In this document: one piece after another, positions 1 to 44,066 of the stretch
Layout: each line of letters begins with the position of its first letter
Numbering within the stretch: the first letter of the stretch is position 1
Virus record (IMG/VR): IMGVR_UViG_3300030103_005040
Location: 1-44,066 of that record
Origin: a virus
Length of the DNA stretch: 44,066 bases
Reading direction: 5' to 3' (one strand)
Translations under genes and position numbers: made by a program
The notes under the pieces: generated by a model
The model's input: the letters and a program-made list of their open reading frames with translations, nothing else
Database searches by the model: none
Told to the model about the DNA's origin: nothing

Positions 1-1930
1 TTGTACCGCCTGAGCCATCATCTGAAAAGAAAGAAAGGTCAGCGTTGTCAGCGCTTTGTATAAATCTAAAATTACCAGTGTAGTTAATAAACGTACCTTC
101 ACTACCAGTATGATATATTTGAGCGTCAGTACCTGTTCCTAGTTGTAATCCAACAGAATCTAAGAGCGATATAGGTTTAGTATATATTGTTTTTTCAGAA
201 CCACCATCAACTCTAAAGTACTCTGATAAGCCTCCGCTACCATTGTCTGATTTAAACACTATATCTCCATCGTCAGCATCGTTGCTTATGATTAAATTAC
301 CCACAGCATTGTTTATAGTACTATCAGTACCGTCATGAAATATGTCTAAGTCTTCACCTGCTCCAAAAACAACCTTTACATTATCGCCAAACTGCATTTT
401 TTTAGAAACAATAATTTCTTCAGTGCCGCCATCAACTCTAAAATATTCAGTTGTGCCACCACTACCATCGTCTGAACTGAATATTATATCACCATCATCA
501 GTCTTGTTAGTTATAGCTAAGTTACCAACGTTGTTTTCAATATAACTATGACTTCCATTGTGATACAGTTGCAAGTCAAGACCTGAACCTAAAGCAGCTT
601 TGACATTATCATCAAATCTTATAGTTTTAGAAGCTACACTATACCCTAGCCCTCCGTCTAGCCTAAAGTACTCAGTCGTGCCACCGCTACCATCATCGTT
701 TTTAAATATTATATCTTTGTCATTTGCTTTTTGCTGTATGCTTAAATCACCAACATCACTGATAACAAAGTTAGTGCTACCGCTACTATAGATACGCATG
801 TCGTTGTCAGACCCAAAAGCTAACTGTTTACTGTCTAGAAACTGAGTATAACCAGTGCTACCATCTAATCTAAAATATGTTTCAACTCCCCCAGAACCAT
901 CGTCAGACTGAAAGATTATATCTTTATCGTTGTTTTTTTGTCTTATGTATAAATCACCAGTACCAGTTTGGTCAATAAAACTATTACTACCATTGTGTAA
1001 AAATCTTAAATCAAGTCCAGCACCAATACAAAGGGTAGAGTTGTCTGGAAAAACAGTGAAAGGACTAGTATAACCACCATTTAATCTAAAGTATTCTGCT
1101 ACACCACCCGAACCGTCGTCTGTTTGAAAAATTACATCAGCATCATCGGCGGTGTTTACTATTGTTAAGTCGCCTGAAGAGTTAGTAATAGTGCTACCAT
1201 CTAAGTTTATGTTATCAACCTGTAGCGCAGTAAGAGTTCCAAGAGACGTTATATTAGGTTGAGCTGCTGTAGCTAGAGTACTATTAATAGGATGTGAAAA
1301 AGTAAAAGTATCAGAAGCTGCAGTCCACAGTATAGTGGCGTCGTTAGAAGCATCTACAGCGTCTTGAATAGTAATACCAGCACCATCAGCACTACTAGAA
1401 GAGTCGCTAGCACTATAATTTAACGTTATGTTTTTATCTTCAACGTTTAAGTTAGCTGTATTTATAGTTGTTGTTGTGCCACTTATAGTTAAATCGCCAG
1501 TTATTATTGCGTTACCAGAAACGTGTAGTTTTTCAGTTGGACTAGTAGTACCAATACCTACGTTACCTGGATTAGAAAAATAAGCATGCGTTGTACTACC
1601 ATCTAATCTAAGGTATTCTGTTTCACCACCTGATCCATCATCACTTTGTAAAATTAAATCACCATCAGTAGTTGCAGCTTGAATTATAAGGTTGCCTGTA
1701 GTGTTTCGTATGTAAGAATTACTACCATCGTGATATAACCTTAAATCATACCCTGTCCCAAGCGCTAAAGTAGAGGAATCTGGAAATATAGTAAAAGGAT
1801 CACTACCTAATGACCCATCTAAAAAGAAATATGTTTCATTACCACCCGAGCCGTCATCTGCTTGAAATATAATATCTTTATCATCGGCTTGATTTCTTAT
1901 ATAGAAATCACCTGTTTGATTACTTAGGTA
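1..1930 (-). repeat. in-frame fibre repeats, unit about 208-226 bp
   Basis: On the plus strand the DDGSGG-coding core recurs near 9, 231, 457, 681, 889, 1103, 1625 and 1842. Spacings are 222, 226, 224, 208, 214, 522 and 217 bases. The 522-base gap holds the non-repeated block. Copies are diverged at the DNA level, so this is an old protein-level repeat rather than a recent tandem duplication. Confidence 0.85.
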
Positions 1931-2299
1931 AGTATGACTTCCGTTATGAAAAATTCTTAAGTCGTTAGCTGCTCCGAAAGTTGCTTCTTCGTTGTCAGCA
2001 AAATCTACAGCTAGTGTTAAAGTTGTACTACTATCACCAGAAGTGATTATACCATTACCGCCAGCTAAAATAAAGTCAGCGGCGCCTGATGTAAAGCTTA
2101 CAGTGTTAGTGTCGTCAGGCCTAAATGATATACCTGTTATATCACCATCAGCTGGAACATCAGCTTTTACTATTTTGTTGTTTGAATCTAGACCTAAATT
2201 ACCGCCACTAGCAATAGTGCCAGAGCTAACGTTTTCAAGAAAAACATCGTTTCTAAACCTAGATATAAAATGTTGTATGTACTGACCTAAATATTTCAT
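1..2299 (-). CDS. repetitive tail fibre / receptor-binding protein, 3' end outside window
   Basis: The reading frame opens at ATG (2299-2297) and stays open for 766 codons to the window edge, so the C-terminus is missing. The protein is built from a unit of about 70-75 residues: an LGTGxDLxLYHDGSNSYI strand, a GDLxI strand, a DDKDIIFQSDDGSGG turn and an EYFRLDG strand. Eight copies of the DDGSGG turn are visible. A non-repeated block around residues 235-395 contains GNVGIGTTSPTEKLHVSG, a sequence typical of phage fibres. Such repeats are common in long fibres of marine phages and suggest a trimeric beta-rich shaft. The receptor-binding tip and any chaperone domain would lie beyond base 1. The start overlaps the stop of the upstream gene by one base (TAATG). 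I am confident of fibre type; the receptor cannot be inferred. Confidence 0.85.
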   Translation of the reverse strand, partial: MKYLGQYIQHFISRFRNDVFLENVSSGTIASGGNLGLDSNNKIVKADVPADGDITGISFRPDDTNTVSFTSGAADFILAGGNGIITSGDSSTTLTLAVDFADNEEATFGAANDLRIFHNGSHTYLSNQTGDFYIRNQADDKDIIFQADDGSGGNETYFFLDGSLGSDPFTIFPDSSTLALGTGYDLRLYHDGSNSYIRNTTGNLIIQAATTDGDLILQSDDGSGGETEYLRLDGSTTHAYFSNPGNVGIGTTSPTEKLHVSGNAIITGDLTISGTTTTINTANLNVEDKNITLNYSASDSSSSADGAGITIQDAVDASNDATILWTAASDTFTFSHPINSTLATAAQPNITSLGTLTALQVDNINLDGSTITNSSGDLTIVNTADDADVIFQTDDGSGGVAEYFRLNGGYTSPFTVFPDNSTLCIGAGLDLRFLHNGSNSFIDQTGTGDLYIRQKNNDKDIIFQSDDGSGGVETYFRLDGSTGYTQFLDSKQLAFGSDNDMRIYSSGSTNFVISDVGDLSIQQKANDKDIIFKNDDGSGGTTEYFRLDGGLGYSVASKTIRFDDNVKAALGSGLDLQLYHNGSHSYIENNVGNLAITNKTDDGDIIFSSDDGSGGTTEYFRVDGGTEEIIVSKKMQFGDNVKVVFGAGEDLDIFHDGTDSTINNAVGNLIISNDADDGDIVFKSDNGSGGLSEYFRVDGGSEKTIYTKPISLLDSVGLQLGTGTDAQIYHTGSEGTFINYTGNFRFIQSADNADLSFFSDDGSGGT

Positions 2300-2622
2300 T
2301 ATACATTTAATAACACGTCAACTTCATCAGAACCACCAACAGTTATGTATAGTCCAAATTTATTATTGCTATTATTAAATGTTGGTAAATCTTCAGAGTC
2401 TAATACAATAGAAGAATTAAACGGCAAATTAACCGTTTTTAATATATGAAAAGTTTGATTTAAAGTTTGAGACTGCAAAAACAAAGACACTGTAGCGTCA
2501 TTTGAAGCTCTAACATTACATATAACTACAGATAACAACTTGCTAACTCGATCTCCAGGCGCTAACAGCTCGACGTCTACACCTGTAGATCCAGTTATGT
2601 TGTGAAATCTAGTTAAAGCCAT
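2299..2622 (-). CDS. small virion-associated protein of unknown function (107 aa)
   Basis: Encodes 107 residues starting MALTRFHNITGS, rich in Val, Leu, Asn and Ser with alternating hydrophobic residues, as expected for a beta-sandwich. No signal peptide, membrane segment or catalytic motif is visible. It sits between three paralogous small proteins and the tail fibre, to which it is coupled by a one-base stop/start overlap, so a tail or fibre-attachment role is the simplest inference. It ends two bases after the preceding gene's stop. I do not recognise a named family. Confidence 0.7.
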   Translation of the reverse strand: MALTRFHNITGSTGVDVELLAPGDRVSKLLSVVICNVRASNDATVSLFLQSQTLNQTFHILKTVNLPFNSSIVLDSEDLPTFNNSNNKFGLYITVGGSDEVDVLLNV

Positions 2623-2624
2623 GT

Positions 2625-3032
2625 TTAGCTAAACACTTGGTATTCAACTACCATCTCTGTAGAAACACTAGGAGTGATACAAATATCGTCATCTACATCC
2701 CAAGGAAACCACATCCAGTCACCACCGTATAATCTACCTATTTCTTCAGTGTCTGTAGCAGAACCACCGCCAGCGCTTCCAATAGTAATATTGAAAAACT
2801 CAGTTGAGTCAGTTGAAGGGTTATTTATATATACGTAAGCATGTGTAGTAGAAACACTACCAGTTGTGATTAAATCTACTTGATTTGTACTAGTCAATCT
2901 TTTTGTAACAGATGTCATAGTATCTAAACCAGTTGTAGTACCTGCTTTGTATAATACGCCAGTGTTTGATACAGATATGTTGTTATCTGTAATGTCGCTA
3001 GCTAATGAAATTGTTGCGTTTACTGTTGCCAT
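2625..3032 (-). CDS. structural-type protein, third copy of a tandem paralogous trio (135 aa)
   Basis: A 135-residue protein starting MATVNATISLAS. It shares with its two upstream neighbours a MAT-x-ATI-x-L start, a KAGTTTGLD segment, a IGRLYGGDWMWFPW segment near residues 97-112 and an EYQVF C-terminus. The composition (Thr, Ser, Asp, few charged helices) points to a small beta-sandwich. The position between lysis/adhesion genes and the tail fibre suggests a minor virion or fibre-associated component. The function is not recognised; the homology to the neighbours is clear by eye. Confidence 0.7.
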   Translation of the reverse strand: MATVNATISLASDITDNNISVSNTGVLYKAGTTTGLDTMTSVTKRLTSTNQVDLITTGSVSTTHAYVYINNPSTDSTEFFNITIGSAGGGSATDTEEIGRLYGGDWMWFPWDVDDDICITPSVSTEMVVEYQVFS

Positions 3033-3043
3033 ATCTTTATTTA

Positions 3044-3490
3044 TTAAGCGTTAGTTAAAAAGTCTGTGTCTTCGTGGAACAAAGCGTATTCAACAGGTAT
3101 GTCACCAGTTGAAGCCGTCCAGTTTGTAGCTGCTACTTTTATACTAGCGTTTGCATCTGTTTGACTCCAAGGAATAAACATCCAGTCTCCTGCGTAAAGC
3201 TTACCTACTGTTTGAGCGTTTATTGATATAGTCAAATAAAGCGAAGCATCTGTAGCTTTGTTTATAATATAAACTTTACCTGCTAAATTATCACCAGGGG
3301 TTCTGTTTGTAGTATCAGCTGATAGTAATGTTTTTTGTGTTGTTGCTCTTAAATGAACTCTATTTACTCCAGTTGTTTGATCTAAATCAGTTGTAGTACC
3401 TGCTTTCGTGCAAGTAGCCGTTTTAGAGACATTAACTGGATCACCAGCAATGTCTGCACTTGTTAATGTAATAGTTGCTGTTGTTGCCAT
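3044..3490 (-). CDS. structural-type protein, second copy of the paralogous trio (148 aa)
   Basis: A 148-residue protein starting MATTATITLTSAD. It carries KAGTTTDLDQTTGV near residues 29-42, KVYIINKATDAS near 72-83, VGKLYAGDWMFIPWSQTD near 95-112 and ends after EYALFHEDTDFLTNA. The C-terminal extension is longer than in the two sister proteins. It is separated by 11 bases from the downstream copy and 23 from the upstream copy, with A/T-rich leaders and no Shine-Dalgarno-like sequence. The likely role, by position, is a small virion decoration or tail protein. Confidence 0.7.
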   Translation of the reverse strand: MATTATITLTSADIAGDPVNVSKTATCTKAGTTTDLDQTTGVNRVHLRATTQKTLLSADTTNRTPGDNLAGKVYIINKATDASLYLTISINAQTVGKLYAGDWMFIPWSQTDANASIKVAATNWTASTGDIPVEYALFHEDTDFLTNA

Positions 3491-3513
3491 TTTTATTTAT
3501 TGTTTATAATTTA

Positions 3514-3915
3514 TTAATCTACAAAAAGCATATATTCTAGTGTCATGTCATTAGCACTAGGATCTATCTTAATGTCGTTATCTGCATCGTGCGCTGACCA
3601 AGGTATCAAAGCCCAATCACCAGCATATAATCTTCCTATATCTTCTGAGTTTACTGTTATCAAAAAGTACTCTGCAGCCGTTGTAGAAATATTTTTTAAG
3701 TATAGCTTGTGAGCTTTATCTGCCGTGTAATCAGTACCGTCAAACAAAGTGTATTGAGCGTGACCACCTGATACTGTTTTTCTACTTAAGCCGGATGTGT
3801 TAGTAACACCAGTAGAATTACCAGCACCTGTAAGCGTAGCTGATGTAGTTAAAGCTAATTCATCAGATAATAAATCTGTACTAGCTAATATTATTGTTGC
3901 TGTTGTTGTTGCCAT
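3514..3915 (-). CDS. structural-type protein, first copy of the paralogous trio (133 aa)
   Basis: A 133-residue protein starting MATTTATIILAS. It contains the trio's hallmark IGRLYAGDWALIPW near residues 92-105 and an EYMLF C-terminus, but its KAGTTTGLD region has diverged to GAGNSTGVTN. It starts seven bases after the stop of the DUF5675-type gene. The three copies have diverged too far to be a recent duplication yet keep the same order of motifs, which suggests each has a retained, distinct role. Confidence 0.7.
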   Translation of the reverse strand: MATTTATIILASTDLLSDELALTTSATLTGAGNSTGVTNTSGLSRKTVSGGHAQYTLFDGTDYTADKAHKLYLKNISTTAAEYFLITVNSEDIGRLYAGDWALIPWSAHDADNDIKIDPSANDMTLEYMLFVD

Positions 3916-3922
3916 ATCTTAT

Positions 3923-4390
3923 TTAATCAAAGTCTATATATTCAATTGTTACTTCTTGTCCTTGCTCTATCGCTTTTGCAATAGAAGGATAAATTCTTTT
4001 ATACGCGTTAACGCTTTTACCAATGAAACCATCAGGTAACAATTGGTTATTTTCTTGGCTATCGCCCACAAGCAAACACCCAGCAGTATGCTCGTCAGTG
4101 TTTCCAGTGTGTATAAGAATATACTCAAAGTTAGGAACATCAACGACATGCAACATGCCACGGTGTAAACCAGGATATTTTTTACTGTACTTTTCATGAA
4201 AGCCTCCTTCTTTACGTAGCTCAACTCTGTATACGCCTGCTGGCACACGAGTCTCACCTTTTACTTTTAGCACTCTAGCTTCATCTTCTAGCGTATAACA
4301 AAGAAAGTGATTACCTAAATCATTTTCTTCAAACAAAAGACCATGAGTTGAATCTTTTTGCGAACTAAATCGTAATACTTTTAACTTCAT
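3923..4390 (-). CDS. DUF5675-type protein, possible cell-wall enzyme (155 aa)
   Basis: The architecture matches small phage proteins I know as DUF5675: a strand-rich N-terminus with LCYTLEDEAR (residues 30-39), a VPAGVYRVELRKEGGFH segment (49-65), and a conserved ILIHTGNTDEHTAGCLLVG core (91-109). His94, Gly96, Gly104 and Cys105 are arranged like the HxG...GC catalytic signature of L,D-transpeptidase folds, so action on peptidoglycan cross-links is a reasonable inference. It has no signal peptide, which fits a lytic or virion-borne enzyme used with a holin. It starts one base after the stop of the upstream gene. The family call is from memory; the catalytic idea is inference. Confidence 0.6.
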   Translation of the reverse strand: MKLKVLRFSSQKDSTHGLLFEENDLGNHFLCYTLEDEARVLKVKGETRVPAGVYRVELRKEGGFHEKYSKKYPGLHRGMLHVVDVPNFEYILIHTGNTDEHTAGCLLVGDSQENNQLLPDGFIGKSVNAYKRIYPSIAKAIEQGQEVTIEYIDFD

Positions 4391-4391
4391 A

Positions 4392-4793
4392 TTAGTACCC
4401 TGATGTTTGTGTATTTATTGTAGGTGTACTAGTATTTGGTGTAGTAGGCTGTTGCGTTGTAGGTTGAACTACAGATTGCTGCACTGCAGGTTGAACCACA
4501 GGTTGCTGCATAACTGTTGGCATACTAACATTTTGTTGGTTCATGTAAGCTTGAGCTGCTGCAGGTGTAACTACAAATTGTCCTTGAGCTAACTGTTGCG
4601 GTGTTAAGAAATTTATTATACCGCCAGCTAAAGAGCTTGTAATTTGTTCGTGGTTTTGTCCAGGCATATATCCAGTCACGCCATTATATACGTGAGTATG
4701 ATAACCTGTTATGTTATACTGTGTTCCCCATATTAAAGCTTCTTCTATTGTAGAATATAAAGGAACTTGATCTATTATTGTTAATAAACTCAT
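4392..4793 (-). CDS. small protein with Gln/Thr/Pro-rich C-terminal tail (133 aa)
   Basis: Residues 1-75 look folded and contain the segment STIEEALIWGTQYNITGYHT followed by GVTGYMPGQNHEQI, a pattern I associate with small proteins of marine tailed phages. The region from about residue 90 to the end is low-complexity, with repeated QQPVVQPAVQQSVVQPTTQQ-like units and no charged residues, likely a disordered tether. It has no membrane segment or signal peptide. It lies between the outer-membrane barrel gene and the DUF5675-type gene, one base from each. I can offer no function beyond probable virion association. Confidence 0.65.
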   Translation of the reverse strand: MSLLTIIDQVPLYSTIEEALIWGTQYNITGYHTHVYNGVTGYMPGQNHEQITSSLAGGIINFLTPQQLAQGQFVVTPAAAQAYMNQQNVSMPTVMQQPVVQPAVQQSVVQPTTQQPTTPNTSTPTINTQTSGY

Positions 4794-4794
4794 T

Positions 4795-5820
4795 TTAAAA
4801 GATTACATAGTTAATACCACACTTAAAATCATACCACTCCTTGTTCCAGTACTTGTTATACTTGCCTTCAACAAAGCATCCTAAGTTTTTATTTAGCTTA
4901 TATCCGAATATCAAACCACCAGAATAATCGTACCATTGCTCGCCATCATTAAAGTTGTGATATGAAAACTCATTGCCGTTGTCATAATGGTAAGGCATAA
5001 GATTACCCCAGCTATGTAGCCAAAAGTTTTTCTTGTAGTGATAAAAGTCAAAACCTACAATAACAGAGTGTTGCCATTGATTTTGTAGTTCTTTACGCTT
5101 ATCTTCTACAAAGTCTTTTAATATGCCGGGCATAACAACTTCGTTCCAAACTTCCGCGCTAGTAGCTACAATTTCTCCACTAGGATTACGATACTCAGAC
5201 TCGTAAACATCAACGCTATAGCCTTCTTCGATAGCTAAACATGTATAATGTATTCTATTGTTGTCAAATGACCATTCTTCAAGCGGATCGTAACCATAAG
5301 GCTCAGCAAGTCTTTGTACAGCACCAAAGTTAAACGACAACTTACCTTTACCAACTCTAAGTCTTTGTGAAGACTCAAAGTATTCAATGTCTGCAAAACC
5401 ATCTTTAATATATTCGGCTTTAGCTAGCCAATTATCTTTTACATAACGTAGAAAGTGTGTTTGATCAAAATACTCTATACCTTCTTGTCTTTTGTAATCT
5501 ACTTCAAACAAATATTCAAAAGGCGATCTACCAACGCTAGCGGCGTCTGAAAACGATGTTTCTGTGCCATCTTTAAAAGGCGTTGATCCTTCGTAGCCAA
5601 ATCTTTTTATTCTACGTATACCTATTGTTAATGAGTAATCGTACGGAGTAAATATAGTATCGTATACAAGCGCGCTGCCGTCTACAGAATATATTTCTTG
5701 ATCTGATATTGATGTTCCACCGTTTGCTGCAACATAAAACGTAGAAAACTTAAACGCTTTTTTAATTTGTGCGTTAGCTGTAGTAGAAAATATAAATAAA
5801 AGTAATACTAATAACCTCAT
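4795..5820 (-). CDS. secreted outer-membrane beta-barrel-like protein (341 aa)
   Basis: Residues 1-17 form a clean signal peptide ending TTANA before Gln18, the usual Bacteroidetes pattern. The mature protein is rich in Tyr, Phe, Trp and alternating strands (for example FLFEVDYKRQEG-like and GLIFGYKLNKNLGCFVEGKY stretches) and ends GINYVIF, a terminal Phe as in the beta-signal of outer-membrane barrels. Predicted location is the host outer membrane, reached through Sec and the BAM machinery. Its start overlaps the stop of the T9SS cargo gene by four bases (ATGA), so the two are translated together and may act together. It does not look like PorP/SprF. A barrel of this kind in a virion gene operon is odd; a role in superinfection exclusion or anchoring the cargo is inference. 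Confidence 0.65.
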   Translation of the reverse strand: MRLLVLLLFIFSTTANAQIKKAFKFSTFYVAANGGTSISDQEIYSVDGSALVYDTIFTPYDYSLTIGIRRIKRFGYEGSTPFKDGTETSFSDAASVGRSPFEYLFEVDYKRQEGIEYFDQTHFLRYVKDNWLAKAEYIKDGFADIEYFESSQRLRVGKGKLSFNFGAVQRLAEPYGYDPLEEWSFDNNRIHYTCLAIEEGYSVDVYESEYRNPSGEIVATSAEVWNEVVMPGILKDFVEDKRKELQNQWQHSVIVGFDFYHYKKNFWLHSWGNLMPYHYDNGNEFSYHNFNDGEQWYDYSGGLIFGYKLNKNLGCFVEGKYNKYWNKEWYDFKCGINYVIF

Positions 5821-7643
5821 TGTACAATAAGCTTTGTTGTTATGTTTAAGTTGCCTCTAATTATTTTAACTAAATAAAAACCTCTATCTAGTTTTAGCTG
5901 TGTAGTGCTTTCAACTTCGTAAACAAGCTTGCCTTCTATGCTATACACTTGCACGTCAACTTCAGCATTAAAGTTTACTAAACCTGTAGAAGGATTAGGA
6001 TAAGGTAAAACTCCTAGCCTATTAAAAGACTCTACGCTTGTAGGCCCAGTCCAACCGTCTTGACAGTAAGCGTATAAATCATCGCAAGCATAATCCCACT
6101 GGTCATCGCAACAGTAAGGATCTACTTCTATCACCCACTCAAAACAAGCATTAGGAACGTAGTATATATCACCAACGTAGCAATCAGCAGAATAATAGCA
6201 ACTACTGTCTGGTACGTTAGCCTCTGCACTATAATTAATAGCGGTCGGATCAGTACAACCAGGCAGTGGATAAATACAAGAGCCATTATCAGTGTTTGCA
6301 ACTTCGTTATAGTTTAATGCTGTACTGTCGGTACAACCGTTAATAGTTGGTATACAACCTCCATTATCAGTGTTACACGTGTCGCAGTAATTGAAAGCTG
6401 TAGGATCAATACATCCAAACACTATAGGTACACAACTACCGTCTTCTACGTTTGCGTTAGGGTTATAGTTAAACGCATCGTCGTCCATACAACCTAAAAC
6501 AACTTCTATACAAGATCCTTCAAGCTCTACGTTAGCGTCAGGGTTATAGTTAAAGGCTGTAGAATCCATACAACCTAAAACGATTAGCGTTAGACAAGAA
6601 CCGTCTTCAAAGTCAGCGTCTGCGTTATACTCGATGTAATTCGGATTTGTACAACCAGCCACGTAGTAGCAACTTCCGTCGTCTGTGTTAACACTATCAT
6701 TGTAATTTAAAGCTGTTTGATCTATACAGCCGTAAGTTTTTTCTATACAGTTATTGCCACAATATGGCATACCGTATTGTATTTGAAATGGTGCAAGTGG
6801 ACTAGCAAAGCCGCCTGGCTCATTTATTGTTATGTCTTCTTCAGAATATAAGCTATAACCGCACTGAACAGCGGTAAAGTCCGACTGTTGTGTTATGTTA
6901 AACTTAACGCCAACAGGTTCTGATATACTTAACTCAAAAGTAAATGTAGTGTCAAAGCCGTCTTCTAAAGTAAATATACCTAAGAAGTTATCGCCTTGAA
7001 ATACTTGTAAGTAAGATCCAGCCCAACCGTTTCCAGCTAAGTCTGTTAGTGTTAAGTTGTACGTGCAGCTATCAGTTAAAACATCTGTATTAGCTAAACT
7101 GTCATAGTTAAAAGCCTCTACATCTGTACACCCGTATAGCTTTGGAGTGTAACACATACCCGTGTCTACTGTTGCTATTGGCAAAAACTCTACAAAGCTT
7201 TCGTCCATACAACCATATATCGGTGGCGGCGGAGCGCAGTCTTCTAACGTAAAGCCATGAAAAGCAGCATACCCAAAGTTAGCAGAGTCTGGTTGTACTA
7301 TAGTGTCTCCACAGTGTACTACATAATACGAGCCATCCTGTCCGCCCCATAAACTACCTTGTACGCCATCGCCGTATTGATCAGCTATATTAAATATATA
7401 TTCGCCGTTAGGTATACATAGCTGCGTTACTTGAGGTGAATAATCTACTATATCTACGTAAGGTCCACCTGAAATAATAGTGTCTTCTAACTCTGTAATA
7501 ATAGCCCAAGAAGTTTCTTCTGGGTATTGATCAGGATTAATAATTATGTTTACGTATGTACCATTAGGACATTGAGCATTTGCAACGCAAGATATTACCA
7601 TTGCAAAAAATAAAAATATATATAAGTATGCTATTTTTTTCAT
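5817..7643 (-). CDS. secreted multi-repeat protein with T9SS type A C-terminal sorting domain (608 aa)
   Basis: The signal peptide is residues 1-23 (ending CVANA before Gln24). An N-terminal beta domain (about 25-142, with YGDGVQG) is followed by two repeats, a second beta domain (about 195-300, with AGNGWAG) and more repeats to about 483. Nine repeats follow the pattern GC-[TMI]-D-x3-A-x-NY-x5-N-x2-DGSC, each with two Cys and an Asp-rich loop that may bind calcium. A Cys-rich stretch (about 485-530) precedes a C-terminal domain (about 543-608) with PYPNPSTG, VQVYSIEGKLVYE and GFYLVKI, the three blocks of the Por/T9SS type A sorting signal. The protein should be exported by Sec, moved across the outer membrane by host T9SS and attached to the cell surface. 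It is coupled to the barrel gene downstream and a 48-residue gene upstream by four- and one-base overlaps. Confidence 0.85.
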   Translation of the reverse strand: MKKIAYLYIFLFFAMVISCVANAQCPNGTYVNIIINPDQYPEETSWAIITELEDTIISGGPYVDIVDYSPQVTQLCIPNGEYIFNIADQYGDGVQGSLWGGQDGSYYVVHCGDTIVQPDSANFGYAAFHGFTLEDCAPPPPIYGCMDESFVEFLPIATVDTGMCYTPKLYGCTDVEAFNYDSLANTDVLTDSCTYNLTLTDLAGNGWAGSYLQVFQGDNFLGIFTLEDGFDTTFTFELSISEPVGVKFNITQQSDFTAVQCGYSLYSEEDITINEPGGFASPLAPFQIQYGMPYCGNNCIEKTYGCIDQTALNYNDSVNTDDGSCYYVAGCTNPNYIEYNADADFEDGSCLTLIVLGCMDSTAFNYNPDANVELEGSCIEVVLGCMDDDAFNYNPNANVEDGSCVPIVFGCIDPTAFNYCDTCNTDNGGCIPTINGCTDSTALNYNEVANTDNGSCIYPLPGCTDPTAINYSAEANVPDSSCYYSADCYVGDIYYVPNACFEWVIEVDPYCCDDQWDYACDDLYAYCQDGWTGPTSVESFNRLGVLPYPNPSTGLVNFNAEVDVQVYSIEGKLVYEVESTTQLKLDRGFYLVKIIRGNLNITTKLIVQ

Positions 7644-7789
7644 TAGTAATCTTTATATTTTCTTATTTCTTTTCTAGCTTCTTTAGTTAGCTTGCCTTCT
7701 TTTTTTAATTTTTTTCTAGCAGCTTTTTTAGCTTTACGCAACTCTTTATTACCTAACAAAGGCAAAGGACTTTTCATTTTAAATGCCAT
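7643..7789 (-). CDS. 48-aa lysine-rich miniprotein
   Basis: ATG at 7789-7787 opens a 48-residue frame ending TAA at 7645-7643, exactly filling the gap between two secreted-protein genes. The stop shares one base with the start of the T9SS cargo gene (TAATG). The sequence starts MAFKMKSPLPLLGNKELRKA and continues with a run of Lys, Ala, Arg and Glu to KEIRKYKDY, a basic amphipathic helix. The MAFK start and the KSPL motif match the other basic miniproteins at 8.4-10.5 kb, especially the one at 9928-10086, so I place it in that group. A nucleic-acid-binding role is inference. Confidence 0.6.
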   Translation of the reverse strand: MAFKMKSPLPLLGNKELRKAKKAARKKLKKEGKLTKEARKEIRKYKDY

Positions 7790-7791
7790 AA

Positions 7792-8115
7792 TTAAAATTT
7801 ACTAATTATAAGTTCTTCAATATATTCTTTAACTTCTTCTTTAGTTGCAACCATTTTGAAACTAAGATCTGCTTGAAATCTTTTAACCTCTTCTCCATCA
7901 TCAAATATTACTATTGTTGGAACTATTGCGATCTTATATTCGCTTTGATTATCATCGTCTTCTATCAACAAACTTTTAGTATCGCAGTCTTTTATTTTAG
8001 AAAACCACTCAACGTTGTTAGCGTCGTTCCAGCCAGCGTTAAAGTGAACCGCTTCAATCTGGCAGTAAGCTGTGGTGCAAATCAAAAGCAGTATTGTGGT
8101 TATAAGCGCTTTCAT
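7792..8115 (-). CDS. secreted thioredoxin-like protein lacking CxxC (107 aa)
   Basis: A signal peptide covers residues 1-18 (hydrophobic LITTILLLICTT, then AYC before Gln19). The rest follows the thioredoxin layout: a first strand AVHFNAGW (residues 22-29), a helix WFSKIKDC, and a cis-Pro-like strand IVPTIVIFDDGEEVKRFQA that closely resembles the VPT-x-x-IF-x-x-G-x-x-V end of thioredoxins. Where a redox-active protein has WCxxC it has GWNDANNVEW, so it cannot carry out dithiol exchange in the usual way. Location should be the periplasm. Its stop/start overlaps bind it to a membrane/coiled-coil gene upstream. It may act as a chaperone-like or binding module; that is inference. Confidence 0.6.
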   Translation of the reverse strand: MKALITTILLLICTTAYCQIEAVHFNAGWNDANNVEWFSKIKDCDTKSLLIEDDDNQSEYKIAIVPTIVIFDDGEEVKRFQADLSFKMVATKEEVKEYIEELIISKF

Positions 8116-8390
8116 TATCTTAACGCGTCAATTTTATCTTCCATGCGTATCATTCGCTCTTCTAGCTTTTTGACATCGTCTCTAGTTTCTATAATAGTAT
8201 TACGTATGTTTTCGTCTTTCATGTTAAACTCCATACGAGTTATATCAGGCTTTGGAAGTTCTTTAGCTTCAGCAATATCAGCTTGTAAAACAAACCACAT
8301 ACTTATAATAGTTGCCATACCAAATCCTATACCTATTAGAGTCTGTATACTAACTTTAAAGCTAGTATTTTCATTTAATTCTTTAGCCAT
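8115..8390 (-). CDS. membrane-anchored coiled-coil protein (91 aa)
   Basis: One transmembrane segment is visible at about residues 13-36 (VSIQTLIGIGFGMATIISMW), followed by a helical, highly charged tail with heptad-like spacing (VKKLEERMIRMEDKIDALR). The layout, short N-terminus in the cytoplasm, one membrane helix and a periplasmic or cytoplasmic coiled coil, resembles inner-membrane spanins and holin-associated phage proteins. No lipoprotein partner was found beside it. One-base overlaps link it to both neighbours. A lysis role is possible; the sequence supports only the membrane topology. Confidence 0.6.
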   Translation of the reverse strand: MAKELNENTSFKVSIQTLIGIGFGMATIISMWFVLQADIAEAKELPKPDITRMEFNMKDENIRNTIIETRDDVKKLEERMIRMEDKIDALR

Positions 8391-8671
8391 TATTTCTCAC
8401 CACATTTTTTGCTAGGGTTACCAACCTGTCTCCAGTCTTGCTTTACCCATGTTCTTAAACTTCCGCCACTACTTGTGCCAGTAACATTACTCTTACTAGA
8501 TCTTTTGTATTTACCAGCCTTACCTGCAGCTCGCTTTGCACGTATGACTGCCTGTCTTTCAGACTGGCTCATACTAGCAATTTTAGCTTTAGGCAGACAC
8601 ACTTTAGTAGTGCCTCCGCCTTTAGCTTTAGTTCGCTTTTTAAAAGGATTATTTGACTGTACAAAAGCCAT
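8390..8671 (-). CDS. basic miniprotein with NNPF motif and C-terminal Cys (93 aa)
   Basis: Starts MAFVQSNNPFKKRTKAKGGG, sharing the Q-x-NNPF-[KP] start with the proteins at 9665-9928 and 10097-10492. The middle (residues 28-60) is a Lys/Arg/Ala-rich helix with SMSQSERQAVIRAKRAAGKA. The C-terminus SLRTWVKQDWRQVGNPSKKC recalls small cysteine-ending proteins of marine phages and giant viruses (DUF5872-type, from memory). Cys25 and the Cys near the C-terminus could bind metal. A strongly positive charge suggests DNA or RNA binding, perhaps packaged in the virion. The start one base after the previous stop supports ATG at 8671. Confidence 0.6.
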   Translation of the reverse strand: MAFVQSNNPFKKRTKAKGGGTTKVCLPKAKIASMSQSERQAVIRAKRAAGKAGKYKRSSKSNVTGTSSGGSLRTWVKQDWRQVGNPSKKCGEK

Positions 8672-8672
8672 G

Positions 8673-8957
8673 TTACTTCTTTTTTAGCTTCATGCCAGAA
8701 GCTTTTTTTAACATAGCCATAGACTTCTTCATCATAGTCGCAGACTTCTTAAGTTTCATAGCAGACTCTTTTTTCAAAGCCATAGCAGACTTTTTCATTT
8801 CCATAGCAGACTTTTTCATTTTAGCTACAGAAGCTTTATCAACAGCTGCTTTAAACTTAGGATTTTTATCTAATTTGCCAGCTGCAGAAGCTGCTTTTAA
8901 ACCTTTGTTAAATTTAGCTGCACTTTTTTTAGCCAGCTTCATAGGACCTTTTTTCAT
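8673..8957 (-). CDS. Lys/Met/Ala heptad-repeat protein, histone H1-like tail (94 aa)
   Basis: After MKKGPMKLAKKSAAKFNKGL and an Ala-rich basic region, residues from about 44 to the end consist of about seven copies of a seven-residue unit of the form M-x-KKSA-M (KMKKSAM, EMKKSAM, ALKKESAM, KLKKSAT and so on). About a third of residues are Lys and almost none acidic. This resembles eukaryotic-like H1 tails and bacterial Lys/Ala-rich nucleoid proteins, so DNA condensation, in the capsid or after ejection, is the likely job. It also carries the GPMK variant of the motif shared with neighbouring miniproteins. The call rests on composition and repeats only. Confidence 0.6.
   Translation of the reverse strand: MKKGPMKLAKKSAAKFNKGLKAASAAGKLDKNPKFKAAVDKASVAKMKKSAMEMKKSAMALKKESAMKLKKSATMMKKSMAMLKKASGMKLKKK
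8680..8835 (-). repeat. 21-bp tandem repeat encoding KKSAM units
   Basis: On the plus strand variants of catagcagactttttcat recur roughly every 21 bases, giving the seven-residue protein repeat of the enclosing gene. Repeat number could vary by slippage or recombination between strains. Confidence 0.7.
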
Positions 8958-8958
8958 T

Positions 8959-9501
8959 TTAAATTTTGTTTTTAATGTGTTTATACATTGAGTTACCTAA
9001 TTTTTCGCCCATTTTACTGTCTGATTTATAGTGGGCGTGGGCAACTCGTCTACTATAAGATATATTTTTACCGGTTTTATTAAAAGCTGATTTAGCTTTA
9101 GGGTATTTATCGCCTAGCACTTTAGCTATTAATACACCTTGTACTGAATGACCTGATGGATATGACGGTGTTTTCATAGACTGCATCTCAATATCTTTCA
9201 TATTGATATTCATTTTTTTAGCCATTACTTTTGGTCTAGGTCTATTAAAGTGTTTCTTAAGTTCTAATATCACAGGCGCTGATTCTTTTATAAGTTTAGC
9301 AGCTGTTTTACTATCATAATCTTCAACTCCGTTGTCTTTAGCTGTTTTTTTAAACGCAGCTTCTATGTCGTCGTTATCTTTTACGAACTTTTTGTTTAAC
9401 GGTATACTTTCAAGCTCTTTAACTTCTTGCATCGTGTCAAAAGTATTATCGCCTGGTGGCTTCATCTTTTTAAACGAAGATATGTCAAAGTCTTTAAACA
9501 T
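8959..9501 (-). CDS. soluble PAP2-family acid phosphatase-like protein (180 aa)
   Basis: All three motifs of the PAP2/class A acid phosphatase superfamily are intact: K-x6-RP at Lys82-Arg89-Pro90, PSGH at 115-118 and SR-x5-H-x3-D at Ser150, Arg151, His157 and Asp161. His157 would be the nucleophile and His118 the general acid. There is no signal peptide and no membrane helix, so the enzyme would act in the cytoplasm or in the virion, unlike most bacterial relatives, which are periplasmic or membrane-bound. Possible substrates are phosphomonoesters, nucleotides or isoprenoid pyrophosphates; none can be chosen from sequence. Residues 1-75 are a charged extension. It lies among basic miniproteins, coupled by a one-base overlap to the gene upstream. 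Confidence 0.8.
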   Translation of the reverse strand: MFKDFDISSFKKMKPPGDNTFDTMQEVKELESIPLNKKFVKDNDDIEAAFKKTAKDNGVEDYDSKTAAKLIKESAPVILELKKHFNRPRPKVMAKKMNINMKDIEMQSMKTPSYPSGHSVQGVLIAKVLGDKYPKAKSAFNKTGKNISYSRRVAHAHYKSDSKMGEKLGNSMYKHIKNKI

Positions 9502-9668
9502 TATTTTCTTTTAGCTGTTTGCATATTAATAAACCAATTAGCTAGCTGCTTGTCTCTTGGTGTAGCTCCTTTTCTGGCTTTTAGCTTACGAGCTTTAGCT
9601 ACAGTTACATCTCCACCGTATAGCTTTGATATTCTAGCTTTCAACACTCCACGATACGCTTTACTCAT
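9501..9668 (-). CDS. 55-aa basic miniprotein
   Basis: ATG at 9668-9666 opens a 55-residue frame that ends TAA at 9503-9501. It overlaps the upstream stop by four bases (ATGA) and the PAP2 start by one base (TAATG), which strongly supports it as a real gene. The sequence starts MSKAYRGVLKARISKLYGGD and ends WFINMQTAKRK, with about a third Lys or Arg and one Trp. It lacks the NNPF start of its neighbours but matches their charge and size. No function is recognised. Confidence 0.65.
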   Translation of the reverse strand: MSKAYRGVLKARISKLYGGDVTVAKARKLKARKGATPRDKQLANWFINMQTAKRK

Positions 9669-9928
9669 TTTTTCTTTAATCTTTTTCTTACGATGTCCAT
9701 AGTCTTACGCATTTTAGCAGCATACTTAGGATCTTTACCTCTTCTAAATACTACTTGTTGATTTAAGCTGCTGATAATCTTTGATAAATTACCTTTACGA
9801 GACTTAATCATCCAACTAGCTAATCCAGATGCTGAAAGACTTTTAAACTTACCTTTAGCGTCAGGCGCGTCTGAGTGCTTAAAGTCACCCATACGTTTTT
9901 TAAATGGATTATTCTTCTGTGTATACAT
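9665..9928 (-). CDS. basic miniprotein with NNPF motif (87 aa)
   Basis: I start it at the ATG at 9928-9926, which overlaps the upstream stop by one base (TAATG) and gives MYTQKNNPFKKRMGDF; an in-frame ATG two codons earlier is less consistent with the operon's pattern. The N-terminal eleven residues nearly repeat those of the protein at 10097-10492. The C-terminal half is a long basic helix ending MDIVRKRLKKK. The middle contains SLSASGLASWMIKSRKGNLS. No enzyme motif is visible. Likely a nucleic-acid-binding virion protein, by composition and context. Confidence 0.6.
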   Translation of the reverse strand: MYTQKNNPFKKRMGDFKHSDAPDAKGKFKSLSASGLASWMIKSRKGNLSKIISSLNQQVVFRRGKDPKYAAKMRKTMDIVRKRLKKK

Positions 9929-10086
9929 TAGCACTTATGTCTAGATGCCCACATATTAGCGTAAGCACTTGGGTATACTTTAAATTTTCTTTTAGCAGCA
10001 GCCTTTTGACAAGGCTTTAGCTTACCTTTCATAGGTGATTTACCTACAACTTTCTGTATTTCTTTGTTTTTTAATTTAAAAGCCAT
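9928..10086 (-). CDS. 52-aa basic Cys-containing miniprotein with YPSAYAN motif
   Basis: The start is placed at ATG 10086-10084, 10 bases after the upstream stop, because the longer in-frame start at 10161 would lie inside the upstream gene and adds residues unlike the family. The protein reads MAFKLKNKEIQKVVGKSPMK and ends with KFKVYPSAYANMWASRHKC. I know that C-terminal motif from small proteins of marine phages and nucleocytoplasmic viruses, where paired Cys may bind metal; here Cys are near residue 26 and at 52. It shares MAFK-x-K and KSP[ML] with the 48-residue protein at 7643-7789. Confidence 0.6.
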   Translation of the reverse strand: MAFKLKNKEIQKVVGKSPMKGKLKPCQKAAAKRKFKVYPSAYANMWASRHKC

Positions 10087-10096
10087 AATATATATA

Positions 10097-10492
10097 TTAA
10101 CAGTTCCATCTTCTTCTAGCAGCTCTACCTCTTTCGCCAGTCCAACCTTTTGATCTTGCACAAAATGATTTTCTACGCTTAGCAGCTTTACTACCTGGCT
10201 TCAACTTTGAAGGCTTAGTAGTTACAGCTGTTTGAAGCTTACTTCCAGGATTATTTCTTTTATATTCTCTAACGCCTTTTTCAGTCATGCCACCACCAGC
10301 AGCAGCTCCTGTAGCGCTTTTGTCTTTAGCTACTTTATTGAAGTTTTTTCCTTTACCTATAGTTCTGCGTGGATCAGCTTTTCGCATAGGAGAATCATCA
10401 AACACTTTTATAGGATTACTAGTTGTTTGAAATGTCCTTCTTCTACCGCAACCTGTTACAGGAAAAGGATTATTTTTTTGCGTATAAGCCAT
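10097..10492 (-). CDS. 131-aa basic Cys-containing protein with NNPF motif
   Basis: Starts MAYTQKNNPFPVTGCGRRR, the clearest copy of the shared N-terminal motif, followed by a DDSPMRKADPRR segment, a Gly/Ala linker (AAAGGGM), and the C-terminal PGSKAAKRRKSFCARSKGW...RRRWNC. The last part matches a short Cys/Arg/Trp signature I recall in small proteins of cyanophages and other marine phages (KSFCAR...RKWNC, perhaps DUF6321). Three Cys could form a metal site. It follows the giant 2408-residue gene by 30 bases and begins the miniprotein cluster. A virion or DNA-compaction role is inference. Confidence 0.65.
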   Translation of the reverse strand: MAYTQKNNPFPVTGCGRRRTFQTTSNPIKVFDDSPMRKADPRRTIGKGKNFNKVAKDKSATGAAAGGGMTEKGVREYKRNNPGSKLQTAVTTKPSKLKPGSKAAKRRKSFCARSKGWTGERGRAARRRWNC

Positions 10493-10522
10493 AGTTAAAG
10501 TATTACTTAATTTACCACCTAT

Positions 10523-13500
10523 TTAATTGTGATGATAGCACAGTTGACTTTTATTAGTTGTACGTATGCTACATCTTTTGCCGCTACTTAATATTCTACG
10601 GCATTGTTTCTTTTTAGCTTTCTTTTCTTCTTTTATTTTTTCTTTAGCCTCTCTGACATCTTTGTACGTGTCAATACCCATCTGCCATTGATTCCAGCCT
10701 AAAGCTACAAATGTTCTTTGCATTGCAGTATTGTCTTCATTAAAAGCCTCTTTTAAATTATCAAGCTTAGTGTAAATCCTGTGTACAGGAGCATTTGTAG
10801 TACCTTCAATTAAAGAAGTTGTCATAGGATAAACTGGATTATCAATATCAAAAGCACCTATTTCTGCCATAACATCTTTATTGTATTTGTAGGTATCAGT
10901 AGCTCTTTTAATTTTTCTAGCTTTACTACCTATTTGTGGCGATAAGTTTAACACTTCTACAAACGTATTAAAGTAGTCGGCTTTATAGCCTTTATCACTT
11001 TCTTTCATAAAGCTTTTAACTACGTTCTTAAATGTAGATACCATAGCACCTTTTACACCAGAACCTCTTAGCCAACCATCAGCCATACTATTAACAAGAC
11101 TTTCTTTTCTTTGTTTATTCTTCACGTCTGCATAATAAAATGTTACGTCAGGATATCTGTACTTGTTTATAGTACCGTCTTTTATTCCTTTAGCATATTC
11201 TTTTTTAACGCTACCAGGCACTTGATCTTCTTCTGGCTCATCTTCTGCAAACAACGCTTGCTGCAAGCTGTAAAATATTAAGCTTTGTATAGCGCCATAA
11301 TAAGCTATTCTTGATAAATGATCTCTAATATTACCGCGTTTATTTGCAATGTTAGTTACAGCTTTTTTAATTATTCTATTATACTGTAGCGGTGTATTTT
11401 GGAAAGCTAGCAATAATCTACCTACAGGTGAAGCTTGCTGCTTAGATATACGATCAGGTCTACTAGACTGCTGAGACTCTTCTGTAATATCTTGGAAATC
11501 TATCATTGCTTGACTTTCAGCTTGATCTTGAGTCATACCTTCTTTAATTAAAGAACTAACTCTATTTCTATAGAAAGCAGCGCCACCAAAAGCAATTGCA
11601 AAACTATCTGCTATTTGCGTTGGTGTAAAACCTATTTTAAGTAAATACGCTAGTGCGTTAGCAGCTCCACCGCCACGGCTTAAACTGTCAGCTAAATCAG
11701 CTGTTTGTATGTCTTGCTGTAATCCAGATCTTCTAACTTTTAGTTGAGGTGAATTAAATAGCATTTTAAAATCTTTAGCAAACTGTGGAGCGTTAGATAT
11801 AGCTTTAGCAAAAGCAAATATATTATTGTCTGTATGATTTATAAAGTTTACAGTAGATATTGTTTGTAATACTGCAGATCGCATGTTAAAAAACATAATA
11901 GCACCAACAGATCCTTGTAACCAGTTTAAAGCTTTGTTAGTCGAAGCATTTTGTCCAGTCGGTCTGTTTTTACCAGTACGCATACGGTAAAGCATATCTT
12001 TTAACGACTCAACGTAATCAGTGCCCATAGCAGCTTCTAGCTTAGCCATTTGGGCTTCGTTATCTAACAACTCGTTTATATTCTCTTGCCACTCTTTAAG
12101 CGCGCCATCTCTATGTACTTTGTTCAAAGAGTTGTACATATCGCCTTTAATACTACTAGCTGTCCAAGTGTCAGTAGGTGCTAAGTATTGATCACCTTCT
12201 ACTTGCAACGACTTTCTAACCTTTAAGGCGTAATCAACCATATCAGCATCATTAGCCACTTTGCTAGCTATAGCTTTACGCTCAGCTGTAGTTAAGCCTG
12301 GCACGTCTAAGTCTTGTAAATCCCATAGATATATTCTTATAGCATCTTCATTGGTAAATTCGTTGTCAAACTTTTTCTTTAATTTTTTAATAACATCTTT
12401 ATGCTCTTTTCTTATTTGAGCATACGACTCCATCATGTTATATTGTATAGAGTTTAGTTTTCTGTAAGCTCTATTAAACGGATCAAAAAATACTTGTTTA
12501 AAAAACTTTACATCAGAGTCACCTTGCGCGCCTTTACCAGCAAGTCTTAGCATTAAACCTTGAAAGTCATCAGCACCTGGCGCAATAAAAAATTCTTTAC
12601 TACCTTTTTTAGCACCTATAATTTTAGCTCTTGCAGGATCTATTTCTTGATCAATACCTACAGTACGCTTAAGTATACTATCGAAATTTTGCTTTTTAGT
12701 TTTACTAAATTTTATTTTAGCTTGCACTGACTTGCCTTTAATGTCTAGCTGATCAAATATGTTTTGTACTGCTTCTACGTTTGTAATAGCGTCGTCTACA
12801 AAGTACATGTCATTATAACCTTCATTAGCGTATTTATCAAGTACCCACATAGCTTTAGCCTCACCAGTACTATTACCTAAACCTGTAATATTTTTTAAAG
12901 GTATATTAACACCTTCAGATTTTAACCAAGCATGTATTGCTTCTGCACTTTCTGGCGCTCTAGCTGTAAGTATAAATACATTATCAGGACCATACTTTTT
13001 AATTTGATTTTTCATTTTAGGTAATAGCGGGCCTGGCTTACCTTTAGTAACTTTATTAAAGTCAGTAAAGTCAAATTCATAACCTTGATTAGCTAAGTCT
13101 TCACCTACAAATGGCCATTGATCAGATAATATTTTTTTTGTTACACCATCTTTAGTCGCTATAATAACATTTTCACTAATACCTACAGTTTCGTCAAAAT
13201 CAAATATACTAGCACCTTTAGTCTTAGAAAAATAAGCCTGTGTTCTAGCTTGATCAGAAGCTTTAGTTATGTTTTGAGCAACGCTTAGCTTTTTTGATTT
13301 TGAAAATTTTATATTAGACTTTACGTTTTTATTGTCTTTTTTATTTAAAAGACTAAAATTTTGAGCCGGTATATCAAGTGCGCTTAACGAAGGTTCTATT
13401 CTTGCGCTAACAGTAACCATACCATTACTTTTTACTTTTCCAAAATCTATTCTTATTTGTAAAGGTATTTCTGTTTTTATATCTTCAGCTTTAGTTAAAC

Positions 13501-16500
13501 CTTCTATTTTAAGGCTAGCATCTTGCATGCTCATGTCAATTAAGCCTCTACCTTTTATATCTATAGCATGACTTGGTTTTAAGCCTTCTTTACCTTGTTT
13601 TTGTTGATATGCTTCAGCGAACTGTTTAAAAGTTATTGTTTGCTCTATGTCGTAAGCAAGATAATGTATATTATTACTACCTCTTACAACCTGTTGAATT
13701 GCTTCGTAACTTATTTCTAAGTTTTCTTTTTCAGTGTAAGAAACAGCATTATTATCAAACTCTTTAGCTACAGTAATTATGTCTTCAAAAACTTTTTTTA
13801 TGTCGTTTTCTATAGCTTTTTGTTTGTCACCATAAACTTCTTTAGATGCAACAACTTTTTTACCTTTTTTATAGTTCACGCTAACAGAAACTCCTCTAGC
13901 AGTATCACCTTTTATTTCTAAAGCTAAAACAACTTTTCCTGTAGTACGATCTATAACTCTAACATCTTGGTTATTATCTGTTTCGCTTGGCTTTTCTACT
14001 ATATAGTTATCAAGTTTCAGTTCTTTAAGCATAGAACTTAATCTTTTACCAGCGATTATTTCGTATTTCTTATGAAGCGCTACATCATCGCCATACTCGT
14101 CTAACTCTGCCTGAGAAATTACTTCATCACTTTGCAAATACTTTTCAAACTGTCTTTTTCTAAACTTATCTTTTACTCTATTTAAAGTTTCTTTATCTGT
14201 ATTTTTAGCAAACTCTAAAAACTTAGCGCTAGCTTCTGAATTACCTGCATTTAAAATTCTAAGACCTTTTCTATAATCGCTTCTTTGTTTAGCTGTTTGG
14301 CTAAATTTAAGGCCAGGCGCTCTATTAACTTTAACAGCAATATCGTTAACCATGACCTCTGTAGCTATATCTGGATTAGCAGCTACAAGTTCTTCCATTA
14401 TTTTAGGCTCTTGCATAGTTTCCATCATAGCGTCTTGAGACAGCTCAGTGACTATCATACGAGATAAACCGTCTTTTCTAGTTCCAAGCGTAGAAGCGCC
14501 AAGCTCATAGCCTAATACTTCTTGCATATTAGTGCCAAAGAAAAATGCTTGAAGTTCTTCTTGGGTAGGCATACGCTTCTCAGATAAAAATACGCCTTCT
14601 TCGCTTTTACCAATAGCATCAGGTGGTAGTTTACCTTGATCAATAGCTTTTTGTATATCCTCCTGCTTTGTAAGTCTTCTAATGGGTACAGTAAATATTT
14701 TTTTACCATCTTTTAATTTACCTTTACCTACAAGACGCTCCATAGCTACTAAATCTTGTACTGTAGAGAAGTCTATTATATTTTCAAAGTTGTTTAAAAC
14801 AAACTGTCTATATGAAGCTCCGCTGCCAATTGACTTTTGAACAATGTTCTTCATGGTCTTCTTTACCATGTTCTCAAAGTTGAGCAAAAACTTGCTAGCT
14901 GTTACGTCAGCCTTAAGCTTTCGTAGAGCTGTTCTAACGCCTTCTCTGACACTTTCTACCTGCGTCTCACCTATTAGTTTAGAACCGTCGTTGTTTTTTA
15001 ACTTATGCCTATATCTTGACTTTAATACGTTTTTATCTTCTTCTGTTTCTTGAGATCTATTTTGAGAATTAACATATAAGAATCCTAAGTTTTCTTCTTC
15101 AAGTTTAGCTAATGTAGGATCAGCTTCACCTTCAACAAGTTCTGCTGCGGTTCTACCAGAGTCGTCTATTGGCGCGTCTAACGACCTACCTGTAACAGTT
15201 TTTTTAGCTGACTTTGCAACATCACCCATTCTAAAGTTAAGACGCTGATTAATATAACCTGATAATCCAAACTTACCTTGTTCTGTACTTTCTTTTTCAG
15301 GATTAAATCCTAAAACATCAGGTATTAATTTAGCTTTAACATCTTCAATATAGTCAGCCATAGGCACGCCGTTAACATTAGCGTCTTCACCTTCAGTATC
15401 TATACCTTGTTTAGCTAATCTAGCTTTTATTAAGCCAGTTAGACCATCGCCATCAATCAAATAGTTGTAAGCTTCTATGTTTGGCCCAGCATCAAACTCT
15501 GCTTTAGTTTTAGCTTTTTGACCAATAGCATCGACTTTGCTTTGTATTTCAGCAGCTTTATTAGATATAGAAGCTTTTGTAGTAGTAGTCTCTTGATCTA
15601 CAGCCGCAAAAGCAGTTGCTCTTTCACCAAGTTTTCCAGCTTTAATATTTTTGTTGTACTCTTTTAAGAAGTTGTAAGCTTGTCTACCATTGCTAAACTC
15701 TTTTCTAAACAAAAAGCTATCTTCGCTAATCAAACCTCTTTCACTAAGTTTTCTTAAAACTTCTTGTATAGCGTTACCTATTTTGCTAAATACACCTTCG
15801 TTAAAAGTTATTTCATTTTTTGCAATAGCGTCAGAAAATACAGTAAACATTTCTTCAGACTGAAACACGGCATCGCCCTCTATACCATAACTGTTTTTAA
15901 GTCTTCTTTCAACAGCTCTTTTTTGCTGTCTAGTAAGCGTGTTCATAAAGCTTTTGCCAAGCTTTGCTCTAGCGTCTGTATCTAATTTTCCAAAAGAATT
16001 ACCTATTATACCATGAAGAAGTTCATGTGAACCTACGGATATAGCGCCTCTTTCACTAGCAACTTCTTTGTTAATATATATTTGATCACCAACAATAAAC
16101 CCATCACTACCAGTAACGTTTTTAGATTCTTTTACCTTACCTTCTTTTAGTAGTTGATTGTATGCTTCTTGAGCAGCGGCATCGTTGTCTAGTACATTTA
16201 CTTTTTTACCTATTTTAGCTCCTTCTTTTTCAGCAAAGCTTATGTTTTTTTCAAGTCTAGCTTCACTAACTTTTTGTTTAGCTTGATCTAAAGAAGCATC
16301 AACTTCTGCGGTTTCGTACTTTTTTAGTATGTTATCTATATCTGACTGTATTCTTTTCTTTTCAGCTTGGCCAGATCTAGTTTTTTTGTCTCCTAATTTT
16401 AAAAGATTTTTTTCTAACTTTAACAACTCAGCTCTATCTTCTACATTTGTTACTCTAGTGTCAAGTTGAGATTCAATTGCAGAGTCTAATCTTATATCAT

Positions 16501-17749
16501 TTATTTTATCTTTAGTAACAGCATCGTTTTCAATATCAATATTAACAGCTGCTAATTCTTCTGCAGTAGCATTATCAACATAATCATTTAAAGATTTTTC
16601 GCTTACTTTTACGCCATTAACATAGTATTTAGGCGAGTTTTTAACAGTAGACACTGTACCTAAAGCTAAGTCTAAAGGAGCTTTACCCATGCCAGCAATA
16701 CCTTCTAATATTATTTCTTGCTCATTAAATTCTTGACCAGCAACAGTCATACCAGCAGCTTCACCAGCAGAACCACCAACAGCTTCTATAGTAGCAGCGG
16801 TTGCACCTCCAGCTGTTTTTGAAACAATGTTACCTGCTTTTGACGTTGCTTTTGTTACAGCTCCAGCTCCTTTTATACCTACTAAACTTGATACGCCTTC
16901 TACAGTTCCTATAGCAACACCTCTAAGAGTAGCTTTTCTTTTAATTGCTCCTCTAGCATCATCATCAGACATCACAGCTCTTATGTTATCTGGTGTAAAC
17001 TTTAAATTTCTTTTATTTAACTCTTCTTGTAGAAGTTCGTTAAAAGTCATCATTGTTTCTGCCGCAGTGTTAGCTGTGCCAAAAAAAGCTGCAGCGCCAG
17101 CCGGTATAGCTCCAACACCGCCTGTAGCAAGCCCTGTAGCGCCACCAGCAACAAGGCCGCTACCACCACCAATAGCTAATATTTCTTTATTTGTAAGGCC
17201 AGCCATGCTTTGAACCATAACTTGCGCAAAACCGTCTAGACCTTCTTCTCCTATAGCTGACAACGTAGACATAAATATGTTTTCGCCTTCGTCTCTACTT
17301 TTTTGATAAGACTTAGACCATTTTTCTAACTCTACAAGATTACCTTTTTTAGCAGCTTCATTAACAGCTTTTATATACGTTTCAAGCTCTTTGTCAGACA
17401 TGCTCGCGGCTTCTGACTTACTTGATATAGAATAAATATCTTGAGATGGAGAGTAAGCATCAGCACGAGAAAGTCCGCTAGAAAGCGCTTCGTTTAATTC
17501 GCTTATGCTAGGCAGAAGCCACTCTTTAGCAGTCTTAAACCAAGAAGAGTTTTGGTCTTGTGTTTGGTCAGGTGTATAAGCAGATTTAAAAGTATCAAAG
17601 TCTTGATTAAAAAATCCTTTTTCAGTAATAGCATCAAATACTTTTTTTTGATAATCTTCATCAAGCATGGCATTGTTAAAATCATCAAAAGAGTCATTTA
17701 TCAAGCGAGCATCAAATATACTTTGATATAGTTTTTGTAGATTATTCAT
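10523..17749 (-). CDS. giant multidomain internal/polyvalent protein with HELLH and HAD domains (2408 aa)
   Basis: Residues 1-80 are helical. A Gly/Ala-rich membrane-active-looking region spans about 190-370. HELLH at 575-579, followed by a QSEEMFTVFSDA segment, is a zinc-peptidase signature. Residues about 835-895 contain YINQRLNFRMGDVAK and SLDAPIDDSGRTAAELV, reminiscent of sigma-factor sequence. A HAD phosphatase-like domain (about 1510-1670) has DFDET at 1517-1521, ILTAR near 1595 and Asp1652-Asp1653. Residues about 1940-2180 form a conserved C-terminal region of large phage proteins (LPD38-like, from memory). The protein ends with Cys2383, Cys2393, Cys2404 and His2407, a small zinc-knuckle pattern. 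KFS linkers precede or separate domains at 1149, 1482, 1507 and 1681. The layout fits polyvalent proteins ejected with phage DNA. It sits directly downstream of two internal virion proteins. Confidence 0.75.
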   Translation of the reverse strand: MNNLQKLYQSIFDARLINDSFDDFNNAMLDEDYQKKVFDAITEKGFFNQDFDTFKSAYTPDQTQDQNSSWFKTAKEWLLPSISELNEALSSGLSRADAYSPSQDIYSISSKSEAASMSDKELETYIKAVNEAAKKGNLVELEKWSKSYQKSRDEGENIFMSTLSAIGEEGLDGFAQVMVQSMAGLTNKEILAIGGGSGLVAGGATGLATGGVGAIPAGAAAFFGTANTAAETMMTFNELLQEELNKRNLKFTPDNIRAVMSDDDARGAIKRKATLRGVAIGTVEGVSSLVGIKGAGAVTKATSKAGNIVSKTAGGATAATIEAVGGSAGEAAGMTVAGQEFNEQEIILEGIAGMGKAPLDLALGTVSTVKNSPKYYVNGVKVSEKSLNDYVDNATAEELAAVNIDIENDAVTKDKINDIRLDSAIESQLDTRVTNVEDRAELLKLEKNLLKLGDKKTRSGQAEKKRIQSDIDNILKKYETAEVDASLDQAKQKVSEARLEKNISFAEKEGAKIGKKVNVLDNDAAAQEAYNQLLKEGKVKESKNVTGSDGFIVGDQIYINKEVASERGAISVGSHELLHGIIGNSFGKLDTDARAKLGKSFMNTLTRQQKRAVERRLKNSYGIEGDAVFQSEEMFTVFSDAIAKNEITFNEGVFSKIGNAIQEVLRKLSERGLISEDSFLFRKEFSNGRQAYNFLKEYNKNIKAGKLGERATAFAAVDQETTTTKASISNKAAEIQSKVDAIGQKAKTKAEFDAGPNIEAYNYLIDGDGLTGLIKARLAKQGIDTEGEDANVNGVPMADYIEDVKAKLIPDVLGFNPEKESTEQGKFGLSGYINQRLNFRMGDVAKSAKKTVTGRSLDAPIDDSGRTAAELVEGEADPTLAKLEEENLGFLYVNSQNRSQETEEDKNVLKSRYRHKLKNNDGSKLIGETQVESVREGVRTALRKLKADVTASKFLLNFENMVKKTMKNIVQKSIGSGASYRQFVLNNFENIIDFSTVQDLVAMERLVGKGKLKDGKKIFTVPIRRLTKQEDIQKAIDQGKLPPDAIGKSEEGVFLSEKRMPTQEELQAFFFGTNMQEVLGYELGASTLGTRKDGLSRMIVTELSQDAMMETMQEPKIMEELVAANPDIATEVMVNDIAVKVNRAPGLKFSQTAKQRSDYRKGLRILNAGNSEASAKFLEFAKNTDKETLNRVKDKFRKRQFEKYLQSDEVISQAELDEYGDDVALHKKYEIIAGKRLSSMLKELKLDNYIVEKPSETDNNQDVRVIDRTTGKVVLALEIKGDTARGVSVSVNYKKGKKVVASKEVYGDKQKAIENDIKKVFEDIITVAKEFDNNAVSYTEKENLEISYEAIQQVVRGSNNIHYLAYDIEQTITFKQFAEAYQQKQGKEGLKPSHAIDIKGRGLIDMSMQDASLKIEGLTKAEDIKTEIPLQIRIDFGKVKSNGMVTVSARIEPSLSALDIPAQNFSLLNKKDNKNVKSNIKFSKSKKLSVAQNITKASDQARTQAYFSKTKGASIFDFDETVGISENVIIATKDGVTKKILSDQWPFVGEDLANQGYEFDFTDFNKVTKGKPGPLLPKMKNQIKKYGPDNVFILTARAPESAEAIHAWLKSEGVNIPLKNITGLGNSTGEAKAMWVLDKYANEGYNDMYFVDDAITNVEAVQNIFDQLDIKGKSVQAKIKFSKTKKQNFDSILKRTVGIDQEIDPARAKIIGAKKGSKEFFIAPGADDFQGLMLRLAGKGAQGDSDVKFFKQVFFDPFNRAYRKLNSIQYNMMESYAQIRKEHKDVIKKLKKKFDNEFTNEDAIRIYLWDLQDLDVPGLTTAERKAIASKVANDADMVDYALKVRKSLQVEGDQYLAPTDTWTASSIKGDMYNSLNKVHRDGALKEWQENINELLDNEAQMAKLEAAMGTDYVESLKDMLYRMRTGKNRPTGQNASTNKALNWLQGSVGAIMFFNMRSAVLQTISTVNFINHTDNNIFAFAKAISNAPQFAKDFKMLFNSPQLKVRRSGLQQDIQTADLADSLSRGGGAANALAYLLKIGFTPTQIADSFAIAFGGAAFYRNRVSSLIKEGMTQDQAESQAMIDFQDITEESQQSSRPDRISKQQASPVGRLLLAFQNTPLQYNRIIKKAVTNIANKRGNIRDHLSRIAYYGAIQSLIFYSLQQALFAEDEPEEDQVPGSVKKEYAKGIKDGTINKYRYPDVTFYYADVKNKQRKESLVNSMADGWLRGSGVKGAMVSTFKNVVKSFMKESDKGYKADYFNTFVEVLNLSPQIGSKARKIKRATDTYKYNKDVMAEIGAFDIDNPVYPMTTSLIEGTTNAPVHRIYTKLDNLKEAFNEDNTAMQRTFVALGWNQWQMGIDTYKDVREAKEKIKEEKKAKKKQCRRILSSGKRCSIRTTNKSQLCYHHN

Positions 17750-17758
17750 GCAGAACTT

Positions 17759-19360
17759 TTATTTATCAATATTTAAAAGAAAATTGTTTTCTTCTTCTAC
17801 TTCCTCTTCTTTAATAGGTATACCTGCCGCTAGATGCATGGCTTTCTGAAGTCTTTCTGCTTCGGTGTCATCTCTATCACTAAAAGCCTTGTTGTCAAAC
17901 TCAAAAGTACTTAAATCTTCTACTTCGCCAGCTGGATTAGTGTATTTAACTCGTAGTACGTCATATCCAGCGTCTGTAAATTCAAAGCCATACTTACTAT
18001 ACTCTCTATTTAAAGTATTTATTACAAAGTCATCATCACCAAACTCAAATAAATGATCATCTTTCGACATAGGATCTTGAGTCGCAGGATTAGTAGCAAT
18101 CTGCCAACCTTTCTGCGTTATACCTGCAAACGGACTTTTAGCTATGCCAAATTGTTCTCCAGTACCAGTTTGGTCTACATATACCGCGTCATCGTTTAGC
18201 TTTGGCAGTAATTTTTTATTAAGACTACCAGTTGGTAAAGGCTTAGGTTTTTCAAGTGGAATTACTCCTTCTGTTGTTTCAGTTTTTTTAGCAGCTTGTA
18301 TTTTATTATATTGACTAGCAACTTTTTCTTTCATTTTGCTATGATACCAAGCAGAGAAGTGTTTTTTAACATTACCTTTTTTACCTGACTTTTCAGTGAA
18401 AGATCCATCAACCAAAACACCACCGTTTCTTATTCTCTCGTATTCTGCTTCTACTGCTTCCTTATCATTAACGTCAATACCTTGATCTTCATACCAAGAA
18501 TTAAACCAGTCGCTAGTATTGAAGCCCATAGTAACATCAGCCTCTTGATTATCAAATATAAATGATTTTAAGCCAGCTTCTTTAATACCATCCATGCTCC
18601 ACAAGTTGTTGATCTTAGTATGCAGTACAGCATCGTCTACAAATTGTGCGTTTATTACTTGGTCGTAAAGCTCAGCATGCTTTGTCATTACGATAGAATT
18701 AGTATAAGTAGGACCAGCAGCATCTAAGCTGGATATAGCTACAGGATCTTTATTAGGATCTTTAGGATCTTTCCAATGTAGTTTGCCATCAATATTTACA
18801 AAGTTAGTTTTATCACCGTTTTGAATTTCAGTATACATATCAAGCATTGACTCGCTCATGCCCTTAGTCAACTCTTGCACCCTGTTGTCTTTACGCATTA
18901 AGTTTCTAATGCCTAGCAGTTTTTTATTATCTTCTCTTAGCTGCGCGCTAGTTGTATTTATTTTGTTTAACTCGTTAGCAAGCTCTTGATACTTAGGATT
19001 ACGAATATCCATAAAAGACAACTGTCTGTTTATCTCTCTAAATTTTAAATTGTTTTCTTGCATGATGCTGTTTACAATATCGCCAGTACCGTCGTATAAT
19101 AATGATTCATCAATCTCTGGATTAGCAGCTATGTAAGCTGCAAGACCTGCTTTTTGTGCAGTCTCAGCTTTATTTTTTAGCTCAATAAAAGGCTGTGTAA
19201 AGCTTTTTATATTTGATAGCTTAGTTAAAGGTTGTAATGCCTCTTGTCTAGCGTTTGCTGATAACTTTTCAAATAATCCACTACCAGTAGACTTGCTTAC
19301 GTTTTTTGTTAAGTCTCCAAGAAAGTCTTGGCTTTTCATAAAATCTTTTTCTTCTGCCAT
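17759..19360 (-). CDS. internal virion protein, predicted (533 aa)
   Basis: A 533-residue soluble, largely helical protein starting MAEEKDFMKSQDFLGDL. Residues 90-170 have alternating charges and long helices (FREINRQLSFMDIRNPKYQE), the centre contains several Trp residues (ADVTMGFNTSDWFNSWYEDQ), and the C-terminus is acidic (KEEEVEEENNFLLNIDK). No catalytic motif is seen. It lies between a gp14-like protein and the giant multidomain protein, the place where podoviruses encode the set of internal core proteins that leave the capsid during DNA ejection (T7 gp14, gp15, gp16 order). The function is inferred from this position. Confidence 0.6.
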   Translation of the reverse strand: MAEEKDFMKSQDFLGDLTKNVSKSTGSGLFEKLSANARQEALQPLTKLSNIKSFTQPFIELKNKAETAQKAGLAAYIAANPEIDESLLYDGTGDIVNSIMQENNLKFREINRQLSFMDIRNPKYQELANELNKINTTSAQLREDNKKLLGIRNLMRKDNRVQELTKGMSESMLDMYTEIQNGDKTNFVNIDGKLHWKDPKDPNKDPVAISSLDAAGPTYTNSIVMTKHAELYDQVINAQFVDDAVLHTKINNLWSMDGIKEAGLKSFIFDNQEADVTMGFNTSDWFNSWYEDQGIDVNDKEAVEAEYERIRNGGVLVDGSFTEKSGKKGNVKKHFSAWYHSKMKEKVASQYNKIQAAKKTETTEGVIPLEKPKPLPTGSLNKKLLPKLNDDAVYVDQTGTGEQFGIAKSPFAGITQKGWQIATNPATQDPMSKDDHLFEFGDDDFVINTLNREYSKYGFEFTDAGYDVLRVKYTNPAGEVEDLSTFEFDNKAFSDRDDTEAERLQKAMHLAAGIPIKEEEVEEENNFLLNIDK

Positions 19361-19373
19361 AATTTAGTCTGTA

Positions 19374-20258
19374 TTATAAACGTGTTAAGCCTAAAGGCTT
19401 AAACAGCGAGCTTTCTCCATAATTAAATGTAGGATTATTTATGCCGCCAGTAACAAAATCTTGCGCTGGTGGTGGCGTTGACGCTGGACCTGCTCCACTT
19501 CCAAATGCTCCGCTAGCTACACCGCCAGCTATTGCACTACCTAAATTACCTAGTGAAGAGCTGAATTCTGATTGAGCTGCGTTTAACGCTTGGCTAGTTG
19601 CTGTTTGTCTGTCAGCTGATAAACCATACAGGCTAGCTATTCTATTCTGTTCTTGCTGCTGAACGTACATGTCGCCTTTTCTTCTCAACATATCTGCTTG
19701 ATTAGCACCTTGACGTTGCAGCATGTCTATTCTTTGAGCGTCTTGTCTTTGTAGTGAGTCTATTCTACTAGCCTCGCCTCTACGTCTTGTTTCACTAGCT
19801 TGTTCTTGTCTAGCAATATCTATAGAAGCTCGTCTTGCTTGTTCAGTGCCAATATTAGCTACTTGTTGTGCTAAACCAGCCACACCGCTACCACCAGCTA
19901 CTCCTCTTAAGTTTTGTAATATATTTGCTTGTTGTTGTTGTGATTGCTCACGCATAAAATCTGCTGCTTGAGTATTTACTTGTGGCTCTTCGTATACGTT
20001 TTCCATACCTGTAAACTGACTTTGTATGCCTTCGTATGGATTTGTTATTCCTTCGTATGGATTTGTAAACTCAATAGCGTTGTAAGCTTCTCTAGCTTCT
20101 GCTAATCTTTCTCTTGCTTCAGCATCTCTACGTCTAGAGTCTCTTCTAGCTTTACCCGCTCCAAACAGTCCCATTACAGAAGTACCTAAACTTATTGCTG
20201 TTACAGGATCTATTGGAAGTTTCAACGGACTTATTTTTTTTAAACCTACTATTGCCAT
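19374..20258 (-). CDS. gp14-like internal virion (ejection) protein (294 aa)
   Basis: Starts MAIVGLKKISPLKLPIDPVT with a short hydrophobic helix AISLGTSVMGLFGAG (residues 22-36), then a long Arg/Gln/Ala-rich coiled coil (residues about 38-215) with repeated RRxDAEA and QRQxAxRIDMLQRQ units, and ends in a Gly/Ser/Pro-rich tail. This layout, a membrane-active N-terminus followed by a coiled coil and glycine patches, matches T7 gp14-type ejection proteins, which form the outer-membrane part of the DNA conduit. A direct repeat encodes TNPYEGI twice (about residues 65-78). The position, just before two large internal proteins, agrees. Confidence 0.65.
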   Translation of the reverse strand: MAIVGLKKISPLKLPIDPVTAISLGTSVMGLFGAGKARRDSRRRDAEARERLAEAREAYNAIEFTNPYEGITNPYEGIQSQFTGMENVYEEPQVNTQAADFMREQSQQQQANILQNLRGVAGGSGVAGLAQQVANIGTEQARRASIDIARQEQASETRRRGEASRIDSLQRQDAQRIDMLQRQGANQADMLRRKGDMYVQQQEQNRIASLYGLSADRQTATSQALNAAQSEFSSSLGNLGSAIAGGVASGAFGSGAGPASTPPPAQDFVTGGINNPTFNYGESSLFKPLGLTRL

Positions 20259-20298
20259 ATTATTAAATTTATGTATTAATAGTTACATTTTTGACTTG

Positions 20299-20637
20299 TT
20301 ATTTACTACTTTCCGATACCTCTGCAGATACAGAAAACAATTTACCTTTATTATCAGAGTCTAACTCTAGCTTAACTCTAGCGTAATAGCCTTTTAAACC
20401 TGATGTATTTACTTTGTTGTTTTTTACAAACATTAAAAAATCACCTTCTTGAGGTGTTGCTGGAGTTTCAACTGTAGTTATTGTTGATCCACTAATGTTA
20501 GTTACTTCTCCAATTATTATAGGGTTATCTAAACTATTAGATATTGGACCTGCACCATTTAACGGCGCGTAATATAATGTATCACCTACTTGAAGCGAAT
20601 CATTTATCTTTATATTTTCGTTTAATTCAATTATCAT
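20299..20637 (-). CDS. small tail-associated protein (112 aa)
   Basis: A 112-residue beta-rich protein starting MIIELNENIKINDSLQVGDT with GDTLYYAPL and ISGSTITTVETPATPQEGDF, which looks like a small SH3- or OB-like barrel found in many phage structural proteins. It contains no signal peptide or catalytic motif. The start overlaps the stop of the 408-residue gene by four bases (ATGA). A short gene-free stretch of 40 bases follows before the gp14-like gene. The role is unknown; virion association is inferred from context. Confidence 0.6.
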   Translation of the reverse strand: MIIELNENIKINDSLQVGDTLYYAPLNGAGPISNSLDNPIIIGEVTNISGSTITTVETPATPQEGDFLMFVKNNKVNTSGLKGYYARVKLELDSDNKGKLFSVSAEVSESSK

Positions 20638-21860
20638 GATAATGTACCTGGCGTTATGAGATCGTCAATTTTTATGTTTATTGTTTTATTAGTCTGAGGA
20701 AACTGAGTTACTGTTAGCTGAGCATTGAAAGTAGCTGCTGTTGTTAATGTTTCTTTTCCGCTTTCAGACGTAAATGTTAACTTTGTACCTACAGTTAACG
20801 ATTGCGGAACATCGCAGGTTATTACACCATCACCGTCAGTTCCACCAGGATCTGGAGTAACTACATTAACATTGTTTGTACTAGAGTTGTTAACGCCTAT
20901 ACCTGTAAATCTAGCTCTACTTCCGCCGGGTATACCTTGAGTTGTAGTCACATTTATAGTAGTTCCAGATCCTCCAGCTCTAACATTTGTAGTTATTTCT
21001 GGTCTACCTGGATCTATAGAGCTTGAGTTTAAAGTAATGTTAGCTCCTATAGCTGAAGCTGCTAAAGATAAACCAATAGCTCTTAGCGTCATAGTTTCTC
21101 CATCTTCAAAAGGCACAATAGTACTAAATATAACTTGTTTAAGCTCTGTGTCTATAGCTTGTATAACGGTAGTAGAAGAAGGCGCTGTAGTTCCTTTGTG
21201 AAAAATTAAACGCATACCTACAACTAAATCTGTTACGTCTGAAAGTGTAGCTCTAGCACCAGCCACACCATCTCCAGAAGGATTACTAGATATAGTTTTA
21301 GTTGTGTCAAACTGAAAACTATTGTTGTTTAAAGTTGCTCCGTTTATAACAAATAAACCTTGACTATTACTGTCTGTAGTAGCGTTGTTTATAGTTCCTG
21401 ATATATTAACTATTTTTGAAGTTGACGTAGAAGGTGAACCTGTAGTTGTGGTGTTAGCTATTACCGGATCAGAAGCATATTTAGCTGTATTATCTGTAAT
21501 CAGGGCAAACGTTATTATAGAGTCAGATATAGATCCTATTTCTTCAACATAAACTCCACCAGAAATTACAGTATCTGTATAAGGCTTTGGGCTTACAATA
21601 ACAAAATACTTTACAGAACTGCCAGCTGGAAAGTGTATAAGCTTTGAAAAATTATCACTTGTTAACGTAACTTCTAGCTTGCTTTTAGTACTAAAGCTAG
21701 ATTCAAAACTACTTGTAACAAAGTTGTAAAATTTATTAGTACTACTAACAACTTGTATTGTTACTTGAGCGCCAACTTCACCTTGTATAGACAAAGATCT
21801 ATTTTCGCCAGCAGCGTTTAGATCAGTTGTTAATATTGATATGCTATTTATATTTGCCAT
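20634..21860 (-). CDS. beta-rich tail structural protein, predicted (408 aa)
   Basis: A 408-residue protein made almost wholly of short strands and Thr/Ser/Asn/Gly-rich loops, with at least three Ig- or fibronectin-like repeats suggested by spaced hydrophobic strand pairs (for example near residues 1-110, 150-250 and 270-400). It starts directly after the stop of the 2400-residue nozzle gene, with no spacer, implying coupled translation and a related role, perhaps an appendage attached to the nozzle. No enzyme motif is visible. I do not recognise a named family. Confidence 0.55.
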   Translation of the reverse strand: MANINSISILTTDLNAAGENRSLSIQGEVGAQVTIQVVSSTNKFYNFVTSSFESSFSTKSKLEVTLTSDNFSKLIHFPAGSSVKYFVIVSPKPYTDTVISGGVYVEEIGSISDSIITFALITDNTAKYASDPVIANTTTTGSPSTSTSKIVNISGTINNATTDSNSQGLFVINGATLNNNSFQFDTTKTISSNPSGDGVAGARATLSDVTDLVVGMRLIFHKGTTAPSSTTVIQAIDTELKQVIFSTIVPFEDGETMTLRAIGLSLAASAIGANITLNSSSIDPGRPEITTNVRAGGSGTTINVTTTQGIPGGSRARFTGIGVNNSSTNNVNVVTPDPGGTDGDGVITCDVPQSLTVGTKLTFTSESGKETLTTAATFNAQLTVTQFPQTNKTINIKIDDLITPGTLS

Positions 21861-24800
21861 TTATTCTTCGTCTACAATAATTTCATCGTACTCAACTTTA
21901 GCGATAACACCTAAGCCTTGTACGTTTAAACTTCCTATATCATCTGAGTTTGTATTATCAAAAGAACCTCCTCTTATATAGTTATAGTATTTACCTTCTT
22001 TTTTAATAAATTCTGGTATAGATCCTTTTTGCAAGTCAGTAACTATATTTGAAACAAACCAACCATCACTACTATTTAAGTTGTCGTAGTTTGCATCAGT
22101 AGCACCACCAACATGCTCAACATAACCGTTTCTTTTACCTGCACTACCTTCGTAGGATAATGTTTTAAAATCTTTTACTACAGGCGTAGAGTCGTTAAAT
22201 ATAAAATCAATAAAAGAATTTACTCTTGCTTGATCGTAAAAAACATTGTTATTAGTTTCTTGTTCGTGGTGTTTGTATATTGCTCCGTTATTAAATGTGT
22301 AATAATCTCCACCTAAACTTACCCCGCTCTCTGGAATAAATGATTTAAAACTTATCCAACCTTTAGCTTGTTCACTATAGCTTAACGTTTTTGGATTAAA
22401 ATCTTCATCTACTACAGGTATCATAGAAATGTTATCTATAGTTAAACTAGCTCCATTGTTCTGACCACCAAAAGCTCCAAAGTAAAAAACTAAAGTATTA
22501 TAATACACGCTTATACCTTGACCTGTTACAGCAGTAAATGTGTCGTCTATAGTAAAGTATTCATTAAAATGACTAACACCAGTCTGCGCTTGAGTAGGAT
22601 ATAAAGTTCTGTAATGGAAGCCTTTTCCTTGAGAGTTGAAGTAATATATTCTACAAAAAGAAGTTCCAGCGCTACCGTTACTATAATCAAACGAAAGATT
22701 ATATCTAGTACCAGTTCTTAAATTACCTAAGTTTTGTCTAGCATAAACGGCAGACGTTGAAGTTGGGTTAATATTGTCAAAAACTAAAGATCCACTATCC
22801 CAATATGCATCGTTTTGCTCGTTTTCATTGCTGTTGTTTTCGCTTTCAAAAGTCCAGCTATCTGCTCCACCGCCAGTAAATAGAGATGTAGCATCTTTTA
22901 TTGATATATTACTTACAGAGCCTTCAAAAGTGTTGTTGCCTGTTTGAGAAAACCTTAAAAAGTACGCGCCAGTTGTAGCAGCCGGATCTTCCGCTCCAAT
23001 GCTTGAACTATCTGGCTGAGAAACTATGGTTGGCGTATAATCAGGTGTAGTATTATAATTTATAACGTAATCTCCAGCTTCAGTAATGTTAGCTATAAAT
23101 CCAGCAGGTCCTGAGTCAGTTGGCACTTCAACTCTAACGTTTAAAGTTCCACTTATAGATCCTGTGTCTACATTATTTCCAACAGTGAAAGACAAATTAT
23201 ATCCAGCATAAGTAGGCTGTAAATAATCTGCGTCAGGATTAAACGCCGCAGGCGGTGCGCCAGTGTCACCAGCGTCGTTACCATTATAAAGGTTTGCAAC
23301 AAGATACTCTGGATTTTTAGTGTTAAATTGAACCGCGTTATTTTTAAAATACACCATCGGTCTAGCTCTTTCAGTTGTAGTATACTCATCGTCAACATAA
23401 AACTGTTCTATGTATTTGTAAGCCGCGTGGGGCATAGTATAGTTTTCGTTTTTTATTTCCCACTGACTAGGCTCTGACATAGTAGGTATATCTGTTATGT
23501 TGTATAGCCTAATTTTGTCTAAAGTAAATCCAGGATTCTCATCTTCACTAGTCCAACTGCGCAGCTTAAATGTAGGAAGATCTTGCTCAGCTTCAAATAT
23601 AGCTAGTAGTATAGGCGTATTAGATCCGTCCCAGTATCTAGTAGCAGGCATTAGTCTCAAATCATCACCTATTGTTCCTGCGCCAGATATTTGACCAAAA
23701 TGATAAGGTAAAAGCTCTCTAAACTCAGGGTCAGTGTGATTTTTACCAAAAAGATTGTTAGGGTTATCATTCGTATCATCAGCTGATATATCTGTACCGT
23801 AGTTGTATTCTAAAAATACATTATCAACTATAATACCATAGTTATCATAAATATCTGATATATTAGAAGCATCTACCTCTACCATATACCAATTTCCAGC
23901 TGTAATAGTGTCGTTTTCAGTTACAGCTTGCACGTGGTAAACACTTTCAGCTTCATCGTTTGGCACACGAGTTTTATTTGTTGTTTCATAAAAGTTTGTA
24001 GCAGCAATGTCAACTTCAGTAAAGTCTGCGCCACCAGTAAAAGCATTGTTAAGTAATTCTTCACCAAGAAGTGTTTCAACTAGTTCTACACCATCATCAA
24101 AAGAATCGTTAGCAATTATGTTTTCAGTATAACCTTCTCTTATAGTTAAATTATACTCTTGCTTATCTTCATCGTACGTCCCTAAGCACATAATATTGTC
24201 ATCTGCTAAATTATCACCAAACCAGTCTTTCATACCAGCGTCTGATATTGGAGTTAAACCGTCCATTGATAATCTTAGCACAGATCGTCTTTGCTTGTCT
24301 GTAAAGTAAGCTCTATATGATTCGCTAGCAAAAGACTCAGGATTTTTAGATATACCAAACTCACCTACAAATGGAGTGACTTGACCAAGCACTCTTTCGT
24401 TAGCAACTAGTTGAGGATTACCGTCAGCGTTAAATACAGCGTCTTTATTACTAAGAACTTTTACAACTCTGTCTTCACAGAACACTACTAAGTTAGTTTG
24501 TCTTTGAAATAACTTTTGTATACTACCGTACGTAGGATTTAAGTCTTTAGTTATCTTTTGAGCTTGTATAAACTGATTTAAATTATTAACACCAGTGTTA
24601 GAATTATATAGCCCAGAGAATATTAAACCGTGTTCTCTTATTTCTTCTCTATAAGGTTCATCTAACGTTGTAGATGCTCTAGCACCTGTTCTTATAGAAA
24701 CTCCGTTAAAATCATCTCTAACAGTGTTAGACTCAACACCATTATTAAAAGCAAATACATTGTAAAAATTTGAGTAATAAGGCAGTGATGGTGAAAGTTT

Positions 24801-27800
24801 TACTTTAAAACTTAATCTATAACCGTAATTACCTTTACCACCTCCTGTGATATAATAATCGCCACTTGCGTTTGCTTGTGTTATCTCAACATGAACAACA
24901 CTGCCATCAGCTCTAGTTATAGCTAAAATTTTACTTTCATAATCTAGCTCTGTAGTTCCGTCAGACGGATCGTAATAATTAAACCCACGATCTTCATCAT
25001 CTAGTCCATTAACAACAATACTTAAATCTTCTGTTGATGTATTCCAGTAAGCTTGACGAATATACCTTTCTTTAGGCAATTGAATTCCATCAACAGCTTT
25101 GTTAAAGTTTAATATCTCTACTCTAGACCCTATTGGAAATATAATATCTTTATTTTCTTGTGTTATTTCTACAGGTATGGCATCGCTAATTTCGTAGTAA
25201 ATATCTAAGTCAGCTGATTTTTCAGGTTCTGTTTCAAATAGAGCTTTATTAGTAGTAGCATCACTAGAGAACGATTTAGCGCTTTCTGCTACAAACTCAA
25301 ATAAACTGTTGCTACTATTAACATCAAAACTAGTAGTGCCTTGACTTAAAGGCTTAAAAGCACTATCTTGAGGATTTTTATCTAGTTTTAAAGCGTAAAC
25401 TATACGTCTATTAGATTTAGCTCCAAAAGCTTCTAACTTGTCTAATACGCTAGTAAATTGCGAGTTGTTTGTAGCCGTACCGGCTTCAGCCCAAGCGATT
25501 ACAGCCTCTTCTACACTGTCACCGCCATTAACGTAAGTTGAAGTACCGGCATTCCACACTTTACGCATACGCCATGGTGTATGATTGTACACGTGCTTTA
25601 CTTTAACGCCTAATATAGTATATATTTCTTCGTTAGTGTCTTCTGAAAATCTAAACTTTTTACCGGAAACTAAATTACTAACCATTTCTTGTACAGCCTG
25701 CACGTCTTCAGCTCCATAAGTAGGATCAAACTGTCTTTCGTGTTGAGTTTGATAATCTGGATCATATCCGCGTAAAAAGCTATACTGCACGTTGCCGTTA
25801 TTAGAAAACTCTTCAACACCTGGTGCTGGAGCTAAATAGTGCCCAGCCGTACCGCCTTGATTAACATCATACCAATGTGTTTCCATTTCTACAAAACCTG
25901 TTCCAGTACCGTGATTAAAAGCGCCACCGCCCCATATACCTTGAAGATGTTTACCTAAACAATTAGGTCCTCTAAATGGAATATTTGGATCATAACTACC
26001 TTCTCTTGTAAATAAATCTACACCAGGCCCTAGAAATGAAACATGCATATAATATCCACTAAGATCATAATCGCTTGCTAAATCATTAATTCTATCACTT
26101 CCGTATATTGTGCTATTAGACCACGCTCTTCCACCGTTACCGTCTGCTGGGCCGCTAATAGGATTAACGTAGTAATCAGTGCTAGCTTGTATAATAGGCT
26201 CAATACCGTTAACGTACCAGTCGACTTCATTGTCAGCGTCTACGGTAAAAGCTACATCAGTAGAGGCGTCCATAGCTGTAGTGTCGTATTCAGCTGTTCC
26301 ATATTCGTTGTAATTTTCTAGCATCCAACCCCAATCAGCTGTTTCTGCTAAGTTAGAAGCGGTGATAATACCGTAAGAAGTTTCGTAATTATTAATATCA
26401 GTATTATTGTAAGATATTCCAGAGTTTGGAAGATCTGCAGATAAATTAGGCGTTGCCGCAGTCCACACTAGCTTTGGATAACGAATAATAGGACTACCTA
26501 CCCAACCTTGACCTGACTCTCTAGCGTATAAAGTATCTGAAGGATTAGATGCAGCCATATACATACCATCAATAAAAAACTTACCTTGCCCTCCACCAAA
26601 ACCTAAAGACTCGTTTAAAAGAGCGTCCCATGCTATCTTAGTGTTTGTTAAACTACCTTGCTCGTGTATGTCGTCTGGAGTTGCTGAAGTATTGTTATAG
26701 TAATAAGTAGTAATTTCGTCATAGTATTGAACATTGCTATTTTTTGTAGTACTAGCGCTAGCGTCAGCTTCATCTAACCATAAGTAAACTTTTTCAGCGT
26801 GCAATATTTTGTTTGTAGCTTCTAACTGTGAAGGCTCGTTTATAAGCTGAGTTTTTATTAAATCATCTGCAGCTATTTTAACAAAGAAGTGTCCAGAAAA
26901 GTTTTCATCTGAATATCTATCTTTTCTTTGTACTTTAAAGTTAAGCTTGTCAGGCATATTTGCAGTAGTCGCTAAAGCTCCATCATTATCTAATCCATCT
27001 TTGTTAGCTATTAAAGCGTCTTGCAGTTGTATTGTTTCACTTAATCTAATGATATATTCTGTATCTTGAACTCTTATGTTTGTGACCTTATATCTTTTAG
27101 ATTGTAAGCCACCTAAAGACCATGATATATAAAGATTTTCTATTTTATTAGATGACTCTGTTCCTCCACCTTCGCTGTTTGTTAAAGCAGCGCCATCAGT
27201 ATCAATAGCCTGCCAAGCAGTTTTATTAATTATTATAGTATCAGTTTGTTGATCTATACGCTGCAAGCTGCCGTTTGACACGTCTGCAGTAAAAATTCCA
27301 TTATCAGTATCAGTTAAAAAATCACTAGCATTATTTGTAACTGATCCAAGATCGTAAAACTTATATGATATTGCTTCAGGAGCTTCGTTGCTTACGTCTA
27401 ATACTTTATATTTATTGTCTTCACTTACTCTAAAAGGCGTAGGCTCTAGTAATACTGTTTTTAAAACAATGTAGTCATCAACAGATATTTTAGATCTATC
27501 TTTTGATGGAAAAGAAAGGTATACATGATCTTCTTCGTTTTCAAATTGACTATGTGCAAACGGAATATAAACCCTTTGATTTAATAAATTATAGTATTGG
27601 CCTGAAGATTCTTTTATATAAAACTTATAGTATTGAGCCCAAGGCGGAATATCAGAATTTATTTTTACACTAGCTTTCCAGCTTACTTCGCTAGGATAAT
27701 TTTGAAGCGTACTAAAACCGCCTTTCTCAGAAGTAAATACAGGAGTTTCTCTTCCGTAAGTATCACCAAATAATACTCCTACTTGATAACTTCTATCTGA

Positions 27801-29063
27801 CTTTAATGATCTAATAGGCTTATCTTGTTCATCATAAAAGTATGGCCATGCCATAGCGTCTATGTCAACAGAGTCTACGTCGTAGTTCTGCGTGTAGTTA
27901 CCATAAACTATTCTGTTACCAACAACCTCTTGTGCTAAAGCTTTTTTAGGAACGTTGTCAAAAGGCCTTAGTAATTGCTCTTCTGCTATTGCTGTAAAAA
28001 CATTTTCACTTTTTATAGTATAGCTTCCTGAAGTATTAAGATAATTACCTGGTTCATTAAAACCTAAATCACCTATATAACTTCCTGTAGCACTCCAACT
28101 TGGATCTGTTTTTTTTATCTTAGCTATAGAGTATACTACATTAGAGTCTTCTGTTTTGTAAAGTATTTCTACTTCAACAACGTCGTCAGGCGTGCTAGCA
28201 TCTACAAACCCATAAACTTCTATTGATCTAATATAGTTTAACATAGCTGTATTGTACGACTCCGACGTATCGTAGAAGTTGTAGCTATTGTAATCGTCAA
28301 TGTACTCCGCGTTAAATACTGGCTGAGTAAACGGGCTAAAAGCAGATAATTGATTATCTTCGTACTTATACCTAACACAAAATCTAGGTATTTGTCTTTC
28401 AAATATAGAAGCCTTTTTGTTACCTTTAGAAGAGATTACTTTTATTTGAGGAGCTCTAAGAGGTTTTTTCTTTATAACAGTTAAATGCTCTTCTTTTAAG
28501 TACCCGTAGTTTACGCCATCAAGATAAAATCTTGAGTGAACACTGTTGTTTTGAGGTTCATTTTGTTTACCTGAATAATTTTTAGATAAATCTATTTTTT
28601 TAGGCTCGTTATCGCCGTCAGTCCAAAACAAATAATTATCTATAATATTTATAGCTGTTATTTGCTTTCCAGTAAATTTTAAAAAAGGATCTACAGTAAT
28701 TTCGTTTCCATCACTATCTTCTAAGCTAGGCGTTCTGCTTAGATCTACAGCTACGAAAGTAGCATAGTCAGCTTTAACATCGTACTTAGCTATAAAGTCT
28801 CTAGTGCTAGATCTAACAAAATAATATATGCAGTCTGTTAAAACATCTTCAATACTACCTATACAAACTGATGTAGAATCAAAAGCGCCTATAGCAGACA
28901 GAGCTTTAGTTCCAAGAATACTTTGAGCACTACCAACATCTGAACCATCAGACGTAGTGATCTGTATATTCATCGCATCTCTATATTGTCCTTTAGGTAA
29001 AATTCTCTCATCAAGGTCTTTATTCATTTTACCTTGAAGAAAATTGTTAGTAATCTCTGCCAT
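21861..29063 (-). CDS. giant tail nozzle / stabilisation-type protein with lectin-like modules (2400 aa)
   Basis: The N-terminus EITNNFLQGKMNKDLDERIL followed by PKGQYRDAMNIQ is the hallmark I know from tail stabilisation (P22 gp10-like, T7 gp12-like nozzle) proteins of marine podoviruses. Core sequence of this type continues to about residue 1640, including FGISKNPESFASESYRAYF near 1545. Three successive beta-sandwich modules follow (about 1660-1860, 1905-2055 and 2065-2210), each ending in a strand like LDKIRLYNI or IDNISMIPV, as in carbohydrate-binding jelly rolls. A conserved C-terminal block (about 2225-2400) has SLGGDYYTFNNGAIYKHHEQ. It would sit at the end of the short tail, closing the channel. 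Its size is about three times that of T7 gp12, mostly from inserted domains. Confidence 0.75.
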   Translation of the reverse strand: MAEITNNFLQGKMNKDLDERILPKGQYRDAMNIQITTSDGSDVGSAQSILGTKALSAIGAFDSTSVCIGSIEDVLTDCIYYFVRSSTRDFIAKYDVKADYATFVAVDLSRTPSLEDSDGNEITVDPFLKFTGKQITAINIIDNYLFWTDGDNEPKKIDLSKNYSGKQNEPQNNSVHSRFYLDGVNYGYLKEEHLTVIKKKPLRAPQIKVISSKGNKKASIFERQIPRFCVRYKYEDNQLSAFSPFTQPVFNAEYIDDYNSYNFYDTSESYNTAMLNYIRSIEVYGFVDASTPDDVVEVEILYKTEDSNVVYSIAKIKKTDPSWSATGSYIGDLGFNEPGNYLNTSGSYTIKSENVFTAIAEEQLLRPFDNVPKKALAQEVVGNRIVYGNYTQNYDVDSVDIDAMAWPYFYDEQDKPIRSLKSDRSYQVGVLFGDTYGRETPVFTSEKGGFSTLQNYPSEVSWKASVKINSDIPPWAQYYKFYIKESSGQYYNLLNQRVYIPFAHSQFENEEDHVYLSFPSKDRSKISVDDYIVLKTVLLEPTPFRVSEDNKYKVLDVSNEAPEAISYKFYDLGSVTNNASDFLTDTDNGIFTADVSNGSLQRIDQQTDTIIINKTAWQAIDTDGAALTNSEGGGTESSNKIENLYISWSLGGLQSKRYKVTNIRVQDTEYIIRLSETIQLQDALIANKDGLDNDGALATTANMPDKLNFKVQRKDRYSDENFSGHFFVKIAADDLIKTQLINEPSQLEATNKILHAEKVYLWLDEADASASTTKNSNVQYYDEITTYYYNNTSATPDDIHEQGSLTNTKIAWDALLNESLGFGGGQGKFFIDGMYMAASNPSDTLYARESGQGWVGSPIIRYPKLVWTAATPNLSADLPNSGISYNNTDINNYETSYGIITASNLAETADWGWMLENYNEYGTAEYDTTAMDASTDVAFTVDADNEVDWYVNGIEPIIQASTDYYVNPISGPADGNGGRAWSNSTIYGSDRINDLASDYDLSGYYMHVSFLGPGVDLFTREGSYDPNIPFRGPNCLGKHLQGIWGGGAFNHGTGTGFVEMETHWYDVNQGGTAGHYLAPAPGVEEFSNNGNVQYSFLRGYDPDYQTQHERQFDPTYGAEDVQAVQEMVSNLVSGKKFRFSEDTNEEIYTILGVKVKHVYNHTPWRMRKVWNAGTSTYVNGGDSVEEAVIAWAEAGTATNNSQFTSVLDKLEAFGAKSNRRIVYALKLDKNPQDSAFKPLSQGTTSFDVNSSNSLFEFVAESAKSFSSDATTNKALFETEPEKSADLDIYYEISDAIPVEITQENKDIIFPIGSRVEILNFNKAVDGIQLPKERYIRQAYWNTSTEDLSIVVNGLDDEDRGFNYYDPSDGTTELDYESKILAITRADGSVVHVEITQANASGDYYITGGGKGNYGYRLSFKVKLSPSLPYYSNFYNVFAFNNGVESNTVRDDFNGVSIRTGARASTTLDEPYREEIREHGLIFSGLYNSNTGVNNLNQFIQAQKITKDLNPTYGSIQKLFQRQTNLVVFCEDRVVKVLSNKDAVFNADGNPQLVANERVLGQVTPFVGEFGISKNPESFASESYRAYFTDKQRRSVLRLSMDGLTPISDAGMKDWFGDNLADDNIMCLGTYDEDKQEYNLTIREGYTENIIANDSFDDGVELVETLLGEELLNNAFTGGADFTEVDIAATNFYETTNKTRVPNDEAESVYHVQAVTENDTITAGNWYMVEVDASNISDIYDNYGIIVDNVFLEYNYGTDISADDTNDNPNNLFGKNHTDPEFRELLPYHFGQISGAGTIGDDLRLMPATRYWDGSNTPILLAIFEAEQDLPTFKLRSWTSEDENPGFTLDKIRLYNITDIPTMSEPSQWEIKNENYTMPHAAYKYIEQFYVDDEYTTTERARPMVYFKNNAVQFNTKNPEYLVANLYNGNDAGDTGAPPAAFNPDADYLQPTYAGYNLSFTVGNNVDTGSISGTLNVRVEVPTDSGPAGFIANITEAGDYVINYNTTPDYTPTIVSQPDSSSIGAEDPAATTGAYFLRFSQTGNNTFEGSVSNISIKDATSLFTGGGADSWTFESENNSNENEQNDAYWDSGSLVFDNINPTSTSAVYARQNLGNLRTGTRYNLSFDYSNGSAGTSFCRIYYFNSQGKGFHYRTLYPTQAQTGVSHFNEYFTIDDTFTAVTGQGISVYYNTLVFYFGAFGGQNNGASLTIDNISMIPVVDEDFNPKTLSYSEQAKGWISFKSFIPESGVSLGGDYYTFNNGAIYKHHEQETNNNVFYDQARVNSFIDFIFNDSTPVVKDFKTLSYEGSAGKRNGYVEHVGGATDANYDNLNSSDGWFVSNIVTDLQKGSIPEFIKKEGKYYNYIRGGSFDNTNSDDIGSLNVQGLGVIAKVEYDEIIVDEE

Positions 29064-29066
29064 AAA

Positions 29067-30614
29067 TTAGTGCTTTATATGCTTAGACTTTCCTCTAAGT
29101 ATTTGAGTAATATCTTCTATCTTAACATTTGATAGTCTAAGCTTAGCTTTTCTAGTTGCTGCTATTTTTTCTTTACGAGCTCTCATAACAATATATTCTG
29201 GTATATTACTTTTAACAGATAAAACACCGTATGTTATGCTTTTGTACATAGCTTCTTCAGCTAACTTGTGTATTTGCATTTCAGCTTCAGTACCTAAACT
29301 ATCACTTATGTAATCTAATATCACAGTTTTTCCAGAAATATTAGAACTAAAATGTATTCTGCCTAGTCTATCGTCAATATAAAAAGAGCCATTAGTTTGT
29401 GCGAACGCTGGATCTAAGCCGTATCTTTCATCAGGCACACGCTGATAATCATCGTTAGCATAATCGTCGTTATTATTCTCAGCAGGTTCTACAGCTTTAT
29501 ATTTATTCCAAGTTGATGAATCAATTGGAGCTGATAGCTTATTTGGCTGTTGGTATAAATCTAATGTTATACCAGATACGGTAGATTGAACTTCTAAAAT
29601 TGTACTAACAGCTCTTGCTGCTTCAGCGTCATTTTCTTCCCAAAGCGCTATGCCTATTACTGAAAGATATACGTCTCCTTCGTAGTCTGATAAGTCTACA
29701 ATGTCTGAAGTTTTTAAGCCGTTATCAATACCTCCAGTCCACTCTATATAACCTATGTCAAAAATATCTGGCGATAAGTTTGGCGAAGCAGGATCTGCTC
29801 CTAGCGGATGGGTAAAAAGAATATTACTCGGTGGCTCAGAACTCAAACCTACTCTAACAGTAGTTAGCGGAGTATTAAAAGTACCTGTTGCTCCGTTTAC
29901 AGTGTTACCGTTAAGATCTGTATAAACTTCTGCTGTACTAACAGTTTGCGTAGAAGCAGCTACTGTTGTAACGTTTGCAGAAAATGTAAACTGTTCAAAC
30001 TCTGTAACATCTATTATTTTATAGCATTGTGTAACAAAAGAGCCTACTGTTGTAGTTCTATTTTGTGGGCGATGTGCTATAGTTAAAGAATCTGCAGTAG
30101 AACCTGAGCCTAATATATTTTCGCCAACACGCTTTCCACCAAGACCTTTAGCACTAATACTCCACGAGTTACTCTTGTTCAAAGCTATTAGTTCAACTAA
30201 ATCTTCTGTGCTAAAAGAAGAGCCGTATAGATATACGCCGTCAGCATCTTGATTAACTTGAAACGGATTAGAAGTATCGTTAGTTTTATATATTGGATGT
30301 TTAATACCAGCTTCGTCACACCAGCTAAGCTTAGTGTAGTTAACGTAGTCATGAGGTAAACTCATTACAAGACTAGGAGGTAAAACTATACTTTGTGATT
30401 TAAAAGATTTTAATGTATCAAACGAAAGCTCAGCTAAAGCTCTTTGAGCGTGAAACGAAACCTCTGTTCTACCAACTTTGTTTATTATTTTTTCTTCACC
30501 AACATATATAGCCATAAACTGAGCTATAACGTCTTGTAAAGAAACAAATTGATAACTACCTAAATTGTTACCTTCGTAATACTCTTTGTGTGTTTGTCCG
30601 TCTAGTAATGCCAT
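29067..30614 (-). CDS. tail tube / connector-type protein (515 aa)
   Basis: Starts MALLDGQTHKEYYEGNNLGS and has a helix-rich N-terminal half with EVSFHAQRALAELSFDTLKS and LPPSLVMSLPHDYVNYTKLS, a pattern frequent in adaptor or tail-tubular proteins of podoviruses that dock on the portal. A beta-rich insertion (about 170-370) may be surface exposed. The C-terminal GLDPAFAQTNGSFYIDDRLG followed by a helix to the basic tail KSKHIKH also matches this group. It stands between the smaller adaptor gene and the nozzle gene (3-base gap), the usual order along the tail axis. Family assignment is by context and local similarity. Confidence 0.6.
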   Translation of the reverse strand: MALLDGQTHKEYYEGNNLGSYQFVSLQDVIAQFMAIYVGEEKIINKVGRTEVSFHAQRALAELSFDTLKSFKSQSIVLPPSLVMSLPHDYVNYTKLSWCDEAGIKHPIYKTNDTSNPFQVNQDADGVYLYGSSFSTEDLVELIALNKSNSWSISAKGLGGKRVGENILGSGSTADSLTIAHRPQNRTTTVGSFVTQCYKIIDVTEFEQFTFSANVTTVAASTQTVSTAEVYTDLNGNTVNGATGTFNTPLTTVRVGLSSEPPSNILFTHPLGADPASPNLSPDIFDIGYIEWTGGIDNGLKTSDIVDLSDYEGDVYLSVIGIALWEENDAEAARAVSTILEVQSTVSGITLDLYQQPNKLSAPIDSSTWNKYKAVEPAENNNDDYANDDYQRVPDERYGLDPAFAQTNGSFYIDDRLGRIHFSSNISGKTVILDYISDSLGTEAEMQIHKLAEEAMYKSITYGVLSVKSNIPEYIVMRARKEKIAATRKAKLRLSNVKIEDITQILRGKSKHIKH

Positions 30615-30618
30615 TTAC

Positions 30619-31293
30619 TTATGCTTTTTCTTGTCTTACGTTTTTAATTTCTTCTTGGGTAGCCACTTGAACTAATCCAGCGTCTTCGATAGATATACCA
30701 GCTAATTTTAATATTCTATTAACTAAGTTTTTTTGCTCTGACGGATGTAATTCAAAATCTACAGCATTTCCACTTGGATTATATAAAGCTTTGTCATTGA
30801 GAACAACATAAGTCCATTCAGGCTTGTTAGGTTTTCTTATATAACTAAATGTTGATTTTTTGCCTTTAGGCATAAAGTAGATCGAACTATTATCAAAATA
30901 ATATACTGGCCTAGATTTAGTAGGAGATATTAAAGGAGAAACATAAGCTGTAGCTTCGTCTTTAGTAATTTTTTCTGCTTTTATACTATCAACAGTTACA
31001 GAACCTTGAGATCTATAATAATTTTCAGGTAACACACCTATTTCAGCAGGCTCATAATCTACGCTTGTAGAAAATATAGAAATTTTATCTTCTAATATTG
31101 TTACCATATCAGCGTAATCAGACTGATTACCTGGTACTCTTTTAAATTGATTTAAGTCGTAGAAGTATTGCTCAAATATCGACATCTGAGCATGATCTGC
31201 AAACAAGTTAAATTCTTGTGGAGTTATATAACCTCTTTGCTCTTTGTTAGCTAGCGCTAGTACTGTTTGATATACTGTATCTATTTTTACCAC
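30619..31293 (-). CDS. head-tail adaptor-type protein (224 aa)
   Basis: The frame starts with GTG at 31293-31291; no in-frame ATG lies nearby. An N-terminal helical region (IDTVYQTVLALANKEQRGYI, then PQEFNLFADHAQMSIFEQYF) and a beta-rich second half with YYFDNSSIYFMPKGKKSTFS and FELHPSEQKNLVNRILKLAG match small adaptor (T7 gp11-like) proteins of marine podoviruses, as I remember them. It would form the ring between portal and nozzle. The gene begins 13 bases beyond a long hairpin, so its message may start or be processed there. It is followed within five bases by the 515-residue tail gene. Confidence 0.6.
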   Translation of the reverse strand: MVKIDTVYQTVLALANKEQRGYITPQEFNLFADHAQMSIFEQYFYDLNQFKRVPGNQSDYADMVTILEDKISIFSTSVDYEPAEIGVLPENYYRSQGSVTVDSIKAEKITKDEATAYVSPLISPTKSRPVYYFDNSSIYFMPKGKKSTFSYIRKPNKPEWTYVVLNDKALYNPSGNAVDFELHPSEQKNLVNRILKLAGISIEDAGLVQVATQEEIKNVRQEKA

Positions 31294-31305
31294 GTCGTCA
31301 TTATT

Positions 31306-31347
31306 TATAGTTAAGCAACCACCCCGTAGAGTGGCTGCTCTACTATA
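31306..31347 (-). terminator. long hairpin with UACG loop, possible attenuator or RNA processing site
   Basis: On the minus strand AGCAGCCACTC pairs with GGGTGGTTGCT (11 bp, two G-U) around a TACG loop, a UNCG-type stable tetraloop closed by C-G. An outer stem TATAGT/ACTATA of 6 bp is separated by a 2x2 internal loop. It begins just after the stop of the 274-residue gene. No U-tract follows, so efficient intrinsic termination is less likely than attenuation, 3'-end protection or cleavage. Confidence 0.6.
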
Positions 31348-31353
31348 TAGTGA

Positions 31354-32178
31354 TTACGCGTTTAATCGCTTTTCTATGTTTGCATAAATCTCCATACCTT
31401 CATCAGTTTTAAACCAATGTGCTAAAGCGGTGTATGGATGCTCATCAAATGGTACAGTCATAAGCTTTCTGTTATTAGATCCCCATAAAAAGTTACGTTG
31501 ATCAGCAGATAACTTAATTATTCCAGACTCAGTAGCTTTAATACCAAAGTTTCTTAAAGCAACATTATCATCAGAGGCTAATTCTAAGAATAAAACAGGA
31601 TTTTTACGAGCAAATAATAATAAATCTCTTTTAAGCTCTTTAGAACTCAGATTAGCAACTTCAGATCCTTTCTCTACTCTCATTATAGCTTCTGCTAAAT
31701 CTATATCAATATTTCTAGCTAAGTCTAAAGCTTCTATCTCCATTTCTAAAACTTCTATTTCATCAGCAGCTTTTTGAGCAGGTTTCCACTCATAGTAAAG
31801 CCTATCTTTATGTGGATGATATATTGATAAAAGTTTTTGTAATACTGTTTTGTTTTTAGGTACAAATAAAGCTCCGTTTCTAAATATAATATGAGAAAGT
31901 CTTTGATCTCCTTGCATTTCATCTACAAAAGTAGTTATTTGATTTTCGCAATACTTCAACTCTCTTTCATACTGTTTCTCTTGATCGAACCAATATATAC
32001 CTGCAGATTTTATCATATAAGATAAAGGCTTTTTATTTCCTTTTAAATAATAAACTCTGTCTTTAACCTCCCAGTTACTTGTTTTTTTTGGTTTAGCTTC
32101 TATTTGAACTTCAACCATTTCATTAGTAGCTTTTACTTCAGGCGCTACATCAGCCTTCTTTGTTTGTTTTTTTGCCAT
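31354..32178 (-). CDS. conserved protein downstream of capsid gene, unknown function (274 aa)
   Basis: Starts MAKKQTKKADVAPEVKATNE with a basic, probably disordered N-terminus. Residues 38-70 contain VYYLKGNKKPLSYMIKSAGI and resemble a small beta domain; the rest is helical, with LSSKELKRDLLLFARKNPVL and a C-terminal HPYTALAHWFKTDEGMEIYA. No catalytic or DNA-binding motif is clear. The gene sits alone between two hairpins, the terminator after the capsid gene and the long hairpin at 31306-31347, so its transcript level may differ from both sides. A head-associated role is inferred only from position. Confidence 0.6.
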   Translation of the reverse strand: MAKKQTKKADVAPEVKATNEMVEVQIEAKPKKTSNWEVKDRVYYLKGNKKPLSYMIKSAGIYWFDQEKQYERELKYCENQITTFVDEMQGDQRLSHIIFRNGALFVPKNKTVLQKLLSIYHPHKDRLYYEWKPAQKAADEIEVLEMEIEALDLARNIDIDLAEAIMRVEKGSEVANLSSKELKRDLLLFARKNPVLFLELASDDNVALRNFGIKATESGIIKLSADQRNFLWGSNNRKLMTVPFDEHPYTALAHWFKTDEGMEIYANIEKRLNA

Positions 32179-32198
32179 GATATAATATAATAAAAATT

Positions 32199-32232
32199 AA
32201 AAAAAAAAGATCGAGGACCGAAGCCCTCGACC
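32199..32232 (-). terminator. intrinsic terminator after major capsid gene
   Basis: On the minus strand GGTCGAGGGC pairs with GTCCTCGATC (10 bp, two G-U) around a TTCG tetraloop, and ten consecutive T residues follow. It begins 12 bases after the capsid stop codon. This is the only textbook Rho-independent terminator I see in the window, and it separates the capsid gene from the tail genes. Confidence 0.9.
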
Positions 32233-32244
32233 TTAATAATATGC

Positions 32245-33765
32245 TTACTTCATTAACATGAAGTTGTTAGCACCTTGAGTGATTAAACATCTCTCAGTTA
32301 AGAAGTGTAGTTGCATTGCATCTAAAGCAGATGTAGCAGCTCCTACAGACCCTGTAACCCAAGACTTCATTCTACGATCATCAGTTTGTGAAGCTCTATA
32401 ACGTACGTGTAAGAACGGACGCTTAATAGAAGATCCAACAGTTTGATCATAAACAGATGAAGAACCAGCAGGAATAATAACCCCACGGATAGCGTTAACC
32501 GCATCTCTGTCGTTGATACCGCCACGAGTAGCTTTATCGTTCAAGTAACGGAAGTCAGACTTATAGAAGTCATAAGATCCTCTACGGAAACCAGAGAATC
32601 CTAAGTTCAATGCCATATCTTCAGAGTTATTAAATACACCGTAAGATGTACCACCAGCTCCGTAAGAGTTCATTGAAGCTAACATATCGTCAATAGCTAA
32701 ACTAGTAGCACGATTAACAAACATCATGTTTTCTTCAATAGCACCTTGCTTATCAAACTCTGCTAAGATAGCGTCAAACTCAGCTAAATCAGTAGCAGCA
32801 TTAACACCAGTTACACCAGTAGTAATATTACCTCTATCTTCGATAGCAGCAAATAAACCTTGAGTTCCATAAGTATCACCAGTAACACCTAAGAAGCTGT
32901 CAGCTAAAGATTGACTAGCGTCACCTTTAACAGACTCAAGCATAGCCATCTCAACGTAATCAGTAAAACGAGCTCTAGTGTCAGACTCAGCTTTTAAGTA
33001 CCATAGATACCCAGACTGTCCGTTTTCACTAGAAACTTCTACCCAACCAATACGAGATGCATCTGATCCAGATACTTCGTAGTAGTCTTTCATGATGATT
33101 GGCTTATTAGAGAAGCTTTTGAATTGTGGTTCGTTAGCTGTTCTTGACTCTACTACCGTAGCAGCATTAAGTGCGTTGTAGCCAGTTCCTTTTGCAAACT
33201 CAGAACCATAAACTAATAAAGTAGCTGAATCACCAGAGCCAGTAGCTAAACCTGCATTCGCAAATGTAGCGGTATTGTTACCAGCATCATAAAGAGCAAT
33301 ACTAATTTGATCGTTATCAACAGAAGTTACTAAACCTCTAACTGTAGCGTTAGAATCAGCTACTAATACCATGTCGTTAACTCTAACACCGTGATCAACG
33401 CTACCAGTAGCAACAGCGTTGCCATCAATATCAGTATCAATCTCAAAAGTACCACCTTCAGCGTTACTGTTACCAGTTTGCTGAGCGCCATCAGCAATGT
33501 GACCTTTGTAAGATAAGTGTAAACGACCTTGCTCAGACCAAACAACTTGGTCAGCAGTCATAGCTTCTTCAGCACCAACTTGTGCTAAAAAACCTGAAAT
33601 TGTTCTTGGACCGAAAACTTCAGCCTCTTTTTCCATTAAATCTGGAACATATTGTTGCGCCCAGCCTTTTCCAGCTTCTGACGCTAAATCTAAATAGTTA
33701 GTACCTAACGAAGCTTTAATCGACGATGGTACGCTATTCAAATTATTACCTGCAGTAATTGCCAT
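32245..33765 (-). CDS. major capsid protein, HK97-fold predicted (506 aa)
   Basis: The protein starts MAITAGNNLNSVPSSIKASL, continues with a YLDLASEAGKGWAQQYVPDL helix, an insertion rich in Gly, Ala and Asn (about 90-215, TGSVDHGVRVNDMVLVADSN) and a spine-helix-like region with ENMMFVNRATSLAIDDMLAS. The C-terminus has HVRYRASQTDDRRMKSWVTG and HFLTERCLITQGANNFMLMK. Length, Ala/Gly content, the scaffold gene just upstream and the strong terminator just downstream all fit a highly expressed capsid protein. Cleavage of an N-terminal delta domain is not evident, since a separate scaffold is present. HK97 fold is inferred from the class of phage, not from structure. Confidence 0.85.
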   Translation of the reverse strand: MAITAGNNLNSVPSSIKASLGTNYLDLASEAGKGWAQQYVPDLMEKEAEVFGPRTISGFLAQVGAEEAMTADQVVWSEQGRLHLSYKGHIADGAQQTGNSNAEGGTFEIDTDIDGNAVATGSVDHGVRVNDMVLVADSNATVRGLVTSVDNDQISIALYDAGNNTATFANAGLATGSGDSATLLVYGSEFAKGTGYNALNAATVVESRTANEPQFKSFSNKPIIMKDYYEVSGSDASRIGWVEVSSENGQSGYLWYLKAESDTRARFTDYVEMAMLESVKGDASQSLADSFLGVTGDTYGTQGLFAAIEDRGNITTGVTGVNAATDLAEFDAILAEFDKQGAIEENMMFVNRATSLAIDDMLASMNSYGAGGTSYGVFNNSEDMALNLGFSGFRRGSYDFYKSDFRYLNDKATRGGINDRDAVNAIRGVIIPAGSSSVYDQTVGSSIKRPFLHVRYRASQTDDRRMKSWVTGSVGAATSALDAMQLHFLTERCLITQGANNFMLMK

Positions 33766-33784
33766 AATAAAATGTTTTTAAATG

Positions 33785-34981
33785 TTATTTATTCTTTTTA
33801 ATTTTAAATTTAAAATCAGAAGAACTATCACCTAAAACTCTAGCTTTTATTCCACCAGTGTTAATTGGTCCTGTGAACTGTTGTCTTGGGTCCATGTTAA
33901 CGTTCTTGGACTTAGCCACGCTCTCCTTGAGTGCGTCTGCTTTGCCTTGCTCGTAGAAATGTTGCGCTATAGCGTCAGCATTCATAGCTGTAAATAAACT
34001 TTTATGGTAACCTTTAGCGTCTGACATTGTATTATCTTCGTTCAAAAACTTTTTGACAAAGTTGTTAATGTCGCTTTGTGTTTCCTTAACAGACTGAGAG
34101 TTTTTAACATTGTACCTAAACTTTTTGTCTCCAACATTAAATTCAAAACCTTTGAAGTCTTTATTGAATAATTGGTTAGTTTTGTTTAAAAACGTCCTGT
34201 GCTGTTTTTCAGCTACTTGTTTATTGTCTTCCGACTCTTTGTTATACCTATTAAAAAAGTCTACAGCTTTTTGTTGCTCAGTTGTGAGCTTACTTCCAGC
34301 TTTGATTTCTTCATAGTATTTGGATTTTACACTTTCCAAGTGGTTCTTTGCTTGAGCAACTTGCTCCTTCAAAGCTAATTTTTTTCTTCTTATATCTCTT
34401 TCTTCATCTTCTTCTTCGTCGTAAGAAAATTGATCTTCCATCATGAAGTCTATTTCTTCTGTGTTAAGATGAGGTTTAGTTTGTTTATAGTATTCTCTTA
34501 ATAAAGACAAGTTGTCAAACTTAGAATAATCCTGATTTAATCTAACATAGTCTTCTATATCTCCTCCAGTTTCATCTATAAAGTCAACTAACTTTTGAAT
34601 GTTTTCTGGTAATGGTTTTCCAGTAGCTTCAGCTTCTGCTATCGCTTCTTCAACTTCTTCAGTAACTTGCTCAACTTCTTCTTGAACCTCTTCATCAGTT
34701 ATTTCTTCAACTACAACATCTTCTTGTGCTTCGACTTCCGGCTGTACTTCTTCTTGTTCTTGTACGGGCTCGGAGTTTTCATCGCTTCCAACCACTCTTG
34801 TGTCGTCAGCTGTGTCATCTGCAGCTTCTGTTGTTTCTTCTTGGTTTTCATTTTCAACTGGTTTACTTAAATCTACTTTGATAACACTGTCGTCGCCAGC
34901 GCTTTCAAATTTATTTTCATCAACTGTTTCTACAGTTTGTTCTTGTGTAGTTTCATCAACTACGTTTTCATTTTCTTCCAT
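33785..34981 (-). CDS. capsid scaffolding protein (398 aa)
   Basis: Residues 1-125 are extremely acidic and low-complexity (many Glu, Asp, Val, Thr), then a folded helical section (about 127-190), a long charged coiled coil (about 190-285) and a C-terminal part with YHKSLFTAMNADAIAQHFYE, GKADALKESVAKSKNVN and a basic end FKFKIKKNK. An acidic, extended, coiled-coil protein with a basic C-terminus immediately before the capsid gene is the classic layout of podovirus scaffolds, whose basic tail binds the capsid protein. It would be expelled or degraded when DNA is packaged. Confidence 0.8.
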   Translation of the reverse strand: MEENENVVDETTQEQTVETVDENKFESAGDDSVIKVDLSKPVENENQEETTEAADDTADDTRVVGSDENSEPVQEQEEVQPEVEAQEDVVVEEITDEEVQEEVEQVTEEVEEAIAEAEATGKPLPENIQKLVDFIDETGGDIEDYVRLNQDYSKFDNLSLLREYYKQTKPHLNTEEIDFMMEDQFSYDEEEDEERDIRRKKLALKEQVAQAKNHLESVKSKYYEEIKAGSKLTTEQQKAVDFFNRYNKESEDNKQVAEKQHRTFLNKTNQLFNKDFKGFEFNVGDKKFRYNVKNSQSVKETQSDINNFVKKFLNEDNTMSDAKGYHKSLFTAMNADAIAQHFYEQGKADALKESVAKSKNVNMDPRQQFTGPINTGGIKARVLGDSSSDFKFKIKKNK

Positions 34982-35002
34982 GATAAAATATTATATAATT
35001 AA

Positions 35003-37426
35003 TTATTTAGGTTCAAAAGCACCTAAATCAAATCCACCTCCAAGTATATCATTACCTGAAGATTCAAAGTTTTTAGGTGGTTTGCCTGATTGACGTTGAT
35101 CTATAAGTTCACTTTGTTGTGAAGCTTGTATTTTAGTTCTTTCGTCTTTTCTATTTTCTTTAGCATCTTCTCTAGCTTTTAAATTAGCAGAGTCCATTGC
35201 TCTTAACTGCATGTTATATTGAAACTCTTGTTCCATTAACTGAGCTTTTAACGCTGCATCGGCTTGCATTTTCTGAGCATCAAGCTGCGCTTGCATTTGA
35301 GCTAGCTGAGCCTCCGCTTGTTTTAAAGCTTGTTGCTTTTGTATTTCAAGTTGCGCTTGCGCTTCTTGAGCTTGCGTATTAGCTTGAGCTTGAGCTTGTA
35401 TGTTCTGCTGCTGCATCATCTGATCTCTCTTCAGCTTTTTACCTCTACGTATTTTAAGTAGCTGATTAGCTAGCTTAATATTTTTAATATCTCTAAGATC
35501 TATAGCGTCTTCAAGATCTATTATCTTTTGCGCTAATGCTTGCTGTATGTTGTTCTCAAGTATAGCTTTTTGTTCTTCGTCAGGTGCTAACTCTAAAAAT
35601 ATACCAAAGTCATATAAATGTAGCTCAGACATTTCTTGTAGCGTAGCAACATTGTGTACGCCTATACTTTGTATAAACGCTTCTTTTGTAGGTGAATACT
35701 CTATAATATCAGATATTCTAAGAGATAAGCACTCACATATCTCCGCCGTCAAGAATAGCCCTGAGTTTAATATATGTCTTGTTGCTGTATTACTATTTGC
35801 AGCTGCTAGTTTTTGCACGCCAACTAAAGCTCTTTCATCAGGCATGCTACCATCACGAGCTTCGTTAAGCCCGGTCACGTCACGTATCATTTGCAAGTAA
35901 TAGTTATAATTACCTATTAACGCTTGTATTTTATTACCGCCAGATCCAGATGTTATTTCTTGAATAGGTACTTTACCTGGATTCATGTCGCCTTCTTGAG
36001 TAAATGATCTACCAATAACACTACCTGTTTGGAAGAACATGTTTAGAGCTTCCTGCGGATTATAGTTTGTACCATTACCTAAGTCAACTTCAGCTAAACC
36101 ATCAGCGTCTAAATAAACACCATCAGGCACCATACGCGACATTACTTGTTGTAGCTTTAAGTGTGTCAACTGTATCATATCGGCAAAGCCTGTGATACGT
36201 TTCACTAATGATTCAATTTTACCTTTATACATTCGTGGCGCAACAATACTATAGTTCATTTTTACTTTAGTAAAGTTACTTTTAGGGCGCATCATGTTTT
36301 CTGACATCTCCCACTTAAGCAGCTTATTAGTACCTAATATTAAAGCGCCTTCATATAAAGTTTCTATTGCTCTTTCAAGTTTAGAAAAATTACCTTCAAC
36401 GTCTGCTGGAGGATTAAAGCTATCATCTTTTTCTATGAGCTTGTCTGCACCGCTACCTGTTTCTTTAACTTTATAAACTTCATTCATGTAAGTTTTATAA
36501 TTAAAATATAAAACTTGAACTTTGTTATTATCTACATCTTGATACCTTGGCCCTGAGCTATGATAATTAGATTTTTGAGAATAACCTGTTTGTTGTATTT
36601 CTTCTAAATCTTCTTGAGTTAAATGAGGAAACTGCTTTGCTAATTCATTTATAGGTATTGTTTTAATTTCACCTACGTAATATATATCGTCAAAATAAGG
36701 AGATTCAGTATATGAATAAACTAAATCAGCTGGATCTACATACTCTACAGTAACGCCTTCAGATGTTGTAAAATTACTTTTAACAGCAGCAATACCTAAT
36801 ACTGTTAAATCATAGTATAATTGTCTTTTTATTAAATCGTAATTATTACCTTCTAGTAATACGTTGATAGCTTGTTCTTCTGCTATTTCTACAGCTTGCT
36901 TGTATGTTAGCTGCATGTGAAGCTCTAGTTCTTCTTGTGTTTCTGGTAACTTTTCAGGATCGTTTTGGTACAAGTTAATACCAAACTCTTGAGCAGCAAA
37001 GTCATTCATCTCTTTTGTAGCCATATCACCAAGTACACTTTCCATATACTCAGTTCTTTTAGCTACGCCATATGGATCTTGAGAGTACGCTTTTATATCA
37101 AATGCTCTATCAGCTATACCATTTACTACAATATCAACAAACTTTGGAATAATTGGAACTGGCGTCCAGTCTAAGTTTAAATAACTTAAGTCACCGTTTA
37201 TAGACAGTTCATCTTTATATTTTTGTATTGGCTGCTCGCCTCTAGCGTATAATCTTAACTTGTGAAAATTGTTAAAGTTTGCATCATATCTAGTGTGCCT
37301 TCTATCATCGTAAAACCACTCTGTCTCTATTGCTTTAGCAACCTTTAAACCGTAGTCATAGCTTAACTTTTCAGCATCGCTAACTACTTGACTTGGAAAA
37401 TAACTTTTTATAACAGACTCTGCCAT
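35003..37426 (-). CDS. portal protein (807 aa)
   Basis: The order of segments, YDANFNNFHKLRLYARGEQP, LDWTPVPIIPKFVDIVVNGI, IAEEQAINVLLEGNNYDLIK, EYVDPADLVYSYTES and ITSGSGGNKIQALIGNYNYY followed by VTGLNEARDGSMPDERAL, fits portal proteins of short-tailed phages: wing, stem helices and crown. From about residue 650 to 770 lies a long Gln/Ala-rich coiled coil (QAQAQANTQAQEAQAQLEIQ), likely the C-terminal barrel that extends into the capsid. Twelve copies would form the DNA entry pore and dock the terminase and adaptor. It lies four bases after the terminase gene. The coiled-coil barrel is unusually long compared with T7 gp8. Confidence 0.85.
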   Translation of the reverse strand: MAESVIKSYFPSQVVSDAEKLSYDYGLKVAKAIETEWFYDDRRHTRYDANFNNFHKLRLYARGEQPIQKYKDELSINGDLSYLNLDWTPVPIIPKFVDIVVNGIADRAFDIKAYSQDPYGVAKRTEYMESVLGDMATKEMNDFAAQEFGINLYQNDPEKLPETQEELELHMQLTYKQAVEIAEEQAINVLLEGNNYDLIKRQLYYDLTVLGIAAVKSNFTTSEGVTVEYVDPADLVYSYTESPYFDDIYYVGEIKTIPINELAKQFPHLTQEDLEEIQQTGYSQKSNYHSSGPRYQDVDNNKVQVLYFNYKTYMNEVYKVKETGSGADKLIEKDDSFNPPADVEGNFSKLERAIETLYEGALILGTNKLLKWEMSENMMRPKSNFTKVKMNYSIVAPRMYKGKIESLVKRITGFADMIQLTHLKLQQVMSRMVPDGVYLDADGLAEVDLGNGTNYNPQEALNMFFQTGSVIGRSFTQEGDMNPGKVPIQEITSGSGGNKIQALIGNYNYYLQMIRDVTGLNEARDGSMPDERALVGVQKLAAANSNTATRHILNSGLFLTAEICECLSLRISDIIEYSPTKEAFIQSIGVHNVATLQEMSELHLYDFGIFLELAPDEEQKAILENNIQQALAQKIIDLEDAIDLRDIKNIKLANQLLKIRRGKKLKRDQMMQQQNIQAQAQANTQAQEAQAQLEIQKQQALKQAEAQLAQMQAQLDAQKMQADAALKAQLMEQEFQYNMQLRAMDSANLKAREDAKENRKDERTKIQASQQSELIDQRQSGKPPKNFESSGNDILGGGFDLGAFEPK

Positions 37427-37429
37427 ATT

Positions 37430-39643
37430 TTATTTTATTATTGTAGATGTATATCCTTTATTATCGTATGTTGATACGTTTATGTTTAATTTTGGTTTTA
37501 TTCTTGTTGCTGTTGGTGTGTAAAGGTGTCTGTTGCAAGCCATTATAGCTAAACCTGAGCTTATAGTTGCATCAAACTTAGTTCTTTTATTTATATCAAA
37601 CCTAGACCAGTCGTTCAGCGTTTCATTAAAATATATATTTCCATACACTCCATCGCCTTTGTGGCCAACATGTTCTTGTATATACATTTCAATAGCAGCC
37701 GCATGAGCTTGCTTAATATCTTCACTAGAGTTTGGTATACCACCTATTTCTTTTTCAGTAACAGATAATTTATTCCAAGCTCTATCTGGTCTATTCATAC
37801 TAAAGCCTCTGTAACCTCTACGCTTTAAATAATAAAGCAGTCTTGGCTTATTATTCTCTGCAAGTAAAGGCATGCCGTAAAATACTAACGCCATTAATAC
37901 ATCTTCAAAAAATATGTCTGCAGTTTGTGGTCTAGCTATATATTCTAAGAACATATGGTTTGGTGGAGCGTCTTCCATAGAAAACTTAGTTAATCCATGT
38001 AGCGATCCTTTAGAACCTTTGCCACCAACAGTACCGCTAATGTCGTAGCTGTCACAACCAAAAGCTCCAACGTATTCGTTACCAGGATATTTAACTCCAT
38101 TTTTTACTATTATCTTATTCTGCAAATGACTTGGCGGCACCCAGCTTATTTTAAACCTACCTTGTGCGTTAGGATAAAATATAACACTACTATCCTTAAT
38201 ACCATTTAACCATTGAAAGTTGCCGGTAGTAATAGCGTTATCATTACCTATACCTTCATTGTAATCTATTTGCTCGTATATCTTAACTAAATTAAATATA
38301 CTATTTTTTGCTTCATCTCTGAAAGCATGTTCTTCAGTTCTTGGAAACTGACGATAAAATTCATTTAAACCGTCTTGATCTCCTTTTAACCCGTCAGCTT
38401 CGTTATTCCAATGATCAATTATACCATAGTCAATTAATTCACCGTCGGGTCCGTATACATCATGATCTGGGTTATTAAATACAGGTTGTCCGTACTCGTC
38501 AATAAATCCTTCATAGTTCCACTCCATTGGGATAAACAAAGAATATAAACCAGACTTTGTTTGTCCATTGCGGTTTCTAGAAGTGACATTTGAGTCATTG
38601 TACAGTTTTTTAAAATTATCTCCACCTTTATCAAGAGCGTTACTCGTTGATCCCATCATGCATTTACCAACTATACGAGCACCTAGCCTTAAACAAGTTT
38701 TAGTTACCCGCCAGTTGTTTAGAATATTATCAGGTCTTTCCCACTTACCACTTTCATCGTGTACTAGCAGGTTGAGCTTTTCACCATCATAACTGTTGTC
38801 TCCAGTGTTTTTCCAGTCAATAGTAGTATCAAGTCCAACCAACTCTTCCTGCTTTTCGTTCGCAGTAATTTTTCTACGCGTAAACTTACTTGCAGGAACC
38901 CTATAAGCAAGTTCACTTTTAGGTCTGTCCATACCGTCTTGTATCGGTTTAAAGAAAAACGGATAGTTAACAGATATTGGTACAACCTTGTCGGTAAACA
39001 TTTTTTTAGCATCACCACCACTTTTAGATAGTATTCCATATCTAGAGTCACTCGATATAGTAGCTAAGTTAACGGTTTCAGCTGAGCTCATAAAAGAAAA
39101 ACCACTACGTCTGTTTTTTAAATAACACATACCGTAGCAGCGTTTGTCTGCTTTACAAGCTTCCCAGAATATAAAGAACAACCTGTTAGCCTCTCTAAAA
39201 TCAGGAGCACCAACATCTATTTTACTCCATTGAAGATACATATAATGACTGCCTGTTATATATGTAGGTTCATTATTGTTCATAAACCAAAAGCCTTCGT
39301 CGCGACGTTTAAACTCTTCATCTATATAGTCATACCACTGCTCTTTAGCTTCTTCTGGATATGCTCTCCAATCAAATATATTTTTTAATTTACCTAACTC
39401 TTTAGGGTATTCTAACCTTTGCCATTTTCTTTTGGCTGACACGTGCACTGATTTCGGTTCAGACGGCAACCCAATTCGCAAACCTTGAATCTCCACCACT
39501 TGTCCAATTTTTCCAGTTTTGCTAATAACGACAATATCATGTTCTTTATTATATCCATATTCCCATTTTTTAGATTTATTAAGTCGACTTATAGTTGTCT
39601 TCTTAACAGGTTCAACAATTTTATATAGCGTTTGTTCGTACAT
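37430..39643 (-). CDS. terL: terminase large subunit (737 aa)
   Basis: The DNA-packaging motor ATPase and nuclease. A deviant Walker A, KNRRSGFS (Lys176 to Ser183, Gly181), is followed by a Walker B LNLLVHDES with Asp296-Glu297 and a coupling motif MMGSTSN near 330. The nuclease domain has GAFGCDSYDI with Asp531, a conserved EYIARPQTADIFFEDVLMAL helix and a late Asp near 695 (SRFDINKRTKFDA), as expected for an RNase H-like metal site. N-terminal residues 1-70 are an extension before the WRAYPEEAKEQWYDYIDEEF block. It starts with a one-base overlap (TAATG) with the small-subunit candidate and precedes the portal gene. Confidence 0.9.
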   Translation of the reverse strand: MYEQTLYKIVEPVKKTTISRLNKSKKWEYGYNKEHDIVVISKTGKIGQVVEIQGLRIGLPSEPKSVHVSAKRKWQRLEYPKELGKLKNIFDWRAYPEEAKEQWYDYIDEEFKRRDEGFWFMNNNEPTYITGSHYMYLQWSKIDVGAPDFREANRLFFIFWEACKADKRCYGMCYLKNRRSGFSFMSSAETVNLATISSDSRYGILSKSGGDAKKMFTDKVVPISVNYPFFFKPIQDGMDRPKSELAYRVPASKFTRRKITANEKQEELVGLDTTIDWKNTGDNSYDGEKLNLLVHDESGKWERPDNILNNWRVTKTCLRLGARIVGKCMMGSTSNALDKGGDNFKKLYNDSNVTSRNRNGQTKSGLYSLFIPMEWNYEGFIDEYGQPVFNNPDHDVYGPDGELIDYGIIDHWNNEADGLKGDQDGLNEFYRQFPRTEEHAFRDEAKNSIFNLVKIYEQIDYNEGIGNDNAITTGNFQWLNGIKDSSVIFYPNAQGRFKISWVPPSHLQNKIIVKNGVKYPGNEYVGAFGCDSYDISGTVGGKGSKGSLHGLTKFSMEDAPPNHMFLEYIARPQTADIFFEDVLMALVFYGMPLLAENNKPRLLYYLKRRGYRGFSMNRPDRAWNKLSVTEKEIGGIPNSSEDIKQAHAAAIEMYIQEHVGHKGDGVYGNIYFNETLNDWSRFDINKRTKFDATISSGLAIMACNRHLYTPTATRIKPKLNINVSTYDNKGYTSTIIK

Positions 39644-39921
39644 TACTTAGATCTTCCTTCAGCAAATCCTTTAAACACTCTCTCTTTTTTATCTTCAGGT
39701 TCTTTACCTTCTAATATATTTTCTTCTTCTTGTATACGGTTAAGTATTTCAAAAGCATCAAATATAGCTAGCTTTTTAGTAGCCGCCGCGTTTTTAAGTC
39801 TATCAGCAGAAACATCATCTTCGGTATTAGTAATAATCTGCTCTTGAGCAACTTTGATTAATTCATCAACAGCCTTACGCCCAGCTAGGATTATACGCTT
39901 CTTCGTCTCCTTGATACTCAT
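39643..39921 (-). CDS. probable terminase small subunit (92 aa)
   Basis: A 92-residue charged helical protein starting MSIKETKKRIILAGRKAVDE, with a likely helical dimer region AAATKKLAIFDAFEILNRIQ and an acidic then basic tail. Position directly before the large subunit, with a one-base stop/start overlap, and its size are those of small terminase subunits, which bind packaging-site DNA and stimulate the motor. No canonical helix-turn-helix is obvious. The only available Met start lies 47 bases inside the upstream gene. I rely mainly on context. Confidence 0.55.
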   Translation of the reverse strand: MSIKETKKRIILAGRKAVDELIKVAQEQIITNTEDDVSADRLKNAAATKKLAIFDAFEILNRIQEEENILEGKEPEDKKERVFKGFAEGRSK

Positions 39922-40456
39922 ATTTAATTGTAATAAATTTATTTAAAACGCGATATAGCTTAGTATTGTCTATTATAAACTCGTATGTTGAAAAAGGTGT
40001 AAAGCCAACAAGCTCACCAACCTCATTTACACCGTCTGTATATTTAACAATACCTATGCATTGCTCTTCTTTTTCTTCAGCAAGATTATTTCTTTGTTTT
40101 ATAGGTTGAACAAAACAATAACCATCGCAAGCTTTCCATTTGTCTTTTGACTTATAAAGGAATATTTGATCTTGAGTGACTATGTAAGTATTCTCATCAA
40201 AAAAAGCTTTACTGTTCTTTTCGTTGCCTTGCATATCGTGCCATCTTCTAAACACATTGTGATGTACAATAACAATATCTCCAACTTTTATTTTTGTATC
40301 GAAAGCAGTAGGCGTAGCTTTAACCACGGCCTGTCTATTTACAAACTCGTGGTTAAATATTTCAGAATTTAATATTAACTCTGAATCGCCAACTTTTTTT
40401 ACATTGTTGTATCTATCGCCTAACGGCTCTATTACAAAACCATGTGTAGCTTTCAC
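39875..40456 (-). CDS. GroES-like (co-chaperonin type) protein (193 aa)
   Basis: The N-terminal part has the layout of a GroES barrel: GFVIEPLGDRYNNVKKVGDS (residues 6-25), a NRQAVVKATP strand, then KIKVGDIVIVHHNVFRRW near residues 55-72 where GroES has its conserved GD-x-V strand. A second strand set (CDGYCFVQPIKQ) and a C-terminal extension (about 130-193) make it twice the length of GroES. Phages such as T4 encode their own co-chaperonin (gp31) to fold the capsid protein, and the location just before terminase, portal and capsid genes is compatible. The fold is inferred by pattern; the mobile loop is not certain. Its C-terminus overlaps the next gene by 47 bases. Confidence 0.5.
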   Translation of the reverse strand: MKATHGFVIEPLGDRYNNVKKVGDSELILNSEIFNHEFVNRQAVVKATPTAFDTKIKVGDIVIVHHNVFRRWHDMQGNEKNSKAFFDENTYIVTQDQIFLYKSKDKWKACDGYCFVQPIKQRNNLAEEKEEQCIGIVKYTDGVNEVGELVGFTPFSTYEFIIDNTKLYRVLNKFITIKYEYQGDEEAYNPSWA

Positions 40457-40677
40457 TAATACTCTAAGTTGTATTCGACTGAAACAGCCATGTTTTTATT
40501 AAAGTCTTTCCAAGGTAATACGTCTTTGTTTTTTCTAATATACACAGAGAATTTATCTTTTTCTTCTATAATATCACAAATAGTATGACCACCGTAAACT
40601 TCTTGTCCAACGGCATAGTGCATAGCTTCATTTTTGTAATCTTTGCCTATGCTAATTTTTCTTATCAGCTTCGCCAT
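40456..40677 (-). CDS. small protein of unknown function (73 aa)
   Basis: A 73-residue protein starting MAKLIRKISIGKDYKNEAMH, with Gly-rich turn GQEVYGGHTICDIIEEKDK and strand FSVYIRKNKDVLPWKDF. The pattern suggests a compact beta barrel. It has no signal peptide or membrane segment. It overlaps the upstream coiled-coil gene by 26 bases and the GroES-like gene by one base, so it belongs to the same translational unit. No family is recognised. Confidence 0.6.
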   Translation of the reverse strand: MAKLIRKISIGKDYKNEAMHYAVGQEVYGGHTICDIIEEKDKFSVYIRKNKDVLPWKDFNKNMAVSVEYNLEY

Positions 40678-40951
40678 CCGTGTAGTCTATTTCTCCAGTT
40701 TGAATATTAATATTTACAGTGCCATATTCTTTTTCAAACTCTGATTGTAGTAAAGTTAATTGATCTTGTACAGCTTGAATATTATGAAGCAATGTATGCT
40801 TTTTTGTCTCCATCATACCAAGCTCTAGTTGTGCTCTGTTAAGAGTGTTAACTATTGATTGAACTTTTTGTAATTGCTCGTCTGTAATTTTTTCTGCCTT
40901 AGGTTTAAGGTCTACCATTTTCTCCTTCTTAGGAGTTTTTACTTTTGCCAT
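40652..40951 (-). CDS. coiled-coil protein (99 aa)
   Basis: A basic N-terminus (MAKVKTPKKEKMVDLKPKAE) is followed by one long helix pair from about residue 22 to 72 (QLQKVQSIVNTLNRAQLELG, then HNIQAVQDQLTLLQSEFEKE) and a beta hairpin VNINIQTGEIDY. The two-helix hairpin with an intervening Gly resembles prefoldin-like or small scaffold proteins; similar genes accompany terminase modules in marine phages, as I recall. The function is unknown. The start lies 35 bases after the stop of the upstream gene, in an A/T-rich leader with AAATT repeats. Confidence 0.6.
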   Translation of the reverse strand: MAKVKTPKKEKMVDLKPKAEKITDEQLQKVQSIVNTLNRAQLELGMMETKKHTLLHNIQAVQDQLTLLQSEFEKEYGTVNINIQTGEIDYTDGEADKKN

Positions 40952-40985
40952 AATTTAATTTAATTTAAGTTAATTGTTAATTGTG

Positions 40986-41768
40986 CTATATTTCAAAGCT
41001 AAGCACAAGCTTTATTGGATGAAGATTAAACCACTCTTCATCTTCTGGAGTTGGAGTAGAACCATCAGTGCCAAGAGCACTGTCAACAGTAATAGATTGA
41101 CCACCACTAGCGAAAGTAGCGTCTATAGCTGTTATAACGCCATAACGTCCTCCTGAAGAAGTTATTGTATCTCCTACGTCAAATATTCTTTCTGCGAGAG
41201 CTGTACCTCCAGAACCATCATCTACTTTTATAGGATTTATTTCGTCTGCATCTTCTACTGCTTGAAACACACTAGTGCTAAAGTTTAAGGCTGTGTTGCT
41301 AGCTCCAGTAAGTAAAGCAAAATAAATAGTATTAAAGCCGTTATCACTAATTCCAGGTATGCCTTCAAGTCCTATGAAAGGTATTTGATCATCAGCACCA
41401 CCGCCACCAGTAGTCATTATGTTAAAGTTAGCTGGAAAACCAACATCGCTTTTTGCATCTATATTTAAAGCAGCTACAACGTCTCTTCTACTGTTAATAC
41501 CTTGAGCCGAGGCGTGTACTGTTCCTAAAGTTCCTGGTACAGATCCATCTGACTTTGGATTAGCAAAAAGAAGTACTAAATCACCAGCTGTTTGATTACC
41601 AGTATCTTTACCTGATATTACCGCAGTAACACCTCTTAATACGGCGCCGCCTTTAGGTATGCTAAAAGCAGTCCAATCTGCAATTAAATCTCCGGCGCCA
41701 AAATTTCCATCGTCTTGCTTGTTGCCTGCAACTTCTACTGGTATTGTTACGTTAAAAAATTTTCCCAT
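40986..41768 (-). CDS. virion structural protein, predicted (260 aa)
   Basis: A 260-residue beta-rich protein starting MGKFFNVTIPVEVAGNKQDD. It has Gly/Ala/Asp/Thr-rich loops and motifs such as AFSIPKGGAVLRGVTAVISG and a C-terminal NLHPIKLVLSFEI, consistent with a jelly-roll. It has no signal peptide or enzyme motif. Comparable proteins occur beside lysis and head genes in marine phages, where they may decorate the capsid or tail. The sequence supports 'beta-rich virion protein' only. It follows the holin gene by five bases. Confidence 0.6.
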   Translation of the reverse strand: MGKFFNVTIPVEVAGNKQDDGNFGAGDLIADWTAFSIPKGGAVLRGVTAVISGKDTGNQTAGDLVLLFANPKSDGSVPGTLGTVHASAQGINSRRDVVAALNIDAKSDVGFPANFNIMTTGGGGADDQIPFIGLEGIPGISDNGFNTIYFALLTGASNTALNFSTSVFQAVEDADEINPIKVDDGSGGTALAERIFDVGDTITSSGGRYGVITAIDATFASGGQSITVDSALGTDGSTPTPEDEEWFNLHPIKLVLSFEI

Positions 41769-41773
41769 TTTAT

Positions 41774-42193
41774 TTATTTATTAGTTTGTTCGTTTTTCTT
41801 TGAACTTCCACCGAAGAAGAAGTCTATTATTGTATTTACTTTAGCACTCATAGCACCAAATATCGTTGATATAAAGCTAATTTCAAATTCACCTAACTCT
41901 ATTGATTTTGTAACAAAGTAATTAAACATTACAAATGTAATACCAAAATAAGCTACTGTAAATAATGTTGCTAATACTTTTTGTATAATAGCATCGTCTT
42001 TATAAAGATCACGTGCAGATTTGCGATCTTCAACTTCTTTTGCAAAAGCTTCTTTTTCTGCTTCAAGCATTAGCTTTTTAATAGCTAGCTTTGCAGCATC
42101 TCTTTCTTTATCTGTAGTTATTACTTTATCTAGTATACCTTCGGCGTTTTCAACAACTTTACCGATTATACCTCCAAATATATTACCCACCAT
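41774..42193 (-). CDS. probable holin, 3-TM family type (139 aa)
   Basis: I choose the ATG at 42193-42191, giving MVGNIFGGIIGKVVENAEGI, rather than an ATG 14 codons earlier, because the shorter form begins with the family's amphipathic helix and reduces the overlap with the upstream gene to 11 bases. A charged helix with EVEDRKSARDLYKDDAIIQK (about residues 50-70) leads into membrane segments at about 74-96 (ATLFTVAYFGITFVMFNYFV) and about 104-126. This order matches holins of the gene-transfer-agent/3-TM type (PF11351, from memory). It would open the inner membrane at lysis. Confidence 0.7.
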   Translation of the reverse strand: MVGNIFGGIIGKVVENAEGILDKVITTDKERDAAKLAIKKLMLEAEKEAFAKEVEDRKSARDLYKDDAIIQKVLATLFTVAYFGITFVMFNYFVTKSIELGEFEISFISTIFGAMSAKVNTIIDFFFGGSSKKNEQTNK

Positions 42194-42617
42194 ATGCGTT
42201 TCCGTTATTTGCTTCTTTTTCCCAAGGAAATCCACCGTCGCCAGCTTCTTTAGCTACACCATCAACGATTATCATATCTTTACCGTTCATTGTAACCCTT
42301 GGGTACGTGTTACCATTCCATTGAACAAAGTTATCGCCATACGCTAATTTACCTATACGCATATCTGTTGCGTGGCGCATTTCGTGATTTATAACTTGTC
42401 TTTCAACTTCACTGCCTGGTTCTATATCGTTACTAATGTAAATGCTACCATCCATGTTAGCTTCACCCATAACGCCAGGCTCTAAATCTTTTCTTATAAT
42501 AGGTGTTCCAGGTACTGATACGTCTGTATCTCCAGCTTCTTTGCCAAACCTCATTTTCTTTGAAATTTGTCCGTTTACTGCTATTGGTGTTCTACCTTTA
42601 CCTAGTTTAAATCCCAT
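42183..42617 (-). CDS. HExxH zincin-like protein (144 aa)
   Basis: The start MGFKLGKGRTPIAVNGQISK and the GEANMDGSIYISNDIEPGS block precede INHEMRHATDM, where His78-Glu79 and His82 form an HExxH zinc site with Glu79 as the catalytic base. A possible third ligand is Glu133 or Glu135 in PWEKEAN. Small soluble zincins with this exact layout are frequent in marine phage late regions. The substrate is unknown; virion protein processing or peptide cleavage during lysis are both possible, since it is coupled to the holin gene. One-base overlap with the upstream gene supports the start. Confidence 0.7.
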   Translation of the reverse strand: MGFKLGKGRTPIAVNGQISKKMRFGKEAGDTDVSVPGTPIIRKDLEPGVMGEANMDGSIYISNDIEPGSEVERQVINHEMRHATDMRIGKLAYGDNFVQWNGNTYPRVTMNGKDMIIVDGVAKEAGDGGFPWEKEANNGNAYGG

Positions 42618-43057
42618 TATCTATCTTTATCTTTTATCATATCATCTATAGCCTTGTTAAAGACTTTGTCTGTATACGACTTGTTATTATAGAATACACT
42701 TCTTTCAGATGTTGGCATATCTTCTTCGCCTAACAGTATTCTATATATTCTACTTATTAATTGGCCACACTTAAATGACGTTTTAAATACAGAGTACTTT
42801 ATTGTAGTTCTGTTTCTATGGCGCCAAACTTCTATCCAGCCTTCTTTTCTTAGTTTATCCCAGCGTTTTTTATCCCAACTCATAGTATAAGTGCCGTCGA
42901 TAAACTCTTGTCTTGTAAACCGTTTCTTGCAGTCTAAGTAGATTAGCAACTCAAGCTCGGCATCTGTTAACCCGTAAGTCTTACAAGCCCACTTTCTAGT
43001 GAGCCTGTAATACTTTAGGATTTGTAATTCACGTAAATCGTGACTAGTTAGTCTCAA
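42617..43057 (-). CDS. winged-helix (MarR-like) protein (146 aa)
   Basis: Residues 8-110 have the MarR-type layout: an N-terminal helix, CKTYGLTDAELELLIYLDC (residues 25-43), RFTRQEFIDG as the next helix, a recognition helix KKRWDKLRKEGWIEVWRHR and a wing RNRTTIKYSVF. The C-terminal helices (IDDMIKDKDR) are polar. It would bind DNA or act as a phage regulator of late transcription; in related phages it sits in the same place near the lysis and zincin genes. The regulatory target is not evident. Stop/start overlap of one base with the zincin gene suggests joint expression. Confidence 0.6.
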   Translation of the reverse strand: MRLTSHDLRELQILKYYRLTRKWACKTYGLTDAELELLIYLDCKKRFTRQEFIDGTYTMSWDKKRWDKLRKEGWIEVWRHRNRTTIKYSVFKTSFKCGQLISRIYRILLGEEDMPTSERSVFYNNKSYTDKVFNKAIDDMIKDKDR

Positions 43058-43058
43058 A

Positions 43059-43487
43059 TTACGCAGAAGCTTGTGTTATAGCACAACTTTCTATAGAAGA
43101 TAAAAGTTGAATGCTATTAACGTCATCACAAATAGTTATAAAACCATCTGTTCTTGGCCCGCTGTTGATAGTTTCAACTAAAGTCTTCATAACATCTAAA
43201 GCAAGTGTTCCTGCAGTTATTGTTAATACAACTTTATCATACGCAACAACACCAGCGCTAACACTAGCAGCTTGAGCAGCAGAAACAGATACGTCATCAG
43301 AAGACTGGTCAGATACTGTTATTGCAGCTAGAGTTGGAGTAGCATTTACTCTTGGAGATAAAGGCTTAGAGCTTTTAAATCTAAACTCAACTGTAGTGTC
43401 TCCTTCGTGTGTTAGTGATAACATATTGCTAAGTGGATATGCTATAGCGTCGTTATCACCATCATTAAAAAATAAGAATTTTTCCAT
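43059..43487 (-). CDS. structural-type protein, second of a paralogous pair (142 aa)
   Basis: A 142-residue protein starting MEKFLFFNDGDNDAIAYPLS. It is paralogous to the protein at 43515-43943, sharing the KFLFFND-x-DNDA start, H-x-GDT, FKSSKPLSPR near residues 37-46, AAQAASVSAGVVAYDKVVLT and a common C-terminus ITQASA. The Ala/Ser/Val-rich sequence with alternating polarity suggests a beta-sandwich capsid or tail decoration protein. One base separates it from the winged-helix gene. No enzyme motif is present. Confidence 0.65.
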   Translation of the reverse strand: MEKFLFFNDGDNDAIAYPLSNMLSLTHEGDTTVEFRFKSSKPLSPRVNATPTLAAITVSDQSSDDVSVSAAQAASVSAGVVAYDKVVLTITAGTLALDVMKTLVETINSGPRTDGFITICDDVNSIQLLSSIESCAITQASA

Positions 43488-43514
43488 TGTAATAATTTTT
43501 TTTAAAGTTAATAA

Positions 43515-43943
43515 TTAAGCGCTAGCATAAGTAATAGTACAACTTGCTATAGAAGAAGTTATAAACTTGCTATTAATATCATCGCATACTGTTATAAATC
43601 CAGTTGAGTGAGGTGCTTCGTTTATTCCTCTGCATACTGCACCCATAGCGTCTTTAGCTAAAGTACCAGCCGCAACAGTTAAAGTAACTAAATCATAAGC
43701 AACCGCACCTGCTGTAATTGAAGCTGCTTGCGCAGCTCTAACAGAAACAGCGTCACCACTATTAGCATCAACAGTCGTTTCAGGATAAGCAAATGCTTCT
43801 ACAACTCTTTCTGATAAAGGCTTAGAACTTTCAAAATACAACTTAATCGCAGTATCACCATCATGAGCTACACCAAGTAGTTGATCTAAAGGGTATAATG
43901 CCGCGTCGTTATCAGCGTCATTAAAAAATAAAAACTTTTTCAT
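43515..43943 (-). CDS. structural-type protein, first of a paralogous pair (142 aa)
   Basis: A 142-residue protein starting MKKFLFFNDADNDAALYPLD, the same length as its downstream paralogue and close to half identical by eye, with FESSKPLSERVVEAFAYPET, AAQAASITAGAVAYDLVTLT and an ending TSSIASCTITYASA. A tandem gene duplication is the simplest explanation. It begins after a leader of about 72 bases, the longest gap near the right edge. A virion role is inferred from the neighbouring genes. Confidence 0.65.
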   Translation of the reverse strand: MKKFLFFNDADNDAALYPLDQLLGVAHDGDTAIKLYFESSKPLSERVVEAFAYPETTVDANSGDAVSVRAAQAASITAGAVAYDLVTLTVAAGTLAKDAMGAVCRGINEAPHSTGFITVCDDINSKFITSSIASCTITYASA

Positions 43944-44015
43944 TGTTAAAATTTTTGATTAATAAATAATTTGTTTGTCGTTTTAAGTTTGAGGATTATT
44001 GTTTATGGTTTAGGT

Positions 44016-44066
44016 TTAATCAATTAATACGACGTCTAATTGTTTAATAACGCCGTAAAAATTATC
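44016..44066 (-). CDS. C-terminal end of an upstream gene (16 aa visible)
   Basis: From the window edge the minus strand reads 16 codons (DNFYGVIKQLDVVLID) to a TAA stop at 44018-44016. The other two frames have stops within about 30 bases, so this is the only frame likely to be coding. Too short to assign a product. It marks the start of the 72-base gap before the first paralogous protein. Confidence 0.35.
   Translation of the reverse strand, partial: DNFYGVIKQLDVVLID

Follow-up and report, generated by a model that had tools for sequence, protein, structure and literature searches.

Does the 2408-residue protein encoded in this window (the whole 44,066-nt stretch of IMG/VR virus record IMGVR_UViG_3300030103_005040) carry several activities in a single chain, and if so, how are these arranged and delivered? 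The record is linear and, at 44 kb against 61-71 kb in related records, probably a fragment. The explanation that we consider quite probable as a whole takes this protein to be the polyvalent protein of a marine podophage of Bacteroidota type, with a constant core of zinc peptidase (zincin), HAD phosphatase and C-terminal module (C-module), exchangeable cassettes, a short motif at the joints, and probable delivery with the virion.

The giant gene and its relatives

The chain of 2408 residues reported in the first-pass annotation, which had named no strand, is real: it is encoded on the minus strand by an ORF with an ATG start and no interruption, whereas the plus strand of the same interval is crowded with stops. 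The start is supported by relatives L055 and L006, in which residues 1-50 are 78-84% identical, and the sequence following the short N-terminal segment is exchanged even between nearest relatives.

10523..17749, minus strand: giant polyvalent protein gene, 2408 aa, an intact ORF with its start kept in L055 and L006
17570..17749, minus strand: short N-terminal segment, residues 1-60, conserved in the nearest relatives (78-84%) with a sharp fall after it

Searched alone against Pfam, the window protein (P0001) matched no family, and hence a family was built from relatives: a first scan supplied 44, and scanning with a profile of the C-module confirmed 225 stretches, 80 of which went into the set. 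The GTDB genome collection supplied just two relatives in the C-module scan, both metagenome-assembled genomes (L053 and L054; Sphingobacteriales and Maricaulis) whose contigs may be of phage origin and have ended up in a host bin. With tblastn, isolated phages gave no match or a single weak fragment. The 60 non-redundant full-length relatives measure 1634-3936 aa, and in all 60 an HExxH motif lies 784-1233 aa ahead of FDFD[ED]T; as any HExxH occurs in 1.2% of shuffled sequences, this arrangement is far beyond chance. Positions 8354-15476 of L044 hold a near copy of the L023 gene, split into three ORFs by a frameshift or sequencing error.

A constant core of zinc peptidase, HAD phosphatase and C-module

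Conservation among the relatives shows a constant core, consisting of a predicted peptidase of gluzincin type, a HAD phosphatase and an all-helical C-module.

15650..16252, minus strand: gluzincin-type metallopeptidase domain, residues 500-700 (invariant H575, E576, H579 and E633 in 53 sequences; order of secondary structure elements)
16013..16027, minus strand: HELLH motif, residues 575-579 (sequence; invariant positions in 53 segments)
15851..15853, minus strand: E633, likely third zinc ligand (invariant in 53 sequences)
12716..13222, minus strand: HAD phosphatase domain, residues 1510-1678 (invariant motifs; Foldseek; DUF2608)
10625..12700, minus strand: conserved all-helical C-module, residues 1684-2375, ~700 aa (conservation, model, profile comparison)
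10526..10603, minus strand: zinc-knuckle-like tail, C-x9-C-x10-C-x2-H, residues 2383-2408 (about half of relatives)

The HELLH motif, noted earlier as a zinc-peptidase motif, is the sole HExxH of the chain, and conservation supports a peptidase domain around it: among the 53 zincin segments, with a mean column identity of 18%, the four residues listed above are the only invariant columns. Judged from the sequence, they are the ligand set of a gluzincin, that is HExxH with a downstream Glu. In the predicted model of the middle part, which has a low pTM (0.36), strands 516-520, 550-553 and 556-560, helix 572-587 bearing HELLH and a helix from 633 bearing the Glu follow the order described for polyvalent zincins (PMC5512222). 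No zincin was among the Foldseek matches listed for this model, and the assignment was therefore based on conservation and element order; Pfam M78 and Zincin_1 gave weak matches in five relatives. The domain is retained in 60/60 full-length relatives and never lost, while its sequence varies widely: compared with L055 in 50-residue windows, the zincin region is only 14-38% identical, against 74-94% in most windows of the C-module (lowest 62%).

For the HAD domain, the full set of motifs claimed in the first-pass annotation (1517-1521, about 1595, 1652-1653) is in place: DFDET at 1517-1521, T1595 in 'LTAR', K1632, and D1652-D1653 in 'VDD', with D1517, D1519, T1521, T1595, K1632, D1652 and D1653 (motif I DxDxT, motif II T, motif III K, motif IV DD) invariant among 28 sequences. 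Profile and structure checks on the DFDET segment agree with this: DUF2608, which we take to be a Pfam family of the HAD clan, was matched by 51/53 HAD segments (best 2e-6; the window's own segment at 0.008 is below cut-off), and with a 918-residue model as Foldseek query ~160 residues aligned to HADs (Nir2 LNS2, p-nitrophenyl phosphatases), with probability up to 0.97 and with E-values above 0.6 owing to the long query. By motifs and modelled fold, residues 1510-1678 are a HAD superfamily domain. A ResA match to residues 1575-1618, covering 40 residues inside the HAD with a different fold, was taken as chance.

The possible role of the HAD is best approached through three relatives in which it is paired with a P-loop kinase, a domain lacking in most relatives and in the window protein. 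In L014 (from residue 2064) and L035 (from residue 2436) the kinase is inserted within the HAD, directly after motif I, and matches polynucleotide kinase (phrog_505; 7.8e-9 in L014), while in L041 a related kinase is placed after the HAD. The FDFDDT of L014 and L035 was considered as a second HAD and rejected, being motif I of a single HAD interrupted by the kinase. T4 polynucleotide kinase-phosphatase (PseT) likewise pairs a kinase with a HAD, but there the kinase is N-terminal to the HAD; direct homology of the HAD to PseT was rejected as profile comparison aligned 12 residues only and phrog_415 is generic to HADs, and the window protein has neither full-length HAD similarity nor the N-terminal kinase of the PseT type. 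Kinase-HAD fusions in jumbo phages were assigned to RNA repair (PMC7824862), and the kinase in the three relatives hints at nucleic-acid end healing, which is our leading but uncertain guess. An RNA ligase family is present in 6/18 related records (5 above cut-off), and is absent from the kinase-bearing ones and from the closest relative.

The HAD probably dephosphorylates nucleic-acid ends or nucleotides, the least certain step of the explanation, and might undo host nuclease damage early in infection. Whether the substrate would be small or signalling nucleotides rather than RNA or DNA ends is evenly balanced: DUF2608, the best family match, names no substrate, the Foldseek matches are to p-nitrophenyl phosphatases and Nir2 LNS2, phrog_415 matches in 14/14 control genomes and is therefore HAD-generic, and the closest relative has no RNA ligase, whereas the three relatives with a polynucleotide-kinase-like domain fused into the HAD or next to it point to nucleic-acid ends.

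The conserved C-terminal region, also part of the initial description, was borne out by 43-52% identity to 27 relatives. When compared with a viral fold library, the model of HAD and C-module matched close uncharacterised proteins of uncultured viruses at 40-41% identity, and many phage giants at 10-15% identity (E about 1e-11 to 1e-4), including a PolyVal ADP-ribosyltransferase, a large polyvalent protein-associated domain (LPD), ART-PolyVal and the structural protein of Tenacibaculum phage Gundel_1. An independent profile comparison (hhalign) also related the C-module to Gundel_1 gp074 (E 5e-7). Homology of the module to the MW202828 giant, elemo gp18 or phi38:1 gp101 was looked for and not detected. 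Its LeuT-type matches in Foldseek were rejected as chance similarities between helical folds. As the module is common to other polyvalent and structural giants, it would be a likely virion anchor or packaging part. The zinc-knuckle-like tail was found in 31/59 relatives, clustered on the C-module tree.

Exchangeable modules and a recurring motif at their joints

Outside the C-module, the window protein and L055 are near 20% identity over residues 61-719 (which include the zincin) and 1121-1511, with residues 1-60 and most of 720-1120 conserved.

16277..17404, minus strand: Gly/Ala-rich N-terminal module, residues 116-491 (phrog_32588; exchangeable, 13/61 relatives)
14315..15592, minus strand: middle helical module, residues 720-1145 (type common to 21/61 relatives)
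13310..14287, minus strand: exchangeable slot, residues 1155-1480, possible PD-(D/E)xK-like nuclease (weak; ~20% identity to L055, weak EcoRV fold matches)
14297..14311, minus strand: FSK joint A, L1147-K-F-S-Q1151 (linker lacking conservation apart from F at 90% and S at 93%)
13223..13312, minus strand: FSK joint B, IKFSK 1480-1484 and YFSK 1506-1509, directly before the HAD (motif scan)
12701..12715, minus strand: FSK joint C, IKFSK 1679-1683, directly after the HAD (motif scan)

On a tree of 59 C-modules, the start of each set approximately by position from the HAD, the N-terminal module changed at least 9 times, with clustering no higher than for shuffled labels, and the middle module also at least 9 times; long branches make the individual placements of the window protein, L023 and L041 unsure. 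The tree shows repeated exchange of both modules, and cassette slots are shown at the N-terminus, in the middle and directly before the HAD. The Gly/Ala-rich stretch described as a possible membrane-insertion region does exist (about residues 186-360), but hydropathy gives no clear membrane segment (best 19-residue value 1.45), and in 48/60 relatives no segment ahead of HExxH exceeds 1.6. In the slot before the HAD, residues near 1261-1279 resemble a PD-(D/E)xK motif, and the Foldseek matches to EcoRV are weak (no E-value better than 2.8, probability at most 0.33). A sigma-70-like factor at residues 740-950, weakly matched with a wide profile, was rejected when the match vanished under a dedicated profile.

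The motif [VIL][KM]FS[K/E/Q], referred to as FSK, recurs at the joints between modules, and is most easily seen at residues 1149-1150 (joint A), where F and S stand out from a linker with no other conservation. A matrix trained on this joint located the motif just ahead of the HAD in 14/38 proteins (1.8 expected), just past the HAD in 25/36 (1.8 expected) and, less clearly, ~150 residues past HExxH in 7/39 (2.2 expected). The 30 proteins outside the training set had 71 matches versus 23 by shuffling, concentrated at the same joints, with L120 having GILFSK, GIMFSK, GIMFSK and RIMFSK at four joints. Strong matches numbered 51 in the giants (many of them training sites) versus 2 in a comparable quantity of other large ORFs. 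All these counts are inflated by relatedness, and the effect is greatest past the HAD, as the joint there is inherited.

The FSK motif may be a processing site. Put in full, and to be taken as tentative, the joints would form a processing code: an injected polyprotein would be divided into separate effectors by cuts at [VIL][KM]F-S-[K/E/Q], and cassettes would be exchanged between the joints. The cuts would be made during delivery or once it is complete, by the zincin of the same chain or another protease, and the modules would then act separately. Self-processing of polyvalent proteins via their zincins was proposed by Iyer et al. (PMC5512222), although neither a named processing site nor recurring FSK joints were found in the main text of that paper. 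The zincin of the present family is far more variable than the FSK motif, which would be odd if it cuts there and counts against self-processing.

Probable delivery, alternative readings and significance

The genes around the giant follow the order of Bacteroidota podophages.

17759..19360, minus strand: upstream 533-aa protein at the position of phi38:1 gp100 (annotated structural), without sequence match
19374..20258, minus strand: upstream 294-aa protein at the position of phi38:1 gp099 (annotated virion structural), weak match to virion structural phrog_13764 (0.015)
21861..29063, minus strand: 2400-aa muzzle-type tail protein (phrog_14478 2e-114; crAss_MUZ_C below cut-off; homology to phi38:1 gp097 and elemo gp22)

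The window has the gene order of phi38:1, which runs terL, portal, ..., gp097 (muzzle-type), gp098, gp099, gp100 and gp101 (1691 aa); in that phage gp097-gp101 carry structural annotations. The same genomic place is taken by Flavobacterium phage elemo gp18 (3694 aa) and the MW202828 giant (3859 aa); the label 'structural protein' is given to giants at this place in podophages of Cellulophaga, Flavobacterium and Tenacibaculum, and profile comparison indicates that two of them have a module in common with the window protein. The window TerL is 62% identical to that of MW202828 and 46% to those of Flavobacterium elemo phages, with weaker relatives in Maribacter, Cellulophaga and Tenacibaculum podophages. 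The muzzle assignment is based on the homology to phi38:1 gp097 and elemo gp22 and on the sub-threshold match to the crassvirus muzzle C-domain. This protein is ~900 aa longer than its isolate homologues, and its long regions at about 566-1423 and 1653-2226 find no match in them. A 112-aa ORF (20299-20637, minus strand) corresponds to the far C-terminal end of muzzle-type proteins (elemo gp22 1405-1491); the muzzle gene seems to be in two pieces, separated by a 408-aa ORF. Next to the giant on its downstream side are genes for a PAP2-type phosphatase (8959-9501, minus strand, 8.9e-7) and a DUF6321 protein (10097-10492, minus strand, 5.5e-11). A 608-aa protein (5817-7643, minus strand) has a C-terminal Por_Secre_tail secretion sorting domain (E 4.9e-8), unusual in a phage gene, and this together with the isolated hosts of relatives suggests a Bacteroidota host.

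Virion proteomics or mass spectrometry for these giants was not found in the literature. Synteny and comparison with the crassviruses suggest that the giant most likely travels in the particle as internal cargo and leaves it together with the DNA: cargo proteins gp45-gp50 of PhicrAss001 are large, encoded beside the muzzle gene, carried inside the particles and ejected (PMC10172136), a likeness in size and position, and the crassvirus giants are RNA polymerase-associated, unlike the window protein.

Phage polyvalent proteins are likewise giant multidomain chains with mixed activities, module shuffling and zincins with HExxH and a downstream Glu (Iyer et al. 2017, PMC5512222). The window protein combines disparate activities in one polypeptide (zincin and HAD, by conservation) and has the C-module fold (PolyVal-ART, LPD) and zincin layout in common with annotated polyvalent proteins; together with module exchange and a genomic place shared with structural giants, this supports the polyvalent nature first proposed for it. 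It differs in having a HAD in the constant core; words for HAD phosphatases are absent from the main text of PMC5512222. Gundel_1 gp074 has part of the C-module and an HExxH with weaker zincin similarity, but lacks the HAD and instead contains a GNAT-like segment below Pfam cut-offs, whereas elemo gp18 matches the zincin profile (E 1.7e-7), with the C-module undetected and an FDFD[ED]T-type motif not found.

Two other readings have to be weighed against cargo cut into effectors. The giant could be an ejection or tail-channel structural protein that stays in one piece, its zincin maturing the virion or aiding DNA entry and FSK being a flexible linker or recombination-tolerant joint; we regard this as possible but doubtful. 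The gene adjoins tail and internal virion genes, giants at this place are annotated structural, and the virion RNA polymerase of N4 has a zincin and yet enters the particle uncut (PMC5512222), but relatives swap entire modules and enzymatic cassettes (kinase, GH108), which fits an effector role better, and F and S are kept in linkers without other conservation. About as doubtful is that the zincin is itself an effector cutting host proteins, with an unrelated phage or host protease cutting the FSK joints: this would agree with a zincin among the most variable parts of the chain next to a constant joint motif, and with the contrast between zincin and C-module in L055, but not with its retention in every full-length relative, unlike the exchangeable cassettes.

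Beyond the first-pass annotation, the analysis adds the module structure, the FSK joints and a possible nuclease-like cassette; what is new is a constant zincin-HAD-C core in many uncultivated phages, together with exchange slots and a joint motif. Polyvalent proteins were proposed to deliver many effectors at once, and a large family in which the peptidase site is invariant and a motif recurs at the joints makes the step from one chain to several working parts directly testable, while reading the sequence between the joints would allow candidate domains for early infection to be catalogued in uncultivated marine phages.
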